Of a stretch of 64,000 nt of DNA, positions 1 to 64,000 are shown in pieces. The stretch spans positions 1 through 64,000 of the forward strand of contig JAENZE010000002.1 of the NCBI GenBank assembly GCA_016841425.1, written 5' to 3'. The translations under genes and the position numbers were made by a program. Positions within the stretch are counted from its first letter, which is position 1. Each line of letters opens with the position of its first letter. The notes beneath the pieces were generated by a model. The model was not told the origin of the DNA, ran no database searches, and was given only the letters and a program-made list of their open reading frames with translations. This DNA comes from Syntrophomonas sp. GTDB lineage: Bacteria; Bacillota; Syntrophomonadia; Syntrophomonadales; Syntrophomonadaceae.

Positions 1-480
1 CAGGGTTTCCGTCGCGCGGTCAAGCATGCTGTTGACCAAATCGGCATCAGGGCTTGTCCCTATAGACCAGCTTTGCAGCAACCCATCAAAACAATCCACA
101 ATTGGGGAAAGATATACTTTCCCAGCAGGGATAGCGAAATCCGTTATGTCCGTGAGCCATTTGACGTTCGGCGCATCTGCATGGAAATTGCGCTCGATTA
201 GATTGTCTGCGCCCGGAGTCTCCTCGCCTTGATACGAACTGTATTTTCGCCTCCTTTTTCGGAAAACGACAAGCTCGGATTCCCCCATTATGCGTCTCAC
301 AACCTTTTCGGAAATGCGTGTTTCTTCTCGCGCAAGCAAAGCATGGATTCGTCGGTAGCCATATCGTCCACCGCTATCCTCAAACAACTCTATGATGCGC
401 GCCGCAGTTCTTCGTATTTGCCTGGAATTGACGCGAGCTTTCGATGGTAGAAGTAACTGCTGCGTGCCATTCCTAGGCAG
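1..480 (-). pseudogene. IS3-family transposase (OrfB) remnant, frameshifted and truncated
   Basis: Translated on the minus strand, this stretch gives a typical IS3/IS150-group OrfB segment, including GRYGYRRIHALL and NVKWLTDITDFAIPAGKVY followed by the SPIVDCFDGL region of the DDE integrase core. It runs off the left edge, so the C-terminal catalytic part is not seen. The first 26 residues from an ATG at 468-470 (MARSSYFYHRK...) end at a stop near 390. The remaining homology continues in another frame, so at least one indel separates the two parts. OrfA is absent: at position 480 the IS sequence abuts the duplicated membrane-gene copy, which marks the truncated end. The remnant is almost certainly inactive. 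Confidence 0.85.
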
Positions 481-1147
481 TACTACTTTATGGATTATGG
501 CGAGATCCAAGTATAAGATCAAGGTTGTTCAGATTGCTAGCCGTGTTCTTCTTGTGGGGTATGGTGCCTCCTGGCTCCGGCTCGACAATAGGAGGGTTAA
601 TACATCACATAGGCGGTGCCTACCCAGCTTGGATTATAATAATTCTTGCGGTTATGCTGCCTGTTTATTTATATGGGTTTATATGCATTTTCGATAGCAA
701 GGGAGTGAGAGTTAGGTTAGGGTCCCAGGAGGTAACGCTTTCCGGCCACAGTGGCTGGCAGATTTGGGACAATATATATCGTCTATCGTTTAATGGGTGG
801 TTGTGGCCTCGGGCTATGGAGGTTAATTGGAAATTGCTTAATAGATTAAAAAACCTAATTTTTGTTAATGATGAAAAATTATTAATATTCTGAAAAAAGG
901 AGCGAAAGGCTTGATCAAATTTGTGGCTAAGTATGCCAGTATATCCGCTATTGTAATGATCATACTAGATGGATTTTTTAGTGCAAGGAATAATATGAGA
1001 TTGTATGGATATGGAAAAGAAGACCCATTATTAATTTCTATAATAATGGGTCTTGTAGGAACACTTATTTCACTATTAGGGTGGGCTATAGACAACTATA
1101 GGTATACACAAATAAAAAAGAAGAATGAATCGAAAATCTCTGAGTGA
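480..1147 (+). pseudogene. Decayed membrane-protein gene, copy 1 (paralogous to 7231-7945)
   Basis: From position 480 the DNA matches the interior of the gene at 7231-7945, starting at TACTACTTTATGG. The 5' end of this copy is missing and replaced by the IS3 remnant. The open frame up to 893 encodes LLAVFFLWGMVPPGSGST and a second hydrophobic stretch, then ends. A further segment at 911-1147, in another frame, encodes two more predicted membrane spans and the tail QIKKKNESK, which is also present in the other copy. The two copies carry different indels, so neither is an intact gene. The family is not recognised; the product was probably a small protein with about four transmembrane segments. 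Confidence 0.7.
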
Positions 1148-1857
1148 GGCACTAGATTTTATTGCAAGTTATCTATTTTCTTTCCGGACAAGGTTAAGGC
1201 TCATCTCAGATGAATAGATTGACAAAGGTCAAAGCATAAAATTATTAACATGTACTTTCCAGGAACAATCTATTTATTGATACGTTATAATAAAGGCTCT
1301 TTTACAATTGTTATTATCAAACCCTTTTTATTCAATATTAGAACCTCCATTAATTCTCCTAGCAGGTGTAGTGAGTCAATATATCCTCATTGTATAAGCA
1401 AACCTCCATTTAGGTAATGTAAGATTATCCCATATTATATATTTTCTATAAAGCGAATCTATTTCCTCTCACCAAAGTGACAGTTCACACCCTTAAAAGG
1501 CCCTTTCACCATATATCCATTTACAATAATTACTACAAATGTATAATACATACTAACATCGATGTTGAACTTATGAGAGGGGGGATAATACGCTTATAGA
1601 AAAATGGGATAAAAGTAAATATCGCCAATAATATCAAGGCTTTATTGCAGGAGGAGTTATATCTGACGGCTACCAGTAAGGAACTATAAAAATAACAGCT
1701 GTTTGGGTTAGAGAAATATAATATAAGGTTATTATAAAAGGAGTTAATTGTAGCTGCATTGGGAAGCGGGAATATTCTCTTCCGCACTCTTCTCCATTCA
1801 AAGTAAACAGAAATTAATATTAGGTGTCATAAAATAAAGAAAGGGTGAGAGATTATA
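1148..1857. other. Gene-free gap of about 710 bp
   Basis: No convincing coding sequence is seen on either strand. The only long frame (minus strand, about 1533-1787) has no ribosome site and no recognisable motif. The AT-rich sequence is probably degenerate intergenic DNA left by rearrangement. The last 50 bases hold the AAAGGGTGAGAG ribosome-binding region of the secreted protein that follows. Confidence 0.5.
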
Positions 1858-2420
1858 ATGATAGCGTCATTAAGAAAAAAAAAGATGTATTCGCTGGTAC
1901 TTACTATAGTATTAATTAGCGGAATGGTATTACCGTGTTGTGAAAGTGCGTCAGCTGCGGAATCATATACAACACAAACCAATCTAGTTGCTGTTATATG
2001 GAATACTAATGGACTATTATATTCATTTAATACGGTAAGTTGGGTATCTATAGATGGAGTAGCTTATGATGACGAACTACGGATGGATAGGTACGACGTG
2101 TCGGGAGCAATAGTAAATGGCAAGAGTTACTATTTTAATATTGCCCAAGTTCATGTGAACAGCAACTTTTATTCGGAAGTACAAATATAGGAACATATCC
2201 TCAAAGCTCTTTAACCTACTTCAGCATACTTGTACCTAGTAATTGGATAAAATGGACTAATTATGGATATAAAGACGGCTGCAACAAATGGTTTAATTCA
2301 AATAACCAATGCAAAGCCGAAGTGTGCACATGGTGGCACTCAGCAGATACATTCCCTTCAAATGGCTACCCTAATTACAACCATGTTTTTTACAATCCAT
2401 ACAGTGGGTGGGTTAATTAA
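1858..2420 (+). pseudogene. Secreted protein interrupted by a single frameshift
   Basis: The gene starts at ATG 1858 after GGGTGAGAG. It encodes a clear signal peptide: a KKK-rich start, a hydrophobic core and an ASAAES-type cleavage region around residue 30. The frame stops at 2190. The next frame continues without interruption from about 2175 to the stop at 2418-2420, reading through GSTNIGTYPQSSLTYF to an aromatic- and Cys-rich tail (CTWWHSADTFPSNGYPNYNH). One missing base near 2173 would restore a protein of about 187 residues. The family is not recognised. It may be a recent pseudogene or a sequencing error; the intact downstream frame argues that the lesion is young. Confidence 0.7.
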
Positions 2421-2440
2421 AGTAAAGGAGTGATTATATA

Positions 2441-3073
2441 ATGAAGCCGGGTAAACTAAGAAATGTATTAGTAGTGGTTGCGTTCTTGATATTAGTTGGC
2501 GTAATTAACGCCAGCAATGTTATAGGAACTTCTGAGTTCTTTAAAATTGGGCAAATGATATCGCAGGAAGTTAGAAAAAATGATGAACAAGTTGTTATGA
2601 TTGTTAACGGTGATCCAATTACTAAAAAGGATTATGCAATTCAAAAAATCCTACTGCAAACAACTGATGAAAAAGTATCAGAACAAACCGTTAAAAATAA
2701 ATTGATTGAGACAACTGTAGTCTACCAAGAGGCTAAACGAAGAGGGTTGGAGCCAAGCTTAAATGAAGCAAAGGAATTTGCAAAGATGCAGAAAAATCTA
2801 CTACTTTCTGAACCAAAACCAGAGAATGCAGATTTACTTATTGAATATATAGAAGCACAAGGATTTACAGTTGATGAATATTTCGAGGCTAATGTTGAAG
2901 GTTATAGAAAAGGGCTAGCTATGGCAAATTTGCGTAACATCATATTCGACGAAACTATCGAAAAGATGGGATCAGAGGTTACTTTTGAAACAAAATATGA
3001 TGTATTTAATAGCTATATTAATGATCTAATTGAAGAATCGAATGTAGAATTTGTAGAAGCAAATATAGAATGA
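2441..3073 (+). CDS. Membrane-anchored SurA_N-like protein without a PPIase domain
   Basis: A 210-residue protein begins at ATG 2441 after AAAGGAGTGAT. An N-terminal hydrophobic segment (residues 8-25) anchors or exports it. Residues 50-190 resemble the N-terminal chaperone domain of SurA/PrsA-type foldases: VNGDPITKKDY, then long helices with VYQEAKRRG and a later TVDEYFE segment. The peptidyl-prolyl isomerase domain of the full-length family is absent, so the protein would act at most as a chaperone-like factor outside the membrane. It lies 20 bp downstream of the frameshifted secreted protein, and the pair may once have been an exported protein and its helper. The fold assignment rests on motif resemblance only. 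Confidence 0.6.
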   Translation: MKPGKLRNVLVVVAFLILVGVINASNVIGTSEFFKIGQMISQEVRKNDEQVVMIVNGDPITKKDYAIQKILLQTTDEKVSEQTVKNKLIETTVVYQEAKRRGLEPSLNEAKEFAKMQKNLLLSEPKPENADLLIEYIEAQGFTVDEYFEANVEGYRKGLAMANLRNIIFDETIEKMGSEVTFETKYDVFNSYINDLIEESNVEFVEANIE

Positions 3074-3080
3074 GAATTTT

Positions 3081-3509
3081 GTGGCCTACCCGATAAATAA
3101 GAAGCCTGTTCATTTTTCTAGTGACATTCTAAAACCAAAATATCACAACTTAAATCTACAAGAAATTGTAACCATATTGATCGTTATGTCAACTGTAATA
3201 TTTGGAGGATGTATAGACAATATAATGATTGATAGGCGGTTATATTAATGATAAAGGTATTGAGGAAATTCATCTTGAATATCAGAATAAAACTATAAAG
3301 GTAATTAAAATAGGAGCTGACCAGAAAACATTTTTGGAATATATTATTGGTGTCATTAAAAGCCATTATCGGTTATGACAAACATATGAATGAAATTTTT
3401 TCATATAAATGATGTACAAATATTAACTAAACTGAAAGATGCTACTAAATCAACAAGTAACATCGTGCCTAGAATTTATGTAAGGCTTATGTGCCCTGAT
3501 AATGTTTGA
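3081..3509 (+). pseudogene. Degenerate small membrane-protein gene
   Basis: A GTG-initiated frame at 3081-3248 encodes a hydrophilic start and one hydrophobic span (ILIVMSTVIFGGC). Out of frame, 3233-3378 continues with the plausible coding sequence INDKGIEEIHLEYQNKTIKV. A further short frame (3390-3509) encodes about 39 residues. Together they look like one gene broken by indels, or several fragments. No family is recognised and none of the pieces is likely to be functional. Confidence 0.3.
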
Positions 3510-3575
3510 CGAAGTAGAACTTTGTGATCAACATTGAAGACCGGTAGCGGACAGTATAAAAATTATAATTAAAGT

Positions 3576-3610
3576 AGCCTGCTGGGAATAAATCTCAGCA
3601 GGCTTTTTCT
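3576..3610 (+). terminator. Rho-independent terminator
   Basis: AGCCTGCTG pairs with CAGCAGGCT across a 13-nt loop and is followed by TTTTTCT. It closes the degenerate region upstream and insulates the resolvase gene. Confidence 0.8.
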
Positions 3611-3647
3611 CGGCATATTTAGTCTCAATAATCCTACCTTTTGAAAC

Positions 3648-3733
3648 ACCGTAAAAACGTGTATCAAAAGTCTGTATTTTGACTTTTGAGATGTTTCAAA
3701 AGTAAACGGGGAGTTTTGAGACAGTATCAAAAC
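3648..3733. promoter_or_regulatory. Probable res/operator region of the serine resolvase
   Basis: Just upstream of the resolvase is a cluster of related half-sites built on TCAAAA/TTTTGA. They include an inverted pair TCAAAAGTC/GACTTTTGA (3664-3689), TTTCAAAAGT at about 3694-3703, and a second inverted pair GTTTTGA/TCAAAAC (3713-3733). Spaced inverted half-sites next to the resolvase promoter are the usual form of a resolution site that also autoregulates the gene. The sites are visible; their role is inferred from position. Confidence 0.55.
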
Positions 3734-3748
3734 AAACGAGGTGATTTT

Positions 3749-4309
3749 TTGGCTAAGATAGGATATATGAGAGTGTCCACCCTGGATCAGAACCTGGACC
3801 GGCAGAAAATAGCTTTAGATGAAATCGGGATGGACAAATACTTCATGGAGAAAATCTCAGGGAAAAACAAAGACCGGCCGCAATTAAAGAATATGCTGGA
3901 ATACGTTAGAGAAGGGGACGTCTTGTATATCGAGAGCATTTCCCGACTGGCTCGCAGTACCCGGGATCTACTTTCTATCGTAGAGCAGCTGCAGGAGAAA
4001 AAAGTAGAACTGGTTTCACTTAAAGAGAGCATTGATACCAACACTCCCCAGGGGAGATTCACACTGACCATATTCGGTGCTTTATCGGAACTTGAACGGG
4101 AAAACACCCTGCAACGGCAAAAAGAGGGGATAGCAGCTGCCCGGCTTAAAGGGAAAAATTTTGGCAGACCGAAGGTTAAGGAACCTCAAGAATGGGATAG
4201 TGTTGTTGCTCTTTGGCAAAAAGGAGACATTAACGCTGCCCAGGCTATGCAGAGGTTAAATATGAGTAGAGCGACGTTTTATCGCAGATTAAAAGAGTAT
4301 CTCAATTAA
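3749..4309 (+). CDS. Serine recombinase, resolvase/invertase family
   Basis: The likely start is TTG 3749, seven bases after GAGGTG, giving 186 residues from MAKIGYMRVSTLDQN. An earlier in-frame start at 3686 lies inside the res-like repeats and is less likely. The nucleophilic serine is in GYMRVST (about residue 10). Other motifs are SISRLARSTRDLL (about 67-79), the conserved ALSELERE segment and a C-terminal helix-turn-helix ending MSRATFYRRLKEYL. The length matches Tn3-type resolvases and plasmid multimer-resolution proteins. It probably resolves co-integrates or dimers at the adjacent res-like site. It is not of the large-serine-integrase type and would not by itself integrate an element. 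Confidence 0.92.
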   Translation: MAKIGYMRVSTLDQNLDRQKIALDEIGMDKYFMEKISGKNKDRPQLKNMLEYVREGDVLYIESISRLARSTRDLLSIVEQLQEKKVELVSLKESIDTNTPQGRFTLTIFGALSELERENTLQRQKEGIAAARLKGKNFGRPKVKEPQEWDSVVALWQKGDINAAQAMQRLNMSRATFYRRLKEYLN

Positions 4310-4740
4310 TTGAGAAATCACCAGTCTTATTTCCGAATGCTGAAGGAGCCGATAATGCTGGTTACGACAAATACCAGACAGTTGAATACGTCATAACCTT
4401 CGTGCAAGGGCTCGAATATGTTTCTGATAACCTTTCCACAGGCTATGATGAGTATCCGCGGTATTCATCGGAAACTCTTTTGGAACAAGGAGGAGATTGT
4501 GAGGATACCGCCATTTTAACCGCAGTTTTACTAAGGCAATTGGATTTTGGAAGTGCTCTCATCTTTTTCGATGACCATTGCGCCGTTGGTCTTAAAGGAG
4601 AAGACACGGTTCCAGGATATTACTTTACTGTTGAAGACACTCGTTATTATTATGTTGAAACCACTGCCCTCGGCTGGCCAATCGGAGTTATGCCAGACTT
4701 GTATAAGAACAAAAAGGCATTAGTGTTGCCTTTACCATAG
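4310..4740 (+). pseudogene. 5'-truncated transglutaminase-like cysteine peptidase
   Basis: An open frame in a different phase from the resolvase begins inside the resolvase's last codons without a start. It encodes the C-terminal part of a transglutaminase-like domain. The catalytic cysteine sits in EQGGDCEDTAILTAVLLRQL, the histidine in FFDDHCAVGL, and the third position is likely in YYYVETTALG. A GTG at 4402 could start a shorter product, but it has no good ribosome site and would lack the domain's N-terminal part. The abrupt junction with the resolvase suggests that insertion or deletion of the resolvase unit removed the front half. The product, if made, is probably inactive. Confidence 0.65.
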
Positions 4741-4956
4741 GGGATGTTAACGCCGCCATAAGAATTCCAAAGGAGAGGTGCGGACGAAATTGCCTGACCA
4801 GGAATTGATGGATATAATGACCATATCTTAGGAAAGGATAGACGCCTCTTTGAAATATGTAAATGCGGGAACATAAATGGAACAATATGGTATATTATTT
4901 ATGTATATACAGATTATGGATATTTGAAGCGTTGTTAATCAAAGGAGGTTCGGCTT

Positions 4957-5214
4957 ATGCTAAAATCCACTGGCATGGTGAGAAAAGTTGATGAACTAGG
5001 TCGTATTGTGCTTCCAATGGAACTGCGTAGAACCATGAATATTAACGAAAAAGATCCCCTGGAGATATTTACAGATGGTGAGAAAATTATACTAACAAAA
5101 TATTCACCAGGATGCATTTTCTGCGGTAATGTTAATGGCGTCGGCGTCCAGAATTATAAAGGCAAGTATCTATGCGATAGTTGTATTCAGGAGATAGGGC
5201 AAAATGTTATATAA
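4957..5214 (+). CDS. AbrB/SpoVT-type regulator with a C-terminal zinc ribbon
   Basis: This 85-residue protein follows a strong AAAGGAGGTT site. Residues 1-48 form an AbrB-like swapped-hairpin DNA-binding domain (MVRKVDELGRIVLPMELRR...). Residues 51-78 carry CIFCGN and, 17 residues later, CDSCI, a likely zinc ribbon. AbrB-family proteins bind DNA as dimers or tetramers and repress transition-state or plasmid genes. The zinc ribbon could mediate oligomerisation or further DNA contacts. About 270 bp separate it from the next gene, so no operon is evident. It may regulate neighbouring accessory genes, but no target site was identified. Confidence 0.88.
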   Translation: MLKSTGMVRKVDELGRIVLPMELRRTMNINEKDPLEIFTDGEKIILTKYSPGCIFCGNVNGVGVQNYKGKYLCDSCIQEIGQNVI

Positions 5215-5481
5215 ACTAAATATTGATACTCACAAGCTTAAATGGCTATTAGAGTGACCCAGCTAACTAATAAGTTTGCAATCATGTCTGCTTTATAGAG
5301 TACAGAACAATCGCAATATTTATTTTCTGGGTCGGTTTAACTCTGTATAATATAGCCAATATATTGACGATACCTATCCTCTAATATATATACTGCATAC
5401 GGATTATGGAAAGTGCGCCAGACCTATAATCCCAGTTTGTAGACCTTGAAGAATGTGTTTGATGAGAGGAGGCGCGCATGA

Positions 5482-6192
5482 ATGCTATGGACGACGGTTA
5501 AGGGTGCGGGTAAATCAATTGCCTTCACAGACGTGGAAAAGGGACCGGCTTCGATAGCCGCTCCGAGGTTTTTGGATAAATTTCATGATAAATATATTAA
5601 GCAATGCTACAAGTATTTCAATGCAACAGAGGATATACCTTTCAATTATAGTGAGATGAGGATGCATTCGGTTATGATTCCAGCCTTAGACAAGGTTTCC
5701 GATGCGGTGTTTGTAGAACAATATATAAACAAAAAAGGAAGAGCCGGAAGGGTAGATTACTTGGTTTTATCCGGCAACCAGGTGTATCTTATTGAACTGA
5801 AACACTCATGGTTGAGCTTTAATTCCGGAAATGCAACTGTTGCTACTAATAAGAAATGGCAAAATGCCTTTACTGATTTAAAGGCCGTATCGTGGGAAGA
5901 AGCATTCTCAATATTTCCTGAAGTCAGGACTGTGGCTAAAGTAGCCCTTATGGTTGTTCCTCTGTATAACAGATCTAAAAATTTGAAAAAATTAGCCAAC
6001 CAATCATACACTCTCGAAAGGATTTTTGAAAAATACCGGTCTTTTTCTGATCAATTGTCACCGAAACCAGGTTGGATGGGTATCTGGGCGGTTAAACCGC
6101 AAATGGCCAAACCCATAATAACGAAAGATCATTATTATGAGTGCTATCCTGCGGTTGCCCTGTTTGCCTGTATTAAAGGGAAGACAAAATGA
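5482..6192 (+). CDS. PD-(D/E)XK-like protein, paralogue of 60083-60796
   Basis: This 236-residue protein is closely related to the one at 60083. Shared blocks are GPASIA, MRMHSVMIPALDKVSDA, GRAGRVDYLVLSGN and the C-terminal YECYPAVAL. The central GRAGRVDYLVLSGN plus VYLIELKH carries an Asp, a strand and an E-x-K triad, the typical layout of PD-(D/E)XK nuclease-like folds. That suggests a small nuclease or nuclease-like protein, but no specific family is recognised. ATG 5482 is used because the ATG at 5478, better spaced from GAGAGGAGG, runs into a stop after seven codons; this may reflect a small indel at the start. It is monocistronic between AbrB and a membrane protein. Confidence 0.6.
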   Translation: MLWTTVKGAGKSIAFTDVEKGPASIAAPRFLDKFHDKYIKQCYKYFNATEDIPFNYSEMRMHSVMIPALDKVSDAVFVEQYINKKGRAGRVDYLVLSGNQVYLIELKHSWLSFNSGNATVATNKKWQNAFTDLKAVSWEEAFSIFPEVRTVAKVALMVVPLYNRSKNLKKLANQSYTLERIFEKYRSFSDQLSPKPGWMGIWAVKPQMAKPIITKDHYYECYPAVALFACIKGKTK

Positions 6193-6313
6193 ACATGGGA
6201 AAGGCAAAAAATATAATGCCCAAGGGGTGAGATACAAATAATTAGTAAATTCAGCCGAGTTTAAAACCCGGTAATTTAAGAAGTTCTTAGGTTTGAAGGG
6301 GAGTGGGGGTAAA

Positions 6314-7051
6314 ATGGTTTTAACCAAAGCGCTGGAGGCATATGGTAAATATTTTCGTATGATCGTAGCCATTGTTCTTCCAATAGGGATAATAATAGGT
6401 TTGATTTTATGTGGGATTAGCAATTCGGAATACCATAAGCTGGATTATCTGTTGATATTTAATGTTCCAGGTTGGCTTTTAAGCCCCTTATGGATAGGAG
6501 CCTTGATATATAGCTTATCAAGGCTGGAATCAGGGCAGGAAATAACTTATCAAAATGCTATAAAACATGGCTTAAAAACATGGTGGAAACTTGCTATTAT
6601 AGGCATGATTGCGATAGGATGCCAGTCTCTTCAGTTGGTTTTCCCATCATATAAATACAACTTATCGTGGCTGTATTTTTTGATCATCGTCTTTATCGTT
6701 ATGAGGTATATATTCATATTACCCGTATTAACCCTGGAGAGCAGAGGAGCAATAGAATCATTAAGGAGATCTGCTGAATTATCAGAAGGCAAACGCTTAA
6801 GCATGTTTTTTGAATTTATCGGGTTGTGGGTTTTGCTCTATGTAGTAAAGTTTCTCCTGAGCATGCTTCTTGGATGGGCGGGAAATCTTCTCGGAGCAAT
6901 ATGGATAACACAAGTATACTTTATTGTAATTCTAGGTATGATCGGGCCAGTTATAACCTCTCTCATTATAGTCTGGATCTACTACTATTATCTTGAGCAA
7001 AGCAGATCAACGATTGAACAGGAAAATATAGAACAATTTGAATATGATTGA
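6314..7051 (+). CDS. Polytopic membrane protein of unknown function
   Basis: ATG 6314 follows GGGGAGTGGGGG and gives about 245 residues; TTG 6293 in frame is an alternative start. The protein has about six hydrophobic segments: two near the start, a pair around residues 95-130, and two or three after 165. A conserved-looking cytoplasmic motif, RGAIESLRRSAELSEGKR, lies between spans. This layout resembles the glycerophosphodiesterase-membrane-domain/DUF975-like families common in Firmicutes, but the match is only by overall character. The last 20 residues are acidic and soluble. No transport or enzyme motif is seen. Confidence 0.65.
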   Translation: MVLTKALEAYGKYFRMIVAIVLPIGIIIGLILCGISNSEYHKLDYLLIFNVPGWLLSPLWIGALIYSLSRLESGQEITYQNAIKHGLKTWWKLAIIGMIAIGCQSLQLVFPSYKYNLSWLYFLIIVFIVMRYIFILPVLTLESRGAIESLRRSAELSEGKRLSMFFEFIGLWVLLYVVKFLLSMLLGWAGNLLGAIWITQVYFIVILGMIGPVITSLIIVWIYYYYLEQSRSTIEQENIEQFEYD

Positions 7052-7230
7052 TATCTAAGTATGGTCAGAATTTCGTAACTTATAAGCAGCCATCTAGCGG
7101 GTTAACAGTAATATATATGTAAAAAGCTGATGGGTTTGACCTGGAGTTGCTGACCAATCCGTATTTATACTAGTAAAAAAGTCCGATATCAATCGGTGAG
7201 TCAAACCTACGGTGGAAATGGAGGCTTAAA

Positions 7231-7945
7231 ATGTATCCTTTCATAGCTTTTTTCTTGGTATCATTTTGGATAGTGGTACTACTTTATGGATTATGGCGAG
7301 ATCCAAGTATAAGATCAAGGTTGCTCAGATTGCTAGCCGTGTTCTTCTTGTGGGGTATGGTGCCTCCTGGCTCCGGCTCGACAATAGGAGAGTTAATACA
7401 TCATATAGGTAGTGCCTATCCAGCTTGGATTATAATAGTTCTTGCGGTTATGCTGCCGGTTTATTTATATGGGTTTATATTGCATTTTCCGATAGCAGGG
7501 TGTTGAGGGGAAATCTAGTCTTGGCTCCAAAGGACAACCATTCCGATCATTATGTCAGCAATATCGGGGCATTATATACCGCCTGTCGCATAATGGGTGA
7601 TGGTTGTGGCCTCGGGCTATGGAGGATAATTTGAAATTACTTAATAGATTAAAAAGTCTAATTTTTGTTAATGACCCAAAATTTCTAATATATTATCAAA
7701 AGACAAGAGCGAAAGGCTTGTTAAAGTTTATAGTTACGAATACAAGTATATATATTATTGTTATGATTATAGTTGCTATTACAATGAATATTATATCTTG
7801 TGGATATGTAAAAGAAGGAACATTGTTGACTTCTTTAACAATTGGTCTTATATCAGGAATAGTAGTTTCACTAATACAGTGGGTCATGGGCTATGATAGG
7901 TATTCACAAATAAAAAAGAAGAATGAATCAAAAACCCCCCGTTAG
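7231..7945 (+). pseudogene. Decayed membrane-protein gene, copy 2 (paralogous to 480-1147)
   Basis: A good start (ATG 7231 after GGAGGC) opens a 91-residue frame with two hydrophobic spans and the shared block LLAVFFLWGMVPPGSGST. The frame stops at 7506, where copy 1 lacks two bases and reads on. A second frame from about 7604 to 7945 carries NLKLLNRLKSLIFVND, two further spans and the QIKKKNESK tail shared with copy 1. Each copy therefore has its own lesions. The 91-residue product could still be made. The pair marks an old segmental duplication of about 670 bp. Confidence 0.65.
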
Positions 7946-8621
7946 ATAGGACGCCCTTCAAAGTGGGCAGCGTGTCTTTAACAGGGATTTCTTCCACGAG
8001 TCATATTTCACCATATTTACAATTCGCTTGTTTATCCCATTTATTCAGTATTTGACACCGATAAACGAAGGTTACGGCATTATCTAGCAAGAGAGTACAT
8101 CATTGTTTTGCTGCATAGGCTATTATCGCAGAAACAGTGGCTGGACGTAAAAGAGCGCACTTAAAAACCAACCAGTTAATGCTGCATGGGCAAAAATCGT
8201 TTTAGCTACTTGCCCAGTTGGGTTGTGAAGCTAAAGGAAATCAAGAAGAAATACAATTTATCAATATGACAGATTAAGATAATTACTGGTATAAGTAGCG
8301 GCTTTTTTTGAAAGCTTAAATGCTTTCAATAGCAAATTGGGAGGAAAATATGGTAAAATAAGGAAACATAATGTATAAATTATTTAAGAGTATATTGTTT
8401 GAAAAAGCATACTGTTAAGTTTCGCAATAACAGAATTGGTTAATGCCTTATTACAAAATTAAAGTATCTCCACTATTACCCCTAGTTTTTGCATAGTAAC
8501 AGCAAGACATTTATCCACAGTCCTAAGGAATTTTGTTAGAAGTGGTAATAATGAATATTTGATAGTAGAGCTTGTCTTACTAACATGCTGAATGTAGTAG
8601 CTTAAAGGAGGCGTACAAATA
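7946..8621. other. Gene-free gap of about 680 bp
   Basis: No frame with a ribosome site, start and plausible protein composition is seen on either strand, and no clear hairpin-plus-T-run terminator was found. The final bases contain AAAGGAGGCG, the ribosome site of the lipoprotein gene. Confidence 0.5.
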
Positions 8622-9596
8622 ATGAAGAAACGCCAAAGAAGTATTAGTATAAAATCTGTGAATTGTTTTATTGTTGCAGGGGTAATCGTCTTTATTGCTG
8701 TATGTATAACGGGTTGTTCGGGAGCACTGGGAACTTTTTTTCAGTCAAAATACATAACACATTATTTTGAGGAGGCACCGATTAGAAATGCAGCATACTG
8801 GCATATTGATCCTGAAAATGTTGGTTATGATTCTCCTATGATAGGCTTCATTAAGTTAACTGACTCTATCGAGTGTTATACAGAAATGGGAGTTCCTCAC
8901 TATCGTATTGATAATGGGTGGAATTCTAATATTCGTTTCGAAATTAAAGATTTGTTAACCCGAAACCAAGTAGAAGGTTTAAAAAAGTGCTTCACGGATA
9001 TTTTTTTGGTCTATCCTGTTGAACAATATAGTGGTGAAAACATACAAGGAAGAGTTGTCGTTGGAATAGACAACACGGAAGAAGAACATTTAAAAGCTAT
9101 CCTTACATACATATCGGATCAAGTTGATGTGCGTCCGATTGTTGTAGTTTTTGTAAAAAAAGAATTTGGCGGTCAGAAAATATTTATAGTTAGAGATTCT
9201 TATGGGTATATAACCGAAAACGAAATGTATATACAAAAAATTGGTAACACAATATGGAATATAGATGATTGGAATCTCAAAGAAAGGTTGCAGCAAAACC
9301 CTTTTATCGACTTGGTTGTCACGCAAGGATATTATGACGGAACATATACAGAATGTTCTTCTTGTGATCTATATATTTATACCAAACAAAGAGAATGCAT
9401 AGAAAAACGAAAAGAGATATTTGACTACGTTTTTTTCGAGGTTGAGAAGCTTTATGGAGAAATTCCAGTAAACATAGTGTTATTTTATGAGAACGTACGA
9501 GAAGGTGAACAAAGGGGAGGGACTGGCTATCAAAATGTCCAGGGTGTCGCCTATAAACTTCCGCATGATAAGGAAGCCAGGATATTGTTTGATTAG
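8622..9596 (+). CDS. Putative lipoprotein of unknown function
   Basis: This 324-residue protein starts at ATG 8622, nine bases after AAAGGAGGCG. A basic N-terminus and a hydrophobic core (residues 15-30) lead to a lipobox ITGCSG, which predicts lipid attachment at a cysteine near residue 32 and an extracytoplasmic location. The rest is soluble, with mixed alpha/beta character and several surface-type aromatic and acidic patches. A CSSC pair occurs near residue 248. No family is recognised. It stands alone, with wide gaps upstream and a convergent truncated secreted gene downstream. Confidence 0.7.
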   Translation: MKKRQRSISIKSVNCFIVAGVIVFIAVCITGCSGALGTFFQSKYITHYFEEAPIRNAAYWHIDPENVGYDSPMIGFIKLTDSIECYTEMGVPHYRIDNGWNSNIRFEIKDLLTRNQVEGLKKCFTDIFLVYPVEQYSGENIQGRVVVGIDNTEEEHLKAILTYISDQVDVRPIVVVFVKKEFGGQKIFIVRDSYGYITENEMYIQKIGNTIWNIDDWNLKERLQQNPFIDLVVTQGYYDGTYTECSSCDLYIYTKQRECIEKRKEIFDYVFFEVEKLYGEIPVNIVLFYENVREGEQRGGTGYQNVQGVAYKLPHDKEARILFD

Positions 9597-9664
9597 GTAA
9601 ATATACCAATTGGGAGGATTATGAGCATAGTCTGTTAATAGATCATTTCTGAGGTATGTAAATG

Positions 9665-9826
9665 TCAATTAAAAATTAAGGTCAGGGTACGACCATTCTC
9701 AATGGTTGGCGGCACGTCGAAGGATAGCTGCTGGCCGTTTAGGTTGACGGTGGGTGCTGCTAGGGCTGGCACGGCAAAAGCACAGCACATAAGCAGGGTA
9801 AACAGTATTATTAGAGTTTTTCTCAC
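9665..9826 (-). pseudogene. Truncated copper-amine-oxidase N-domain secreted protein (53 residues)
   Basis: On the minus strand a GTG at 9824-9826 follows GGGGAGGC and opens a 53-residue frame. It has a strong signal peptide (FTLLMCCAFAVPALA) and then TVNLNGQQLSFDVPPTIENG, the first strands of the copper-amine-oxidase N-terminal domain. In the family the next residues are RTLVPLRAIFEALGA. Here RTL is followed by LIFN and a stop. The gene is therefore cut within the first domain. A complete relative lies at 62956-63789. It is probably a remnant left at an element boundary, though a short secreted peptide could still be produced. Confidence 0.7.
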
Positions 9827-9841
9827 GATAAGCCTCCCCAA

Positions 9842-10429
9842 GTTAATAGATCGTATACATTACTATGACAAATATTACTCCATTACACCATAATTTACCA
9901 GATATAAAAATTGAGGTATGTATTGAACGAGGATACTTAAATGGTATATGTTCCTGAGAACCAGCCACGTTGAGACGGTGGTGTTGATAGAGCGGGGATA
10001 GGGCTATAGCTGAGGTTTTGGATGTTTCGAGATTAAGTTGAATATGTTTTTTATGTTCCCTCAGACGTATGTTTGGGGGAATTTTTGTACCCCCGGGGGT
10101 ACATAATAACGCGAAAATAGAACTAATGCGCGGAATTAAAAGGAGTTTTGCGGAATTGTATGGAATAATTTAGGAAAAGGATACTTTGGGTTTATAATGA
10201 AGGTCTAAGAATGCAAAGATAGAGTTTGATAAACAAATAGTTTTATATGGATATAGTGTGCCAAAAGTCTTGTATCTAAAGGTGACAGGGCAAGTTTTAC
10301 CTGATAAAAAGGCCCCGCCATTATTAATTAAACGTATTGTTGACTTGTGATAGTTGCTACAAATACAGACTTAGTTGATAAATAATTAATAGTATCAAAT
10401 TCTCAAATGCAATAAGAAGGTGCTTCATT
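9842..10429. other. Divergent intergenic region upstream of the Druantia-like operon
   Basis: About 590 bp with no coding sequence recognised. It should hold the promoter of the downstream operon. It contains the perfect 18-bp palindrome listed separately and, at the right end, AGAAGGTG before the TTG start of the first operon gene. Confidence 0.5.
10086..10103. promoter_or_regulatory. Perfect 18-bp GC-rich palindrome, candidate operator
   Basis: TGTACCCCCGGGGGTACA is an uninterrupted two-fold symmetric site in an otherwise AT-rich region, about 330 bp upstream of the Druantia-like operon. It is not followed by a T-run, so it is not a terminator. A dimeric repressor could bind here; no regulator has been assigned. 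Confidence 0.4.
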
Positions 10430-12115
10430 TTGGAATGGGCTTTTGACAAAGTTAGCCAACAGAATATAAATGCTAAAGATGCTATTCGAACTGCCAATCG
10501 CTATACTTGTCCCGTTTGCGGAATTGAATGTACTCTTCGAAGAGGAAAGGTAAAGAAACCATATTTTGCTCATATTAATGGTGCTGCCCCTGAAGCTTGT
10601 GAGAATTATCATCCCGGCAACGGAACTAATGGTAATAATAGCCATCTTGGATTTAGATTTCATACCTCTCCCAAGTTGTACATTCGTAAATACAATTCCT
10701 CAAATTGGTATCTGGAAATATTAATCAATGATTATCCTGTGGAAAAGGGAGAAATATCTATCCCTTTTGGTCGCTTTGGGCAAGTCAATATCTCCATACC
10801 CAAAATTAAGGTGGGTGGAATACGCATTCCGGTAAAAACAATGGAATCTTATACTCTTCAAACCAGCGATGAGGTGCCACCCCCTTACAAACAAATGATA
10901 TGTTCTTCTATCGATGGGTTAGATCAGAAAAAGTATAATGTCTTTTATTGCTCAGATGCTGGTGGAATGAGATTACATAAAAAGCAATCGCTAATTTGGG
11001 GACAACAGTATTTTATTGTCTGGCATATGAATTTGGGAATGTTGGGATGGCTACCTAATAATATGCTTCCCCAAGAAAAACTAAATACAAATGACCAATG
11101 GCTTTGTAAAATGATTTGTTTACCTGATGCACAAGATGCGACTATTGAAAAATGGGTTAATAACAAATTGAATTACCAAATTAAACATCCTCCTTTGACA
11201 TTAAATACGTTGTTTCCAATCCCTGATAGAATACTAGATGATGGATCTTCACAAATATCTGAGACAAAATATATATTTATTTCAATAGATAGAAATACAA
11301 CATCAGAGGATTTTTATGAATTAGTAGTTGTGTCAGAGGCTCTTCCCCAATATACAAAAAAGATTAATTTGTGTGGAAAGATGCCAATAATATTGGCTCT
11401 TAACCCGCTACCGTTAGGGCGCACACACCTATGGATTGACGGATACCCGGATATTAGTATAAGTCTATATCATACCCAAAGCATATTTTACGACCACAAT
11501 GTACCTGGTGTTGTATTTACTTTTCAAGATAGTGAGACGAACGAATATATCTCTTCTCCAGCTTTCTCTTCATATACTACATTTCAACTTCAAAAAGTAA
11601 TCTTGGGTAATACATCATTGATTCAGGTTTCTTTACCTAAGAAAGTAAGTGTATTGATAGGCATTCAAAGAGATAACAAAAAGCTATTCAAGGAGTATAG
11701 CATTCCTGAAGGTAGCCACAAAGCATTTGAGCAGCAATTGAAAGATGAAATAATCCAACTGCTCGGTAAAGGGAAGCTAGTAATTGACTTCGGTAATTAC
11801 GGAAAGGTAGAAGTTGATAATGAATTAAATACAGAAGAAAAAATATCATTAACGGATTCCAATCGAAAAAAGCTTAAGTGGCTAATAGCACAAATCTCGT
11901 TAGAGAATAACCTTTATCCGATTGTGGGGATTAAGGAATTTCCAATCCTAAAACTGACTAAACATTGGTTTAACGAGGATGATTATATCCTAATCAAAAA
12001 ACTTATCGGTAATCGTTTTGTACCTTCAGTCTTGTTACCCTATATTAGATCAGTTATCCAAGAGATATCAACTCAACTAAAAATATTTTGCTGGGAGGGG
12101 AAAAATGGAATTTAA
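10430..12115 (+). CDS. DruB-like Druantia component with CoiA-like zinc N-terminus
   Basis: TTG 10430 follows AGAAGGTG and gives 561 residues. The N-terminus has CPVCGIE, a basic segment KVKKPYFAH and a later Cys/His (CENYHPG). This resembles the zinc-binding N-terminal domain of CoiA-type competence proteins, which recognise DNA. The remaining 500 residues are beta-rich with no recognised domain and no membrane segments. It overlaps the next gene by 11 bp and begins a four-gene run that ends in the large DUF1998 helicase. Its size and place fit DruB of type I Druantia, but that label rests on context. It may act as a nucleic-acid sensor or scaffold. Confidence 0.6.
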   Translation: MEWAFDKVSQQNINAKDAIRTANRYTCPVCGIECTLRRGKVKKPYFAHINGAAPEACENYHPGNGTNGNNSHLGFRFHTSPKLYIRKYNSSNWYLEILINDYPVEKGEISIPFGRFGQVNISIPKIKVGGIRIPVKTMESYTLQTSDEVPPPYKQMICSSIDGLDQKKYNVFYCSDAGGMRLHKKQSLIWGQQYFIVWHMNLGMLGWLPNNMLPQEKLNTNDQWLCKMICLPDAQDATIEKWVNNKLNYQIKHPPLTLNTLFPIPDRILDDGSSQISETKYIFISIDRNTTSEDFYELVVVSEALPQYTKKINLCGKMPIILALNPLPLGRTHLWIDGYPDISISLYHTQSIFYDHNVPGVVFTFQDSETNEYISSPAFSSYTTFQLQKVILGNTSLIQVSLPKKVSVLIGIQRDNKKLFKEYSIPEGSHKAFEQQLKDEIIQLLGKGKLVIDFGNYGKVEVDNELNTEEKISLTDSNRKKLKWLIAQISLENNLYPIVGIKEFPILKLTKHWFNEDDYILIKKLIGNRFVPSVLLPYIRSVIQEISTQLKIFCWEGKNGI

Positions 12116-13940
12116 ATCTTATCCTAAAGAAAAGAGAGATTTCATAAGTGAAAGACCAAAAGAGGAAATTATGGCATTTTGTAAAGAAATAGATTATTAT
12201 GCTTGGAAGAAAATAACCTTAAAGTTGCCTCCTGCAAATGGGTTCAGAAAAGGATCTGGCGCTGAAATCAAAGAGCGCTTCAGAAGTTATATCTGGAGAA
12301 TTGGCCATTGGACAGATGGTAATTGGGAACTATTCTCAGAGCTATGGCTTGCTTGGATCAAGTCGCACCCAGTGTTAGATAATCTTTTAGTGCAATATCA
12401 TAATGATCAAGATTTTCAAGGGGGGACTCCAATTTCCCCCAACTCACAATTGGATATAGGCTGTTTTAAGTTTTTATCATCTTTTAACGAGGAATCGGAA
12501 ATATCAAAAGAATTATTAAAACGGTTTTATGATTATGGATATTTTTTAGAAGATACAAAAATTGAATATTATATTTCTTTTGCAAAGTCAGAATTGGAAT
12601 TAAAAATGTTAAAATCTCTACATCAAATTGATGTTTTGAACACAAAGATTGCTGCATTGGAAAAAATAAATACCGAATCCCAGCAAAGATTTGAACAAGA
12701 ACTAAAAGCAAGAAATAACCAATTTGATAGGCTGAATGTAAAAATAATAGAATTACAAAATATTATTTCTGACTTCCAAAGAAGTTTCGTACAAGAACTA
12801 AAAAATAATGATGTTAAGATTGACCTGAATATTGCAGCATTAGAAAATCAAATTAAAAATCTTCATGACTACTGTTCGGAGCTAACCGATTCATTAACCA
12901 ACGATTTAAATGAAAAGCTTGAGGAAATGGCTGCTCTATTGAAATCAGAAGCCGAGGCTCTTATTGAACTAAGATCTGGGTACAGTAATCAGGAAGTTGG
13001 ATTAACAGCCGGACGGACAGCAACTAGCATATTTTTTGAAAGAATTTTTGGGCTTGATATATTTTTGGAATATGACTCTATAGAAAAGATGGACAAAACC
13101 TTTATTCAGAATTTTAAATCGATAGGAATGACATCACGTGGAGCTAAACAATTATCTAAAGAATTAATAGTCACCATCCTTTCACAGGGAACTATTTCAT
13201 TTCAGGGCTCCTTTGCTTCTATATTAGCTCATATATGTGCCAGAACTATATCGGCAACAAACACTTCTATTTGTTATATTCCCGTTGGATTATTAGACGG
13301 AAATAATTTCAGAAAAATATTTGATAGTTTTCTGGCAGAAGCTTCAACAAGTGAGATGATTAGTACACTCATAATTGAAGGGGTGAACCTTTCCGCGTTT
13401 GAGACTTTCGCACCAAGATTAAATAAATACATTGAAGACCAAGCAATAGGAATAAATCCACTTAAAACAATTATTATCTGCACCTTGGTTAATGGACCGG
13501 CTTCGCTCGAATGTCCCTTGATGCTTTGTGATAGTGGACCAATATTTGATACCGATTGCCTTGAATGGCGAAAAAAATGGGAAACGAATGACATTCAGGA
13601 AGGAGCAATTTCGATACATAAATACAATGAATGGAGTGAATGCCCAGTTGATATTCCGGAAAACTGGGATGAATTATATGAAGAATTTAATTGTCTTGGA
13701 GGGTTTACAACAGTTCTTAGGGAACGATTCCTACAGAAAGCTGCAATGCACATAGAAAAAATGAAAGCAAGTAGCTCTATGATACAGTCGTTGGCATTTG
13801 GTTGGTTGATTCCCAGGGGTATTTTATTAAATGTTGATTTTTCAATATACAAAGAACTTATAGCAGGAGGTAAACTCGATGCTGAGCAGCCTGACGAAAG
13901 AATTAACAAATTGTTGGCTTTGAATGTTTTAGGAGATTAG
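12105..13940 (+). CDS. DruC-like Druantia component with central coiled coil
   Basis: This 611-residue protein overlaps the end of the previous gene by 11 bp; GGGAGGGG precedes its ATG. Residues 165-290 form a long predicted coiled coil rich in Leu, Glu, Asn and Lys. The C-terminal half (residues 295-610) is globular and contains an alpha/beta segment (LIIEGVNLSAFETF, KTIIICTLVNGPASL) suggestive of a nucleotide-binding-like core. No Walker A lysine motif is visible, however. In type I Druantia the gene at this position is druC, of unknown function. The coiled coil suggests assembly with the other subunits. The assignment is by position and size. Confidence 0.55.
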   Translation: MEFKSYPKEKRDFISERPKEEIMAFCKEIDYYAWKKITLKLPPANGFRKGSGAEIKERFRSYIWRIGHWTDGNWELFSELWLAWIKSHPVLDNLLVQYHNDQDFQGGTPISPNSQLDIGCFKFLSSFNEESEISKELLKRFYDYGYFLEDTKIEYYISFAKSELELKMLKSLHQIDVLNTKIAALEKINTESQQRFEQELKARNNQFDRLNVKIIELQNIISDFQRSFVQELKNNDVKIDLNIAALENQIKNLHDYCSELTDSLTNDLNEKLEEMAALLKSEAEALIELRSGYSNQEVGLTAGRTATSIFFERIFGLDIFLEYDSIEKMDKTFIQNFKSIGMTSRGAKQLSKELIVTILSQGTISFQGSFASILAHICARTISATNTSICYIPVGLLDGNNFRKIFDSFLAEASTSEMISTLIIEGVNLSAFETFAPRLNKYIEDQAIGINPLKTIIICTLVNGPASLECPLMLCDSGPIFDTDCLEWRKKWETNDIQEGAISIHKYNEWSECPVDIPENWDELYEEFNCLGGFTTVLRERFLQKAAMHIEKMKASSSMIQSLAFGWLIPRGILLNVDFSIYKELIAGGKLDAEQPDERINKLLALNVLGD

Positions 13941-13941
13941 T

Positions 13942-15012
13942 ATGATACATGTTTCTTTAGAGTCGGGCGATACTGCCCTCAAACTTTTGTTACATATATG
14001 CTCGGACGAAAGTGGACCAATATATTCCCATCGCTTTGATCTTGTGATAGCAGATTATTTGAGAAAAAATCTCCATTCTATATCTGTTAGTGGAGAAGAA
14101 TTTGAGCCTATATATATAACTAAGATTACCAATACAACAAGGCGGCAAATAAGTCCTCTATTAAAGTGTACTAATCAATTGGGTATTCCAGAATATTCAA
14201 ACGAACAATTAGATACTATTATTAGAAGAATTCTTAATATTCTAAGGGATTTACGAGATGTGGTCGAACTTGGAATGGGCTATTGGGCACCGGCTCCAAT
14301 AAGGTTTATAGATATAACAAATACTCCAAATGCTTTAGTAATTGGTAGCCTTCCAACGTATAATTTAAACACATTATTTAGCCCGATAATTAAAGTGGCT
14401 GGATTTGCAAGATTTGTCGATAAACTTTCCTTGATAGAGGCCAACCACCAGCACCCTATTTTATGGCAACAGTTCGATAATTGGATTGGAGATATTCCGT
14501 CGGATTTAATAAGTTGGACTAGGCAGATAATGAAATCTGCTAATGAGCAAATGCACCAATCAGCAGCCAACTACGAAAATATCGAGGTCTATTGTCCTTG
14601 GGCAAAAAACAAATTGCAATATTATAGATGGCTAGTATATGAAGATTTTAAAACGATCAACATCCCAACAACAGATTTAATCTTGTTTCGTTCAAAAAGC
14701 GTACCGCGTACCTTTTGGTTTGGAAAATTTTCATCTACTGCACTTGAAGCAGAAGCCTGTGTTCCAAATTATATTGTGCGTCGCCTTTTATATGGATTGG
14801 ATTTGCTCTATAACAATGAGGTTGAAGCAGCCTGGACAGGCAATACCATAACATTTAACAATTGGTTGCCCCCTGAAGAACTTCGGCTTTTAACAGCTGT
14901 AGGGATGGAGTGTTCAACTGAAATAGGAAGATTGCCGTTAAAATACTATATACAACCCGAATGGAAAAGCATAGTTGTTGATAAGTTGCAGTGTCTTGGT
15001 GTTAATAATTAA
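13942..15012 (+). CDS. DruD-like Druantia component
   Basis: This 356-residue protein starts one base after the previous stop. The close packing implies one transcript and probably translational coupling. It is soluble, has no recognised catalytic motif and has a tryptophan-rich C-terminal half. Its position between the coiled-coil protein and the large helicase, and its size, match druD of type I Druantia. The function of that family is not established, and the assignment is contextual. Confidence 0.5.
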   Translation: MIHVSLESGDTALKLLLHICSDESGPIYSHRFDLVIADYLRKNLHSISVSGEEFEPIYITKITNTTRRQISPLLKCTNQLGIPEYSNEQLDTIIRRILNILRDLRDVVELGMGYWAPAPIRFIDITNTPNALVIGSLPTYNLNTLFSPIIKVAGFARFVDKLSLIEANHQHPILWQQFDNWIGDIPSDLISWTRQIMKSANEQMHQSAANYENIEVYCPWAKNKLQYYRWLVYEDFKTINIPTTDLILFRSKSVPRTFWFGKFSSTALEAEACVPNYIVRRLLYGLDLLYNNEVEAAWTGNTITFNNWLPPEELRLLTAVGMECSTEIGRLPLKYYIQPEWKSIVVDKLQCLGVNN

Positions 15013-15023
15013 GGAGGAGCGGT

Positions 15024-18000
15024 ATGAATAGTAAGGATTATGGAGTATTTACTGTAACCAAGGAATTACATGAGACACTTAGAGCTTACTTGGAAGCACT
15101 GTATCATATCAGAAATACTACCTTAATTTCAGAGCGGCGATGTTTACTGGACCAAGCAGGCTGTATTAGCCAGCGGCCATATATTGAATCAACTGCAGTA
15201 TATAAATACGGTACTTCCTACGAGAGGCTGACTATTCCGGATACTGTTAAGGAGATTCTGAGTTATTTATCCACTCTTGATCCGGGAGTAGGAATATATC
15301 CTTCTATATATGCCCACCAATCCAAAGCTTTAGAGGCTGTTTTAGGCAAAAATCAGGATATTATTGTCGCTACGGGGACTGGTTCTGGAAAAACTGAAAC
15401 TTTCTTAATACCTATCTTAGGATCACTAATTCTTGAGGCAAGTGAAAGACCTGAATCTGCACATATGCGAGGGTGTAGAGCATTACTACTTTATCCTATG
15501 AACGCACTTGTTAATGATCAAATTAGTAGAATACGAAAGATATTTGGCGATGAACGTGTTGCACAAGTATTAGAAAAAAATCGCGGGAGAAGGGTTACAT
15601 TTGGGAGCTATACCGGACGCACTCCCTACCCAGGTAAAAGATCGTCAGCAAAAGATACACAGCATATCAAACCCATGTTTGAAGATTTTTATTTAAGGTA
15701 TATAAATAACCCCGAAAAGATTAAACAGCTTAAAGATAAAGGTAAATGGCCATGTAAAAATCTAGTGAAATTTTACGGTGCAGATAAAGAAGAAGAAGCG
15801 GTTTATAGAAGTGGTAAAAAGAAAGGTAAAAAATATACTATTCATCATTGGGGAGAACGGTTAATAACGCAACCTGAAGATATGGAACTTATGACAAGAC
15901 ATGAAATGCAAGTAAATTCCCCAGACATATTGGTTACAAACTACTCAATGTTAGAGTATATGCTGATGAGGCCTATTGAAAACAGCATATTTTTGGATAC
16001 TAAACGTTGGTTAGATAATGATGATAGAAATACTATAACGCTTGTTTTGGATGAAGCTCATATGTATCGAGGAGCAACTGGTGCAGAAGTTGCTATGCTA
16101 ATACGACGGTTTCAGGCCAGATTAGGTATACCGCGTCAACGCTTAAGATGTATTCTTACTAGTGCTAGTCTAGGTAATGGAGACGAAGCCGAAAAAGATT
16201 TGATTTCATTTGCACGGGATTTAACAGGAGCATCAGAAGTTACACCAGGGTTTACGCTTATAAAAGGGGAGACGGAAGATAGAACTGGCGCAAAACAGGG
16301 ATCAAATGAAGAAGCAGATGCTTTTGCATCATTTGAACTTAGTCTTTTCCAGCAATATGAAATTCACCCAGAAGAGGCGATTTCAGCTATAAATAATCTG
16401 GCAAGTCAGTTGAACTGGCCCAAGTTTAATGATGATCCATCCGAATTAAAGCAGTATCTGTTTTCACAGTTAACGGGGTTTGGTGTAGCTGAAGAGTTAA
16501 TAAAATTAGTAGCCGGAAAAGCAATTCAAATAGATGAACTAGCATTTGCACTCTATCCTAATGCGTCTCCAGAAGGAAGAACAAAGGCGACAGAGGCCTT
16601 AATCGCCTTATGTACATTTGCACAAAGAAAAAAAGATGGTCGTATGCTTTTGCCTACCCGTATGCATTTATTCTATAGGGGCCTCCCTGCGCTTTATGGA
16701 TGTACCAACAGACAGTGTGATTGTCGATTAGATAACGAACCAAAAGATAACTACTTATTAGGCAGACTTTATACGGTTCCCAAAGACCATTGTGAGTGTT
16801 CAGCAGGGGCTAGAGTATATGAACTTCTAACCCATCGTGATTGTGGATCGGCCTTTTTACGGGGTTATATTCGCGGAGAGGGAGGGGATTTTTTATTAAG
16901 TGAACCTGATATTGATTTAAATCCAGATGGGCCAGAAGGGAGTGTTCTTCTTAATGAAATTAATTTATTAGTAGAACAGGGATACCATCCATCTGCAGGA
17001 GCAATGGTTTCAAAAATATGGCTGGATATAGTTACAGGGAAAATAATGACTGAAAGACCTGAAGATACTTCTGGCTTTTTAGAGTGTTTTAGGCCAAACC
17101 AAGAGCCTATTAATACAGGACAGCGCAAATTAATAACATTTCCATCGTGTCCTGTATGTTTGAAAAAATTTCGGGGAGAACGATCAAATATAATGGATCT
17201 TTCCACGAAAGGCGAGGCGCCCTTTGCTAATCTTGTAAAAGCCCAGCTAATGTTACAACCTCCTAAACATTTAGAATCAATAGATTTTCCCAATGGGGGA
17301 AGAAAGGTACTGCTTTTCTCTGATGGACGTCAAAAGGCTGCCCGTTTAGCTCGAGATATTCCGAGAGAAGTCGAACACGACTCATTTAGAAGAGCAATTG
17401 CTCTTTCAGCTAACCTTCTTAAAAAAATAAAAGGGAAAGCCAAATTAACTAAAGACTTATATATTTCTTTTATATCGGTAGCCTCGGAGAATAATTTGCA
17501 TCTCTTTGATGGACCAGATAAAGAAAAATTACTTAACCATATCCAATATTTCAGAGAACAGTATGATTCAGACCTTCAAGATGCTCTTGAAGATGGTTGG
17601 GATATTAATCCACCTAAACGTTATTCTGAGGCCTTATTAAGACAACTTTGCAGTTCTCACTTCTCCCTTCAAGCGACTACCGTTGGGTATGTTATTCCAG
17701 CAAATATTGAAAAACTTGAGAGAGGCTTGGCAAATATAATCCCCGGTTTTGATAAACAGCTAGCTAAAGAAATTAGTGTGTTATTCATTGATAATTTACT
17801 CCAGAGTTATGCATTCGATGGTGATATTTCTGATAGCATAAGGAACAAGGTGTCTGGTTATTACCGTCCTAAATGGGGAAGTAAGGCGAAGTTTAAAAAA
17901 GAGATATTACCGGTTTTAATCAACGAATTCGGGTGGCAGGAAACTGTAATTGAATCTGTGCAAACGTTATTAAGAACACAATTATGCCAAGAGGATGATA

Positions 18001-20567
18001 ACACATTCCTGTTAGATAAAAATAAAGTTGCAATTAATATCGACACAGATGCAGATTGGCATCAATGTAATGTATGTAAAGTTCTTTCGCCAGTCAACTT
18101 GGCTGGATTCTGTATTAATTGTGGGGCCAAAGCGATAAAAAACTTATCGCCAAGTTTAAGTGAATATATTAGATCCATAAAAGGTTACTGGAGAGATCCC
18201 GTTGTCAAGTGCTTAAATGGGGAAGGGCGCTTGGATTATATAACTACGGAAGAACATACCGCACAATTATCTCAGCGTGATACGGGGAATGTTTTCGCAA
18301 CCACTGAAAAATATGAGTTGCGTTTTCAAGATGTCATTATTGGTAAAGATGAAGGCCCGATAGATGTGCTTAGTTGTACCACTACTATGGAAGTTGGAGT
18401 TGATATCGGATCATTGGTTGCGGTAGGGCTGAGAAATGTACCTCCGCAACGTGAAAACTATCAACAAAGAGCTGGGCGAGCAGGGCGTAGAGGGTCAGCA
18501 GTATCAACGGTTCTTACATATGCCCAAGGTGGTCCTCATGATAATTACTACTATAACCATCCAAAGGAAATAGTTGCAGGAATTCCAAGAATGCCAGTGG
18601 TCAAAATAAACAATAGAAAAATTATTAAAAGACATATAAATGCATACCTTTTTCAAACATTTTTTCAGGAAGCAATTGACAAAAAAGCTAGGGGCATAGA
18701 TTTAACCTCATCAGCACTTCTTAAGGCTCTTGGGAAAAAGTCTGATTTTTTTTATGGGTCTGATGATAGTGATGTAACATTTCAGAGCTTTAGAATATGG
18801 ATAAATCAAAGAGTTTTGAATAATGATGGCGATTTAGCTAATGCCATTAGTACTTGGTTGCCGCCAACCATTACAGACTCTTTGACTTGGATTAAAGAAG
18901 TCGCCCAAGAATTAATTAATTCTTTAACAGACTCAATAGAAAAAAACATTAGCATTCCTACGGTAATTGAACATTTGGATAATGACTTATCTGAAACTGA
19001 GGAGTTTCTGGAAGACGACGATAAGGATGAATTGCTACAATTTCTTTTTGATAATAATCTTTTGCCTTCATATGCTTTTCCAACTAATCTATGCAGTTTT
19101 CTAGTAGAGAAATGGGAACACAGAGATGGTCGTTTTAGGCTTGTTACCGCGGAACAACCACAACAATCACTTAATAAAGCTCTAACAGAATATGCTCCAG
19201 GTCGGTTGATTGTAATTAATAAGAAAACTTATAGATCTAAGGGAGTCGTTTCTGCAAAGGCAATATCTTCGGAGCCAGACAGAGCAACACCGCTTTTTGA
19301 AGATACCCAAAAATATATTTATTGCACTAAATGTTCGTATGTTCAGGATCCTTTTTCATCAACTTCAAATGCTTTCTTTTGTCCTATTTGCCACGGCGAG
19401 CTTGCAACGGCGGAACTAATTGTTCCACAAGTCTTTACGCCCGAGGAAGGAAAAGCCGTTGATGAATCCGATCGAGATCAGGAAATTACATATGCGACAT
19501 CCGCGCAGTTCCCAGTACCTGCAGGGGAAGAGGATTTGCCTGAGATGGTTACTATAGGGAGCAATACAAGTCATATAACGTATACCTATGCGCAGGATAA
19601 AAGACTTTATATGGTTAATAAAGGGAAACCGAGAGAAGAGAAAGGCTTTTATGTATGTGAAAAATGTGGGCTATCTTTGCAAGAAGAACCTCAACCAAAT
19701 GGTAAGCACAAACGTCCATACTTGGTTGCTTGGAAGCCGGACCAACCACGGAATGATTGTGACGGTGAATTTCATCCCGTATTCCTGGGTTATAATTTTA
19801 TATCTGATCTCCTGTTGATTCGAATGAGACTTTCTTCTCCGTTAAATTTGAATATACGGTCTTCTATTCCAAAAACAGTAATTAATGACGCATTGAGAAC
19901 AATATCGGAAGCCTTGTTATTGGCTGCTAGCAGGGTCCTGGATATAGATTCAACCGAATTCAGTGCAGGATTTAGACTTGTTACTGGATCAGAAGATGAA
20001 ATTACAGCTGACATTTATCTATACGATACCTTATCAGGGGGAGCAGGATATTCACAGCAAGCTGGTGACAATTTGGAAACTATTATGGAAAAAACTCTAG
20101 ATATTCTTGAGAACTGTGATGGTAATTGTGATCGGTCATGTACCTCTTGTCTAAGGCATTACCAGAATCAATATTGGCATGAGCAACTTGATAGGCATTT
20201 AGGCTTTGATCTATTAAAATATGTCTTATCAGATGTTATGCCGAACTCTAATGATCTTCTGCTTCAAAGCGAACGTCTTCGTCCTCTTAAGAGGCTCTTA
20301 TTTTTAGATGGATATACATGCAAGCGTAATGAACTATTCCAGAATGTTTCGATTCCTCTATTAGTGAAAACAGCTACTGATACCTTTGCGATTGGTACAT
20401 ACAATCCTTTGGTTGACAAGAACTCGATAGATTTTGTACATCAATTACATGTTCTTGATGGTGATTGCGAAATCAAATTAATACTATTAAATGAATTTTT
20501 TCTATCCCGAAATCTCCCCGGTGCTTATAAATTAATAAAAGGAAAGATTGATGGACAACATGAATGA
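15024..20567 (+). CDS. druE: DruE, giant DEAD/DEAH-type helicase with C-terminal DUF1998
   Basis: This 1,847-residue protein follows AAGGAGGAGC. Walker A is ATGTGSGKTETF (about residues 115-126), the DEAH box is LVLDEAHMY (about 340), motif V is TTTMEVGVDIGSL and motif VI is QQRAGRAGRRG (about 1,146). Zinc-type cysteine pairs occur at CTKCSY/CPICHG and CEKCG. The C-terminal DUF1998 region has SGGAGYSQQ (about 1,671) and CDGNCDRSCTSCLRHY. This size and domain order identify DruE, the one subunit common to all Druantia types, which is expected to translocate on or remodel invading DNA. It overlaps the downstream nuclease gene, suggesting stoichiometric production of the two. Confidence 0.88.
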   Translation: MNSKDYGVFTVTKELHETLRAYLEALYHIRNTTLISERRCLLDQAGCISQRPYIESTAVYKYGTSYERLTIPDTVKEILSYLSTLDPGVGIYPSIYAHQSKALEAVLGKNQDIIVATGTGSGKTETFLIPILGSLILEASERPESAHMRGCRALLLYPMNALVNDQISRIRKIFGDERVAQVLEKNRGRRVTFGSYTGRTPYPGKRSSAKDTQHIKPMFEDFYLRYINNPEKIKQLKDKGKWPCKNLVKFYGADKEEEAVYRSGKKKGKKYTIHHWGERLITQPEDMELMTRHEMQVNSPDILVTNYSMLEYMLMRPIENSIFLDTKRWLDNDDRNTITLVLDEAHMYRGATGAEVAMLIRRFQARLGIPRQRLRCILTSASLGNGDEAEKDLISFARDLTGASEVTPGFTLIKGETEDRTGAKQGSNEEADAFASFELSLFQQYEIHPEEAISAINNLASQLNWPKFNDDPSELKQYLFSQLTGFGVAEELIKLVAGKAIQIDELAFALYPNASPEGRTKATEALIALCTFAQRKKDGRMLLPTRMHLFYRGLPALYGCTNRQCDCRLDNEPKDNYLLGRLYTVPKDHCECSAGARVYELLTHRDCGSAFLRGYIRGEGGDFLLSEPDIDLNPDGPEGSVLLNEINLLVEQGYHPSAGAMVSKIWLDIVTGKIMTERPEDTSGFLECFRPNQEPINTGQRKLITFPSCPVCLKKFRGERSNIMDLSTKGEAPFANLVKAQLMLQPPKHLESIDFPNGGRKVLLFSDGRQKAARLARDIPREVEHDSFRRAIALSANLLKKIKGKAKLTKDLYISFISVASENNLHLFDGPDKEKLLNHIQYFREQYDSDLQDALEDGWDINPPKRYSEALLRQLCSSHFSLQATTVGYVIPANIEKLERGLANIIPGFDKQLAKEISVLFIDNLLQSYAFDGDISDSIRNKVSGYYRPKWGSKAKFKKEILPVLINEFGWQETVIESVQTLLRTQLCQEDDNTFLLDKNKVAINIDTDADWHQCNVCKVLSPVNLAGFCINCGAKAIKNLSPSLSEYIRSIKGYWRDPVVKCLNGEGRLDYITTEEHTAQLSQRDTGNVFATTEKYELRFQDVIIGKDEGPIDVLSCTTTMEVGVDIGSLVAVGLRNVPPQRENYQQRAGRAGRRGSAVSTVLTYAQGGPHDNYYYNHPKEIVAGIPRMPVVKINNRKIIKRHINAYLFQTFFQEAIDKKARGIDLTSSALLKALGKKSDFFYGSDDSDVTFQSFRIWINQRVLNNDGDLANAISTWLPPTITDSLTWIKEVAQELINSLTDSIEKNISIPTVIEHLDNDLSETEEFLEDDDKDELLQFLFDNNLLPSYAFPTNLCSFLVEKWEHRDGRFRLVTAEQPQQSLNKALTEYAPGRLIVINKKTYRSKGVVSAKAISSEPDRATPLFEDTQKYIYCTKCSYVQDPFSSTSNAFFCPICHGELATAELIVPQVFTPEEGKAVDESDRDQEITYATSAQFPVPAGEEDLPEMVTIGSNTSHITYTYAQDKRLYMVNKGKPREEKGFYVCEKCGLSLQEEPQPNGKHKRPYLVAWKPDQPRNDCDGEFHPVFLGYNFISDLLLIRMRLSSPLNLNIRSSIPKTVINDALRTISEALLLAASRVLDIDSTEFSAGFRLVTGSEDEITADIYLYDTLSGGAGYSQQAGDNLETIMEKTLDILENCDGNCDRSCTSCLRHYQNQYWHEQLDRHLGFDLLKYVLSDVMPNSNDLLLQSERLRPLKRLLFLDGYTCKRNELFQNVSIPLLVKTATDTFAIGTYNPLVDKNSIDFVHQLHVLDGDCEIKLILLNEFFLSRNLPGAYKLIKGKIDGQHE

Positions 20568-21723
20568 ATTTTATATCCTGAGTGAACCAGAGGGTAATCC
20601 CGACATACCTAAATACTGGAGCTATAGTCAACTTGAGGAAATGCGAACCTGCCCTAAGAAATGGTGGTTATCGAGGGCCAAATACCCCAATATTAAAGGG
20701 AATTACCCAAGATATTTTACTTTACCCATGCTGCATGGTATCATTCTCCATAAAACAATTGAAAAATTTGGCCGTTATGCAAAAAAACAAGATAATTACG
20801 ATTTTGCTCGAAGTTATTTTCGAATTCGCAGTGCCATTCAGGCTGAAATTAGAGAGTTGCTTGAATATGAAAGTTCGGTTAATCCGCGGTTTAAAAAATC
20901 ATACTTAAAATCACTATTATGTATAGACGATTGTATAAACAATTTCAAACGAATTATTTCTGAAGTAGAAAAAAACGTATTAATTAGTAACGTTGATTAT
21001 CAATACAATGCTTCCCCACACCCTACTGCGAAGTTGCCAATCAAAGGGCATGAGGTAACTATCTATGTAGAATATCCACCAATAGTTGGCAGAATCGATT
21101 TTATAAACGATGGAAGAATAATTGATTTTAAATCTGGAGCACCAAATTCTGCATATGAAAGCCAGTTGCAGTTTTATGCTTTGTTATTCTGGTTAAAAAC
21201 TGGACATCTACCTTCATCACTTGAAATCGTTTTTTCAAATCATGCTCATGCTACATATAACAATTTGCTTAGTATCGAAAAACTTACAAGTCTACGGGAT
21301 GAAGTAGAGGAGGAAATAATAAACATAGAGGAGAGTATCCAATCAGGTTTACCTGAAGCAAATATTCGAGGAGACCAATGTGAGTACTGCCCATGTAGGC
21401 AGAATTGTGATGAGTACTGGACATACTTAAACAAAGAGAGTAAGGTAATTGAGTTGAATAAAGATAAGTTGGAGCCGTTTTGGATTGATATCGAAATTAT
21501 TGAATTGCCTAATTCTTGGCAAGGATTTGGATCTTGTACCGGAATTGGGCAATCTCAACAATTGGGTGAAGTATATCTTAATATCGAGCCAGACAAATGC
21601 CCTAATAGACTGGATAATAGCTGTCCTGTAGGTGCTAGGATTCTTGGAGCAAAACTTCGTTATGAAACCAATCGTTGGTACTTAAAAACAGCACTTTTTA
21701 CTGAAGTATTCTGGATATATTAA
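20551..21723 (+). CDS. RecB/Cas4-like PD-(D/E)XK nuclease with Fe-S type cysteines
   Basis: About 390 residues, overlapping the end of druE by 17 bp. ATG 20551 is preferred because it sits five bases after AAAGGAAAG; TTG 20548 and ATG 20560 are alternatives. The N-terminus has SYSQLEEMRTCPKKWW, typical of RecB-family nucleases. The catalytic region is VGRIDFINDGRIIDFKSG (D...D-F-K, about residues 180-197), followed by QLQFYALLFW. Near residues 275-287 are three cysteines in CEYCPCRQNC. With the N-terminal CPKKW cysteine they could hold a 4Fe-4S cluster, as in AddB and Cas4. This nuclease is not one of the five standard type I Druantia genes, so it is an unusual addition. Confidence 0.82.
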   Translation: MDNMNEFYILSEPEGNPDIPKYWSYSQLEEMRTCPKKWWLSRAKYPNIKGNYPRYFTLPMLHGIILHKTIEKFGRYAKKQDNYDFARSYFRIRSAIQAEIRELLEYESSVNPRFKKSYLKSLLCIDDCINNFKRIISEVEKNVLISNVDYQYNASPHPTAKLPIKGHEVTIYVEYPPIVGRIDFINDGRIIDFKSGAPNSAYESQLQFYALLFWLKTGHLPSSLEIVFSNHAHATYNNLLSIEKLTSLRDEVEEEIINIEESIQSGLPEANIRGDQCEYCPCRQNCDEYWTYLNKESKVIELNKDKLEPFWIDIEIIELPNSWQGFGSCTGIGQSQQLGEVYLNIEPDKCPNRLDNSCPVGARILGAKLRYETNRWYLKTALFTEVFWIY

Positions 21724-21746
21724 TGCCCTGTATGGTAAGCTTTCCT

Positions 21747-22916
21747 TTAATTAATATTACCATTGATTGACAAAATAGAATTAAATAAATCTATAGTGTT
21801 TTGATGAGTCCATTCAGCATAATTAGGTAGCCTTTCAGCTCGAGGAACTACCCATCTGTTAAGACATGCTTCGGATATATCTTTGACAGAAGGTCTAGAA
21901 ACCAAACAAAAATCGTCTGAGCCTTGCAGGTACTCTTTCCAATTAGTAGCTATCGGCATAGCATAAATTTCACGTGCTATTCCGTGTTTTAAAACGTCAA
22001 TACTTACCCCTGAGTACTTTAGGGCTTGCCGAATTACTCTCCATTTCCAATTTGGTCCGCTGCCGTATTGATAACCCAAAGCATATGAATGTCCCTTAAT
22101 TATTAATAACTCGCGCATTGCATCAAATAGCTCATTTGATATTTGAAAATGTCCATAACCCTTTGTTTGTCCTATCTTAATTAGGTTGACTATTCCAGGT
22201 ATTTTTAAACGGTTGTATATTGATGAACGTCCTAAGGCCGATGTGACAGTAATCAATGCTAGAGCATGGTCTTTAACCTGATTACTAATTATTCCACGTT
22301 TTCCTTCGTATTTCTTCAGATAATAATCCACAACTTCTTGTGACCCAATCAAGCTTGCCACAAGTTTTCCGCCTAATAACATATTGTAAGGTGGAACTGC
22401 ACCGACGACATATGCATCCATGACATTTACTAGTCTTGCTTTTCTATCATCAGAATTCCAGCCAATTAGACTATCGCGGGCAGTTAGATTAAATACAGGG
22501 TCACCAAGAGCAAATATACCTATTAGTTTATCGTTATTACTATCAATAATCAGAAATCGCATTCTTCGTCCGAATCCCTTTGAAACAGGCACTGACCAGA
22601 GTAACGTAGCCAACCTGAACAATAATGCAGTTTGCGAATTATTAACTGGAACAATTCTTGCTTCAATCTTAGTGGGGGTAATTTCATTTCCAGCAGCAAA
22701 GAATTTTAGTAATTTATTTAGATTAGGAATAAGCTTGCTACTCTCTTTTCCTATGGTCTCTTTTCGCTGGGGGGAATGCATCATTCGAATGTTTTCTTTA
22801 GTCAGTTGCTCAATATTTCCAATAATATTAGAATTCATTAACCCTTCTGAAGTAAGGAGAGATAGAATTTTATTGATGATTTCATTTTCAGAAAACGTAT
22901 CTCGACTATTTGACAT
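21747..22916 (-). CDS. druA: DruA, DUF4338 Druantia protein
   Basis: This 389-residue protein is encoded convergently to the helicase operon, 23 bp from the nuclease stop. The central part shows the DUF4338 pattern: RRMRFLIIDSNNDKLIGIFA, then GDPVFNLTARD, then VMDAYVVGAVPPYNMLLGGK (about residues 165-184), and later ALGRSSIYNRL and GSGPNWKWRVIRQAL. DruA of type I Druantia is the DUF4338 protein. In the classical operon it comes first and on the same strand as druB-E. Here it is last and inverted, so its expression must be independent. No nuclease motif is evident. Confidence 0.85.
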   Translation of the reverse strand: MSNSRDTFSENEIINKILSLLTSEGLMNSNIIGNIEQLTKENIRMMHSPQRKETIGKESSKLIPNLNKLLKFFAAGNEITPTKIEARIVPVNNSQTALLFRLATLLWSVPVSKGFGRRMRFLIIDSNNDKLIGIFALGDPVFNLTARDSLIGWNSDDRKARLVNVMDAYVVGAVPPYNMLLGGKLVASLIGSQEVVDYYLKKYEGKRGIISNQVKDHALALITVTSALGRSSIYNRLKIPGIVNLIKIGQTKGYGHFQISNELFDAMRELLIIKGHSYALGYQYGSGPNWKWRVIRQALKYSGVSIDVLKHGIAREIYAMPIATNWKEYLQGSDDFCLVSRPSVKDISEACLNRWVVPRAERLPNYAEWTHQNTIDLFNSILSINGNIN

Positions 22917-23049
22917 CAGTTTATACTCCTAACAACTATTACTAACTCAATATCTTCGTATATCAAATTCATTAAGCCTACTAAAATAAGCATAACAAGA
23001 AGCTACTGTTTTCCATAGTAAAATAATGTAATGTATGTAACAAGCGAAT

Positions 23050-23356
23050 TTATTTCTTTCCTAAATATATGGCTTTAGGCAGATAAGGAATATTAAACTG
23101 ATGTCCTTGCCTATTTAGAATAGTACCCTTTAGGACAGCCAACTCATGGACGTTTAGTCCTATAGCAATTTGCGCATAAGGTAAAATCCATACTGGCATA
23201 GCTCAGAAGATCCCTATCAGAGATAAGTAAGTATGCTGCAAAATAGATTAGCCTCGTATTCGTATATGTCGGTCACCTTATACAAATGCGTTTCTCTAAT
23301 AAAAAAGTGTCTTTCCGCAGATTTTTGTAGCGGAGCATTGAACTGCTCGTCATCTA
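23050..23356 (-). pseudogene. ImmA/IrrE-type peptidase remnant
   Basis: On the minus strand, directly after the XRE stop, one frame reads FLIRETHLYKVTDIYEYEANLF. After a stop and frame change it continues as IAIGLNVHELAVLKGTILN and then PYLPKAIYLGKK with a stop at 23050-23052. This is the C-terminal half of the ImmA/IrrE metallopeptidase family. The zinc-binding HExxH part is missing, so the enzyme is dead. ImmA is normally the protease partner of an XRE repressor, and the decayed XRE gene lies immediately upstream. Confidence 0.65.
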
Positions 23357-23725
23357 CTAACGCTTTATAAACTTCTCAAGGATCGTACTTATTACTGTTT
23401 TGTCCGAATCTGGTATTCTGCTATCCAGGTAACAAATTAAAACATCCTTCATTGAGCTCAGTTCTTCTTGAGATAATTGGTTCACAGCCATGTCAACAAG
23501 AGTAAGTACTTCTGCATCCCGATCATGGATATTTTTAGCCTTCTGATAAATATCAAAAAAAGTAATATAATCTCTGTCAGATAGGTCAAATTTATCACGG
23601 TCAATTACATGATCAATATAGCCAGCCTGCATCATGAGTTCCTCATAAGAAATGCCTAGAAAAGGAGCGATGGCCTTAAGTACCCTGGGAGTAGATTTTC
23701 TTTCTCCTGATTCCAAGCGACTTAT
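23357..23725 (-). pseudogene. XRE-family repressor, C-terminal part, split by an IS21-type element
   Basis: The minus-strand frame ISRLESGERKSTPRVLKAIA continues through FLGISYEELMMQAGYI, which is the end of an XRE helix-turn-helix and the following helix, with a C-terminal extension to about residue 120. Its upstream codons stop at the IS boundary at 23725/23726. The matching N-terminal piece is found beyond the element at 25610-25708. A TTG within the frame could drive a product of 119 residues, but it would lack the recognition helix. Confidence 0.75.
23720..23725. repeat. Target-site duplication, left copy
   Basis: ACTTAT at 23720-23725 is repeated at 25610-25615 directly against the other end of the IS. 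Removing the IS and one copy restores a continuous XRE reading frame (VSTTAIS joined to RLESGER), which confirms the boundary. Confidence 0.85.
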
Positions 23726-25609
23726 TGCATATACCGGTTTCCCAGAGCCGCCTGTCCGGTAGTCATTGAGCCACCAGTCTGGATTTCGTGAGCCGGTATT
23801 CCGGCCCAGAAATCCAGATTAAAATAAACCCATGATGATTATAGTAATCAACAGTTCTTACTCAACTTAATCTTAAACCTGCTGCATATGCTTAATCCCG
23901 TAGTATTCAGCACCCCGGGTAAAACCGTAGTGCTCTGCTTCAGCCGTGTGTGTTTTGGCTACTTCATCAGTCACTTTATCCTGACCGGTAACCAGGATGT
24001 TTTTCACACTCTTTAAGCTAGGACGGGGGGTGTAAGATAAAGCTCTTTTACAGGCAGCCTCCAATCTTTCGGTAGAATGCTTGTCAGCCAGCTTCAAAAG
24101 TCCCATACAGGCTTTATAGCCTTGTTGTTCAACCCTATGGGAGTTAAGAATAGATTTAACCGTAAACACGGTATTGGGACCAATCCTTTCAGCCCATTCA
24201 ATGAAGCGCTCACCATTCCACTGAATATATTTTTGATGTTCTTCCGGCATATGATTCTCAATGGTACTATATTGACCAGTACGTCCATAAAGCCTTTTGT
24301 GAGAACAGATTCGGTTGTTATGATAAAAGACCTCCACCATGTTACGGGTAAGCCTGACATCTACCTTTTGCTTAATGTACTCGTATGGAACTGAGTAGTG
24401 CATTTTATCAACAGCTATATGATAATTAAACTGAACGGTAGCTTGTTTCCATTCTGCCAGTTCAAAGTGTGCAGCAGGTAACGATATCAGCAAAGGTTTT
24501 TCTTCCTCAAGAAAGATGCTGAACCTGCTGCCGTCTTTTTTCTGGAATGGGCGCTTATTATATTCATCCAGCTTGGCTTTAATCTCCTGGTTCAGCTCTG
24601 CCAGGGTAAAAAACTTTTGGTTACGTAAAGCAGCAATGATCCAAGTAGAGATTACTCTGACCGCCCCTTCAGCATGGGGCTTATCCTGGGGTTTTCTTAC
24701 CCTGGCAGGAATAACCGCCGTTTCATAGTACTCTGCCATCTCATGATAAGTTTTGTTAATCACTGGGGTATACCAGTCTACTCTGTCTACACCAGTTTTT
24801 AAATTATCCGGAATCAGTATCCGGGTAGATCCACCGAAAAAGCGGTACATGTTCACGTGGGCATTTATCCAGCTTTCCAGTTTCATTGATAAAAATGCTT
24901 CCACGTAAGTGTATTGGCTGTAGGATAGCACTCCTACAAAAATGTAAGCCGGAATGATTTCTCCGTTATCCCGGTCTACTATGGAGGCAGGTTTTCCGGC
25001 CCAGTCGACTTCTACTTGTTCACCAGGTTTTCTGGGGATGTGCATGGAAGCACGTTTTTTCTCCGAAAACTTTTGGTAGTGGTAGCAGAATTGGGAGTAC
25101 ATAAGGGGTATCTCATTACTCTGACGGCACTTTTCACAGTATTCGTGCCACAGTAGCTTTAACGATACTCCGTTGCGCATAAGTTCCTTATGGATGTATT
25201 CCACATCGGGATACCTGCGCTCAGATTGTGCCGGTTCTTTGGAGAAGAATAATTTCTCCAACTCGGCATCGGTTTGCTCTAAGCTTAAGGGCCAATGGAT
25301 GTTAAGCTCTTGAGCTCTCCTAATTACTTTGGCAACAGTATTGCGCGAGCATTTACAGCTAACTGCGATGCTGCGCTGACTGATCCCCTGGCTGTATAGC
25401 CTGAGGATCTCACGATAACTGGTCATTCAAATGACCTCCTTTAAAAATGTATTTACACTTATCAGTGCATGGTTACATTCTAAAGGATGATCATTATGGC
25501 TTTCGGCTACGGAACAGTGGCTCTCAATCAGCGGATTGGTGGCTCTAAATTACCGGACACCTGGCTCTCATTCTCCGGACTGGTGGCTCATTGTGGTCCG
25601 GAATACTCA
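23726..25609 (-). mobile_element. IS21-type insertion sequence lacking istB, 1,884 bp
   Basis: The element runs from TGCATATACCGG at the left to CCGGAATACTCA at the right, giving the TG...CA ends typical of the IS21 family. It is flanked by the direct repeat ACTTAT (23720-23725 and 25610-25615). Near each end are several copies of a repeat close to GAGCCACCAGTCCGG: about three at the left and four at the right in inverted orientation, matching the multiple terminal transposase sites of IS21 elements. It contains istA only. The 147 bp between istA and the left end cannot hold the istB helper ATPase. Confidence 0.85.
23873..25426 (-). CDS. istA: IstA-type transposase of IS21 family
   Basis: This 517-residue protein is preceded by AAAGGAGGTCATTTGA. 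An N-terminal helix-turn-helix (YSQGISQRSIAVSCKCSRNT) is followed by the DDE integrase core: first Asp in VEVDWAGKP, second in LIPDNLKTGV, and Glu in KPHAEGAVR. The C-terminal region has the usual IstA block HYSVPYEYIKQKVDVR. It catalyses strand transfer at the element ends. The partner ATPase IstB, which is normally encoded immediately downstream and selects targets, is missing here. Movement would need IstB supplied by another copy in the genome. Confidence 0.93.
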   Translation of the reverse strand: MTSYREILRLYSQGISQRSIAVSCKCSRNTVAKVIRRAQELNIHWPLSLEQTDAELEKLFFSKEPAQSERRYPDVEYIHKELMRNGVSLKLLWHEYCEKCRQSNEIPLMYSQFCYHYQKFSEKKRASMHIPRKPGEQVEVDWAGKPASIVDRDNGEIIPAYIFVGVLSYSQYTYVEAFLSMKLESWINAHVNMYRFFGGSTRILIPDNLKTGVDRVDWYTPVINKTYHEMAEYYETAVIPARVRKPQDKPHAEGAVRVISTWIIAALRNQKFFTLAELNQEIKAKLDEYNKRPFQKKDGSRFSIFLEEEKPLLISLPAAHFELAEWKQATVQFNYHIAVDKMHYSVPYEYIKQKVDVRLTRNMVEVFYHNNRICSHKRLYGRTGQYSTIENHMPEEHQKYIQWNGERFIEWAERIGPNTVFTVKSILNSHRVEQQGYKACMGLLKLADKHSTERLEAACKRALSYTPRPSLKSVKNILVTGQDKVTDEVAKTHTAEAEHYGFTRGAEYYGIKHMQQV

Positions 25610-25708
25610 ACTTATTGCGGTAGTGCTGACCCCAGATTTATCTGCCAGCTCAATTACCTCCGTCCACTCCTCATAATCCTTCAAACTCAGGAAATTCATA
25701 TATTTCAT
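25610..25708 (-). pseudogene. XRE-family repressor, N-terminal part
   Basis: The minus-strand ATG at 25706-25708 opens 33 codons ending ELADKSGVSTTAIS at the target duplication. Joined to the piece at 23357-23725 it continues RLESGERK, the canonical end of an XRE recognition helix. The N-terminal residues look slightly scrambled relative to the family, so the gene may have been damaged before the IS arrived. Confidence 0.7.
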
Positions 25709-25779
25709 ACCCTGGAGCATCTCTTCTCGCCAGGGCAACTAAAGTTCCAACGCTCGTATACCTCTAACCTTAATAATCT

Positions 25780-26115
25780 ATATCTGGATAACTAGGATTA
25801 TCACTCTTAATATCTGCTGCCCGTTTCCGTTAAAGTAATACTTCAATATGGCTTCTAAGTATTCAGCAGAAACATCTTTCCTGGCCACAACCACAACGAT
25901 CTGACCGGTTCTGGGTTCCTCTTAATTCTTTACATATAGCCAGGTCACATCCAGGATCCCCACTCCGATCATGCTGTCACCTTGAACAGTCAGGATATAA
26001 TTCGCATTCATACTATCAGGCACATCCAGGTAACCCTCAATATTATCCTCGGCCAGAATGGAAGGCCGGGCATGGATGGTGCCGAAGAAGGGAACAGCTG
26101 TAACAGAATTTTTAT
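25780..26115 (-). pseudogene. LexA/UmuD-like (S24) repressor remnant
   Basis: On the minus strand from about 26115, a frame reads AVPFFGTIHARPSILAEDN, then IEGYLDVPDSM, the catalytic serine block LTVQGDSMIGVGILD, and ends at a stop at 25922. The next frame continues with EPRTGQIVVVVARKDVSAEY and KYYFNGNGQQI, the downstream strands of an S24 autopeptidase domain. The N-terminal DNA-binding domain is missing and there are at least two frame breaks. With the XRE and ImmA fragments, it marks a dead prophage- or ICE-type control cassette. Confidence 0.65.
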
Positions 26116-26193
26116 TAAGAAAGGGGATTTAGGTAGTAACGAAGAATATTGTGCAAGAAAGTAAATGTAGTTTGATGTAACTGGGGGCAATAA

Positions 26194-26964
26194 ATGCTGA
26201 AGATTAAAAGTACCGATAATTATGCGGGTGTCACTATAAGTGGCGACTTTAATGACCTAGAATCATTGGTTGATGCCTTTCATGAGATCACTATTGATGA
26301 GTTCAGTGATAAGCATGTTAAATATATAGACATGTCTACTAGAGTTTTAGGTCTTTGCTACGATGTCAGGCATGCAATGCAGGGTGATAGGGATGTTGAA
26401 CTCATTGATAATGGAATGGATGAGGATAAAATGAGATTTCATTCAGTAATTACTCCCAAGCACAATGTGTATTACACGTGTAATTATCTCTACCCTGAAA
26501 TGTTTTTCTTAACGCTGGCTTTGAATGAACTTGTTAAATTACGTATAACAGAGCTGGTAAAATCAAAGTATGGATATAATGATGCTTTACATAAAAAGGT
26601 GATTTGGGATAAGACCATAGCTACAATCCGGAATTTCCAAGCAGAATTCATGGAATGTGTCAGGAACGTACTTACTGAAGCGTCATTCACCCGCTGGCTC
26701 AATATAATGAATAGTGACTATATCAACATAGAAGATATTGCCCACCAATATGTGGATGTGTATAACATCAAGTATATTAATATGACCCGTGATCAGCGCC
26801 TAAAGAATCTGAGTAAAATAGCCAAGCGTATTATAGAGTTCAATGCAGATGGCGAACACCGGGAAATTAAAAGAGTAGTAAAAGAAGCAGCTATTAAATA
26901 TGGTTGTTCTGAGGGGAATATACGTCTTAAGGGGATTGAATACCCGGAAGATATAGTGTGGTAA
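26194..26964 (+). CDS. Hypothetical protein, probably DNA- or regulation-related
   Basis: This 256-residue protein begins at ATG 26194; GGGGGC is a weak ribosome site. The first 60 residues (TDNYAGVTISGDFNDLESLV) look like a small alpha/beta domain seen in uncharacterised Firmicute proteins. The C-terminal 80 residues are helical and basic (DQRLKNLSKIAKRI...) and may form a helix-turn-helix. No membrane segment, signal or catalytic motif is seen. It is monocistronic and ends before a strong bidirectional terminator shared with the minus-strand gene at 27115. The function is unknown. Confidence 0.65.
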   Translation: MLKIKSTDNYAGVTISGDFNDLESLVDAFHEITIDEFSDKHVKYIDMSTRVLGLCYDVRHAMQGDRDVELIDNGMDEDKMRFHSVITPKHNVYYTCNYLYPEMFFLTLALNELVKLRITELVKSKYGYNDALHKKVIWDKTIATIRNFQAEFMECVRNVLTEASFTRWLNIMNSDYINIEDIAHQYVDVYNIKYINMTRDQRLKNLSKIAKRIIEFNADGEHREIKRVVKEAAIKYGCSEGNIRLKGIEYPEDIVW

Positions 26965-27062
26965 CTTCCCGTGGCTAAAGAGGAGCCTTATCGCATATTT
27001 CAGGTATTTTAAATGGTTCCTTCAAGTAGATATCTTAGTCATAAATAACAAAAACGTTTCTA

Positions 27063-27106
27063 AAAACAATCCATTAGTTCAACTGTAAACTAATGGATTG
27101 TTTTTG
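27063..27106. terminator. Bidirectional rho-independent terminator
   Basis: AAACAATCCATTAGTT pairs with AACTAATGGATTGTTT around a 7-nt loop, with an A-run on the left and TTTTT on the right. It can stop transcription from both convergent genes. Confidence 0.9.
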
Positions 27107-27114
27107 GTATTCAT

Positions 27115-27465
27115 TTACATCTCGGCAGCAGCTAAAGTTGATTGTGTACTGTTATAACCCTCGATAAATTCCTTGATTTCCATTCTAATTACTAAATCAT
27201 TATTTCTAATATAACTGGGTAGTAAGTGATGTCCCAATAGTATCTGTGCCAAGAACCAGATTATTGCATTTGTTGAAGTGTCATGAACAGTAACAATAAT
27301 AGCAGTGTCTTTAGTGTGTAGAGTTTCCGGAACACTTGGGTTTGAGATGACTAATGCGTATTCATTGAGTAGAGCGAGTAGATCCGAATCCGCATGATCT
27401 GTGCCAATTTTTCTTCCCAGACGATAAGCCAATTTTACTCGAGGGAAAAAAGATGAATTATACAC
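27115..27465 (-). CDS. Hypothetical protein
   Basis: This 116-residue protein on the minus strand starts 15 bases after TTAAGGAGGGTTG. It is soluble and mostly alpha-helical, with no cysteine cluster, signal or recognisable motif. It lies downstream of the XRE repressor gene on the same strand, 77 bp apart, and may be co-transcribed with it, as often happens with element-maintenance genes. The function is unknown. Confidence 0.6.
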   Translation of the reverse strand: MYNSSFFPRVKLAYRLGRKIGTDHADSDLLALLNEYALVISNPSVPETLHTKDTAIIVTVHDTSTNAIIWFLAQILLGHHLLPSYIRNNDLVIRMEIKEFIEGYNSTQSTLAAAEM

Positions 27466-27542
27466 GACAACCCTCCTTAAGTCCTATAAATCTTTACAAT
27501 ATTTTACCTTATAATCCTAAATAGTGCAATAAATAACAATTA

Positions 27543-27893
27543 TTAAGCTTTGAAATCAATGTCTTTTAATGCATCTATAATCTTAATCAAAAGCTGTCTT
27601 TCCGGTGTGGAAAGATTTTGAGACCTGACTAACAATACATCATCTGGAGTATCAAAATTTTCATCCAACCCTAACAAATAGTCAGTAGATACCCCAAAAA
27701 ACTTGGCCATAGCAATAAGTGTATTATAATTAGGCTCACGTCTCTGATTTTCCCAGGAGCTAACAACATTTGAAGCAGATTGGGCTGGAACCCCTAATTC
27801 CTTACCTAAATCTGTTTGCGTTAAAGAAAATGATTCACGCAAACTCTTTAGTCTTTTCCCAAAGGATTCGTTTCTGTCCTGCGATTTTGTCAT
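27543..27893 (-). CDS. XRE-family transcriptional repressor
   Basis: This 116-residue protein carries an XRE helix-turn-helix at residues 11-70: FGKRLKSLRESFSLTQTDLGK, GVPAQSASNVVSSWEN, then MAKFFGVSTDYLLGL. The C-terminal 40 residues are a short helical tail suitable for dimerisation. It is divergent from the gene at 28106, across 212 bp of AT-rich DNA. It is therefore the natural candidate for a repressor of the rightward element operon and of itself. No protease-sensitive S24 domain is present, so derepression would need another signal or an antirepressor. Confidence 0.88.
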   Translation of the reverse strand: MTKSQDRNESFGKRLKSLRESFSLTQTDLGKELGVPAQSASNVVSSWENQRREPNYNTLIAMAKFFGVSTDYLLGLDENFDTPDDVLLVRSQNLSTPERQLLIKIIDALKDIDFKA

Positions 27894-28105
27894 CTTTTAC
27901 ATACTCCCTTAATTTAGATTAAAAATGTAACAAAAATAATAAAAACATGTTGCAAATTTGTCAGTATAATTATAAAATAAATTAACACAAAAAACAAAAT
28001 TAAATATATAACAAATAGCGTACAAGAAAGAATTATCTTTTTTGTAATTATACCGCATAATCTTTCTGTAATACATAACAACTATGAAATGGTGGTGAAT
28101 AGAGT
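27894..28105. promoter_or_regulatory. Divergent promoter region of the conjugation-like block
   Basis: 212 bp of very AT-rich sequence separate the XRE repressor from the rightward operon. TTGCAA-like and TATAAT-like hexamers occur around 27952-27977. This is the obvious place for the repressor's operators, but no single clear palindrome stands out. Confidence 0.4.
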
Positions 28106-28879
28106 TTGGAAATCAATTTTTTAGAGGTGCTCTCCCCACAGCAGCGCATAGTATGGGCATATAAAGCTACGGGTCTGAGTCGTAAAGAGATTGCGAAGGA
28201 AATGGGGGTCAACTCAAAGTATGTGGCGGTTTGTGAAAAGCGAATAAAAGAAAAATTTAAAGAGTTGAATAAGCAGGGAATTATATTTGACGGATCATCG
28301 GTGGATGTGTTAATCGAGAATCAAGTGGAAGATATATTTAACGAGGAACAGCTAAAAAATCTACCTAAAAAGACGGTAAAACAGGCTCAATTTCTACAAG
28401 ACTCCACCACACATACCGTAGGCAAAAACGAGTCTGAGGCCGAACGGAGAATGCGAACACGGCTGGGAGTAAAGAAGCAACGGGATAATACTTTCATACG
28501 AAAATGTACCCAGGAAGAATTAGACTCATTTCAGACCGAAGAATCAAATAAGACACCAAAAGACGTCATGAGACTGAAAGCGCGGTACGATTATTATTGG
28601 GCTACTGGGGAAGGTAGTGCTGAAGAAATGGCTAATTTAGAGATTATTTTAAGAAGTTATGGCGTTATAATTTACACTCCCCATGTAAACAAACTAAACG
28701 CAAAAACCGGCTTATGTCAGCGGGCTATGGTATCAGATACCGTTTTAGTTGTAAAAGACGGGGAAAAAATTAATTATTCCAACCCGAAGTTCGTAGAGAA
28801 AACAACTAATAAGGATGGCGAAGTTGAGCGGGTATATATAATTGAAGGTAAGCCTTCAAAATTCAATAAGAGGAATTAA
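28106..28879 (+). CDS. HTH protein with sigma-region-4-like N-terminus
   Basis: TTG 28106 follows GGTGGTG and gives 257 residues. Residues 8-55 (LSPQQRIVWAYKATGLSRKE, then KEMGVNSKYVAVCEKRI) form a helix-turn-helix like sigma-factor region 4 or LuxR-type domains. The middle is charged and probably flexible. The C-terminal 100 residues are of unknown fold. It is the first gene of a packed set and is followed six bases later by the DinG-type helicase. A regulatory or replication-initiation role is possible, but only the DNA-binding motif is supported. Confidence 0.6.
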   Translation: MEINFLEVLSPQQRIVWAYKATGLSRKEIAKEMGVNSKYVAVCEKRIKEKFKELNKQGIIFDGSSVDVLIENQVEDIFNEEQLKNLPKKTVKQAQFLQDSTTHTVGKNESEAERRMRTRLGVKKQRDNTFIRKCTQEELDSFQTEESNKTPKDVMRLKARYDYYWATGEGSAEEMANLEIILRSYGVIIYTPHVNKLNAKTGLCQRAMVSDTVLVVKDGEKINYSNPKFVEKTTNKDGEVERVYIIEGKPSKFNKRN

Positions 28880-28884
28880 AAATA

Positions 28885-30801
28885 ATGAAGAATAAACTAA
28901 ACAGCCAAGCAAAAAACGCACTTAATAAAATCGTGAATAAATTAAATCAATCCGAAGTCCGGCTAGAGCAAATTCAAATGACTCAATTTCTGAGCCGTTT
29001 TCTGGATTATGCCAAAAACCCGGGACAGGCATCAGTAATTGAAGCTGGTACAGGAGTGGGTAAAACCTTTGCTTATTTAACTGCTTTTTGCGAATATATA
29101 AAATCGGTGCCTATCGATCAACGAAGCAAAATAGTTATAGCAACCAATACTATCAATCTTCAGGAGCAGTTAATCAAGAAAGATATACCGGTACTTCAGG
29201 AATTATACCCTGGTATCCGTTTTGAAAAAGCAAAAGGCCGCAATAACTATGTATGTTTACGCCAGTTGGCTGAAACAGATAACGGCAATCTATTTATTAA
29301 TGATAAAGAAGAAAAAGAGATCAAGAAGATAAGCGATTGGGTATATAATTCGGAAACCGGCGATAGATCTGAAATGGATTTTGAAGTTGAGTATACTACC
29401 TGGAAATCAATAGCATCTGATGCCGCCAGCTGTTACGGTAATAACTGTCCTTATTACTCTGATTGTTATTGCGAGCGGGCCAAAAAGAAATTAAAAAAAG
29501 CAGATATTATCATCACTAATCATGCCAAAGTATTAGCAAATATGCAAAACGAAAGTTTACCGGAATATTCCCATATATTGATCGATGAAGCCCATAACTT
29601 TGAAAATAATGCCTTAAAAGCTTTAACTATAGAAATATCATTACAGCGGATCAAATCTATCATTCGTAAAATCAACGGTTCGTACTGTCAGGCTGGATTG
29701 CGCAGAGTTAAAAAACTAACAACTATGAACGCCACTCTGCAGGGAATAGAATCCAACACTCAGGAATTTTTAGATTCCTTGCCGGAAGGCCGTATTAAAA
29801 CAGCAATAGACTTTGTTAAAGGAGAATTGCTGATAACACAATTAAATGCTGTTATAGGAATCCTACAAAGCGCATTAAGTGAGGAAAAATCAATCATACA
29901 AAATGAATTGAATTTAGTAATTGAAGAAGCCGCAAAACTAAGCATCGAGGTACGCGCTTTCACTTTTCAAGAGTTTGAATCGCATGTGTATTGGGGTAAG
30001 AATGGAAAAGCCTTTTTTGCTCCGACCAGTACATCATTTTTAAAGTCTTATTGGTCTAACAAGACTGCCGTATTAACTTCTGCAACAATCACTGTTGCAG
30101 GTTCATTTAAGCCATTTATTTGGGGATTAAATCTGAATCCCAATAAAACATATTCATTGAAGTTAAACTCTCCGTTTAATTATAAAGAGAACGCTTTAGT
30201 ATATACACCGGCCAAAGCTGTATCGCCAAAAGAAAGCCAGTACAATGAATACCTGATAAAAACCATACCCGAAATAATTAAAAAAACCGGGGGGAAGGTA
30301 TTCGTTTTATTTACTTCATTTGCTATGCTTAATGCCGTTTATGAAGCAATAGAAGCTGATTTGTCTGGGTTCAAGCTGCTTAGGCAAGGCCAGGGTAATA
30401 AAGATTACTTGTTACAGGAATTTAAAAACTCAGATAAGCCTGTATTGTTCGGGACAGACTCATTTTGGGAAGGGGTAGACGAAGATTTAAACTGCGTGAT
30501 TATTACCAAGCTGCCTTTTGCGGTCCCAACCGACCCAATTGAGGAAGCCCGGTACGAGATAATCAAAAATGCCGGAAAGAATCCCTTTATAATGAAATCG
30601 ATCCCTACCTGCGCATTAAAGTTAAAGCAAGGGGCAGGGCGATTAATAAGAAACTCAGAAAAGAGGGGCGTTATAGTAATATGCGACCCACGTATCAATG
30701 CCAAATGGGGTAAACCCATAATCCATACATTACCGGAAATGCTCTGGACAGATAATATAAACCTGATTGATACATATATGCCCAGCTCTAAGATCTCTTA
30801 G
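28885..30801 (+). CDS. DinG/XPD-type superfamily 2 DNA helicase
   Basis: This 638-residue helicase has Walker A in EAGTGVGKTFAYL (about residues 52-64), an iron-sulphur-type cysteine set (a Cys in YVCLRQL, then CYGNNCPYYSDCYC), ITNHAKVLANM, the DEAH box HILIDEAHNFENNA (about 230), FGTDSFWEGVDED and a C-terminal motif VI LKQGAGRLIRN. This is the layout of DinG and XPD 5'-3' helicases. The length is slightly below chromosomal DinG and there is no exonuclease domain. In this context it probably unwinds element DNA during transfer or replication. It is translated from the same transcript as its neighbours. Confidence 0.92.
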   Translation: MKNKLNSQAKNALNKIVNKLNQSEVRLEQIQMTQFLSRFLDYAKNPGQASVIEAGTGVGKTFAYLTAFCEYIKSVPIDQRSKIVIATNTINLQEQLIKKDIPVLQELYPGIRFEKAKGRNNYVCLRQLAETDNGNLFINDKEEKEIKKISDWVYNSETGDRSEMDFEVEYTTWKSIASDAASCYGNNCPYYSDCYCERAKKKLKKADIIITNHAKVLANMQNESLPEYSHILIDEAHNFENNALKALTIEISLQRIKSIIRKINGSYCQAGLRRVKKLTTMNATLQGIESNTQEFLDSLPEGRIKTAIDFVKGELLITQLNAVIGILQSALSEEKSIIQNELNLVIEEAAKLSIEVRAFTFQEFESHVYWGKNGKAFFAPTSTSFLKSYWSNKTAVLTSATITVAGSFKPFIWGLNLNPNKTYSLKLNSPFNYKENALVYTPAKAVSPKESQYNEYLIKTIPEIIKKTGGKVFVLFTSFAMLNAVYEAIEADLSGFKLLRQGQGNKDYLLQEFKNSDKPVLFGTDSFWEGVDEDLNCVIITKLPFAVPTDPIEEARYEIIKNAGKNPFIMKSIPTCALKLKQGAGRLIRNSEKRGVIVICDPRINAKWGKPIIHTLPEMLWTDNINLIDTYMPSSKIS

Positions 30802-30818
30802 AAGGAGGAATAATCATT

Positions 30819-31631
30819 ATGAAAACAACCAAGGAAGAAAAAATAAAATACTGCGAGTATTGCGGTAACACCTCTGAATCAATGGCCAAACATACGCATC
30901 ACATTAAATCCCGGGGTAGCAGGGGAAAGAATATAGAGCTTAAAGAAAACAAAATAATCCTCTGTGCAGAGTGCCACGCTAAAGCTCATGCCGGGAAAAT
31001 TGGACGTTGGGAATTAATTGTATTCGTAGCTAAAAGAGAAGGCAAAACACCCGAGCAAATATGCGAAATTATTGGCTTAATGGTCGATAAATTTCTTCCC
31101 AAAGATTATGTTATAAATGCTCCCCAGAGCAAATTCAATGGTCATTCTCTGGATGAAGTATTACAGGCGTACTTCTCTTATGTGGAAATAACTGAAACAA
31201 CTCTATGGGAACGGGCAGCCATTTTAAGCGGGTTGTTGGAATCAGGATTGAAACAGAAAAACCTATCATCACTGGTTGGATGTTCACCGGCAACCATCCG
31301 AGAACAGGTAAGGACTTATCGAGCATTCCCAGAGGAAAGTATGAGAGCCCAGGATATGAGTTTCACTATTCACAGAATAGCATCTAAGACCCAGAAGCCA
31401 GAAAAATGGATTGATTCAGCTTGTATAAACGGGTACTCCACCCGGCAATTAGAAGAAGCAATAAAGCTGGAAACTGGCGGCGAAGAAATACGCAAGAGCG
31501 CGCAGTTGGAAAAAGCGGAAAGGGCGATTCGTATGCTCAAAGAGGTAATAGAAAGCGATAATATCGAGGCCCAAACAGTAATAGCGGAAGAAATTGTGGA
31601 ATTGATGCCCTTACTCAAGAAAGCAGGATAA
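30819..31631 (+). CDS. HNH domain fused to a ParB/KorB-like helix-turn-helix
   Basis: This 270-residue protein follows AGAAGGAGGAATAA. Residues 11-63 form an HNH-type zinc nuclease fold: YCEYCGN, then THHIKSRG, then ILCAECHAKAH. Residues 105-210 resemble the central DNA-binding part of ParB/KorB proteins (LSGLLESGLKQKNLSSLVGC, SPATIREQVRTYRAFP, NGYSTRQLEEAI). The C-terminus is an acidic helix. The combination suggests site-directed DNA cleavage, or a partition-like protein with a nuclease-derived domain. In a conjugation block without a recognised relaxase it deserves attention. Both domain calls rest on motifs. Confidence 0.68.
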   Translation: MKTTKEEKIKYCEYCGNTSESMAKHTHHIKSRGSRGKNIELKENKIILCAECHAKAHAGKIGRWELIVFVAKREGKTPEQICEIIGLMVDKFLPKDYVINAPQSKFNGHSLDEVLQAYFSYVEITETTLWERAAILSGLLESGLKQKNLSSLVGCSPATIREQVRTYRAFPEESMRAQDMSFTIHRIASKTQKPEKWIDSACINGYSTRQLEEAIKLETGGEEIRKSAQLEKAERAIRMLKEVIESDNIEAQTVIAEEIVELMPLLKKAG

Positions 31632-31658
31632 TTATCAATAACGAAGGAGTTTTTTCAC

Positions 31659-31874
31659 ATGAAGATCTATTTTTCCAGTAGAAACCATATATCGGTGCTA
31701 ATGAGAAGCATTAAGGCAGGGCTGGAAGCAGATAAAACAGTTAAGGTATATACAAACAGCAGTGCTGCGTTCTCGAAGGCAGGGGAAGCTATACTGGCTG
31801 CTGGTCTTATAGCTACTGTAGAGAAAGAAAACGACCTGCCTAAATACGTCCTGACGCCGATAAAGAAGGTGTAA
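31659..31874 (+). CDS. Small hypothetical protein
   Basis: This 71-residue protein begins ten bases after AACGAAGGAG. It looks like a compact alpha/beta protein (MKIYFSSRNHISVLMRSIKA, then VKVYTNSSAAF). It has no cysteines, membrane span or known motif. It is packed between the HNH protein and the helicase, with 3 bp to the next start, so it is very probably expressed. The function is unknown. Confidence 0.6.
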   Translation: MKIYFSSRNHISVLMRSIKAGLEADKTVKVYTNSSAAFSKAGEAILAAGLIATVEKENDLPKYVLTPIKKV

Positions 31875-31877
31875 TTA

Positions 31878-33503
31878 TTGATAGTAAAAAGCCACAACAA
31901 CGAAGTAAAACTGATTTTTAATTACAATGAAGATTTGGTTGATAAACTCCGGACAATTCCAAGGGCAAGATTTAATCCGGATTTAATGCAATCTTATTGG
32001 ACCTTACCAGCATCATCCTTGCTTTATGCAAAACAGGCTCAAATTATATCTGAAGGCTCTTTATTTCCGAAAGCCAAAGAACATATAGATAAGAAATATT
32101 TTGGCGAGCTGCACCTGGAAATAAAAAAGGACCGGCTTAAAGCCAGTGGCCCGATTAGAGCATTGACTGTTTTCACTAAAAGCATCCTTGACTTGTGTTC
32201 TTATGAGGAAAAAGAAAACGAAACATTTGTGATAAAATCTTTAGCAAAAACCATATACTTCAAAAACCAGACCGTAGTAATTAGTTTCCCAGCAGGGCTG
32301 GGAGCCAGGGTGACAGACTTCTGTAATTACATAAACCCTAAGTATTTACAGGTATATGAACAAGATAAAATAGCAACAGGTTCGCTTAATATAGACATTC
32401 ACAACTTCCAGCCCCGACCATACCAGCAGGCAGTTGTAAATATGATCAGTAACAGGGCAATACCTAACCGAGCGACTCTGGTAATGGCTACGGGAGCCGG
32501 TAAAACCAAATTGTCTGCTATGATTATTGCTAATCTGGGTGTACCGACAATCTTTTATGTTTATTCGGATACCTTGCTGAAACAGACCGCTGAAGTTTAT
32601 GAAGAATTATTACAGCAAGAGATAGGAAGAGTTGGTGGTCGGTACTTCTCGATCAAGCCAATAACCATAGCATCGTTACAGACCGTTTATAGTTGCTACG
32701 GTAAACAGGACAAAAGATGGGATAAGCTAAAAAAGTATTTAAAAGACGTTCAATTAATGTTCGTGGATGAAGGACATATGCTGGGTGCTGACACAGTATA
32801 TTCTGTAGCCCAATTAACTGATACCTACTACTCATATTCATTAACAGCGACCCCATTTCGAGAAGATGGTAAGGAGATATTTATTGAAGCTGCTACGGGT
32901 CCAGTATTCAACTTAATCAAAGAAGAAGAATTAGTAGCTGGTGGATATATTTTGCCAGTAGAAATAGAAATATATTCAGTTATGCACGAACCATTAAAAA
33001 AGAAGATGAGGTATCACGCCTTATATGAAAAAGAGATAATAGATCATTGGGATAGACACAGGGCTGTTATAAATGCAGTAAAACGCTATGCAGGTAAACA
33101 AGTCTTAATTCTCGTTAAAGAGATCCGACATGGTAAGAAGATACAAGAAAACCTGCTATGCCCGTTCATACACGGCAAGACACCCGCAGCCGAAAGAAAT
33201 CAAACTTTGGAGAAATTTAAAAATAAGGAAATCAATTTTTTGATTGCCAGTTCGATATTAAAACAGGGGATTGATATTCCAGAAGCCGAGGTATTAGTGC
33301 TTGCTCATGGTGGCACCAGTTCAGTTGAGTTATTACAGAAGATAGGGCGGGTAAGAAGGCCAGCAGAAAATAAAACTAAAGGAATTGTAGTAGATTTTTA
33401 TGATCATATTAAGCCAGTAAATAAAAATGATGTCTTTAAAAAACAAGCCAAAAAGCGATTAGCTTTATATAAACAGAAAAATTTCTTAGTTAATTGGGAA
33501 TAA
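31878..33503 (+). CDS. HARP/SSL2-like superfamily 2 helicase
   Basis: TTG 31878 gives 541 residues. The first 90 residues (VKLIFNYNEDLVDKLRTIPR, then ARFNPDLMQSYWTLP) resemble the HARP domain that precedes annealing helicases such as SMARCAL1. The motor follows: RPYQQAVVNMI, Walker A MATGAGKTKLSA (about residue 200), a variant motif II FVDEGHML instead of DEAH, motif III SLTATPFR, and motif VI LLQKIGRVRRPAENK. It may reanneal or remodel DNA forks during element processing. The Gly in DEGH is uncommon but occurs in this helicase branch. Confidence 0.82.
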   Translation: MIVKSHNNEVKLIFNYNEDLVDKLRTIPRARFNPDLMQSYWTLPASSLLYAKQAQIISEGSLFPKAKEHIDKKYFGELHLEIKKDRLKASGPIRALTVFTKSILDLCSYEEKENETFVIKSLAKTIYFKNQTVVISFPAGLGARVTDFCNYINPKYLQVYEQDKIATGSLNIDIHNFQPRPYQQAVVNMISNRAIPNRATLVMATGAGKTKLSAMIIANLGVPTIFYVYSDTLLKQTAEVYEELLQQEIGRVGGRYFSIKPITIASLQTVYSCYGKQDKRWDKLKKYLKDVQLMFVDEGHMLGADTVYSVAQLTDTYYSYSLTATPFREDGKEIFIEAATGPVFNLIKEEELVAGGYILPVEIEIYSVMHEPLKKKMRYHALYEKEIIDHWDRHRAVINAVKRYAGKQVLILVKEIRHGKKIQENLLCPFIHGKTPAAERNQTLEKFKNKEINFLIASSILKQGIDIPEAEVLVLAHGGTSSVELLQKIGRVRRPAENKTKGIVVDFYDHIKPVNKNDVFKKQAKKRLALYKQKNFLVNWE

Positions 33504-33522
33504 CTAAAAGGGAGGATTTTTT

Positions 33523-34137
33523 ATGAAAACCAACAATGTCGATGAAGTCCTGGATAACATGCGCATGGATGTGCAACTCTCTATGTTGTTGAGACCATCC
33601 GAACCGCAAGATAGTTTGCCAAGTTTTATTTTTGAAGCAATATACACAGAATACGATTTTGATAATGATTCGGAAACTGAAAAAAGAATAGCCTGGGCAG
33701 AAGCGGTAATAATCAATAATAATACCTTTGCGGATAACGAAGCCGATAGTATAGAAGAAAAGTGTGATGCTCATTCACAAGAACTATACGATGTGTACCG
33801 CGCTCTATATAACGAAGAAGAATATCTGCGGAAACCCTTACAAAAATATGATTTGAGCCCAATTTGTTTTTTGTCTGCATTCACAATCGAGAAGGGATAC
33901 GAAGAAACCCAAAAAGAGATTCTAAACTGGATCATAGACTATATAAGCAATTATTCGCCAGTGGTAGTTCATCTGCCCATACCAAGTTGTTTGGTTAAGG
34001 AACCCGGATATGATCGCATCGAATATAAAAGGGACGAAGAAAAGATAAAGGAAAGAAGACATTCTTTTATAAGCCAGGGTTTTTTGCCACTACGAGATAC
34101 AGACTACATGTACCATACATATGAATACGGTGAATAA
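33523..34137 (+). CDS. Hypothetical acidic protein
   Basis: This 204-residue protein follows GGGAGGATTTTTT. It is acidic and helical, without a signal peptide, membrane span or cysteine motif. It ends the first transcription unit of the block, since the leader-terminator unit A follows 50 bp later. No family is recognised. Confidence 0.6.
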   Translation: MKTNNVDEVLDNMRMDVQLSMLLRPSEPQDSLPSFIFEAIYTEYDFDNDSETEKRIAWAEAVIINNNTFADNEADSIEEKCDAHSQELYDVYRALYNEEEYLRKPLQKYDLSPICFLSAFTIEKGYEETQKEILNWIIDYISNYSPVVVHLPIPSCLVKEPGYDRIEYKRDEEKIKERRHSFISQGFLPLRDTDYMYHTYEYGE

Positions 34138-34152
34138 TTTAGAAAATAGGTC

Positions 34153-34181
34153 TTTATTTTTTAAAATATACGCTTTATAAT
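34153..34181 (+). promoter_or_regulatory. Promoter of leader unit A
   Basis: A consensus TATAAT at 34176-34181 is preceded at 17 bp by a weak TTTATT (34153-34158). The start site expected about seven bases downstream coincides with the first base conserved between leader units A and B. Confidence 0.55.
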
Positions 34182-34187
34182 TAGGTA

Positions 34188-34300
34188 ATAAGACCTAAAC
34201 AGAACGAGTCCAAAACGACAACAAATTTGTCCCAAATGGGCTATCAGATTTTTACGCCCATCAGCAAGTGTTAAAAGAGGTATTTTTATGCCTCTTTTTT
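34188..34300 (+). ncRNA. Leader/small RNA unit A, near-identical to 44506-44619
   Basis: A 113-nt segment is repeated almost exactly 10.3 kb away, with five isolated substitutions before the terminator loop. Three hairpins can be drawn: GACAA/TTGTC (about 34216-34230), ATGGGC/GCCCAT with a 14-nt loop holding most of the differences (about 34236-34261), and the terminal GAGGTA/TGCCTC stem followed by a T-run. In unit B the terminal stem is changed to GAGGTAT/ATACCTC, so pairing is kept while sequence varies. A promoter in front and a terminator behind mean it could be a free small RNA or a leader that controls read-through into the genes behind it. Confidence 0.65.
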
Positions 34301-34316
34301 ATTTTTCTTCACTCTC

Positions 34317-34356
34317 TAAAAGCCGAGTCCTGCTAATAGTAGGATTCGGCTTTTTG
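34317..34356 (+). terminator. Second terminator-like hairpin
   Basis: AAAGCCGAGTCCT pairs with AGGATTCGGCTTT and is followed by TTTG. It lies between leader unit A and the pseudo-receiver gene, so transcription reaching that gene must pass two terminators. Confidence 0.8.
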
Positions 34357-34375
34357 TATTAGGAGGGATGATTTT

Positions 34376-34954
34376 GTGAAGATAGTATTAGCAACAACAT
34401 CAGAAGATATTGATAAATTTATACTGTCCAACTTAGGACAGGCAAAAATTATAGGGATAGGATCGAATCGGCGGCATCTGTTAAAAATTATAAAACGGGA
34501 CCCACCTGACATAGTGATTCTTTCAACTTTTTTGTCCGGAGAAGAAGATTTTAGTGAGATTATTTTTAAGATCATGGAATATGGGAATTGCCGGATAATC
34601 CTATTGGCAAAGGAAAAAGACAAAGTATTGCAGGATGCCTTCTTTTTAGGGGTGCGCGATTACCTTTTTGATCCGATTAATCCTAGTGCGCTTCTAAGTA
34701 GGATACATAATCCTATGTCATTCAAGGAAGCTGCAGCCGTAGTTAAGCCAGGAAAAAGAGGAATCCTCTTTAATAAAAAGATGGACTTGTTTTTTGCTAA
34801 ACATATTCCAGATGAATCTGTGGTGTCCCTTGAAGCTCAGGAGATGTTGCAGGGTATATTAAATTTTATTGAAGAAAAACCTCAAAGCACCCTGGAAGAT
34901 AATCTCTTCCTTATAGAACAAGCATTAATAGGATATTGCAAAACCGCCCAATAA
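34376..34954 (+). CDS. Pseudo-receiver protein 1
   Basis: GTG 34376 after AGGAGGGATG gives 192 residues. Residues 1-120 resemble a response-regulator receiver fold: alternating hydrophobic strands (MKIVLATTSEDI, DIVILSTFLSGEED, CRIILLAKEKDK) ending in YLFDPINPSALLSRI. The block DPINP and SGE(E/D)D are shared with the N-terminus of the 746-residue GGDEF protein at 45535, where the order is the same. The phosphorylatable Asp is not in the usual place, so it is probably an atypical receiver used for protein contacts. The remaining 70 residues are helical. Confidence 0.6.
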   Translation: MKIVLATTSEDIDKFILSNLGQAKIIGIGSNRRHLLKIIKRDPPDIVILSTFLSGEEDFSEIIFKIMEYGNCRIILLAKEKDKVLQDAFFLGVRDYLFDPINPSALLSRIHNPMSFKEAAAVVKPGKRGILFNKKMDLFFAKHIPDESVVSLEAQEMLQGILNFIEEKPQSTLEDNLFLIEQALIGYCKTAQ

Positions 34955-34970
34955 TCAGGGCGGTATTTTT
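34943..34970 (+). terminator. Terminator overlapping the stop of pseudo-receiver 1
   Basis: ACCGCCC pairs with GGGCGGT around an 8-nt loop that begins at the stop codon, followed by ATTTTT. Confidence 0.8.
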
Positions 34971-35023
34971 GTGGGGAAATCTGCATCAGTGAAATCCATA
35001 TCTGGGAAAGGAGGAATTTTTTT

Positions 35024-35299
35024 ATGAAGGAAATCAGAGAAATCAAAGTAAGTGATCATGCGGTGGAAAGGTTTAAGCAGCGTTGTTTCAAGTGTTATAA
35101 CTGGCCGGAAGAAAAAATACGCCAAAGACTGGAAACCATTGCACGGAAAGGCAAAGTAATTAAAAAATGCCCTGGAAATGCTTTTGAGGTTATGTTTGAA
35201 AACATGATTATCCGGACAGCTGTTAACAATGACAAAGTGGTAGTAATTACTTGTTTGGGATCAAAATCCTATCGTAATTGGTATAGAAAGGCGGGGTAA
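35024..35299 (+). CDS. Small hypothetical protein, possibly DUF4258-like
   Basis: This 91-residue protein follows GGAGGAATTTT. It starts KVSDHAVERFKQRC, an HA-x-x-R-x-x-x-R pattern seen in DUF4258 and related RelE-fold small proteins. Beta strands follow (FEVMFENMIIRTAV, KVVVITCLG). No antitoxin-like partner is adjacent. It may be a small RNA- or protein-binding module. The family call is tentative. Confidence 0.5.
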   Translation: MKEIREIKVSDHAVERFKQRCFKCYNWPEEKIRQRLETIARKGKVIKKCPGNAFEVMFENMIIRTAVNNDKVVVITCLGSKSYRNWYRKAG

Positions 35300-35311
35300 A
35301 AGATAGATATA

Positions 35312-35872
35312 TTGCTAATCACAACAGACGATTCCTTAAGTAATCATATCAAGAAGTTAGGCCAAGTAATGCCCGTTAAGCAAACGTCAGTAGCAATCAA
35401 GTTTTTACAAAGCAAAGAGTTTGATTTAGTGGTTTTAGGGCCCCCGTTTCAAGAAAAAGATAAGACTAGTATAAATCATTCTAATATCTATCTGATTAAT
35501 AAGCCAGAAGATATTAAAGGGCTTTTTGATAAATATCAGACAAAACCTTTGCCGGCAGAAGCACCAAGAAAACTAAAGCCATTAAAAGCGGATATAAACT
35601 ATGCAAGTGCCAAAGGAAAGGTGTTATTAATAACCACCAACAAAGAGACTGTAAAAGAATTAGACTGTTTTGAATTGCGGGTGGCCACTAATTTATATTC
35701 TGCGAAACGTCTGATCTTAGACAACGGCTTTAATTTAATCATCATGGATATGGGTTTAAAACTAAAAACCAATTTACCAACCTATAAATGGGGAATAGAT
35801 GTTCTTAATAAAAAAGACGTTTATTTATTGCTCACAACGGGTCGGCTATCACTGGAAACCACAGAATCTTAG
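35312..35872 (+). CDS. Pseudo-receiver protein 2
   Basis: A TTG-initiated frame of 186 residues directly after a stop in the same phase; the ribosome site GGCGGGG is some 16 bases upstream, which is long. It appears to hold two short receiver-like units (residues 1-70, beginning MLITTDDSLSNHI, and 100-186, beginning KVLLITTNKETVK). The second contains NLIIMDMGLK, where the Asp lies at the receiver phosphorylation position. It resembles the other pseudo-receiver proteins of this block in style but not in close sequence. Confidence 0.5.
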   Translation: MLITTDDSLSNHIKKLGQVMPVKQTSVAIKFLQSKEFDLVVLGPPFQEKDKTSINHSNIYLINKPEDIKGLFDKYQTKPLPAEAPRKLKPLKADINYASAKGKVLLITTNKETVKELDCFELRVATNLYSAKRLILDNGFNLIIMDMGLKLKTNLPTYKWGIDVLNKKDVYLLLTTGRLSLETTES

Positions 35873-35878
35873 GGGGCA

Positions 35879-35908
35879 TAAACCCCACGGCTAAAGCTAG
35901 GGGTTTGT
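35879..35908. repeat. Hairpin AAACCCC...GGGGTTT
   Basis: A 7-bp stem with the loop ACGGCTAAAGCTA and no T-run. The CCACGGCTAAAGC core resembles the subterminal hairpins of IS200/IS605-type elements, but no transposase is near. It may be a scar or an RNA structure. Confidence 0.35.
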
Positions 35909-35934
35909 AGGACACACTTTAGGAGGCGGGGATT

Positions 35935-36393
35935 ATGACTGGAAAAACACATTTTATTGGAGGCATCCTGGCCGGGGTATTAATCACCCAGGCATTGGAT
36001 ATAAACATTGGGTATGCTGTTATCTCAGGATTGGGGGGATTATTACCGGATATAGATGAACCAAATTCAACTATAGGTAGAAGAATACCGGGTTCATTTA
36101 TAGTTAAATTCCTGTTTGGGCATAGGGGGTTTTGGCATTCCTTATTGGCAGCAGCTCTAGTCTATCTACTTATCTTAGGAGTGACATCCAGCACTTTTGC
36201 GGTGTTGTTTGTGGCAGGGTATATTTCGCATTTACTATTAGATGCCTGTACTCCTTCGGGAGTACCTTTTTTATACCCGATAAAACATAATTACTCGTTA
36301 AATTTAATTAAGACAGGGGGGGTAATTGAATACGCATTTTTGGTTTTTTTGTTGGCAGCAGTGTTTTTTACAACGGGAGGGATACAAACATGA
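35935..36393 (+). CDS. YdjM-type membrane-bound metal-dependent hydrolase
   Basis: This 152-residue protein follows AGGAGGCGGGG. It shows the family pattern: MTGKTHFIGGIL, GGLLPDIDEPNSTIGRR, GHRGFWHSL and GYISHLLLDACTPSGVPFLYP, with conserved His/Asp residues in and between four membrane spans. The family is linked to LexA-controlled YdjM in Escherichia coli and has an unproven hydrolase role. It overlaps the first pilin-like gene by 4 bp (ATGA), so it belongs to the secretion operon. Confidence 0.85.
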   Translation: MTGKTHFIGGILAGVLITQALDINIGYAVISGLGGLLPDIDEPNSTIGRRIPGSFIVKFLFGHRGFWHSLLAAALVYLLILGVTSSTFAVLFVAGYISHLLLDACTPSGVPFLYPIKHNYSLNLIKTGGVIEYAFLVFLLAAVFFTTGGIQT

Positions 36394-36728
36394 GGAATTT
36401 ATTTATTTTATTTGCATTACTAATACTATTTGTTTTAGTGCCAATACCAGCCCTGGCTGAATCTATGGAAACTATAGATATTGGCAGTGTGGCATCCGTG
36501 AACAGCGCGGAATTTATACAGAAGGTTTCCACCATGGCTTATGCCTTGTATGGGGTTGCTGTAAAAGTAATTGCCCCGCTCACAGTTATTATTTTGGTTA
36601 TTGGAGGAATAGCCGCTGTATTTTTTAAAGTAGCTAGGACAATAATTGTCTGGGCAATAATCGGCATGGTTTTGGTTTTCTGGTCACCAATGCTGGTGCA
36701 GTTGATCACGAACTGGGTAACAATGTGA
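36390..36728 (+). CDS. VirB2/TrbC-like pilin, first copy
   Basis: This 112-residue protein has a signal peptide (residues 1-23, ending PIPALAES), a short acidic stretch, then two long hydrophobic segments (about 48-75 and 80-108) separated by a short basic loop (FFKVARTI). This is the usual layout of VirB2/TrbC pilins. It is translationally coupled to the YdjM gene upstream and lies 16 bp before the second pilin-like gene. It probably forms the surface fibre or the membrane scaffold of the secretion system. Confidence 0.68.
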   Translation: MRNLFILFALLILFVLVPIPALAESMETIDIGSVASVNSAEFIQKVSTMAYALYGVAVKVIAPLTVIILVIGGIAAVFFKVARTIIVWAIIGMVLVFWSPMLVQLITNWVTM

Positions 36729-36744
36729 AGGAGGGAATTTTAAT

Positions 36745-37119
36745 TTGAAAAAAAATAAAATAGCAATTCTATTCCTGCTCATCGTATGTATGTTTGCAAT
36801 GCCAGTTATGGTTTATGCTGAGGACGATAGTGGTGATAATAAAAATGAAGTAGGTATGATTGATGTAGGCTCAGGATTAGGAGCAGTTGAGAAAGACGCA
36901 CTAGCCCAGAAGGTGCTCGATATTATAACCAATATAGGTTACTTTATTGGGGTAGTTGCAGTCGGTGCATTAGTTTACAACGCATTTAGGTTGGCGACTG
37001 GGGATGAAAAGAAACGTGCTGATGCCAAATCCCATATATTTTATACGTTAGGGGCAGTTGTATTAGTAGGGATGGCATTACTTATTGTTGGCTGGGTAGC
37101 CGGACTACTAGTAAACTAA
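36745..37119 (+). CDS. VirB2/TrbC-like pilin, second copy
   Basis: TTG 36745 after AAGGAGGG gives 124 residues. A signal peptide ends near AMPVMVYAED. Acidic residues follow, then two hydrophobic segments (about 60-80 and 95-122) with a charged loop, GDEKKRADAKSH. The order and loop charge resemble VirB2-type pilins. A strong terminator lies right behind it, so the two pilins can be made in excess over the downstream machinery. Confidence 0.68.
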   Translation: MKKNKIAILFLLIVCMFAMPVMVYAEDDSGDNKNEVGMIDVGSGLGAVEKDALAQKVLDIITNIGYFIGVVAVGALVYNAFRLATGDEKKRADAKSHIFYTLGAVVLVGMALLIVGWVAGLLVN

Positions 37120-37124
37120 GACGA

Positions 37125-37157
37125 AAAAGGCAGGTATTATCCTGCCTTTTCTATTTT
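37125..37157 (+). terminator. Operon-internal terminator after the pilin genes
   Basis: AAAAGGCAGG pairs perfectly with CCTGCCTTTT around TATTAT, followed by a T-rich run. It would reduce, not block, transcription into prgI and virB4. Confidence 0.85.
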
Positions 37158-37174
37158 TATAGGAGGTGTGGCCT

Positions 37175-37510
37175 TTGAAAGTATATCCAGTGCCATTTTC
37201 AACCAAAGAGGAAGATAAATTAATTTTTAATCTTTCTACTAAACAATCATTAATTATAGGTGCGAGTGTTATTCTTGCCCTAATTACTGCTGGTTTATTA
37301 ACAGCAATATTACAAACCCAGATGCTTTTTTGTCTGCCGATAGGACTGCCTGTTATTTTTGTAGGTGTAATATTGGCTATGAAGAAAATTGAGATATCAG
37401 GCTGTGAAATGACCACCGGGGATTACTTGTTTTATAGGTATAAATACAGCCAACGTAAACGCCACTATTTAACGCAAAGAGGGGAAGGAGAAACGAAATG
37501 GTATTTTTGA
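37175..37510 (+). CDS. PrgI/VirB3-like membrane protein
   Basis: TTG 37175, nine bases after AGGAGGTG, gives MKVYPVPFSTKEEDKLIF, the classical PrgI opening; the GTG at 37166 would add three residues and lies in the ribosome site. Two hydrophobic segments (about residues 24-46 and 48-68) are followed by a basic cytoplasmic tail. PrgI is the VirB3 counterpart in Gram-positive conjugation systems and partners the VirB4 ATPase. The gene overlaps the next by 13 bp. Confidence 0.85.
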   Translation: MKVYPVPFSTKEEDKLIFNLSTKQSLIIGASVILALITAGLLTAILQTQMLFCLPIGLPVIFVGVILAMKKIEISGCEMTTGDYLFYRYKYSQRKRHYLTQRGEGETKWYF

Positions 37511-38205
37511 TTGTATTGTTTACGGTTGTTATTTTGGGCTGTGCAGCTCTTTTGTTTTGGGAGAAGAACCGTAGTAAAAAAGAAAACCTGCAAAACGACA
37601 ATAAATTTAATGAGAGCACTACGGATATCGAGGAATTTTACCAGATAGACAATATTCGTGAGGGAATTATTTATAGAGACGATCAGTGTTATATAATGGC
37701 CCGTATCGGGGGACTGAATTTCACGGTTATGTCTTTAAATGAACAGCATAGCCGCGAAGATGCCTTGATTGGTATATTTGCTCGGCTTGACTACCCGATA
37801 AGATTTATCACTAATACAGTCATTGTCGATACTTCCGAAGAAGCAAGAAGAATTGCCGGAATAGCAAATCAAACGCCAGAAAGTACATTAAAAATATATC
37901 GTTATCAATATGCTGGTGCATTAGAACTTATGAGAGCGGAAAGGGCTGTGACCACACAATCTACATTCTTAATAATCCCAGGAAAAGACAAAGAGGAACT
38001 CCGGGATCGTTACCGGATACTTGCAGCTGCCCTTAAAGATCAAGGTCGAATGACGGTGGAATTAGTAGCAACTACCGAAGAAGTGACCGACATTATACAG
38101 GAAATATTAATGCCGGACTCCATTTTTAGGCCATCGGAAAAATTTCAATTTAACGTGGACAGCAATATTCATTTAAGCGAAAAGGAGGCCCTGGAGTATG
38201 CCTAA
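37498..38205 (+). CDS. Separate N-terminal part of a VirB4/TraC-type ATPase
   Basis: This 235-residue protein has one N-terminal membrane segment and a soluble domain (IREGIIYRDDQCYIMARI, then STFLIIPGKDKEELRDRY). It resembles the N-terminal, non-catalytic domain of VirB4/TraC proteins. The ATPase domain is encoded by the next gene, which overlaps it by 8 bp. In most Gram-positive systems both are one polypeptide or the first part is a small TraC-like protein. It probably anchors the ATPase to the membrane complex. Confidence 0.6.
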   Translation: MVFLIVLFTVVILGCAALLFWEKNRSKKENLQNDNKFNESTTDIEEFYQIDNIREGIIYRDDQCYIMARIGGLNFTVMSLNEQHSREDALIGIFARLDYPIRFITNTVIVDTSEEARRIAGIANQTPESTLKIYRYQYAGALELMRAERAVTTQSTFLIIPGKDKEELRDRYRILAAALKDQGRMTVELVATTEEVTDIIQEILMPDSIFRPSEKFQFNVDSNIHLSEKEALEYA

Positions 38206-39982
38206 TAACTCAAAGATTAAACAATTATTTATGGCCGACAGGATAACCGAGCGAGAAGATTATCTAGTTATTAATAATACATACTGTAGAACCCTGCACG
38301 TTGATATGTTGCCAGAACAAATCCAATTTGGTTGGTTTAACCGGATAGCATATATGAATGGAGTAACTATATCAGTAACCCTGCATCCGTACCGCCCGGA
38401 AGATGCGGCCAAAAAAGTGGACTCAGAACGAATTAAACTAGGAGCAGAGCTTATTGTTACCAGGAAGCAGGGCAATACCAGCAGGGTAGATGTGTTAGAG
38501 GTTAAAGAAAACTTTTACCGACACTTATTAAGGGAAATTAACCTTCATAATACAAATATTATGTCGGTGAGTGTAGTAATCAACGTAATAGCTGCCGATA
38601 TAGACAGCCTAAATAAAAAATGTGCCCAAATACAAGATTGGATGGGGGCTACAAAATTAACCCCATTATATCTCAGACAACTTGATGGTTTAAGGGCTTT
38701 ATTACCTGGGACTAAAATAAACACGGCTCATATAGATGTAACCGTTAGCAATGCAGCCTGTGTTGCCCCGCTAATCAATATGAATATATCCCACCCGCAG
38801 GGAGTATATTTTGGCGAAAATGCGTATAGCAGTTCGCCCTGTTTTGTAGATTTATTTGCAGGGCAACCGTTATTAAACGGTCCTCACGCCTTTGTAACTG
38901 GAATGACCAGGGTAGGTAAATCCTTTACCATGAAAGGTCTGTTTGCGCGTTCACTGGCGATAGGCAGGAAAATAGCAGTAATAGATCCCGAAGGGGAGTA
39001 CAAACAGCTTTGCATGGAGTTTGAGCAGGAGAGTGAATACGTCCGCTTGCACCCCTCAATGGAAGTTGTTTTCAACCCATTCGATATAGAGCCAGAGCAG
39101 GATGATGCAATGGGTGAATTTATTGACATAGCAGCAAAAGTTGATGATATAGCATTTTTGATCAGTGTAATGGTAACTACCCAAAGTGGGGAAAAACTAA
39201 CAGTTGAGGAAATGAGTAGTCTATCTACCCATATAAAAGCAGAATATGAAAAAAGGGAAATTAACGCATCGCCGGATAGTATATTTTACCATGAAAAGAA
39301 AGTGACTCCAGAAGGGATTATGGTAGGTCAATCCAAGAAAGAGATGCCCACCTTCACAAGCTTAACGGAATCATTTAAAGATGTTAACCCTCGGCTTTAC
39401 AATATACTTACCCAGTATTGTAAGGGTGGCCCATTAGGATTTTTTGACGGTCAAACCGCTATGGATTTAAAGTCAAAAAACTTAGTGGTGTTTGATCTGC
39501 TGGCTCTAAGGAATGACCATTCCAAGATGTTTGCTATGTATGTTTTACTGTCCTGGTTATGGGAGAATTACGTCAAGGCAGATCGAGCAACCCAGAAACA
39601 CTTAGGAGTGGATGAAGCATGGTTGATGATGACTCATCCATATACCGCAAAATTCATGAGCCAGATAGCACGGCGTGGTGCGAAGTATAATACTTCGTTG
39701 ATAGCCGCATCACAATCGTTTAGAGAGTTTACCACTGATGAAGGCATTGTATTTATGAATCAATGTGATTCAAAATTCTTTTTAAAAATGCAGACTTCAG
39801 ATGCCGAGGAATTAGGTAAAATATTCAACCTATCCCCCGAACTAGTGGCAATGATATCTACATTTACGCCCGGCCAAGGAATATTAAAATTAGGTCACGA
39901 GAGTGGAATAGTGCGATTTAAAGGATTTTCTTTTGAAGAACACTTTCTCCGTTCCGATCCAGGGGCGGTGCAGCTCCGATGA
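38198..39982 (+). CDS. VirB4/ConE-type conjugation ATPase
   Basis: This 594-residue protein contains Walker A in FVTGMTRVGKSFTMKG (about residues 232-247), then AVIDPEGEYKQL, and Walker B in HLGVDEAWLMM (about 468), followed by QIARRGAKYNTSLIAASQ, the standard VirB4 sequence. It powers assembly of the secretion channel and pilus. It is translationally coupled with its neighbours on both sides (8- and 4-bp overlaps). It is not the VirD4 coupling protein, which has different flanking motifs and membrane spans. Confidence 0.93.
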   Translation: MPNNSKIKQLFMADRITEREDYLVINNTYCRTLHVDMLPEQIQFGWFNRIAYMNGVTISVTLHPYRPEDAAKKVDSERIKLGAELIVTRKQGNTSRVDVLEVKENFYRHLLREINLHNTNIMSVSVVINVIAADIDSLNKKCAQIQDWMGATKLTPLYLRQLDGLRALLPGTKINTAHIDVTVSNAACVAPLINMNISHPQGVYFGENAYSSSPCFVDLFAGQPLLNGPHAFVTGMTRVGKSFTMKGLFARSLAIGRKIAVIDPEGEYKQLCMEFEQESEYVRLHPSMEVVFNPFDIEPEQDDAMGEFIDIAAKVDDIAFLISVMVTTQSGEKLTVEEMSSLSTHIKAEYEKREINASPDSIFYHEKKVTPEGIMVGQSKKEMPTFTSLTESFKDVNPRLYNILTQYCKGGPLGFFDGQTAMDLKSKNLVVFDLLALRNDHSKMFAMYVLLSWLWENYVKADRATQKHLGVDEAWLMMTHPYTAKFMSQIARRGAKYNTSLIAASQSFREFTTDEGIVFMNQCDSKFFLKMQTSDAEELGKIFNLSPELVAMISTFTPGQGILKLGHESGIVRFKGFSFEEHFLRSDPGAVQLR

Positions 39983-42438
39983 TAAAATACAAGCATTTTA
40001 TAATAACCCTATTATTGGTTTTATTTTTATGTCCTGCCCAGGTTATAGCGGTAGAAGATAATTTTGATGCTTCTGTAACCTGGACTGGGTCAAACATAAG
40101 TGTTCAGTACACGGGGTATGAGCCGGGATTTAGTGATATGTTGACAATGACTATCATGAATACTTCTTCTGGGGAAACATGGACGGCTAAAACGAGAGAT
40201 AAAACATTCAATAAGAAAGTTACCGATATTAATATACAAACAACTGGCAGCATTCCTCAACCGCAAGAAGGAGAAGTATGGACCATTATCTTTGATTATG
40301 GTGGTCAAAACCCATATACTACATCGGTTGATTGCTGGTTTCCTAATCAGGAAATAGATGATACCGGTAATCCTGTGCCAGTGGAAAATACCGCCAAAGA
40401 CAATATGGAGGGGAATTGGAAAAGCGGTGCTATGCCTATATTTCCTGGGGATAGCCAGAAGGTTGTAATGTTCTGGTATTACAGCCTAGCAACTCTCAGC
40501 GGGGCTTTTATGTTTCTGTTGTTTGTAAAATCTGGCTATCAGCACATATTCTCAACGACTAGCAACCCGGGAATGAGAGCATCTGTAATAATGACGGTAC
40601 AACGGGGTATTGTAGGTTTAATTATTATCATGCTTGCGCCATTTATCGTGAATATACTTATATCAATAAATGATACCTTCGTTGATTTATGCCGGCAATT
40701 GTTAGAAACAGCCGCACAGCCGGTAAATTTAGAAAACGTAGCATCATTAGAAAAAGCTAATGCTATAGAAAATATAATCTCCGGGGCTATTGATGGTATC
40801 AATAAAATAATATGTCATGTGCTGGGGCTAACACCCATAGGGGATTTAATATTCAACCAAACTCCAAATTGTACGATATTTAACTCTTTGCAGGGTGATT
40901 TTGTTAATACTAACAATGTATTTGCAGACGTTATTTTACATTTTGCTTTGTTAGCATATACCCTGTATTTTAACATCGTATATGTTGTCCGTAGATGGGT
41001 AGTAACAGTGGTATTAGCTGTTACACCGATAATAATATGGTCGTGGATCGTATCTGATAACAAACAAATAATCGGGTTGTGGGTTGCTGAGTTGGTGCAA
41101 ACAATTTTTATGCAAACCTTTCATGCACTCACATTCGGTATTGTGTTTAGTATTTTAGCTTTTTCTGGCGGTAACTTGGCCGCAGATTATATAAACGGGG
41201 TTACGATAAGTGCTCTATTAGTAGGGGTAGGGAAATACCTTGCCGCTTTCGGAGGCGTAGCCTGTGTAGCCATGCTGATTATACAAGCATACCGGATAAT
41301 TCTTAATAGCAACGAAAAAGAACGAGTTGACGCGATAGGTAAAATCAAAAGTGCGTTGGCTGGATTAGTAATATTAAGTTCATCCTATATGCTGGTATCA
41401 GCGATCTTCCCACATAAAATTGATATTTATCACCAGGGAGATATAGATGTCGGGAACACCGTTATATCTATAGGGGCTTACACACCAGAACCGACTGAAA
41501 TTACTGTATTTGTCCTCTTTTTTGCCTTGGTCGCAATTATTCCTATATCTAAGGCTCTTTCAATGATATTTATGAGTATTGTTGCACGTTTTGGTACCGT
41601 AGATGAAATGGGGATAGCCCAGGGTGGAATGCTTGCCCTTGGTCATAATGTGAGCAATGCGTTTAAAAAGAATAAGAGTAGCAGTGGGAGTATCCGAAGT
41701 AGTAGAAGTAACGAAAGTAGCGAGAATGGTGATAGTGTTGGAGATAGTAAACATTTAACTATAGGTGGCAATAACCAGACCAATGACGCATCGAGTGGTA
41801 ACAACCAAATTAGCAGCCTTGATAATGGTGGGGTAGAAAGGAATAATGTTGTTGGGATGGCAGCTGATGATAATTATTCAACAAGAAGTATTGCAGGAAA
41901 TCCTTATTTTGAGGATGATAATTCTTCAACAGGAAGTATTGCGGGAAATCCTTATTTTGAGGATGATAATTATGGGATGTATACCGCAGATACAAATAAC
42001 CAACTTCCTAATAATGAAACGAGTGATGAAGAATTAGGTTTACGTATAACTAATGATGTTCCTGCAACCCCTCATATAGACCAACTCAAGGCCAAAATAG
42101 ATACAGCAAAGGATGCAGCAAAATCATCTATAGATGAAGCAAAACCTTTCCTTAAAAAGACTCATGAAGTGGCTAAAACTGGTGGAAGAGCCGGTCAAGC
42201 CTTCGGTGATGCAATAGCACCAGGAATGGGTACTATAACAGGGATGGCAGGATATACGATGGCGGGAGCATCGACAATGATTGGAAAAGCGGGTATAGCA
42301 GGTATTCGCAAGGGAGCAAAAACCTTGGTGAATACTGAACAGGGACAAGCATTAAAAACTCATGCTACTTATGGACTTGAAAATACCCTAAGAGCAGCCC
42401 ACGAGTTAACTGCCAGAAGGCGCACTATGGATCAATAA
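39979..42438 (+). CDS. VirB6/TrbL-like polytopic channel protein
   Basis: This 819-residue protein starts in a 4-bp overlap with virB4. It has a signal peptide (to about residue 26), an extracellular beta-rich domain of about 130 residues (FDASVTWTGSNISVQYTG), then about seven membrane spans between residues 155 and 545. A long hydrophilic, Asn/Ser-rich C-terminal region follows, with two copies of a 16-residue repeat and an Ala-rich helix. This is the layout of VirB6-like proteins of Gram-positive systems, which form the inner channel. A terminator follows the stop. Confidence 0.8.
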   Translation: MIKYKHFIITLLLVLFLCPAQVIAVEDNFDASVTWTGSNISVQYTGYEPGFSDMLTMTIMNTSSGETWTAKTRDKTFNKKVTDINIQTTGSIPQPQEGEVWTIIFDYGGQNPYTTSVDCWFPNQEIDDTGNPVPVENTAKDNMEGNWKSGAMPIFPGDSQKVVMFWYYSLATLSGAFMFLLFVKSGYQHIFSTTSNPGMRASVIMTVQRGIVGLIIIMLAPFIVNILISINDTFVDLCRQLLETAAQPVNLENVASLEKANAIENIISGAIDGINKIICHVLGLTPIGDLIFNQTPNCTIFNSLQGDFVNTNNVFADVILHFALLAYTLYFNIVYVVRRWVVTVVLAVTPIIIWSWIVSDNKQIIGLWVAELVQTIFMQTFHALTFGIVFSILAFSGGNLAADYINGVTISALLVGVGKYLAAFGGVACVAMLIIQAYRIILNSNEKERVDAIGKIKSALAGLVILSSSYMLVSAIFPHKIDIYHQGDIDVGNTVISIGAYTPEPTEITVFVLFFALVAIIPISKALSMIFMSIVARFGTVDEMGIAQGGMLALGHNVSNAFKKNKSSSGSIRSSRSNESSENGDSVGDSKHLTIGGNNQTNDASSGNNQISSLDNGGVERNNVVGMAADDNYSTRSIAGNPYFEDDNSSTGSIAGNPYFEDDNYGMYTADTNNQLPNNETSDEELGLRITNDVPATPHIDQLKAKIDTAKDAAKSSIDEAKPFLKKTHEVAKTGGRAGQAFGDAIAPGMGTITGMAGYTMAGASTMIGKAGIAGIRKGAKTLVNTEQGQALKTHATYGLENTLRAAHELTARRRTMDQ
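41866..41971 (+). repeat. Tandem 48-bp coding repeat in the VirB6-like tail
   Basis: Two in-frame units (41866-41913 and 41914-41961) encode DDNYSTRSIAGNPYFE and DDNSSTGSIAGNPYFE, followed by a partial third unit. Only a few bases differ, so the duplication is recent and copy number may vary between strains. Confidence 0.9.
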
Positions 42439-42451
42439 TTGAATATTTTAC

Positions 42452-42479
42452 AATACCCGCCTTCGAGCGGGTATTTTTT
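42452..42479 (+). terminator. Operon-internal terminator after the VirB6-like gene
   Basis: AATACCCGC pairs with GCGGGTATT around CTTCGA and is followed by TTTTA. The ribosome site of the cell-wall hydrolase comes directly after it. Confidence 0.85.
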
Positions 42480-42492
42480 ATGAGGTGATTTA

Positions 42493-44445
42493 ATGACCAA
42501 CAGCGATCAGATGGATAATAATATAGAACAACAAGGCAAGCAAATGGGTAATGTACTGGGAAAAAAACTTGGCAAAGCTGTTGCAAAACAAGCAAAGGCA
42601 AAATTACTGCCCCTTTTGTTAAAATTCTTTGCGGCCACTGCCCCCTTCTGGGTTATTTTAATTGCTGTGATTTTGGTTTTTGGAGCTGTGTATGCTACGT
42701 TCCCCGGAAACAAATTAACTTCCGGGCAAGAACAAGTATTTTTCTCTTTTAAGGATTCGGAAGAAAATAAAAAGGTCAAAGATTTATATATAGAAATAGC
42801 AGATAAAAATAATTTCCGCGATTCCTGGCTAGACACAGATTATATTACAACAAACACAGATGTGGTTTTTGAAGGCAAGCACGAAGGTGTCTACACAAAA
42901 GAAGAAATTATTAATTTACTGAATAACAGTACATATACTGGCACTCACGGGAAAGATACTGAGCGTGTTTTAAGTGATTATTACGGTATAGATAAATCCC
43001 ATAAAATTGACTTCGGCACCATTCATGCAGCTAATTACATTAAAGTATTAGTGCACGGAGAAGCTGAAACCACTAATGAATTTAAAGAACAAGTAGGAGA
43101 AGCATTCAGGCCCTATTTGTATTATAAGGAATCCACGCGGACTTATTGCAGTTTGCACGAAACTGAGAAAGGCTCAGAATGGGTATGTCACACTGAGAAC
43201 GTATATCTATTAACTGAAGCCAATACCATTAAAGGTCATTATAAATATGAATATGAATGGGTAGAAGAAAGCGGTGAAACATGGAACCGGTCTTATGAAG
43301 CCCTAAAATCAACCACCCTGGTCAACACTGAATGGGAACGTCTTGATCTATGGATTACCGAAATATTAGGAGAGCAAGGGAAACAATTAAGTTCAACCCG
43401 ACTTATGCTAATTGAGGCCGGGGTAGCATTTACTGAAGAACGAGAGAACGTAAAATGGCTTTTAGAAGGAATTTATTCTGACCATAACATATCTACGGGT
43501 ATAATAAATCCGGCTTTAATGCAATATTTTATGCAGGCAGAAAAAGCCTTCGGTTTTCCGTCATGGTTTTTGCAGGCAATAGCCTTTATTGAAAGTGGTC
43601 TTGATTCGGAAGCCTATAATAATAAAACGCAAGCCTATGGTTTGATGCAGTTATTGCCAGGAACCCAGAAAAGCACAGTGGATAAACTGGTAGACGAATA
43701 CCCTCATTTATTGTCCGAGGATTTTTTAATCCTATATCATAATACAACAAATAAAGATGCTGAATTTTATAAACAAGCAGTATCAAGCCCTAGTCTTAAT
43801 CTTATGGCAGGGTGTATGGATTTATTAAATAAAGGCTTAGATCCTTCTAGAATTGATTGGGAGGGTGATTGGCAAAACCAAACCCTCAAGGTTTTAGCAG
43901 GGTATGGCGGTCACGCATATGTGCCAAAGAAATTATGGTCTAAGTATGGAGTAACCGATGAAGCTGATTCTTATACAGAAGAAAAAGTGTTAGCCTGGGC
44001 TAAAGATAATTATGTGCAAAACATATGGGATAATGCTGAGAAATTCCAAATCGAAACATCCTGGCCATTTGAGGGCAGTTATCCTGTTACGGCTGAATTT
44101 AAACAAAAAGGCAGTCTTTGGACTTTGGGGTGGCACACTGGCATTGATTTTTCGATGGATGTAGGGACACCACTATCAGCTATGTTTAATGGTGAGGTGG
44201 TTGCAGCTGGATATCAAGCAGGGTACGGTAAAATATTGGTCGTTACCAATTACGTCTATGATGTGTGGTATGCCCACTTGGATAAAATCAATGTAACTAA
44301 TGGTCAGCAGGTAAATGCGGGGCAACTTGTCGCATATTCAGGTAATACTGGTAAAAGCACTGGGGCGCACCTGCATTTAGAAGTAAGGCCCCATGGAGGT
44401 GAATATGGCAACGTCCTAAATCCGCTATCAATTTGGTACAATTAA
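42493..44445 (+). CDS. Membrane-anchored lytic transglycosylase plus M23 peptidase
   Basis: This 650-residue protein follows TGAGGTGATTTA. A basic, amphipathic N-terminus leads to one membrane span (about residues 46-72). Residues 350-500 hold a lysozyme-like SLT domain with the catalytic Glu in FLQAIAFIESGLDSE and AYGLMQLLPGTQ. The C-terminal 115 residues are an M23 endopeptidase with GWHTGIDFSMDVGTPL and AHLHLEVRPHGG supplying the zinc ligands. It cuts both glycan and peptide bonds to open the wall for the secretion channel, like VirB1/CwlT proteins. The long region between is of unknown fold. Confidence 0.92.
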   Translation: MTNSDQMDNNIEQQGKQMGNVLGKKLGKAVAKQAKAKLLPLLLKFFAATAPFWVILIAVILVFGAVYATFPGNKLTSGQEQVFFSFKDSEENKKVKDLYIEIADKNNFRDSWLDTDYITTNTDVVFEGKHEGVYTKEEIINLLNNSTYTGTHGKDTERVLSDYYGIDKSHKIDFGTIHAANYIKVLVHGEAETTNEFKEQVGEAFRPYLYYKESTRTYCSLHETEKGSEWVCHTENVYLLTEANTIKGHYKYEYEWVEESGETWNRSYEALKSTTLVNTEWERLDLWITEILGEQGKQLSSTRLMLIEAGVAFTEERENVKWLLEGIYSDHNISTGIINPALMQYFMQAEKAFGFPSWFLQAIAFIESGLDSEAYNNKTQAYGLMQLLPGTQKSTVDKLVDEYPHLLSEDFLILYHNTTNKDAEFYKQAVSSPSLNLMAGCMDLLNKGLDPSRIDWEGDWQNQTLKVLAGYGGHAYVPKKLWSKYGVTDEADSYTEEKVLAWAKDNYVQNIWDNAEKFQIETSWPFEGSYPVTAEFKQKGSLWTLGWHTGIDFSMDVGTPLSAMFNGEVVAAGYQAGYGKILVVTNYVYDVWYAHLDKINVTNGQQVNAGQLVAYSGNTGKSTGAHLHLEVRPHGGEYGNVLNPLSIWYN

Positions 44446-44464
44446 TAATTAAATAGGATAATAG

Positions 44465-44493
44465 TTGCAAATTGTTTACGTATAAGTTACTAT
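44465..44493 (+). promoter_or_regulatory. Promoter of leader unit B
   Basis: TTGCAA (44465-44470) and TACTAT (44488-44493) are separated by 17 bp. The predicted start is just before the conserved leader at 44506. Confidence 0.55.
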
Positions 44494-44505
44494 TGTATAA
44501 GGGTT

Positions 44506-44619
44506 ATAAGACATAAACAGAACGAGTCCAAAACGACAACAAATTTGTCCCAAATGGGCTATCAGATTCTTGCGCCCATCAGTAAGTGTTGAAAGAGGTA
44601 TAAAAATACCTCTTTTTTT
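44506..44619 (+). ncRNA. Leader/small RNA unit B, near-identical to 34188-34300
   Basis: The second copy of the 113-nt unit. All three hairpins of unit A are kept: GACAA/TTGTC, ATGGGC/GCCCAT and the terminator GAGGTAT/ATACCTC with its T-run. Differences fall in loops and linkers or preserve pairing. It lies before the M48 protease and the GGDEF fusion gene. Its sequence identity outside the stems (for example AACAGAACGAGTCCAAAACG) is higher than expected for a simple terminator and implies selection on the RNA. Confidence 0.65.
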
Positions 44620-44640
44620 ATCCATATTTTTGGGAAAGAG

Positions 44641-44654
44641 GGTACGCGCGTACC
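44641..44654. promoter_or_regulatory. Perfect 14-bp palindrome GGTACGCGCGTACC
   Basis: A GC-rich two-fold site between leader unit B's terminator and the ribosome site of the M48 gene. No T-run follows. A dimeric protein could bind here, or in RNA it could mask the ribosome site weakly. No function is shown. Confidence 0.4.
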
Positions 44655-44678
44655 AACAAATTGAAAGGGGATTTTTTA

Positions 44679-45563
44679 ATGAAACTTATATTAACTTTTA
44701 TTAATTTCATAGTTGTTTGTTTAACTTATTTGACAATACTCTACGCGTCAGTGGGCGTCCTTTTATCCATTATGGGGTATCCCATTGGGAATAATACATT
44801 AGTCTATGGTCTATTGGTTATTGCGGTAATTGTGTTTATTATAAGTATTGGTTTGCTGAAGATTGGAATTGTCAAAGACCAGTATATTAGAGACAACCGA
44901 TTAATGAGAATAGAGTCTGATGAATTGGATAAGGTTTTAAGCGATATATGCAGCCAACTAAAGATAGATAAACCCACTGTGTATTATGATAATAGCCAGG
45001 AAATAAACGCATCCGTGGTAAGTAAAGACATGTTGATTTTAAATAAGGGGTTTGTTGAATTTGCCACAAAATATGAAATATTCGCTGTAACAGCTCATGA
45101 AGCAGGCCATTTAAAACACGGAGATAGCCGATATTTTGAATACAATTATATTCTAAGAACTATGGCATCTGGAATACTTGGATTCACGGAAGGATTGGTT
45201 TTCGGGAAAACAGAGGAGCAGCGGGATATGCCAGTATTGCTTATGGTATTGCTTTTTCCTTTAATGTTTTATCTACTTATCCTACGGCTTGCTTGGTTTG
45301 TCACAAGCAACCTAACTTTCTTAATAGACAGAATTTCATCTCCATATAAAGAGTACAGAGCAGACCGTTATTGCGTAGAACTCGGATTTGGGGATCATTT
45401 GATTACATTCGCAAATAAACTAATGGAAAAATTTCCGGAAGAACGTAAAGAACGCCGATTTTTTTCCACACATCCTACCTGGAAACAGAGAATCGAAGCG
45501 ATTAGAAAACTGCAGGAAAAGGAGGTCTTAAATTGTGGCAATCTTGCTTGCAACCGGAATTAA
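44679..45563 (+). CDS. M48-family membrane metalloprotease (HtpX-like)
   Basis: ATG 44679 follows GAAAGGGGATT and gives 294 residues; an earlier TTG overlaps the ribosome site. Two N-terminal membrane spans are followed by the M48 catalytic motif TAHEAGHLKHGD (zinc ligands His and His, catalytic Glu), a hydrophobic pair around residues 185-215, and the third ligand region YKEYRADRYCVELG. It ends THPTWKQRIEAIRKLQEK, typical of HtpX. It may process or degrade membrane proteins during channel assembly. It overlaps the next gene by 29 bp. Confidence 0.9.
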   Translation: MKLILTFINFIVVCLTYLTILYASVGVLLSIMGYPIGNNTLVYGLLVIAVIVFIISIGLLKIGIVKDQYIRDNRLMRIESDELDKVLSDICSQLKIDKPTVYYDNSQEINASVVSKDMLILNKGFVEFATKYEIFAVTAHEAGHLKHGDSRYFEYNYILRTMASGILGFTEGLVFGKTEEQRDMPVLLMVLLFPLMFYLLILRLAWFVTSNLTFLIDRISSPYKEYRADRYCVELGFGDHLITFANKLMEKFPEERKERRFFSTHPTWKQRIEAIRKLQEKEVLNCGNLACNRN

Positions 45564-47775
45564 AGAGATAGACCAAGAATTAAATCAATATGAAGGTTTT
45601 TATAACTGCTATAACCGATATGTCGTTATGGATATGGTTGAAACAATAAAACCCAATGTAGTTGTGGTTTCCCCATATCTAAGCGGGGAAGATGATCTTG
45701 TAAGTAGCGTGATCGAGCCATTGAGGAATGAAAATATACGGGTTATTTTTTTACCGGGTAATCCGAAATACAACGATGCCCGGAACTGGATGCGACAGCT
45801 TATTGGTTGGGGAATTTACGATTACGTTTATGATCCCATAAACCCTGAAAAAGTAATAGAAAGAATAGAAAATCCCGGCAAACTTAAAGATTTGCCCCAG
45901 GACATAGTAAATGAATCATCAAAAAATGATGTAGCCAGTTTTATAGATATGCTGCCCGAAGATGAAGATGAAGAAAATTTAGAGAAGGCTTTTCAGAACC
46001 CATTACAAAGATTAAAACCTAAACCCAAAAAGAAGGAAAAGCCCAAAGAATTACCCCAGCAAGCCAGTAACCTTCCAGTGATAGTAAAAGAACCAAAACG
46101 GGTAAAGAGCAAACCGAAGCCTAAAATCAATTTCGGGGGGCTGTTTGTAAAAACCGGATATATTAAAGATGGAGAATTTCATAAATTTAAAGCCGCCACG
46201 CTAGAAGAATTATTAGAAGCCGATACTGATCTGGATGCGGTAGTCGTACCTAAGTCTTGGGATATCAACGATATCAAGAAATATCGTAGAGATAGGCGAA
46301 GCAAAACAGTGATGCTGGTAGTCTTAAAAGGGAATAAAGAACATCTTTCCTGTGGTGCGGATTACTGCATCAAAAAAATAACCCCGCAGATTAAGCGGGA
46401 GATTAGTCTATTGAGTAAAAAGACGAAAAATCTCTGGCGCAGGGTGGATACAGATTCTCTTACCGGGTTGTATTCCCGGGCATTCTTTAATGAATGGCTG
46501 ATCGAGCAGAATTTCCGTAAAATGCCTTACAGTCTGGTTATGTTGGATATAGACCACTTCAAACGAGTGAATGATAATTACGGCCACGATAGTGGGGATG
46601 CCGTTTTAGCAGCTTTTGGTGATTTTCTTAAATCCAATATCCGAACTGTAAAAGGTGCCGATTTAGCCTTTAGGTACGGAGGGGAAGAATTTACCCTGGT
46701 GCTTCCTTACACAACTTCCACTCAAGCCTATATAGTAGTGGATAGGATAAGGGAAGAATGGTCAAAGCGCATAATAACCTTGTCAGATGGCCGGACAATA
46801 ACAACCACATTCTCTGCTGGGGTTGCAGAATGGCAGGAGGGTTGCGATATATGTAAAGAAGCTGATGTTATGCTATATAAAGCCAAGGGAGCCGGAAGAA
46901 ATCAAGTTAAGAGTGAACCGGCAAGGCAACGGGTACTAGTGTTGGGTAAGATACCAGCAGCCGAATTAAAGGAACATGGTTTTGATACCACCTATGATCC
47001 TCAACTGGCAACATCAGTAATATGCGATAAAGACAGCTTAGATTATGCCCCACAAGGACTTCCATTGTATGTTATCGGGACCGGGCAGTTATCGGACTGG
47101 ACAATCAAGAAGCAACGGGAAGATGCTGTAATATGTATGTCGGTAGTCGAGATAGTCGAAAAACTTAAACCAAAAACCAATTTGCAGGTATTACCCGGGG
47201 TAAGAACCAATGAGAAAAGCCATACCATTCCAAAAAACGGCACGTTGTATGTAGTGTGTCCGTCAAGACCGGCAGCAGCCGGGGAAGTAGCTGTAAGACT
47301 GGTAAACTCGATAAATAATTCAGCTTTGGTATGTGCATCATCGGAAAGCACAGCAGCTTTAACAATAGGCATACCAGAGCATCAGCTTATCACATCAGAT
47401 TGGCGAATCTTAAAAGCCGATGCACCGGTTAAGTGGGCAGGGGTGTATGTGTGGCCGATAGACCCATATAAACACATATCGTCACATCACGATACTCAGG
47501 CACTTGTTGATCAGATCAAGGATAAATTCTCTATTGTTGTGGTTGATTGCGGAGCCAGTTTGGATATATGTTCACGCATATCACCCAATGAGGGAGTTCT
47601 CCTGTTATATAAAGAAGGGGACGCATCCGATGTAGCAACCAAGCACTGGCATAAGGTACATGGAGGGCAGAACGTATTAGCGATGTCGCCTAATGAAGTG
47701 CCGACAATAATTGAAGCGGAGAATGGTTTTGTTATCTCATACCAGTGTAACAATGTCATTAGAAGTGTAAGATAA
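45535..47775 (+). CDS. Pseudo-receiver/GGDEF/MinD-like fusion protein
   Basis: GTG 45535 after AAAGGAGG gives 746 residues. Residues 1-125 match pseudo-receiver 1 (PYLSGEDDLV, YVYDPINPEKVIERI). A basic, Pro/Lys-rich linker and a second receiver-like segment (about 200-290) follow. A GGDEF domain then spans about 300-460 with the metal Asp in VMLDIDHFKRVNDNYGHD and an intact RYGGEEF. The inhibitory site reads KGAD instead of RxxD. The C-terminal 280 residues resemble MinD/CpaE/TadZ ATPases (KFSIVVVDCGASLD), but the P-loop position reads CPSRPAAAGE without Lys. It is probably an active diguanylate cyclase tied to a localisation domain. Confidence 0.78.
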   Translation: MAILLATGIKEIDQELNQYEGFYNCYNRYVVMDMVETIKPNVVVVSPYLSGEDDLVSSVIEPLRNENIRVIFLPGNPKYNDARNWMRQLIGWGIYDYVYDPINPEKVIERIENPGKLKDLPQDIVNESSKNDVASFIDMLPEDEDEENLEKAFQNPLQRLKPKPKKKEKPKELPQQASNLPVIVKEPKRVKSKPKPKINFGGLFVKTGYIKDGEFHKFKAATLEELLEADTDLDAVVVPKSWDINDIKKYRRDRRSKTVMLVVLKGNKEHLSCGADYCIKKITPQIKREISLLSKKTKNLWRRVDTDSLTGLYSRAFFNEWLIEQNFRKMPYSLVMLDIDHFKRVNDNYGHDSGDAVLAAFGDFLKSNIRTVKGADLAFRYGGEEFTLVLPYTTSTQAYIVVDRIREEWSKRIITLSDGRTITTTFSAGVAEWQEGCDICKEADVMLYKAKGAGRNQVKSEPARQRVLVLGKIPAAELKEHGFDTTYDPQLATSVICDKDSLDYAPQGLPLYVIGTGQLSDWTIKKQREDAVICMSVVEIVEKLKPKTNLQVLPGVRTNEKSHTIPKNGTLYVVCPSRPAAAGEVAVRLVNSINNSALVCASSESTAALTIGIPEHQLITSDWRILKADAPVKWAGVYVWPIDPYKHISSHHDTQALVDQIKDKFSIVVVDCGASLDICSRISPNEGVLLLYKEGDASDVATKHWHKVHGGQNVLAMSPNEVPTIIEAENGFVISYQCNNVIRSVR

Positions 47776-47793
47776 TAATCAATCATTAAGACT

Positions 47794-47817
47794 TAAATAG
47801 GTATAGGTACCTATTTA
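47794..47817. promoter_or_regulatory. Inverted repeat at the darG promoter
   Basis: TAAATAGGTA and TACCTATTTA form perfect 10-bp arms around TAGG, immediately upstream of TATAAT (47821-47826), so the site covers the -35 region. It is a good candidate operator for autoregulation of the toxin-antitoxin operon. Confidence 0.6.
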
Positions 47818-47864
47818 GGTTATAATTAGGGTAACTTATTGTTACAACCAAAGGGGTGATATAA

Positions 47865-48782
47865 GTGATTACCTATGTATCTGGGAATATTTTTGAGAGT
47901 CCTGCCAGAGTGTTGGTTAATCCTGTTAATACAGTTGGAGTCATGGGTAAAGGTTTGGCCAAAGAATTTAAGACAATATATCCTGAAATGTTCAAAGAAT
48001 ATCAACATTATTGTGAAACGGGCTTACTAGATATTGGTAGATTGTGGATATATAAAACGGATCACAAGTGGATATTGAATTTTCCAACAAAAAAGAACTG
48101 GAGAAGTCCCTCAAAACATGAATATATTGAAGCTGGTCTTAAAAAATTCATCTCCACATATGCACAAAAAGGAATAACTTCAATTTCTTTTCCGCTGCTG
48201 GGGTGTGGGAATGGAGAATTAGATTGGGAAACGGATGTTCATCCTTTGATGAAAAAGTATTTAAACAAGCTACCTATTGACATTTATATTCATTTGTTAA
48301 ATTCGAAAGCAATAAAGGCCGAGCACAAAAACATAGAGGAAATTAAACTATGGCTTAGAAGTGAACCGCAGTCACTAGCGTTTAGTGAAGTTTGGGAAGA
48401 CCTCACTGAATTATTGGATAAACACGAAATGTTTGTAACTCTTGATACAAAAGAAGAGTTCCGTGCTTATATAACCAATTGTACTCTTCATGTTATACAT
48501 GGTAAGGGAATATATAAGATATCTAAGGAAGAATTATGGGGATTATGGCAACATATGCGTAGCATGGGGTATTGCATCAAAAGTAGTATGCCATATGGAT
48601 TGGAAAGATATTCATCTTATATTTTTAGCGTTTTTAGCGAACTACCGTATATTAGTTCAATTTATATTACATCAAATTATAACGAGATTAACAAAGCCCC
48701 ATCGCTAGGTTTGCAGTATAAGGCGCCGATTAATTCCCTGGGTAATCTGTTTACTCCTATTGAAGTGTTTGAGGTTATTTAA
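47865..48782 (+). CDS. darG: DarG-like macrodomain antitoxin
   Basis: GTG 47865 after AAAGGGGTGAT gives 305 residues. Residues 1-150 are a macrodomain: ITYVSGNIFESPARVLVNPV, then TVGVMGKGLAKEFK, NFPTKKNWRSPSKHEYIEAGL and the loop FPLLGCGNGELDWE. DarG macrodomains remove the ADP-ribose that DarT places on thymidine bases in DNA. The C-terminal 150 residues have no recognised fold, but the equivalent part of DarG binds the toxin. It precedes the toxin by 2 bp; in the well-known operons the toxin comes first. Confidence 0.87.
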   Translation: MITYVSGNIFESPARVLVNPVNTVGVMGKGLAKEFKTIYPEMFKEYQHYCETGLLDIGRLWIYKTDHKWILNFPTKKNWRSPSKHEYIEAGLKKFISTYAQKGITSISFPLLGCGNGELDWETDVHPLMKKYLNKLPIDIYIHLLNSKAIKAEHKNIEEIKLWLRSEPQSLAFSEVWEDLTELLDKHEMFVTLDTKEEFRAYITNCTLHVIHGKGIYKISKEELWGLWQHMRSMGYCIKSSMPYGLERYSSYIFSVFSELPYISSIYITSNYNEINKAPSLGLQYKAPINSLGNLFTPIEVFEVI

Positions 48783-48784
48783 TC

Positions 48785-49786
48785 ATGAAAGGTGAGTATA
48801 AAAAGGATAAACAGCAAATCGTAGAGTTTTTAAATAGTCTATATAATGCTGATTGGCTACCTTCATCACAAAAATGGTGGCCAAAATATATTTATCATTT
48901 CTCAAATATTGATAATGCAGTTCAGATATTAGAAGATGGATGTTTATATAGTAGATATTATCTCGCTAATAATCAGAGAATGATTACTGATAATGCCAGC
49001 TCGGAAGTCATAAGTCATACAGATAAACAGTGGCAAAAATATGTGCGATTATATTTTAGGCCAAAAACGCCTACGCAATGTCGTAACGAAGGATTTAGGC
49101 CTGTTAATCAGAGGTATGATAATGCACATTGTCCAGTTCCAGTATTTTTTTTGTTTGATGCAAAAAAGGTGCTTACCAAAGCTAATGTTCAGTATTCTGA
49201 TGGAAATTTAGCATCTAGCAGAACAAGGGTTTACGAAACAGCTGATGATTTGGAACAAATTCCATTCAAAGAGGTTTATCATGACAGTTGGTTTAGTCCA
49301 GAATATCGGGATCGGATTATACATCATCGTCATGCAGAAGTATTAATACCGGAGTGCCTTTCACTCGAAGATTTACGAACTGTGATATGTAGGACTGAAG
49401 CCGAATACGAAACATTACTTGATTTATTATCTGTCCCGGCATTCAATAAATGGTATGAAAAAATTGGTGCTAGCAAAAAGGGTAATTTGTTTTATAGAGA
49501 CTGGCTTTTTATTGAAGAGGTAGATCTGAATGAATCATACGTGAATATAGCATTTAATGATTCGAACTACAATTACGATCCGTTTAATATTATTATCACA
49601 GTTAAGGATAATGAAGTAGACAAGATCTATACTTGGAGAAAAGAGGAATACACAATTCCGGTTAATAAAACATTAAAACTTAAATTACCTTCCAAAATAA
49701 CGAATCCGGCGAACTATCAGTTAAAAATATATTTTGATAAACAGCTAATGTACTCTAATATATATTATACTGATATACCATTCTAG
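48785..49786 (+). CDS. darT: DarT-like DNA ADP-ribosyltransferase toxin with C-terminal extension
   Basis: This 333-residue protein has a DUF4433/DarT core in residues 35-220: IYHFSNIDNAVQILEDG, VRLYFRPKTPTQCRNEG, VPVFFLFDAKKVL and the catalytic-region glutamate in HHRHAEVLIPE. DarT toxins use NAD to modify thymidine in single-stranded DNA and can act as anti-phage abortive systems. The core usually makes up the whole protein of about 210 residues. Here about 110 further residues form a beta-rich domain (YNYDPFNIIITVKDNEVD, LKLKLPSKITNPANYQLK), which is unusual and might bind a target or partner. Confidence 0.87.
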   Translation: MKGEYKKDKQQIVEFLNSLYNADWLPSSQKWWPKYIYHFSNIDNAVQILEDGCLYSRYYLANNQRMITDNASSEVISHTDKQWQKYVRLYFRPKTPTQCRNEGFRPVNQRYDNAHCPVPVFFLFDAKKVLTKANVQYSDGNLASSRTRVYETADDLEQIPFKEVYHDSWFSPEYRDRIIHHRHAEVLIPECLSLEDLRTVICRTEAEYETLLDLLSVPAFNKWYEKIGASKKGNLFYRDWLFIEEVDLNESYVNIAFNDSNYNYDPFNIIITVKDNEVDKIYTWRKEEYTIPVNKTLKLKLPSKITNPANYQLKIYFDKQLMYSNIYYTDIPF

Positions 49787-49832
49787 TTTCTAAAGTAAAT
49801 GCTTTATATCTAAGCACAGGAGGAATATTATT

Positions 49833-50156
49833 GTGTCGGTTGAATATTTCGTGCGAAAGAATACTCAATTAGCAAAGCCTGGCAAAGTAATAGAAGCAGA
49901 GATTTCGGGAACCAAAATCAGGATTTTGCTTACACCATTGCAGGGTATTTCCGAAATAATGAGCATCATGATGGAAGATTATTATACGCTTGTAACCCTA
50001 TTAGATTATCCATTTACCTCATACCCTTTTGATCTACCTTTGGCAGAGTATGTTGGAAGTGATTATATATTAGAGAAATTGTATTCATCTGATCAAAAGT
50101 ATGCCGAAAATGCCGAAAAACTCTGCTATCTATTGAAGAAAAACGCTGTCATTTAA
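49833..50156 (+). CDS. Hypothetical protein downstream of DarTG
   Basis: GTG 49833 after CAGGAGGAATA gives 107 residues. It is a small soluble protein with a beta-rich start (FVRKNTQLAKPGKVIEAEIS) and a helical end. No motif is recognised. It follows darT by 46 bp and precedes a terminator, so it could be a third gene of the toxin-antitoxin transcript. Confidence 0.6.
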   Translation: MSVEYFVRKNTQLAKPGKVIEAEISGTKIRILLTPLQGISEIMSIMMEDYYTLVTLLDYPFTSYPFDLPLAEYVGSDYILEKLYSSDQKYAENAEKLCYLLKKNAVI

Positions 50157-50194
50157 TAATGGCAGGTGGTCGAAAACAGAATTGATAATGTCTT

Positions 50195-50220
50195 GCCCTC
50201 TGTTAAGGAGGGCTTTATTA
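50195..50220 (+). terminator. Terminator of the DarTG transcript
   Basis: GCCCTC pairs with GAGGGC around TGTTAAG, followed by TTTATTATT. The next 255 bp to the SEC-C gene hold no coding sequence and presumably its promoter. Confidence 0.75.
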
Positions 50221-50475
50221 TTGCCTTAATTTATCCAACATTGCAGGGTATGCCTCTTTGAGCCACCCGGATTTTTATCATAATTGTTGTATTATGTAAA
50301 AAATACTATTATATACAAGGAAAACATTTACATTGTGCAGAAGTAATGAGTAAATGTAGTCATTATGTCTATTAGAGGAAGTTGAATAATATCCAATTGA
50401 AAACTAAAATACGTAACGAAGATAAATAGCCTGAAGACGGTATGTCTAGTTACTTCTGGAGGTTAGTAAGCCCTT

Positions 50476-51447
50476 ATGATGAATAACATACTAAGTATCC
50501 CTGTACACAAGGTAATGCAAGAAGATGTCGCCGATAAACTAGAAATAACCATTGAGAAATTTCATGATTTTATGAGTGGCATTCCAGATTCTACGAATGC
50601 TTATTTAAATTATAAACCGCGTGAAGTATGTCTTCGTCGATTACCTCCTGGACTAACGCAATCACAATTGGAGATTGCGTTACAATTATGGGATGTACAT
50701 TCTTTCTTGTGTTCAATGTTATTGACGACTATTTGGAGGACTGATCAGCTTAAAGGGTCAGTGATCAGATCATTACATGAACGAAACTTAATTACCGGAG
50801 CCAGCGCAGCCAGAGCATTGTTCGAGAGTGCGTGTGCCTTCTATATAGAGTCAAATAGCTTAGTTAACGAAATCAAAAAAGCTAAATTGGACGGAGTTTA
50901 TAAGGCCGAAGACGCCACAAAATTACGGATAAGTCTCTCAAATAAAGCTATAAAAATTGCCTTAGGCACACGACAATCGGATATACTTGAGAATCATGAC
51001 AATTATAAACGTACAAATATTCAAACTTTGATAAACAAAGCACTTAAAAGCCTTGATGCACCTGAATACATAAATTGTTATGAGAAGCTTTGTGATGCAG
51101 TTCATCCCAGTTTTGAGTCTTTTTCTGCATTTACTGTAGAATTAGGAAATTGGGAGGAGGGTTCTCAATTGCGTTGGGTTATGAACCGTTATGCGTTGAG
51201 GCCAAAAGAAATTGTAGATACTATTGGATTTGCTACAGCATGGTCTATGGAAAGACTATTAGATGACTTTCAATCGTTTTACGTTACATGTATGGATTTA
51301 TGTCTTTCAGCACGGATTCCTTGGCTTGAATTTGAAAATCAAGTTTCATATTTTGGATTATGTTCACCGCCTGATATATACAGCTTATGCCCATGCGGAT
51401 CAGGTAAGAAATGTAAATTTTGTGCTCATTCATTATCGAGCGAGTGA
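50476..51447 (+). CDS. SEC-C motif protein of unknown function
   Basis: This 323-residue protein follows TTCTGGAGGTTAG. The body is entirely helical (for example LEIALQLWDVHSFLCSMLL, ASAARALFESACAFYIES). The C-terminus carries a SEC-C zinc motif, LCPCGSGKKCKFCAH, as in SecA, which binds zinc and often mediates protein contacts. The helical body resembles abortive-infection-type helical proteins only in general character. It stands alone between the DarTG and Gabija-like operons, so a defence role is plausible but unproven. Confidence 0.65.
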   Translation: MMNNILSIPVHKVMQEDVADKLEITIEKFHDFMSGIPDSTNAYLNYKPREVCLRRLPPGLTQSQLEIALQLWDVHSFLCSMLLTTIWRTDQLKGSVIRSLHERNLITGASAARALFESACAFYIESNSLVNEIKKAKLDGVYKAEDATKLRISLSNKAIKIALGTRQSDILENHDNYKRTNIQTLINKALKSLDAPEYINCYEKLCDAVHPSFESFSAFTVELGNWEEGSQLRWVMNRYALRPKEIVDTIGFATAWSMERLLDDFQSFYVTCMDLCLSARIPWLEFENQVSYFGLCSPPDIYSLCPCGSGKKCKFCAHSLSSE

Positions 51448-51568
51448 AATTATTACAAAGCAAGGGCTCGAATTCACATTATCTATATACCTATTAGAAT
51501 AAGACGCAGTTCGGGCAAGCAGTAATTATAGCAATAATGGGTAGTCTGTTGTTCAGGAGGTACTAATA

Positions 51569-53518
51569 GTGTATATATCGAAAATTGATATTGAAGGGTA
51601 TAAAAACTGCAAGCTAAAGTCAGAAATTGAGTTTAACTCTGGCCTGAACATTATTGTCGGAGAGAACGCATCCGGCAAAACAACTATCATTGACGCATTA
51701 AGATTAGTTTTGAGAGAAAATGAATCTTCATATATGAATATAACTGAAGATGACTTTTTTAAATCTTCTGATGAAAAGGATAAAGCACAAAATATAAAAA
51801 TCGATTTAGATTGGAAAGATTTATCGGATGATGAAGAAGTGACATTCCTAACATGGTGTGATGCAGACTTCAATGCGAAACTCCATTTTGAAGTAGAAGA
51901 TAAGAAAAATCCAAAAGGCCAATATAAAAAGATAATCTGGGGTGGGGCTTCAAAAGCAAGTGCTTTTGAAGAGGAGACATATGATTGCATAGATTGTATT
52001 TATTTGCCTCCTTTGCGTGATGCAGAACAAAGGCTTACGAGTGGAAGAAAGTCCAGATTGGCTATGCTGTTAGAGCATCAATATACAGAAGAGGAAAAAA
52101 AGGAAAACCTAAAAAACGGGTTAAGAGAAAAAAATGAATCATTAATCGATGAAGAGGAAGAAATTAAAAAAGCTAAAAAAGACATCAACGATTACATTAA
52201 AGAGTCGATGGGCAATGTTTTTGGTCAAACTGTCAACCTGCAATTTTCCGGTACATCTTTTACATCAATATTAAGAAGCATCAAAATGGTCTTTTTCCCT
52301 GAAATCAAAGAAGAAATACCTGTGGAAAACTTCCTCGATATTGCCATCAATAGCTTGGGGTACAATAATCTGTTGTATATTGCAACAATCTTGGCGGAAT
52401 TAGAAGCTCCGGGCAGAGACCGAAATCTCTTTACAGTATTATTAATCGAAGAACCGGAAGCGCATCTTCACCCGCAATTACAGATAAAACTTATTAAATA
52501 TATGGAACAACTTGTAGAAAAGAAACAACATATTCAAATAATTATTACAACACATTCAGCAGTGCTGGCATCTTCCGTAAGTGTAGATAATTTAATTCAC
52601 CTCAATAAAATTAAAGGCGAAATCCAAGCTACCTCTCTTGCAAAATTAGATATTTATAATACGAGCAAAAAGTATATTAACAGATGGCTTGACTCTACTA
52701 AATCTACACTGCTTTTTTCCAAGGGCGTAATATTTGTAGAGGGAATAAGCGAGGCAATATTGCTGCCTGAGTTCGCAAAGATTGTACTTGATAAATATAA
52801 CAAAGGAGATAAAGAAAAGCTTCCATCAACACTTGAAGAAGCTGGCGTTTCAGTAATCAACATCAACGGAATCAATTTTAAACATTTTTATCAGCTCTTC
52901 TGTGACATAGAGGGCAGGGATTTGAAAATCAAACTTCCGTTTAGATGCAGTGGTATTACGGATAAGGATCCAGCAAAAAAAGAAGAAGTCGATGAAGATG
53001 GTAATAAAAATGGTAAGAAAGTTGAAGTGTTTCCACATACCGAAGGCGAGACTCAAGGCGAAAATACTGCACTTGAATTAATAGAAAAAATCAAAAAAAG
53101 TAAACTAGCAAGGCTATATTCTTCTTCTCTTAAGACATTTGAGTATGATTTGGCTATGGAAAATAACATCATTATAATGCTTAAAGTAATTCGAGATATA
53201 TGGCCAACAGATGGTGGTGTTCATGGAGTAAAAGAAGAATGTAAAAAGATTATTGAAGAATATAAAAAGCCAGGAAACAAAACTGCTGTAAAAAAGCATG
53301 AAAATTCAATTACAATATTTAATCGTATAAATGATGATAAAAATGTTGGCAAAGGGATTTTTGCTCAAGAATTAGCAGACAAAATAAAAAATGAAATTCG
53401 AACGGCTAAAGAGAAAAAAGAGGGTGAAGGTGATAAAGATATTGAAAGTATATTTATGGTTCCAGAATATATAGAGAATGCTATTATTTGGGCCTGCGGT
53501 GGTGACGTTGATGAGTAA
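51569..53518 (+). CDS. GajA-like OLD-family ATPase/TOPRIM nuclease
   Basis: GTG 51569 after CAGGAGGTACT gives 649 residues. The N-terminal ABC-type ATPase has Walker A IIVGENASGKTTIIDALRL, signature/Walker B VLLIEEPEAHLHPQLQ (about residues 290-305) and IITTHSAVLASS. A C-terminal TOPRIM domain follows, with VIFVEGISEAILLPEF and an acidic GITDKDPAKK segment. This is class 2 OLD nuclease architecture, which occurs with a UvrD-like helicase in the Gabija system. GajA is the nicking nuclease, controlled by nucleotide levels. The gene overlaps the helicase gene by 8 bp. Confidence 0.85.
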   Translation: MYISKIDIEGYKNCKLKSEIEFNSGLNIIVGENASGKTTIIDALRLVLRENESSYMNITEDDFFKSSDEKDKAQNIKIDLDWKDLSDDEEVTFLTWCDADFNAKLHFEVEDKKNPKGQYKKIIWGGASKASAFEEETYDCIDCIYLPPLRDAEQRLTSGRKSRLAMLLEHQYTEEEKKENLKNGLREKNESLIDEEEEIKKAKKDINDYIKESMGNVFGQTVNLQFSGTSFTSILRSIKMVFFPEIKEEIPVENFLDIAINSLGYNNLLYIATILAELEAPGRDRNLFTVLLIEEPEAHLHPQLQIKLIKYMEQLVEKKQHIQIIITTHSAVLASSVSVDNLIHLNKIKGEIQATSLAKLDIYNTSKKYINRWLDSTKSTLLFSKGVIFVEGISEAILLPEFAKIVLDKYNKGDKEKLPSTLEEAGVSVININGINFKHFYQLFCDIEGRDLKIKLPFRCSGITDKDPAKKEEVDEDGNKNGKKVEVFPHTEGETQGENTALELIEKIKKSKLARLYSSSLKTFEYDLAMENNIIIMLKVIRDIWPTDGGVHGVKEECKKIIEEYKKPGNKTAVKKHENSITIFNRINDDKNVGKGIFAQELADKIKNEIRTAKEKKEGEGDKDIESIFMVPEYIENAIIWACGGDVDE

Positions 53519-55493
53519 GGAAAATATGCAAAATGAGATAGCCACAGCGATATGCAAAAAGGAAGAAAACATATCATGTGAAGAGTGTTTTAAGCGCGGT
53601 GGAAAAGAAGTATGTAAAGGCTTGGACAAATGCCGAATTTCTGAGAAAACAGAGGATCAGCTAAAGTATGTTTTATCACCAATAGATGAAAATACATTTT
53701 TAAGAGCCTGTGCGGGAAGCGGTAAAACTGAGGTCGTTGGTATGAAAGCCGCTTATGAAATAAGTAAGTGGGATAAGAGCACCCATAATGGTATAGCCAT
53801 ACTAACATTTACTAACGATGCAAAAGATGTTATTAAAGAAAGAATTAGCCAGTTTAATAACATGCCCTCAACTTACCCTCATTTTGTTGGGACATTGAGT
53901 AGCTTCATCCATCAATATATATCCCAGCCTTTTGGTTATAAATATCGGAATTTCCATGGAAAGAATGGAGACTGCTCATTTTTAGTTGTTGATAAAACTC
54001 TAGATTCATATAAAAGTTGTTGGTTAGATAATTATTATTCTTTCAAAATTTATGCTCATAAAACGTTTTATGATTATGAGAAAGAAAGATTTTATATTAA
54101 TAAGAAATTTATTGATGTGTCAGAGGATGAGCATTTAAATAGTGGAAGTTACAAGAAATATATTGAACGAATTAACAAGTCTGAAGATAAAAAAAAGGAA
54201 TATACAATTGATGATGTAAAGAAAAGTATAATTACAATGAAAAGGAAATTTAATTCACATGGCTTTGCCAATTTTGACGATATGAATAATATCGCCTATA
54301 AAGTATTGTTTACTTCTAATAAAACTCGCGAAGTAATTGCAAAGAAATTTCCACTGATCATCATCGATGAATGTCAGGATCTATCGTGGATTGAACTGAA
54401 AATATTAGAAAACTTAATGGTGGCTGGAAGCAAAGTGCATTTTGTGGGCGATCTTAATCAAAGCGTGTATGAATTTAAAAGAGTAGATCCAGTGAATACA
54501 AGAGAATTTGTCAAATGCTTTGATTCATTAAATCTGAATGAAAATTTTCGTTGTTGCGGTCCTATTGTGACATTCACAAATAAATTGGTTCCGGACTGCA
54601 ATGATATAAAAACTGGATGTGAAGATAAATTAAAAGAGAATGCATTGCTATATATGGCTTATGAAAAAGAAAGAGAAAAAGAACTAATTGAAAAATATAG
54701 AGCGATATTAAAAGAATTTAATATTAAAGAAGAAACTTCCTGTATTATTGCAAAACAAAATAGTATGGTCGATAAATTATTAGATCAAGAAGCATCCCCA
54801 TCATTATTAATTTCTGCATTGCAACTCTGGAATTTTAAAGATGCATTCCAGAAGAAAAAAGCTCTCGAATATGCTGGGCAACATATCTCTCGTTGGTTTG
54901 GAGGCCGCAGAACATCAAAAAACTATTCTTGCCCGAAGGATATAGTCTCCGCTTATAAATGGAGAATATTTTTAAAAGATGTTCTAAATGATTGCCGTAG
55001 TAAAGAAGAACTCATTAATTTCAAAAAAAATTATTCAAAATGGCATAAGCAAGCAAAAGAATTACTGCCGGATATAGTTAGAAACAGATATAATATCAGA
55101 CTAAAGGAATTCGATGACAATAAGAACAGAGACTTTAACGATGTTTTTGATGGAAATTGGTTCAATAGTCCAAGTGGACTTGGAAATAGGGAAATAAATA
55201 TATTGATACCAAACGATTCAGGCTCAAACATTCCTGTTAAAACTGTACATGGTAGTAAAGGCTGTACATATGATAGTACAATGGTTGTTTCCAGCAAAAA
55301 TAAAGGTAGTGATTTAGGACACTGGAAAGACCACTGGCTCGATGGTGACGATGAAGGGAAGCGTGTTGGTTATGTAGCCAGCACAAGAGCTAGATATCTT
55401 CTGGTATGGGCGGTACCGTCACCAACTGACGAAGAAATAGAAACCCTTAAGCAACTTGGACTTAAAGATGCTGAATTAGTGAAAAAAGCTTAA
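53511..55493 (+). CDS. GajB-like UvrD/Rep-family helicase
   Basis: ATG 53511 overlaps the end of the OLD gene and gives about 660 residues; an upstream in-frame start at 53478 is less likely. An N-terminal cysteine-rich segment (ISCEECFKRGGKEVCKGLDK) may bind metal. The SF1 helicase motifs follow: FLRACAGSGKTEVVG (about 70-85), FPLIIIDECQDLSW, VGDLNQSVYEFK, LNENFRC, VKTVHGSKGCTYDS and VGYVASTRARYLL. In Gabija, GajB senses or unwinds DNA ends and stimulates GajA. The extra cysteine region and larger size differ from the best-studied Bacillus protein. Confidence 0.83.
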   Translation: MSKENMQNEIATAICKKEENISCEECFKRGGKEVCKGLDKCRISEKTEDQLKYVLSPIDENTFLRACAGSGKTEVVGMKAAYEISKWDKSTHNGIAILTFTNDAKDVIKERISQFNNMPSTYPHFVGTLSSFIHQYISQPFGYKYRNFHGKNGDCSFLVVDKTLDSYKSCWLDNYYSFKIYAHKTFYDYEKERFYINKKFIDVSEDEHLNSGSYKKYIERINKSEDKKKEYTIDDVKKSIITMKRKFNSHGFANFDDMNNIAYKVLFTSNKTREVIAKKFPLIIIDECQDLSWIELKILENLMVAGSKVHFVGDLNQSVYEFKRVDPVNTREFVKCFDSLNLNENFRCCGPIVTFTNKLVPDCNDIKTGCEDKLKENALLYMAYEKEREKELIEKYRAILKEFNIKEETSCIIAKQNSMVDKLLDQEASPSLLISALQLWNFKDAFQKKKALEYAGQHISRWFGGRRTSKNYSCPKDIVSAYKWRIFLKDVLNDCRSKEELINFKKNYSKWHKQAKELLPDIVRNRYNIRLKEFDDNKNRDFNDVFDGNWFNSPSGLGNREINILIPNDSGSNIPVKTVHGSKGCTYDSTMVVSSKNKGSDLGHWKDHWLDGDDEGKRVGYVASTRARYLLVWAVPSPTDEEIETLKQLGLKDAELVKKA

Positions 55494-55504
55494 GTTCAAA
55501 TTTA

Positions 55505-55532
55505 ACACGAGGGGACGAAACACGAGGGGACG
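55505..55532. repeat. Short tandem REP-like repeat
   Basis: ACACGAGGGGACG occurs twice in tandem (55505-55517 and 55520-55532), followed by TTTTTGTTGTGT, which can pair with ACAC. Similar cacgaggggacg elements are scattered as REP-like sequences in clostridial genomes. No associated transposase is in the window. Confidence 0.45.
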
Positions 55533-55705
55533 TTTTTGTTGTGTCATTATATTCAATAATGACAGGGACGGGGTTGTCATCATCATAGAAGAACTCTCCA
55601 TAATTGCTATTTAGAACCGCCGCTAAGGCTAATAATGCGCATTTATACGACAATGAGTTATATAAATTATGTAAATTTAATAAATAAAATAACGAGGTAA
55701 ATTAT

Positions 55706-56845
55706 ATGTACCCCGATGAATCAATTTCGTTTTTAGACTTGCAGAGTTGCAGTAATCTATATTCTTTAAAGAAAACGATTAAGGAAAAAACTTGTAGCAT
55801 TGTATTAGGGGCTGGTGCTTCAGCATCAGTTGGGCTACCCACTTGGAACTGTTTTTTGAAAAGGATATGCTACACTTTTTTTTATCATTGGGTATTTGAT
55901 GTGTATTACAAAAAGAATAATTGTTCATATGACACCCCGCCCAAGAATATGGCAGTAGCTTTTGCTGGATTTTACGATTTTTATCTTCACGAAAAAGAAG
56001 CGAACGATATAGATTCTATTTTCATTGAAACACCAGAAAATGTTGAAATATACATTGGAGATAAGAAACTTAGTAAAGAAAAAGTAGTAGATTTCATAAC
56101 CAGAAATCGTGAACAAAAAGAATTAATTGAACTATTGCAAGATGATTTCATGGAGAAAATTATGTCTCGGGATTCTCTTTTAATTGCTCAAATGATCAAA
56201 AATAGGATACGCCCAAAAGATTGGGATTATTTATTAAGAAAATCTCTTTATAATTCTTTCGAGGATAATCCATATCAACTGAGGATATCTCCATTGTATA
56301 GCAGTCTATGCAAACTTATTGCCACTTTCAAGATCAATTGTGTTATCAATTATAACTATGATGATACTTTTTACCATAGCTTAAAACGCTTAGGTATTCG
56401 TTTCCAAAATATATACGATGGGAAAGAACTAAATACTGGATATCCACCAATTTATTATCCACATGGCTATATTCCCATGTGCGGAGGTGTAAAAACCAAA
56501 ATTGTATTATCCGAACAAGATTATCAAAGGCAAGGATTACAAATGGATCTATGGGCGAACAACATTCAAATTAGAACATATTGCTCCTATCCAACGGTTT
56601 TTATTGGTCTTTCTTTGATAGACGCAAATATGAGGAGACTACTAAATCAATGTCGTAATTCTCTTCGAAAATATCACTATGCTTTCTTACCAGGTAGTGG
56701 TGATGCACCAACGGCCAGAATGATGGATAGCTTACACAATGCGGATTTATATCGTCTAGGAATAAAAGTTATAAGGTATCCAATAACGGATAATAAGGAT
56801 AACCCCCATGAGCACTTAATACATGCAATAGATTTTTTATTTTAG
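55706..56845 (+). CDS. SIR2-domain protein, probable defence NADase
   Basis: This 379-residue protein follows AACGAGGTAAATT. It has a SIR2-type NAD-binding start (CSIVLGAGASASVGLPTWN, about residues 32-50), CVINYNYDDTFYHSL, the catalytic-histidine region YYPHGYIPM and a late FIGLSLIDANMRRLL. A helical insert lies between the first two motifs. Bacterial SIR2 proteins in defence islands deplete NAD upon infection. No partner typical of Thoeris, AVAST or prokaryotic Argonaute systems is adjacent, so it may be a single-gene effector or work with the neighbouring DUF4238-HD pair. Confidence 0.82.
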   Translation: MYPDESISFLDLQSCSNLYSLKKTIKEKTCSIVLGAGASASVGLPTWNCFLKRICYTFFYHWVFDVYYKKNNCSYDTPPKNMAVAFAGFYDFYLHEKEANDIDSIFIETPENVEIYIGDKKLSKEKVVDFITRNREQKELIELLQDDFMEKIMSRDSLLIAQMIKNRIRPKDWDYLLRKSLYNSFEDNPYQLRISPLYSSLCKLIATFKINCVINYNYDDTFYHSLKRLGIRFQNIYDGKELNTGYPPIYYPHGYIPMCGGVKTKIVLSEQDYQRQGLQMDLWANNIQIRTYCSYPTVFIGLSLIDANMRRLLNQCRNSLRKYHYAFLPGSGDAPTARMMDSLHNADLYRLGIKVIRYPITDNKDNPHEHLIHAIDFLF

Positions 56846-57095
56846 AAAAGATAATTAGAGCCTAAACCAACGTGTTAACGACTAAGGGTGATAATGAAAA
56901 CTAAACAAACTAATTATAAAAGAATCCCAAATATTATTTTGAATTTCCTCTAATCCATAAAAACAAGACAAGTTATCCTGGGTAAACTGGAACATAAATT
57001 AGGGAATACAATCCATGTAATTTCCTCAACTTCACAGGAAGATGCCTTGGGATTTAGGGCTTTTGAGACAAATCTCATTTAAGGAAGCGGATAAA

Positions 57096-58136
57096 ATGGA
57101 ATTTCATCGTTCAAACCACTTTGTCCCTCAAACCTATTTAAAAAGATGGAGTCCTGACGGTAAAAAAATATGGGGATATCGTCTACTTGTATCGCACCAA
57201 AATGTTCCATTGTGGAATTTGTACTCAATTCGAGGGATAGCATATCAACCGCACTTATATACAAAATTATCTCCCAACGGCGAAGAAACAGATGAGTTCG
57301 AACGGTGGTTGGATAGGGAGTATGAGAAACCGGCTGAAGAGGCTATTTTTAAGGCTACAACTAATCGTAAACTAAAATCAGAAGACTGGGAAAAACTGAT
57401 CCTTTTTACAGCCGCACAGTGTGTTAGGACTCCAGCGCAGCTGGTTCAAAATATGGAGAGATGGCATACCGAAATTCCTGAATTAGTAAAAACCACACTT
57501 CAGAATACTACTCAGGAATTAGAAAAAGCTGTACAGACGGGGAAGCCATTGAGTAGTACAAATACAAATGAGGATGCAATTTTACCGATTCGGGTTAGTA
57601 GGGAACCTTCACTTGAGCCTGACAAGATCTTATTAAAGGTAGAAACAATAATTGGTCGTGGAATGTGGTTATTTGGGATTAAACACCTATTAACAAACAC
57701 TGCAAAGATCTTATTAAAGCATAAATGGAGTATTATGCATTCCAATGACGTGGAATGGATTACGAGTGATGATCCAGTTATACGTTTAAACTATTATAGA
57801 AAGGGTTCCTATGATTTCGGAGGGGGATGGGGCTATAGGGGTTCAGAGATCCTTTTACCAATATCGCCAAACCATATTTTATATACACAAGTTGGTGAAA
57901 AGAATTCCCCCTGCTTTAAATTAAGTGCTGAGATGAGTGCAGAGTTGCAGCAGATCATTGCTGCGCATTCGCACAGATGGATATTTTCAAAGGAGCCAAT
58001 CAAAAGTATTGAATCGTTACGTACAAGGTGTATTGATCCCATTGCATTTAGCAATGAGATGGAAGCTTGGAAAAAATGGAATCACGAACAAAGTGATGCA
58101 GAGAAAAATTTGAGGGGAATACATGATGGACATTAA
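57096..58136 (+). CDS. DUF4238 protein
   Basis: ATG 57096 follows AAGGAAGCGG; a longer frame from 57042 has no ribosome site. About 346 residues begin with HRSNHFVPQTYLKRWSPDG, the hallmark of DUF4238. Then come AAQCVRTPAQL, the motif WITSDDPVIRLN and the closing LLPISPNHILYTQ. DUF4238 proteins are often found in defence neighbourhoods and are thought to bind or cut nucleic acid, but no mechanism is established. The stop overlaps the next gene by 14 bp, so the two are probably a functional pair. Confidence 0.83.
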   Translation: MEFHRSNHFVPQTYLKRWSPDGKKIWGYRLLVSHQNVPLWNLYSIRGIAYQPHLYTKLSPNGEETDEFERWLDREYEKPAEEAIFKATTNRKLKSEDWEKLILFTAAQCVRTPAQLVQNMERWHTEIPELVKTTLQNTTQELEKAVQTGKPLSSTNTNEDAILPIRVSREPSLEPDKILLKVETIIGRGMWLFGIKHLLTNTAKILLKHKWSIMHSNDVEWITSDDPVIRLNYYRKGSYDFGGGWGYRGSEILLPISPNHILYTQVGEKNSPCFKLSAEMSAELQQIIAAHSHRWIFSKEPIKSIESLRTRCIDPIAFSNEMEAWKKWNHEQSDAEKNLRGIHDGH

Positions 58137-59250
58137 GAAACAAATAATAGAATGTATCGACGATGAGCCACATTTTGCAGGTTATAATAATCAGGAGCGA
58201 ATAAGAAATAAGGCAAAACTAATGCTAAAAGCAAGAAAATATAGCTCATTAAAGAGATATGCTACACAGCTGACAACTGGCATATTAAAATCCCATAACA
58301 AAGGAAATATGCTAATGCCGTCTCTAGATAAATTACATATTACAGAAGTATCAATGTTATATGGATCTAAAGGCTTTCAAAGATTACATTATATGCATCA
58401 GCCGTATGTTTTTTTACTCGGTTTGTTAATATATCATAATTGTGCGACCGTTCAGCGTTGTATATTGAATGAGATGGAGGAGACGACAAAATGTATTGCC
58501 GATAATGCCAACAGATATTCGGGCGGTGATAGGTATGAAGAATTTTTATATAGATGGCGATTAGCATCTTTAATCCATGATATTGGGTATGGTATTTCAT
58601 TACTTGATGATAATAAAACTGCGGTAGATTACTTAAATAATATTTTTAGTCCCTACAAAATTAGTTTCCAAAAAGTAATAGATTTAATAATTTGCCAAAC
58701 CAAGCAGGGAACAATAGATCTAATAAAAGATTTAGATCGACATGGAACAGTTCATTTAGCAGAGTATATAAAAACACAATTTGAATATCCGCAACATGGA
58801 GCCATATACGATCATGGTATTGTGAGTGCATTAATGCTACTCCAATTAATTAATGCGGAATTATTGCGTAAGCATCCTAAGAAGAATAATACTATTTGGG
58901 ATCGCGATATAATAATGCCTTCTATTAATAATGTTGCATTGGCAGTTGCTTATCACAATCTTGATAAAAATGAGCAGATGTTTAAAAATAGTTGTGACAA
59001 GAAATTATGCAATCTTAAAGACAATGCTTTAGCCTGGCTTCTTAAACTGTCAGATACTCTTCAAGAATGGGATAAGCCAAAAGTAATTGAGTATGATAAA
59101 AATAGTCCCTTACCCAAGTCGAGAATATCAATTAGATTCGGTGATAATTCAATAACTATTTGCAATCTGCCTGAACCAGTAAAAATGAGGGAAAGTATTG
59201 AAAAATTTATTGAACCTGATCCTATTAGGATAATAATTGAAAATTATTAA
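58123..59250 (+). CDS. HD-domain protein paired with DUF4238
   Basis: This 375-residue protein starts inside the DUF4238 gene after GAGGGGAAT. A possible HD phosphohydrolase core contains LHYMHQPYVFLLGLLIYHN, WRLASLIHDIGYG (the HD pair), IYDHGIVSALML, AVAYHNLDKNE and WLLKLSDTLQEWD, giving His, His-Asp, His, His and Asp in family order. HD enzymes hydrolyse phosphate bonds in nucleotides or cyclic nucleotides. Combined with DUF4238 it suggests nucleotide depletion or signal turnover. No known two-gene defence system of this composition is recalled, so the pair is a candidate new module. Confidence 0.78.
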   Translation: MMDIKKQIIECIDDEPHFAGYNNQERIRNKAKLMLKARKYSSLKRYATQLTTGILKSHNKGNMLMPSLDKLHITEVSMLYGSKGFQRLHYMHQPYVFLLGLLIYHNCATVQRCILNEMEETTKCIADNANRYSGGDRYEEFLYRWRLASLIHDIGYGISLLDDNKTAVDYLNNIFSPYKISFQKVIDLIICQTKQGTIDLIKDLDRHGTVHLAEYIKTQFEYPQHGAIYDHGIVSALMLLQLINAELLRKHPKKNNTIWDRDIIMPSINNVALAVAYHNLDKNEQMFKNSCDKKLCNLKDNALAWLLKLSDTLQEWDKPKVIEYDKNSPLPKSRISIRFGDNSITICNLPEPVKMRESIEKFIEPDPIRIIIENY

Positions 59251-59432
59251 AAAGAGATTATTGCCGCCTATGATTCCCAAGTAACCGGCGGAGACATACC
59301 CGGATGGGCTTAAAGAGTTGATGGTTAGAATAGTTTATTATCCACTATTTAACGGTAAGATGAACCGTACCATATGTAATCATTTGATTTTACTTCCGAT
59401 TATCCATATTTTTTTCAAGGAGGGATAGAAAT

Positions 59433-59786
59433 ATGAAGATCACTATGGAAATGAGTAAAGATGCTTATGAAGTAGCAAAAAAAGTGTATTCAGGACAATT
59501 AACAAGAACTCAAGGAAAGATAGAGATAAACAAGGCTACAGGTATGAATGAAGGTTCTGCACAGGCTTTTATCACAATATTTTTAGCAATGATGAATGGA
59601 GAAGTATATAAAAGAGCATTTAACAATGATACAAATACATTTTTACTTGGTAGTATCCGGCAAGATTATGGTGAGGCTTCTTTCAGAAATGCTTTAAATG
59701 CGGTTCAAAAACATATAGACTATTACTCTACATTAGGAAAAGGTAATTTAACGGGGCTTCAAGCTATTGTAAATCGAATGAGGTAG
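59433..59786 (+). CDS. Stand-alone HNH-endonuclease-type N-terminal domain
   Basis: This 117-residue protein follows CAAGGAGGGATAG. Its sequence (AYEVAKKVYSGQLTRTQGKI, GMNEGSAQAFITIF, NALNAVQKHIDYYS) matches the helical domain that usually precedes an HNH nuclease in restriction-like proteins. Here it ends after GLQAIVNRM without a nuclease. No HNH part follows in any frame over the next 280 bp. It may be a remnant, or a separate adaptor acting with the HNH enzyme at 60909. Confidence 0.65.
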   Translation: MKITMEMSKDAYEVAKKVYSGQLTRTQGKIEINKATGMNEGSAQAFITIFLAMMNGEVYKRAFNNDTNTFLLGSIRQDYGEASFRNALNAVQKHIDYYSTLGKGNLTGLQAIVNRMR

Positions 59787-60082
59787 TTAAAAGTAATTTC
59801 TTATGTAATAACCACTGGAAACTATCTTTGACTTATGAGGAATGAAAAAATTAACGAAGAAAAGGTACTTGTAGGCGGGGCTGCTTTTTCGGAATGGTGT
59901 ACATTTATAAAAAGTCTGTATATGATGCTTTTATAAACGGTGCAGATTTAACGACAGCGATTATTACATAATCTACTGAGTTTAGTAATACTTAAGTTTA
60001 ACTGTCCATGGATCAAAATAACTAATCTATTGTCGGATGGACGGGTCTTCTTTCGGATTGAATAAGAGAATAGGAGAAACAA
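59787..60082. other. Intergenic gap of about 300 bp
   Basis: No coding sequence, terminator or repeat was recognised. The end carries the AATAGGAGAAAC ribosome site of the next gene. Confidence 0.4.
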
Positions 60083-60796
60083 ATGAATTGGCAGACCATT
60101 AATGGCGCTGGAAACACTACTGTTATAAAAAACATGGCCGGTGGACCAGCTTCTATTGCTACACCCAAGTTCTTGAATGAATTTCTATTACAGTTTGTTA
60201 AGCAGTGCAATAAATACTATAAGGCAACTGACGACATACCGTTCACCTATCGTGAGCTACAGATGCATTCGGTCATGCTTCCTGCCATGGATCGGGTTTC
60301 CGATGCTGCATTCGTTGAACAACCAATTAAGAAAGATGGTAGGGCTGGAAGGTTAGATTACCTGGTCTTATCCGGTAATCTGGTCTATCTAATCGAATTG
60401 AAACATGGGTGGATGGCTCACAAGACTAATAAGGTAACCGTAAGTGTGCAAAATAAGTGGACAAATGCTGTTAATTCTCTAAAACAGATTAACTGGAAAG
60501 ATGCATTTGAACTATATCCCGCCATTAAGACGGTGGCCAAAATTTCACTTATGGTAACGCCTATGTATTCAGAATCAAAACATCCCGAGAAATTAAGAAA
60601 TCAATCATACAGCCTTAATACCATTTATAAGAAATACGATGATTTTGGAAAGCACCTAAACCCAAAGCCTCATTGGACAGGCATCTGGGCAGGCAATGAA
60701 GAACTTACTAAAGCTAAGTCATTAAGTGATGGCAGATATCAGTGCTATCCAGCTGTTGCTCTAATTGCTCATATTGATGGCCAGACTAGAAGATAG
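60083..60796 (+). CDS. PD-(D/E)XK-like protein, paralogue of 5482-6192
   Basis: This 237-residue protein begins seven bases after TAGGAGA. It shares its whole length with the protein at 5482: GPASIATPKFLNEF, QMHSVMLPAMDRVSDAAFVE, GRAGRLDYLVLSGN and YQCYPAVALIAH. Asp in LDYLVL and the E-x-K of YLIELKHGWM form the likely nuclease triad. Here the start codon context is normal (MNWQTINGAG), which helps define the other copy's start. It is monocistronic between the lone HNH-type domain and the HNH endonuclease. The function is unknown; a defence-related nuclease is plausible. Confidence 0.6.
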   Translation: MNWQTINGAGNTTVIKNMAGGPASIATPKFLNEFLLQFVKQCNKYYKATDDIPFTYRELQMHSVMLPAMDRVSDAAFVEQPIKKDGRAGRLDYLVLSGNLVYLIELKHGWMAHKTNKVTVSVQNKWTNAVNSLKQINWKDAFELYPAIKTVAKISLMVTPMYSESKHPEKLRNQSYSLNTIYKKYDDFGKHLNPKPHWTGIWAGNEELTKAKSLSDGRYQCYPAVALIAHIDGQTRR

Positions 60797-60908
60797 GGTA
60801 TGGGGTTTTGGTCTCAAATCTAGGCATCTATATAATTGTAATTTCTTGCAGCTTCCCATTATTCCATATAATATATAATGTCCTGCTCGAAGTGAATGGA
60901 GTGTATCT

Positions 60909-62723
60909 ATGAAAAAAGTGAATGTTAATGATGAATTTGTTAGGCGAGCAATATGGGAGATTAATAATCATAGATGTTTTTATACGGGTAACCCGTTAGA
61001 ATATTCAGATATGGAATTAGACCACATAATTCCATCAAAATATCGTAATATGCCTGATGAGCTCAAAAAATTAATTTATGAATGTGGACTAGAGGAAGAT
61101 TTTGAAATTGACAGTCTATATAACCTTGTTCCTACGACAAAATTTAATAACAGACGAAAGAGTGATAAGGATTTACAACTTCATGCCAAGTTGTGTTCTC
61201 TTAGTCTCGTAAGAGAGAAAGTTCCACAAGTAATTAAGAGAATCGAGCAACTCAAGAATAGAAGAAACTGCGATGAGCATTTAGCAATGTTAAAGACACT
61301 AGTTGATGAACAAGAAGAGAAAACGGAAAGAGAAAAACTATTAAATGAGATTTTAGGTTTTATAAGTAATGAGAATTCAAATTTTGATGAACTCGAGGAG
61401 ATTTTAAATAAGGATAAAGAACAGATATTTAGAAAATATACAAAAAGAATTGGTTTAGAGGCTATTATGCCTAAATATAATGATCTTGAAACTACTTGTG
61501 TGCTTTTTTTTCGAAGCGTCAAAGTTTCGAAGTCTATTTTAATTTTAAGCAACAAGATAATTTTGAGCAAACTTTTTATTGGCTTATTTACTGATCCAAA
61601 GTATGGGTGTAGAGAGTTTATTGAAGCTCAAGAAACAAATCAACACAATCAAGAAATATTAGATCTTGATAATACTATTATTCATATAGGAAATAGTAAA
61701 TTGAAATTGTTAAAAAATGATATCTATGAATTATGTGAAGCGATTGATGCTTTTGCTATTAAATACATAGAGTGCATTGAAGACATTGAGAATCTTTTAA
61801 AGACTAATGAATTTCCACTATCAAAAAGAAAAAATAATTATAAATTAATAACGATAACTTACTCTGAATGGAGACAACTCGTGGAATTTGCATTTAAACA
61901 TGATATTGATAAGGGAAGGTCACAGTGGCATATTTTTGATAAGAATGCTAATTATATAAAAGTCTATACAAAGCGAAAGAATCCAAATTATAATTGTGGG
62001 TATCATGCATTTTTCCACGCTGAATACAATGAAGATATTGTTTTGTATCCAGATATGACTTCAAAAGAATTAATTGTTACCTGGGAATTCGTAGAAGACT
62101 TAGATAGTAGAGGGACTAACTGTATTAATGAAAGAGAAAACTGGAATGCAGAAATTGCTTATAATTGGTTTGTTAATGAGTTCAAGCCGAAAGCATTAGG
62201 CAATGAAAGATTTACGATCAGAAAAAATAAAATTAGAGAGACAATTACAAAGAATAATCGTTTTAAAACTAAATTTAACTTAAAAAATGAAAAGATAATC
62301 ACGTTCCATGATTTAGTTGAAATGGTATCTCAGTTACAAATGCATTATCATATACATCCACACAATAAATATAGAGTTTATAAAGTGGATATGGAGGGAA
62401 TATACAATTCAATAGCAATATGCTTAAAAAACTCCATGAATGCGGATTTATTTTATATATGTAGTAAAATGCATCTACATCAATGTAAGACGGTGGCTGA
62501 ACTTAGTGAATCTATATTGGAGCTTGCTGCAAATATTGAAGATACTACTATAAATGGATTTGGTATAGATTTTTTATTAAGAGGATTACTAGCATCGCTT
62601 GAAAGCGAAAAGATTAATTTATCATTTGAGGATATTAAATCTATAAGAAATAGCATTAATTATTTCGTGGAGGTTCATGATAGGGAAGTAATATTCGATA
62701 AATATGCAATCGAATTCGAGTAA
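60909..62723 (+). CDS. HNH endonuclease-type protein, 604 residues
   Basis: ATG 60909 follows GAATGGAGTG. Residues 5-85 carry an HNH domain: VRRAIWEINNHRCFYTGNPL, MELDHIIPSKYRN and SLYNLVPTTKFNNRRKS. The remaining 500 residues are helical and lysine-rich with no recognised domain, apart from a YSEWRQLVEFAFKHD-like segment near 320. Only one Cys is visible around the HNH, so it is of the non-zinc-ribbon kind. Large C-terminal extensions on HNH nucleases often recognise modified DNA or act as a sensor. The gene stands alone and is the last member of the defence island. Confidence 0.72.
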   Translation: MKKVNVNDEFVRRAIWEINNHRCFYTGNPLEYSDMELDHIIPSKYRNMPDELKKLIYECGLEEDFEIDSLYNLVPTTKFNNRRKSDKDLQLHAKLCSLSLVREKVPQVIKRIEQLKNRRNCDEHLAMLKTLVDEQEEKTEREKLLNEILGFISNENSNFDELEEILNKDKEQIFRKYTKRIGLEAIMPKYNDLETTCVLFFRSVKVSKSILILSNKIILSKLFIGLFTDPKYGCREFIEAQETNQHNQEILDLDNTIIHIGNSKLKLLKNDIYELCEAIDAFAIKYIECIEDIENLLKTNEFPLSKRKNNYKLITITYSEWRQLVEFAFKHDIDKGRSQWHIFDKNANYIKVYTKRKNPNYNCGYHAFFHAEYNEDIVLYPDMTSKELIVTWEFVEDLDSRGTNCINERENWNAEIAYNWFVNEFKPKALGNERFTIRKNKIRETITKNNRFKTKFNLKNEKIITFHDLVEMVSQLQMHYHIHPHNKYRVYKVDMEGIYNSIAICLKNSMNADLFYICSKMHLHQCKTVAELSESILELAANIEDTTINGFGIDFLLRGLLASLESEKINLSFEDIKSIRNSINYFVEVHDREVIFDKYAIEFE

Positions 62724-62827
62724 GGTAACTTGAGGCTCTACCGTTTAAAAAAGATACTACTGAGTTTAAGTTTTACTCTCATCAGCAGTCACATTCCTCT
62801 AATCCATATAATCACATATTAAAAAAG

Positions 62828-62851
62828 ATCGCCCTCATGGAGGGCTTTTTT
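62828..62851 (+). terminator. Terminator after the HNH gene
   Basis: GCCCT pairs with AGGGC around CATGG, followed by TTTTTT. It lies about 105 bp beyond the HNH stop. Confidence 0.75.
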
Positions 62852-62955
62852 AATGGGTAATATATCCTATATTTAACATAAATATGGTAAAATTAAGGAA
62901 AGGAGTGAATTCGTAATTATACTCAAAAATCATTAATTCAAGGAGGGAATTATTA

Positions 62956-63789
62956 ATGAACGATAGAAAGTCTAAATTTTTAACCCTTATGTTATTGCTG
63001 AATTTCGTACTGGTGCTGCCGGGCATTTCAATAGCTACTCCCGACGTAACCGTGAAGATTGATGGGACAGCAGTAGCATTCCCCGACCAGAAGCCGTATA
63101 TCGACAGCAATAACCGTACTCTGGTACCTATGAGGGCACCGATGGAAGCCCTGGGGGCTACCGTTGATTGGGATAACGCTACAAGACAGGCAATCTTTGA
63201 GAAAGACGGAACCACCGTAGTATTCACTATCGGCAGTAGAAGCTACACCATTAACGGAGTAAACAAGACTATGGACACCCAGGCGGTAATCACCGGAGAT
63301 AGAACTTGTATCCCGATCCGGTACGCAGCTGAAGCGATAGGCGCAACTGTAGGTTGGGATGGGACTACCAGAACTGTACAGATTTCGACCAAGGCCAGTG
63401 TGGTAGGTAATACTCTGAGTGCCGAGAAGGTAGCCGAATTAAAGGCCATACCGTATGATAAGACTCCCGATGCAGAAATGGGAGATCCCAAGATAACTAC
63501 CTCATTAAATTGTTCCGATACCTATCAGGGTTTAATTGACCATATGGTACTGAAGCCTAACCAGAAATTCATCACCAGTAGGGAACTGCTGTACATGAGT
63601 AGCGGATCACCGGGTGGAACAGGTAATTTCCGTCTAAGAGGGGTTGTTCAGGAAACTAATGCCGATGGGAGTATTACCGAATATGATGCTGTAGCCAGTG
63701 CTTTTTACGGAGGAAGCTCAATGTATGATGGAATAGTATGGCATGAGGTAGCAGTCATTGAACTAGGGACCTGGAAAGTGCTTAACTAA
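62956..63789 (+). CDS. Secreted copper-amine-oxidase N-domain protein
   Basis: This 277-residue protein follows CAAGGAGGGAATT. A signal peptide (residues 1-30) is followed by a copper-amine-oxidase N-terminal-like domain: VTVKIDGTAVAFPDQKPYID, RTLVPMRAPMEALGATVDWD, GSRSYTINGVNKTM and PIRYAAEAIGATVGWDG. The domain is a common extracellular module in clostridia and has no oxidase activity itself. The C-terminal 120 residues are a separate unknown domain. Codon use is more GC-rich than in the neighbouring defence genes, which hints at a return to host-type sequence. Confidence 0.88.
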   Translation: MNDRKSKFLTLMLLLNFVLVLPGISIATPDVTVKIDGTAVAFPDQKPYIDSNNRTLVPMRAPMEALGATVDWDNATRQAIFEKDGTTVVFTIGSRSYTINGVNKTMDTQAVITGDRTCIPIRYAAEAIGATVGWDGTTRTVQISTKASVVGNTLSAEKVAELKAIPYDKTPDAEMGDPKITTSLNCSDTYQGLIDHMVLKPNQKFITSRELLYMSSGSPGGTGNFRLRGVVQETNADGSITEYDAVASAFYGGSSMYDGIVWHEVAVIELGTWKVLN

Positions 63790-63806
63790 GTATTACTGAA
63801 CAGCTG

Positions 63807-63838
63807 AAAGGGGGCGTAAAGCCTCCTTTATATTTTTA
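63807..63838 (+). terminator. Terminator between the two secreted-protein genes
   Basis: AAAGGGGGC pairs with GCCTCCTTT (one G-T pair) around GTAAA, followed by ATATTTTTAT. Confidence 0.8.
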
Positions 63839-63864
63839 TGGAAAAATTTAAGGAGGATGAAATA

Positions 63865-64000
63865 ATGCGAAAAATAATTATCTTTTTTGTTACCCTGGCT
63901 ATACTGGCGTGCATGGTTCAGCCAGCATTCGCACTCCAGCCTATATTTGAAACATTATCTGAACTAGATATTGTTGATTTAAACAGGACTGATCAATGGG
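63865..64000 (+). CDS. Exported protein, 3' end outside the window
   Basis: ATG 63865 follows AAGGAGGATGA. The 45 codons present encode a basic start, a hydrophobic core and a signal-peptidase site near VQPAFAL, then LQPIFETLSELDIVDLNRTD. The protein is secreted or surface-bound. The family cannot be judged from the part visible. Confidence 0.7.
   Translation, partial: MRKIIIFFVTLAILACMVQPAFALQPIFETLSELDIVDLNRTDQW

Follow-up and report, generated by a model that had tools for sequence, protein, structure and literature searches.

A nuclease has been described for type III Druantia (DruH-DruE), in which DruE was reported to be a helicase-nuclease that prefers 3'-tailed DNA (PMC13192584), its active nuclease being a fused PLD domain (PMC12458937, PMC13192584). 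Type I and type II DruE are reported to contain a Vsr-like domain that is inactivated (Bell et al. 2025, PMC12458937). Canonical type I loci (druABCDE; e.g., Pseudomonas putida pKF715A, L021) carry druA first and co-directional with the other genes; neither a mechanism for type I Druantia nor a Cas4-like nuclease in it was found in the openly accessible literature. Since PADLOC lists a nuclease model, DruK, a Druantia-associated nuclease is not without precedent. Outside Druantia, AddAB/AdnAB, Dna2, and Bad (PMC7430649) combine a helicase with a RecB-type PD-(D/E)XK nuclease, and several of them contain an Fe-S cluster.

The window analysed here was the 64,000-nucleotide stretch from position 1 to 64,000 of Syntrophomonas sp. 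contig JAENZE010000002.1 (GCA_016841425.1), and all coordinates refer to it unless a locus is named. A first-pass annotation had placed a Druantia-like locus with an added nuclease at 10430-22916. An ORF check of the window found all six ORFs intact at those positions. The five dru genes were as follows:

10430..12115, + strand: druB, 561 aa; PADLOC DruB1 (1.3e-22, residues 1-494); CoiA-like N-terminus (Pfam CoiA_N, 1e-8)
12105..13940, + strand: druC, 611 aa, overlapping druB; PADLOC DruC1 (5.8e-39)
13942..15012, + strand: druD, 356 aa; PADLOC DruD1 (7.3e-18, residues 36-354)
15024..20567, + strand: druE, 1847 aa; PADLOC DruE1 (PDLC00013; E=0, 2090 bits, residues 4-1841)
20247..20564, + strand: DruE residues 1742-1847, predicted restriction-endonuclease-like domain without conserved catalytic residues (model and alignment)
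21747..22916, - strand: druA, 389 aa, short-type in the DruA tree; PADLOC DruA1 (2.5e-138); Pfam DruA (5.6e-84)

Gene content and assignment of the locus

The genes druB, druC, druD, and druE all lie on the + strand and are spaced by overlaps or short gaps. The druE product is a YprA-family SF2 helicase with Walker A (TGTGSGKTE) and DEAH motifs and an MrfA-type Zn-binding domain (Pfam DEAD, Helicase_C, and MZB). The suspected Druantia identity, which had been drawn from a giant helicase, three genes of DruB/C/D size, and a DruA protein, was borne out by the profile searches: all five proteins matched PADLOC type I models within one locus, the B, C, and D proteins included. On the basis of this gene content, 10430-22916 is classed from sequence as a complete Druantia type I locus with an extra nuclease gene in its operon. 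Membership of type III was not found for the locus, as the DruE3 models scored far below DruE1, the other Dru proteins matched type I, and the DruE C-terminus was restriction-endonuclease-like.

The window locus has the same five proteins as the canonical type I loci, and its DruE is 44-53% identical to those of that clade. It differs from them in the druE-overlapping nuclease gene and in druA, which is convergent and last, on the minus strand 23 bp past the nuclease stop. The inverted, trailing druA had been put forward as a mark of a variant. Its convergent position at the far end was confirmed, but it is not a distinguishing trait: among the matches listed, the 40 DruE loci with druA in reach comprised 22 with druA upstream and co-directional, 7 downstream and co-directional, 6 upstream and divergent (near-identical haloarchaeal loci), and 5 downstream and convergent. 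All four placements occurred, and a trailing convergent druA was rejected as a hallmark because place and direction vary. The DruA tree contained proteins of two sizes, with the window DruA of the short type and those of L109 and L113 of the long type. A sequence search of DruA against solved structures gave no match.

The nuclease gene and its residues were located as follows, with residue numbering from TTG 20548:

20551..21723, + strand: nuclease gene from ATG 20551, 390 aa (alternative starts TTG 20548 and ATG 20560); PD-(D/E)XK, RecB/AddB type
20551..20567, + strand: 17 bp shared by druE and the nuclease gene, read from the sequence (druE stop 20565-20567)
20650..20652, + strand: Cys35, first Cys of a probable 4Fe-4S site, invariant in 14 homologues
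21097..21132, + strand: catalytic core GRIDF...IIDFK with D184, D193, and K195
21379..21408, + strand: Cys278-x2-Cys281-x5-Cys287, the other Cys of the probable 4Fe-4S site, invariant in 14 homologues
21409..21720, + strand: C-terminal domain, residues 288-391, possibly an OB fold, with a terminal conserved E-V-F motif (conservation and a weak fold match)

The 17-bp overlap with druE, as first annotated, is correct provided that the nuclease starts at ATG 20551. The ORF (20548-21723) matched Pfam PDDEXK_1 (3.6e-16; 60.3 bits against a curated cut-off of 22). Across 14 homologues D184 and K195 were invariant and D193 was nearly so; Q206 and Y210, as accessory residues, and H68 were conserved among relatives. 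The spacing C...C-x2-C-x5-C is that of the 4Fe-4S site of AddB, Dna2, and Cas4, and the Cys signature of the window nuclease is a probable 4Fe-4S site. The earlier description as a PD-(D/E)XK nuclease with Cas4-like cysteines held for an intact-looking enzyme of RecB/AddB type, with Cas4 models remaining below cut-off (Pfam Cas_Cas4, 20.2 against 22.7 bits; NCBIfam TIGR00372, 36.9 against 65).

The AlphaFold2 model of the nuclease had a mean pLDDT of 72.7, with the C-terminal domain poorly resolved. Its nearest solved folds were ACE1 (Z 13.9), AdnA (13.3), AddB (12.9), and Dna2 (11.4); the best matches were RecB-type DNA nucleases, many with Fe-S clusters and many partnered with helicases. The closest of them, the Argonaute-associated Cas4 ACE1 (9iab), aligned over 222 residues (rmsd 3.4, 15% identity). 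ACE1 and CRISPR Cas4 differ from the window nuclease in having other partners, and the window nuclease stays under the Cas4 HMM cut-offs. The last 100 residues were conserved among bacterial relatives, and D314, E316, R364, and E386 of the C-terminal domain were conserved in 10 homologues. In this low-confidence part of the model, the domain resembled the OB folds of LEF-3 and CST weakly (Z about 5), for which reason an OB fold is put forward as a suggestion.

DruK of PADLOC-DB shares the PD-(D/E)XK superfamily and the system name with the window nuclease. The DruK model matched residues 177-295, covering 119/326 positions (1.3e-9), no better than Cas4 (8.3e-10), and no strong DruK match was found in 29 DruE genomes. 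Neither PADLOC nor the openly accessible literature lists this family for type I Druantia; a Druantia-linked nuclease as such is already recorded in DruK. The view that Druantia encodes no nuclease and the first-pass statement that its effector step is unknown are outdated in view of that model and of the type III helicase-nuclease (PMC13192584).

Recurrence of the nuclease beside DruE

A three-DruE alignment fetched 80 genome loci (among the matches listed) and 16 viral contigs; closer relatives of the window may exist. An iterated nuclease profile was then run across all ORFs of the fetched DruE loci. Of the 78 DruE loci whose downstream DNA was readable, 18 had the nuclease family directly after druE, and these 18 loci spanned five bacterial phyla, haloarchaea, and the window (among the matches listed). 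The bacterial cases were L109 and L113 (Actinomycetota), L085 and L100 (Myxococcota), L096 (Pseudomonadota), L112 (Planctomycetota), and L115 (Gemmatimonadota); the gene also followed DruE in viral contigs L135, L137, and L145 and in six near-identical haloarchaeal loci, and it was partial in L117 and L125. The first-pass annotation had set the absence of the nuclease beside druE in every other genome as a refuting condition; the gene adjoins druE in many unrelated genomes, and the idea was not refuted on this count. An apparent DruE-nuclease fusion in L117 was rejected, as there were two separate frames and the nuclease ORF was truncated.

In L109, L113, L085, L096, L100, L112, L115, and L175, as in the window, DruE is followed by a full-length nuclease and a DruD homologue lies upstream. 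The druE and nuclease genes overlapped by 4 bp in L109, L113, L085, L100, and L175. Unlike the window, the nuclease-bearing relatives mostly had no recognisable DruB or DruC, with other large proteins in their place. The window's six-gene order was found in no other DruE locus among the matches listed; nearest were L109 and L113, with DruD-DruE-nuclease and, like the window, a convergent DruA, but no recognisable DruB or DruC.

The core of the haloarchaeal nuclease genes aligned with the rest, and their C-terminal domain was absent, which is why they were omitted from nuclease model A4 (ten sequences). A4 was searched against about 1,400 genomes, taken from the phyla of the window, L113, L085, L096, L112, and L053 together with the genomes of 16 loci. 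All full-length matches adjoined DruE (9/9); eight of the nine had already been reached via DruE, and genome G480 (L175), with its 4-bp overlap, was the sole blind case. G821 held a C-terminal nuclease remnant only, without DruE, and the other matches covered the generic nuclease core only. A plasmid tblastn with the window nuclease, and scans of viral contigs with the nuclease alone or the nuclease alignment, gave no match, the family being too diverged for these methods.

Pairwise distances of nuclease and DruE were correlated over 12 loci (r=0.91, permutation p=0.0002), a correlation that can also stem from shared host ancestry. The window DruE fell inside the canonical type I clade, where its neighbours from Alicyclobacillus, Neobacillus, Thiomargarita, and Planctomycetota (51-53% identical) were all without the nuclease (among the matches listed); it was 33-35% identical to the DruE of nuclease-bearing relatives. 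The window nuclease formed a lone deep branch in a weakly supported nuclease tree and was 16-26% identical to its relatives. Such a branch gave no support to a recent import from one sampled clade. On the DruE tree, presence of the nuclease required at least 7 changes (78 loci, among the matches listed). These relationships would fit two histories: a partnership of long standing that the canonical branch has lost, or an acquisition in the distant past.

A further reading, possible if doubtful, is that the Fe-S nuclease was ancestral to the Druantia type I/DruE1 lineage, was kept in scattered bacteria, haloarchaea, and the window, and was lost in the canonical proteobacterial operons. If it were true, type I Druantia at its root would be a split AddAB-like helicase-nuclease, and the five-gene system would be a reduced version, which either recruits a nuclease of the host or blocks DNA and leaves it uncut.

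Proposed role of the nuclease and alternatives

AlphaFold2 modelled a 148-residue C-terminal fragment of DruE with a pLDDT of 86.8. Its fold (VIA) gave Z scores of 9.8 to 3hrl, 9.1 to the I-Bth0305I catalytic domain, and 7.6 to Vsr. No conserved catalytic acid or Lys was found in this domain across 24-25 homologues; one row from the plasmid collection was left out of the alignment used for modelling. The inactive-looking C-terminus of the window DruE is an independent agreement with PMC12458937. As the domain is without conserved catalytic residues, the adjacent gene plausibly supplies the nuclease to DruE in trans.

It is moderately probable that the locus is a type I Druantia in which the task of destroying DNA falls to a dedicated Fe-S PD-(D/E)XK nuclease, co-encoded and co-translated with DruE. 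With DruA-DruD aiding the choice, DruE would engage a DNA structure specific to infection and would then translocate along and unwind it. Bound to DruE, and perhaps gripping single-stranded DNA through its C-terminal OB-like domain, the nuclease would cut the unwound strand, the two polypeptides acting as an analogue of AddAB or Dna2. The C-terminal nuclease-like domain of DruE, its active site lost, would probably be a docking or DNA-binding module.

A helicase working with a nuclease has a precedent within Druantia because type III DruE was reported as a helicase-nuclease (PMC13192584); there, as in the window, a YprA-family helicase is coupled to a nuclease, which in type III is fused rather than separate. 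By analogy, DruE may pass a strand of infection-specific DNA to the separate nuclease. AddAB/AdnAB, Dna2, and Bad differ in being SF1 helicases with a fused nuclease, while the window has an SF2 YprA-family helicase and a nuclease gene of its own. We infer the complex, its polarity, the activity and target of the nuclease, phage protection, and the degradation of DNA by the system's own nuclease, the last of which the first-pass annotation had also proposed. With an intact nuclease beside DruE in a natural type I operon, the effector question becomes testable by single catalytic mutants. The findings also suggest that Druantia annotation rules should seek a nuclease after druE.

The position after druE might instead be a variable slot in which the nuclease, like other defence genes that have come to lie there, is an optional accessory, widening or backing up a core activity able to function on its own; we regard this as rather unlikely. 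The nuclease was absent from all 14 of the nearest DruE relatives whose downstream DNA was readable and left room for it (among the matches listed), from which it follows that type I can exist without the nuclease and that the nuclease may be accessory. Moreover, L065 has a NERD-UvrD helicase in this slot and L068 a gene of similar size; L124 has a P-loop helicase-like gene there, L105 DUF4365 with PDC-M02B, L079 a GHKL ATPase, and L053 an IS110 transposase. The tight translational overlap, the co-occurrence of full-length family members and DruE, and the correlated divergence nevertheless suit a fixed partner better than casual cargo.

Many defence nucleases are abortive, and the present data do not fix the substrate, so that the nuclease could act on host DNA or RNA after infection sensing rather than break down phage DNA in the wake of the helicase. 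We consider such an abortive effector improbable, as the fold neighbours process DNA ends and flaps and the partner is a DNA helicase. Least credible is a chance neighbour unrelated to Druantia, for example a RecB-like or Cas4-like leftover of a mobile element: the region is mobile and defence-rich, with an IS21-like transposase nearby (23873-25426), but recurrence next to DruE across phyla, the held-out genome included, largely refutes it.

Surroundings of the locus and related loci

The IS21-like transposase adjoins a 119-aa ORF (23357-23716) that is similar to the latter half of an XRE-type regulator. The transposase is flanked by 50-nt inverted repeats (23755-23804 and 25553-25602, 70%), and the insertion may cut the XRE-type regulator. 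A second defence cluster occupies 47865-56845 and comprises DarG/DarT (47865-49786), Gabija GajA/GajB (51569-55493), and a SIR2-domain protein (55706-56845). A TraG/VirB4-like ATPase (38198-39982) lies amid small membrane proteins (35935-45563), and the region may travel on a conjugative-type element. The ORFs at 5482-6192 and 60083-60796 (236 and 237 aa) resemble each other at the N-terminus (TVKGAGKS.../TINGAGNT..., GPASIA...) and appear to be a duplicated family that flanks the island on both sides.

Other helicase genes were seen at related loci. Between DruD and DruE, L096 encodes a protein that joins a ParE/RelE-like domain to a UvrD helicase (L096:7500-9653), which is the ARMADA type II architecture (PMC12458937); L085 and L100 have similar-sized genes at this position of the DruD-DruE interval. 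The L065 gene for a NERD nuclease with a UvrD-like helicase (L065:15988-17724) begins at the druE stop and is a nuclease module of another kind at the position after druE.

Follow-up and report, generated by a model that had tools for sequence, protein, structure and literature searches.

Five copies of a short RNA leader, two of them in the 64,000-nucleotide stretch of Syntrophomonas sp. DNA analyzed here (the window), stand at the head of operons in two different elements of the genome. We put at about one half the probability that this leader is a cis-acting RNA antiterminator, which would let RNA polymerase pass the terminator adjacent to it, as well as the internal terminators of operon 1 and of the second element. 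It is best read as a new family of the same kind as HK022 put, Tn916 canT, and pLS20 conAn2; no relation to these in sequence emerged, put and canT being compared by description. Such readthrough would probably serve the expression of long gene clusters for transfer and replication in the two elements, which are unrelated. The repeated leader, its placement, its terminators, and the enrichment of terminators in operon 1 and in the second element are directly observed.

Copy 1 lies at positions 34188-34300 of the window and copy 2 at 44506-44618, both on the plus strand. Each has 113 nt through its first terminator, and 103 of the 113 bases are the same (10 differences, 91% identity; E 5.8e-40 by blastn within the genome). 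The near-identical pair described in an earlier note is thus borne out, with an end at 44618 instead of 44619, but its scope was too narrow: the note covered the copies in the window, and three more lie outside it, which brings the family to five members across two elements, or six with the single copy of a congener genome. Copy 3 is found 32 kb further on from copy 2, ahead of a Tad-type pilus operon, while copies 4 and 5 belong to a second element, of replication type, on another contig (C22). All five same-genome copies share the 21-nt core CGACAACARATTTGTCCCAAA exactly, and it is nearly invariant over its whole length, unpaired bases included. In copy 1 it occupies 34216-34236 (plus strand; CGACAACAAATTTGTCCCAAA, exact in the five genome copies with R at one site), and in copy 2 it lies at 44534-44554 (plus strand). 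In 6/6 copies from two species the order is the same and in a single orientation: a promoter-like stretch, the core, an intrinsic terminator, and then genes. A search of the genome with a covariance model (R1) returns five clear copies, all in leaders and none elsewhere; copy 1 (34195-34262, 91.7 bits) and copy 2 (44513-44580, 91.8 bits) are themselves training members of R1.

The genes behind the copies have no metabolic theme in common. Operon 1, behind copy 1, begins with a pseudo-receiver gene (34376-34954, plus strand; it matches Response_reg weakly, under the Pfam cut-off), and its product and the N-terminal part of the GGDEF protein are related (E 1.8e-13). It continues with type IV secretion genes (35024-44445, plus strand; by Pfam a T4SS pilin, PrgI, a VirB4/TraG-type ATPase, and an SLT/M23 protein). 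Pseudo-receiver/GGDEF clusters had been proposed behind both copies; copy 2 directly heads an M48 peptidase gene, the first of operon 2 (44679-45563, plus strand; Pfam), and the pseudo-receiver-GGDEF protein comes second (45535-47775, plus strand; Pfam, with an intact GGEEF motif in the translation). An in-frame TTG start for the M48 gene also occurs at 44661. Behind the copies of the second element are genes for an AAA ATPase, DUF1257/DUF2997 proteins, and DNA replication. Sibling elements in three other genomes (G205, G306, and G259) have VirB4 relatives of 46-49% identity and the same gene order, and none of the three carries the leader. Because their GGDEF gene stands directly behind M23, the present element seems to have gained copy 2 and the M48 gene by insertion.

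Each leader ends in a terminator. In copy 1 the terminator scan places the first at 34273-34298 and a second, tandem one at 34322-34350, 26 nt before the start codon; in copy 2 the fold and the six-copy comparison place it at 44591-44616 (all plus strand). Tandem terminators are also found in copy 5. The terminator is kept in 6/6 copies despite sequence change, with two-sided compensation in five pairs. That two-sided compensation emerges in the six-copy comparison only; between copies 1 and 2 the pairing-preserving change in the stem is smaller than the note implied, being one wobble (U-G to U-A), along with a loop change from TTTT to AAAA. Among the same-genome copies except copy 5, the start codon follows the last terminator after 26 nt in copy 1, about 60 nt in copy 2, about 32 nt in copy 3, and about 45 nt in copy 4, intervals that hardly admit a promoter, if at all. 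In the five same-genome copies the start codon seems too near a terminator for an obvious promoter between them, and the genes would then need readthrough. The earlier suggestion of cis-acting antitermination gains support from these short distances, from the terminators standing before the genes in 6/6 copies, and from the common downstream terminators.

Upstream of copy 1, a weak TTTATT is followed after 17 nt by a good TATAAT (34153-34181, plus strand), and upstream of copy 2 the box GGATAATAGTTGCAAATTGT accompanies TTGCAA-17-TACTAT (44456-44493, plus strand); this 20-nt box recurs unchanged ahead of copy 3. Both promoters were identified by eye. A consensus promoter scan, whose count is at chance level, chose neither. 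A promoter-like stretch, a strong terminator, a length of 113 nt, and a stable fold would also suit a free-standing small RNA in several copies, as the note had suggested for two. This fits poorly and seems quite unlikely, as the operons would then be left with no obvious promoter, the tandem terminators of copies 1 and 5 would make no sense, and in both elements the copies stand precisely where operons begin.

Terminators also occur inside operon 1, where the scan places them at the point where the pseudo-receiver gene ends (34943-34964), 16 nt before the PrgI gene at 37166 (37125-37150), and 18 nt before the M23 gene at 42493 (42452-42475), all on the plus strand. When tight same-strand gaps of 15-150 nt are counted, leader terminators excluded, a terminator is found in 3/5 gaps of operon 1 as compared to 2/100 in the host chromosome (Fisher p 0.0005), in 5/20 gaps at 33.5-97 kb of the window's contig, C3 (p 0.0014 against the same control), and in 8/18 gaps of the second element (p 2e-6). 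These counts use gene calls by a simple longest-ORF rule, a control of 260 kb on three contigs, and approximate element borders; the contrast persists with gap limits of 60 and 100 nt. By an identical count, 4/20 gaps of the pLS20 conjugation operon hold a terminator, and in the sibling elements the figures are 2/8, 4/18, and 3/11, here with the control taken from G000, their own flanks being small (1/14, 0/5, and 1/3). Two of the five C3 gap terminators (63789 and 67817) are not directly behind any leader. Operon 2 (0/1 gaps) and operon 3 (0/7) have no internal terminator in this count, and processivity is therefore unsupported there. A looser terminator scan does pick out a hairpin at C3 82265-82290.

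The empty gaps of operons 2 and 3 would suit a non-processive attenuator, in which a host or element RNA-binding protein on the core affects the adjacent terminator only, and the near-invariant 21-nt core, unpaired bases included, does resemble a protein site. We consider this rather unlikely: it leaves the internal terminators of operon 1 and of the second element unexplained, 4/6 copies have no common antiterminator pairing, and no second NusG-type protein was found in the genome, which is rated 100% complete and has one PF02357 match.

Within the core, GACAA and TTGTC can pair as a hairpin, H1 (34217-34231, plus strand), in 6/6 copies, and since it is invariant there is no covariation. The same bases form a perfect 5-bp dyad, longer in the congener (GGACAA-N5-TTGTCC), and GACAA-N5-TTGTC downstream of the promoter could instead be a DNA operator that binds a repressor, with the terminators as insulation only. 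Such an operator is improbable in view of conservation that extends well past the dyad on one side, asymmetric sequence included, and of an orientation to the genes that is constant in 6/6 copies, with all five clear genome copies in leaders; nor would it account for the passage of terminators. The second hairpin, H2 (ATGGGC/GCCCAT, 34236-34261, plus strand), is present in copies 1 and 2 and in the congener, and broken in copies 3, 4, and 5; copies 4 and 5 are able to form GCTGG/CCAGC in its place, and copy 3 has no second hairpin. The full RNA folds stably (z -3.9 and -4.4). Three hairpins, as first proposed, give copy 1 its best fold if the terminator is folded apart, but full copy 2 favors a helix of AGUCCA and UGGGCU that encloses the first hairpin, and for this reason the central part of the RNA looks bistable, not fixed. 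Neither AGUCCA/UGGGCU around H1 nor AUUUG/CAAAU is claimed as a conserved helix: a lone double change, seen in a single copy, does not suffice, in counts made by hand on an alignment whose congener row is shifted one base near AGT.

An ordinary terminator/antiterminator switch is unlikely, because in 4/6 copies no upstream partner for the 5' arm of the terminator does better than shuffled sequence; copies 4 and 5 have a segment able to pair with it, with marginal scores (z -2.4 and -2.2). The same lack of an antiterminator partner weighs on a leader peptide whose translation, through ribosome stalling, would control termination. The candidate in copy 1 reads ATG GGC TAT CAG ATT TTT ACG CCC ATC AGC AAG TGT TAA, and 3/6 copies (1, 2, and the congener) preserve its frame and the place of its stop, with the stop codon changed. 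However, no ribosome-binding site precedes the ATG, copy 3 lacks both the ATG and that stop, and copies 4 and 5 lack the ATG, making this a very improbable explanation. A riboswitch for a cyclic dinucleotide or another small molecule, also raised in the note, could draw on the apparent bistability and on the intact GGEEF protein encoded by one regulated operon. We give it equally little credence, as the copies share neither an antiterminator hairpin nor any other expression platform, the RNA matches no Rfam class, and the genes are metabolically disparate, those of the second element being unconnected with cyclic dinucleotides.

Under the antiterminator reading, RNA polymerase would start just upstream and make the core of about 70 nt with its first hairpin. 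As it emerges, this RNA, by itself or together with a host protein, would then alter the elongating polymerase, allowing it to pass the terminator directly behind the leader and also those inside operon 1 and the second element, while spurious transcripts without the leader would halt at the internal terminators. We infer that the promoters are active, that readthrough is both processive and RNA-dependent, and that the polymerase is the target of the RNA. More tentatively, and at rather less than even odds, the leader may be a common antitermination tag for several operons of at least two unrelated elements of one host. It would serve the secretion, signaling, and pilus operons of the conjugative element and two long gene blocks of the replication-type element, so that elements in one cell recognize a common signal. 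When the full contigs of the two elements are compared by blastp, five match pairs appear, and only an IscB-like RRXRR/HNH protein is inside both; the elements hold no other shared protein as a candidate common factor. Because they share the RNA and no other candidate factor, the RNA would act directly on the host polymerase or on a host protein.

Relatives of the leader are few. The note recognized no known riboswitch class, and Rfam 15 gives no match in the window at the gathering score, the best sub-threshold matches being far below their cut-offs; in a locus used for comparison, the same search recovers riboswitches for fluoride and molybdenum. Rfam includes the EAR element of Bacillus subtilis. 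R1 was run on 398 genomes of the phylum, on all 63 of the class, and on 10 of the class of G267. The covariance-model check proposed earlier yields clear matches, in G000, G015, and G267 only among the genomes scanned, but no covariation in the invariant H1; the weaker matches (E 1e-4 to 0.1) inspected in nine genomes have no leader context. A pattern scan of 84,980 species genomes gives 30 stretches, about the chance expectation, and a stricter first pattern gives none. Among these stretches only two contigs of Thermincola ferriacetica MAGs carry the leader, and they are not an independent case because they are near-identical to C22 (99.99% and 100% over 8 kb each) even outside the element. 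Three matches in viral contigs are all due to chance, and protein-based scans for relatives found none. By blastn, nothing relevant appears in the plasmid and phage collections: copy 1 has two weak matches among 72,556 plasmid records, at the terminator end only, and the leader has no match in the phage collection. R1 finds no leader relative on pLS20 (best E 0.065). When pLS20 ORFs of at least 40 aa are compared by tblastn to C3 1-164 kb and C22, the first genes of its operon, presumably including ConAn1, are unmatched, and the pLS20 proteins with a match are TadA, VirB4-like, SSB, and CAT only.

If the reading is right, a compact, reused antiterminator of about 70 nt exists in conjugative elements of anaerobic Bacillota, this means of protecting the long operons of mobile elements is more widespread than known, and a short part becomes available for direct tests of action on a Gram-positive polymerase. 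RNA-only antiterminators are few; those named in the literature consulted are put, EAR, canT, and the RNA component of conAn (PMC9378689, PMC11658703, PMC8955417). The put RNAs of HK022 are described there as about 70 nt long, located just after promoters, and acting on the polymerase with no need of an element protein (PMC9378689). The leader resembles them in length, in its place just downstream of promoters, and in having more than one copy per element, but put has two long stem-loops where the leader has one short invariant hairpin and a variable one, and the hosts differ. EAR, in the B. subtilis eps operon, is likewise RNA-based and processive (PMC11658703, PMC8955417), but differs in that the window has no Rfam match. 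LoaP also acts through a leader hairpin and terminator and serves several long operons, but is, in the account cited, a NusG paralogue that uses a UNCG-loop hairpin (PMC12691694). In Tn916, a conjugative element of Gram-positive hosts, the cis-acting RNA canT enables polymerase to get past internal terminators; as described, canT is single and hundreds of nt long (a 452-bp region, with 341 nt still active), whereas the leader has about 70-113 nt and several copies (PMC11658703). In pLS20, conAn consists of the ConAn1 protein and the conAn2 RNA and provides antitermination in the conjugation operon. Its layout, as presented in that source, is much like the one seen here: promoter, leader, and terminator come before a long conjugation operon, which contains a TadA-like gene as well as internal terminators (PMC8955417).

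The two near-identical copies of a leader RNA claimed by the earlier note are indeed present, at 34188-34300 and 44506-44618, each 113 nt long and with 10 differences between them. Whole-genome blastn places a third copy farther along the same contig (C3:76095, 84% over 80 nt), and core matches at 91058 and 113940 of another contig, C22, constitute copies 4 and 5. A covariance model of the leader (R1), built from six copies that are also its training set, recovers precisely these five in the host genome (the following match has an E of only 0.16) and one in the congener G015. All five same-genome copies carry the core CGACAACARATTTGTCCCAAA unchanged; in the congener it reads GGACAACAAAATTGTCCCAAA. 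Copies 1 and 2, at least, may owe part of their conservation simply to a recent shared origin.

The first hairpin, H1 (GACAA/UUGUC), is invariant and paired in 6/6 copies, and the second, H2, is limited to copy 1, copy 2 and the congener. Copy 2 folds best into an alternative (AGUCCA/UGGGCU) that encloses H1; copies 3 and 5 fold best into a competing one, an extended hairpin on AUUUG/CAAAU. The terminator is retained in all six despite its altered sequence, with compensatory changes at five pairs; these six related copies are too small a sample for a test of covariation. On the minus strand of locus L135, from the sibling element in genome G306, a leader-like RNA lacking an Rfam entry occurs twice, 470 nt apart (about 7535-7667 and 8020-8137). 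The first hairpins of this pair are wholly different in sequence yet still pair, and a CCTCGGCAG stretch and the terminator are common to both.

Each copy is followed by a terminator, and genes lie beyond it. Behind copy 1, a tandem pair of terminators precedes a pseudo-receiver gene and a type IV secretion operon; behind copy 2 are an M48 peptidase and a pseudo-receiver-GGDEF protein. Copy 3 precedes a Tad-type pilus operon, encoding a ParA/CpaE-like protein, whose N-terminal domain is related to those pseudo-receivers, as well as a type IV prepilin peptidase and a T2SSE ATPase. Related pseudo-receiver domains are found in the first or second gene of all three C3 operons. Copies 4 and 5, followed by an AAA ATPase and a DUF1257/DUF2997 protein, respectively, belong to a replication-type element (about C22 89-126 kb) that also encodes a ligase, exonucleases, primase, SSB, DNA polymerase III beta, anaerobic ribonucleotide reductase and thymidine kinase. 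The congener copy, whose contig stops 2 kb past it, is preceded by a replication-protein gene akin to that found ahead of copy 4 (47% over 155 aa). From terminator to start codon there are 26 nt in copy 1 and about 60, 32 and 45 nt in copies 2, 3 and 4. Because these start codons are so close behind, the genes following copies 1-4 most likely depend on readthrough, with the leader acting in cis. At copy 5, a tandem pair of terminators is followed by about 100 nt before the gene, with room for a promoter.

The short palindrome GTACGCGNGTAC occurs at C3:44642, C3:110901, C22:92681 and C22:114132, in two cases (copies 2 and 5) between the leader terminator and the start codon. A 20-nt box, GGATAATAGTTGCAAATTGT, is identical at 44456-44475 of the window and at C3:76045-76064, lying across the -35 regions of both copy 2 and copy 3, for which it could be a shared activator site; the genome holds no further match at ≤2 mismatches, and one at 3. 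Directly behind the operon 2 GGDEF gene, a Macro-domain protein and then a DarT protein form a DarTG-like pair (47865-49786). An OLD/TOPRIM ATPase precedes a UvrD helicase (51569-55493), a Gabija-like defence arrangement, with a SIR2_2 protein next at 55706. Between copies 2 and 3, a HEARO RNA (143 bits) beside an RRXRR/HNH protein makes an IscB-type locus (L016 5104-6601), and a TnpB-like gene (OrfB_IS605, Cas12f1-like TNB; L018 1440-2579) is immediately upstream of copy 5. At L062 903-1541 and 2920-3738, the C22 element encodes a Prok-E2 family D protein and, further along, a ThiF/E1-like start seen by eye. Near the window's two ends is a paralogous gene pair (5482-6192 and 60083-60796; 53% identity over 236 aa). 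Two 8-kb loci from Thermincola ferriacetica MAG BM5_bin.18 (L035, L042) are 99.99-100% identical to C22, which, across genomes of different families, points either to contigs placed in the wrong bin or to a very recent transfer.

A classical attenuator or riboswitch requires a leader segment that pairs with a terminator arm. For four copies (1, 2, 3 and the congener), the strongest duplex of this kind does no better than shuffled leaders (z -0.5 to 1.8), and in copies 4 and 5 it is marginal (z -2.4 and -2.2). Terminators, by contrast, are frequent in tight same-strand gaps of 15-150 nt, which favours antitermination over a switch. They occupy 3/5 gaps in operon 1, 8/18 in the C22 element and 5/20 in C3 33.5-97 kb; the counts are 0/8 and 0/16 elsewhere on C3, 2/25 and 0/3 for the C22 flanks, and 2/100 for three chromosomal stretches. 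By the same rule, the pLS20 conjugation operon, our yardstick, gives 4/20. Miguel-Arribas et al. (PMC8955417) state that terminators inside an operon are a good indication of processive antitermination. Counting against antitermination, no gap with a terminator is seen in operon 2 (0/1) or operon 3 (0/7).

No Rfam family matches the leader, nor does any phage record; plasmid records give two weak matches, at the terminator end only, and no relation to pLS20 was found. Our literature search, mainly of openly available papers, turned up nothing on an element of this kind in the organisms concerned. The leader is likely a new cis-acting antitermination RNA of putative function.

Full-contig blastp of C3 against C22 gave five protein pairs. 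A single pair, of an IscB-like RRXRR/HNH protein, lies within both elements, and no protein common to the two could serve as a factor. Since the host genome encodes a single NusG-domain protein, a LoaP-type paralogue is unlikely. A host RNA-binding protein may be the partner of the leader; most simply, the RNA would act using host parts alone. Likewise, put of HK022 is an RNA that acts with host parts only, and canT of Tn916 is suspected to need nothing more (PMC9378689, PMC11658703).

Follow-up and report, generated by a model that had tools for sequence, protein, structure and literature searches.

A predicted diguanylate cyclase domain fused to a TadZ-like unit, encoded between T4SS and Tad genes of an ICE-like element in Syntrophomonas

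The 64,000-nucleotide stretch of Syntrophomonas sp. DNA analysed here as a whole (the window) encodes a 746-residue protein in which a GGDEF domain is joined to a TadZ-like C-terminal unit. Its domain make-up, catalytic motifs and gene position, together with a co-encoded HD-GYP enzyme and a shared leader, support a model in which a TadZ-like scaffold without the canonical nucleotide-binding loop carries a diguanylate cyclase (DGC) and would place c-di-GMP synthesis at the T4SS/Tad apparatus of an ICE-like element; we put the probability of this reading at about 0.5. We favour a DGC sited at the transfer apparatus because the C-terminal unit resembles TadZ and the gene keeps a conserved place between the T4SS and Tad modules. 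Enzyme activity, docking, localisation, any influence on transfer and what the leader does are inferred. The coordinates of all features are collected in Table 1.

Table 1. Features of the fusion gene and of the surrounding element, in the window and on contig C3 beyond it
Feature	Position	Strand	Remark
Leader copy 1	34184..34300	+	Before the REC-like gene heading the T4SS block
Stand-alone REC-like protein, paralogue of pseudo-receiver 1	34376..34954	+	Heads T4SS block
Small T4SS genes: TrbC-like (weak), T4SS pilin, PrgI	36390..37510	+	
VirB4 in two ORFs	37498..39982	+	N-terminal part 37498-38205, ATPase 38198-39982
Long membrane protein, T4SS_pilin match	39979..42438	+	VirB6-like by position, from gene order
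CwlT-like cell-wall hydrolase (SLT + M23)	42493..44445	+	Upstream of the fusion gene in relatives
Leader copy 2	44502..44618	+	Before M48-DGC pair; ends in strong intrinsic terminator
M48 peptidase	44661..45563	+	Overlaps fusion gene; probably co-transcribed
REC*-REC*-GGDEF-TadZ-like fusion protein	45535..47775	+	746 aa, GTG start
Pseudo-receiver 1	45535..45888	+	Residues 1-118; Ser at expected phospho-Asp
Pseudo-receiver 2	46126..46434	+	Residues ~198-300
GGDEF domain	46447..46905	+	Residues 305-457; GGEEF intact, I-site KGAD
TadZ-type atypical receiver	46924..47169	+	Residues 464-545
Degenerate TadZ/MinD-like domain	47215..47772	+	Residues ~561-746; MinD homology weak
CPSRPAAAGE replacing KGGxGKT of TadZ/MinD	47257-47286	+	Sequence comparison
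Cu_amine_oxidN1 secreted protein	62956..63789	+	Opens Tad side; Tad genes continue beyond window
Two Tad clusters	C3 ~62.9 to ~83.6 kb		Two TadA, two platform sets, prepilin peptidase, CpaB, TadE/G
Leader copy 3, 84-nt part	C3:76092-76175		Before true tadZ, outside window
HD-GYP gene, free-standing	C3:89605-90192		Motifs HDIGK, HHHEH, GTGYP; beside Tad cluster
Actin-like ALP gene	C3:90217-91206		
VirD4-like T4CP	C3:95074-96888		
Serine recombinase	C3:101329-102840		

Domain make-up of the fusion protein

The GTG start of the fusion ORF is preceded by an AGGAGGT ribosome-binding site and is backed by the N-terminal sequence of the homologue in genome G056; the ORF overlaps the M48 peptidase gene by 29 bp. 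Two pseudo-receivers are followed by the GGDEF domain, a TadZ-type receiver and finally a TadZ/MinD-like domain whose P-loop is replaced. GGDEF was the sole strong Pfam match of the protein (E 6e-36), and the best NCBIfam match, to the PleD family, lay over the GGDEF part and fell below the cut-off. With profiles made from the relatives, pseudo-receiver 1 matched CheY (E 1e-7) and showed an invariant Ser at the strand end where the phospho-Asp is expected, and pseudo-receiver 2 matched PhoB (E 1e-5). The ORF is real, and the original prediction of a GGDEF domain fused to pseudo-receivers is borne out. Structure prediction of the full protein from two sequences gave a pLDDT of 30. Like the PleD-type cyclases (REC-REC-GGDEF), the window protein has two receiver-like domains ahead of GGDEF; it differs from them in that these are pseudo-receivers and in its TadZ-like tail, and its relatives can swap the front receiver for a MinD-like domain.

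In the window copy, the GGEEF, LDIDHFK, NDNYGH and ADVMLYKAKGAGRN motifs of the GGDEF domain are all intact and the metal- and guanine-binding residues are present, so that the predicted intactness of GGEEF is confirmed and extends to the other catalytic motifs. Solved DGCs matched the domain at 1e-27. The domain might still serve as a GTP or c-di-GMP sensor, or as a spacer in the scaffold, with no working cyclase; the three relatives without GGDEF would fit this, as would the two receivers, both of which are pseudo-receivers and therefore offer no phosphorylation input. Against it stand the intact motifs, the retention of GGEEF in all seven GGDEF-bearing family members and a GGDEF-domain dN/dS of about 0.1, at a dS near saturation, and we consider a GGDEF domain without cyclase activity improbable. 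The RxxD inhibitory site, also predicted to be altered, does read KGAD in the window copy, but RxxD is kept in 6/6 of the other GGDEF members. We therefore rejected the altered I-site as a trait of the system; judged from these members, the loss of the feedback site is peculiar to the window copy. About a dozen other GGDEF genes were found in the host genome, a point against the scaffold model.

The C-terminal unit begins with residues 464-545, which aligned with the N-terminal receiver of true TadZ over 76 columns (hhalign probability 98%); this assignment would make the protein a fusion of GGDEF to a whole TadZ-like unit. There is no GKT or GKS in the C-terminal part of the protein. CPSRPAAAGEV occupies the P-loop position and is conserved in the relatives, where the family form is CPSRPAxAGE; on these alignments, the family as a whole has lost the P-loop lysine. 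Residues ~561-746 matched MinD over the switch-II/Walker-B stretch with an hhalign probability of 16% (E 0.0016), and a PDB search with this last domain returned MinD only at E 0.2-0.35. The order behind a TadZ receiver and these weak profile and PDB matches make MinD ancestry of the last domain likely. Of the predicted MinD/TadZ core without a Walker A lysine, the lysine loss holds, but the homology to MinD is weak.

In the published model, CpaE/TadZ, which combines a deviant Walker A with an atypical receiver, encircles the Tad motor as a ring whose dimers touch through their receivers (PMC13170226); TadZ, which shows little ATPase activity, acts as a hub at the cell pole (PMC6668835). The window protein shares with them the succession of an atypical receiver and a degenerate P-loop-type domain, and Tad genes nearby. 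It differs by the lack of GKT/GKS, so that a deviant Walker A of the TadZ/CpaE kind was not found, and by the pseudo-receivers and GGDEF that precede this unit. A true TadZ whose P-loop is intact (KGGVGKT) is encoded separately in the element.

Relatives across Bacillota

Whole-genome searches with the C-terminal unit covered a class sample of 63 genomes and a phylum sample of 398 genomes. The unit was found in 7/63 genomes of the class sample, in two of them only via the receivers of ordinary TadZs, and in 10/398 genomes of the phylum sample. Seven family members bear GGDEF (the window copy and those of G056, G014, G043, G230, G278 and G158, the G278 member being cut by a contig end), and three intact members are without it (G388, G368 and G191). 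The member in G301 is interrupted, and Syntrophomonas sp. BM5_bin.8 (G020) has a C-terminal remnant. In plasmids, tblastn with the fusion protein gave matches at the GGDEF level only, and scans of viral contigs gave neither a relative nor a copy of the leader described below.

The front modules differ among the relatives, which carry one pseudo-receiver, a longer extension or a MinD-like domain. The front extension in G043 matches a separate gene of the window (35312-35872); the MinD-like front domain has a P-loop in G014 and G191 and a variant P-loop in G158, the most distant member, whose last domain holds another P-loop remnant. The family thus keeps its TadZ-like tail constant and exchanges the modules ahead of it, among which GGDEF is common but not obligatory. 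Since GGDEF is absent from three intact relatives, the family can fulfil its core role without c-di-GMP synthesis, which speaks against the scaffold model. Across the domains, the degenerate one included, dN/dS was 0.07-0.25 for pairs with unsaturated dS, values that are imprecise where dS exceeds 1, as it does in several pairs, and that for the window/G020 pair involve a remnant.

The ICE-like element and its shared leader

VirB4 and VirD4 of the element resemble the CD1110 and CD1115 ICE families, respectively, both below cut-off. The usual ICE features of VirB4 plus a T4CP and an integrase/recombinase are present, and from ~112.9 kb contig C3 seemingly carries, by eye, shikimate-pathway and other housekeeping genes. 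Searches for MOBP, Rep_trans, Mob_Pre and Replic_Relax relaxases found none: PF03432 and PF02486 gave no match, and PF13814 and PF01076 gave none either, though the controls for these last two matched nowhere. As these searches turned up no relaxase, the element is only presumed to be mobile, and ICE-like is a fair term for what appears to be one element holding both the T4SS and the Tad genes. Its T4SS proteins match, below cut-off, those of the transfer modules of Tn1549/CTn-type and Mycoplasma ICEs (CD1110 VirB4, CD1115 VirD4, PrgI, CwlT), from which the element differs by a VirB4 in two ORFs, duplicated Tad-pilus clusters and the c-di-GMP module. The two ORFs of this apparently split VirB4 (37498-39982) cover consecutive portions of a single ICE VirB4 model.

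In the window's genome (G000), G014 and G158, the fusion gene has VirB4/CwlT-type genes on one side and Tad genes on the other, with T4SS genes, fusion gene and Tad cluster in close succession in G014; in G230, G368, G388, G278, G191, G056 and G043 one or both flanks are visible, depending on contig ends. Wherever contigs reach, the T4SS-Tad placing is consistent, and the linkage of homologues to virB4 raised by the original prediction was found in the form of an adjoining VirB4-type T4SS module. G056 and G230 also have an M48 homologue close to their fusion gene. Such a position can be read in another way, namely that the fusion protein serves the Tad pilus in adhesion alone while the neighbouring T4SS is independent of c-di-GMP. 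The C-terminal unit does resemble TadZ and no T4SS protein, and Tad genes stand close downstream in G014 and G158; however, CwlT-type T4SS genes are directly upstream of the fusion gene in several relatives, and a leader copy also precedes the T4SS gene block of the window. We hold a role confined to the Tad pilus to be unlikely. Tad pilus genes start near 62.9 kb, mostly beyond the window, and a HD-GYP gene beside the Tad cluster occurs in G014 as well. The Tad pilus, the HD-GYP gene, the shared leader and the relatives were no part of the original prediction. Inside the Tad cluster, a HEARO RNA (RF02033, 143 bits; C3:69104-69327, L024:5104-5327) is followed by a 417-aa ORF, probably an IscB-type insertion. 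By eye, the matching element in G158 has at G158:C1:~1094254-1095652 (L058) a gene of the EAL type (c-di-GMP phosphodiesterase) that is broken up by masked bases.

In the window's genome a 15-kb defence-rich insert parts the fusion gene from the Tad side. It carries DarG-DarT, GajA-GajB (Gabija), a SIR2-type gene and a DUF4238 gene (47865-62723). Elsewhere in the window, 10430-22916 holds a Druantia type I-like set (DruB, DruC, DruD, DruE and a PD-(D/E)XK nuclease gene on the + strand, DruA on the - strand). Two paralogous genes lie far apart (5482-6192 and 60083-60796; 53% identical), the first with a sub-threshold NERD match.

Leader copies 1 and 2 form a 117-nt intergenic repeat (91% identity), and copy 3 is an 84-nt part of it (83%); the whole genome has these three only. 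A core of 45 nt is nearly invariant, and each copy is then followed by its own terminator-like hairpin, whose sequence changes from copy to copy while the T-run at its end is retained. For copy 2, the hairpin is much more stable than shuffled sequences (z -5.5). Among the 398 phylum genomes, one further copy was found, in G020, where it is not beside a receiver or TadZ gene, and comparison with Rfam gave only weak hits far below gathering scores. Most simply, the repeat would be transcribed as a leader whose conditional termination co-regulates the three units, but it may instead be a DNA operator or a small RNA. The strong terminator hairpin at ~44591-44617 stands between the T4SS genes and the M48-DGC pair. 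The fusion gene, predicted to lie inside a conjugation operon, does adjoin the T4SS block, but this terminator sets the M48-DGC pair apart as what is probably its own transcription unit at the downstream edge of the block. A perfect 14-bp palindrome, GGTACGCGCGTACC (44641-44654), separates leader copy 2 from the M48 gene; it is unique in the window and a possible operator; promoter-like matches in the region were at chance expectation.

A possible c-di-GMP circuit at the transfer apparatus

DgcK and DgcL of the SXT/R391 ICEs are DGCs reported as cargo that acts on biofilm and motility (PMC10672970). Coupling of c-di-GMP to transfer in Gram-negative ICEs had been claimed in the original prediction; the DGCs exist, but what the source reports concerns biofilm and motility and not transfer itself. 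The window protein is likewise a predicted DGC on an element of the conjugative kind, but belongs to another phylum, and PMC10672970 describes no fusion of DgcK or DgcL to an apparatus protein. By the same pattern, the window cyclase could act globally, with a rise in cellular c-di-GMP turning the element's host sessile or adhesive and the TadZ-like part merely tethering the enzyme: DGCs of SXT/R391 ICEs and of genomic islands alter biofilm and motility (PMC10672970), and the altered I-site of the window copy perhaps relaxes feedback. However, the T4SS-Tad placing is kept across genera and families, cargo sits in the separate insert (47.8-62.7 kb), and the HD-GYP gene and shared leader tie the fusion gene to the apparatus, and a global action seems to us somewhat unlikely.

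In the preferred reading, of a TadZ-like scaffold that carries a DGC, the C-terminal receiver, together with the degenerate ATPase, would attach to the Tad motor, to the true TadZ or to the adjoining T4SS base through contacts between receivers of the kind modelled in CpaE rings. The receivers would pair the GGDEF domains, c-di-GMP would be made at the apparatus and removed by the element's own HD-GYP enzyme, and its local level would switch the assembly of the pilus or the mating channel. The main gap of the scaffold model is the c-di-GMP effector: no PilZ gene was found in the element as a linked receptor, and no Rfam c-di-GMP riboswitch in 102 kb (the window plus 38 kb beyond).

A literature search that took in few subscription journals found no paper on a GGDEF-TadZ fusion, T4SS/Tad ICEs or the shared leader, and no such domain order; the original prediction knew of no Firmicute example. 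Mobile-element DGCs as cargo and the atypical Walker A in TadZ are known; none of the papers searched describes their fusion, the fixed T4SS-Tad placing or the shared leader. More speculatively, and fairly unlikely as a whole, a Bacillota ICE lineage might assemble a hybrid T4SS/Tad mating apparatus under a private c-di-GMP circuit made up of the TadZ-fused cyclase, the HD-GYP enzyme and, within this genus, a novel leader RNA. This RNA would gate the units for T4SS, DGC and Tad jointly and might itself read c-di-GMP. If the scaffold model is true, a mobile element would make, at a single machine of its own, a second messenger that the host normally controls. Local c-di-GMP signalling would then be hard-wired by a gene fusion in a case open to testing, and a TadZ-like protein without a P-loop would gain a role. 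Conjugation and the Tad pilus would be linked in Bacillota, with a possible answer to how such ICEs gather cells before transfer.
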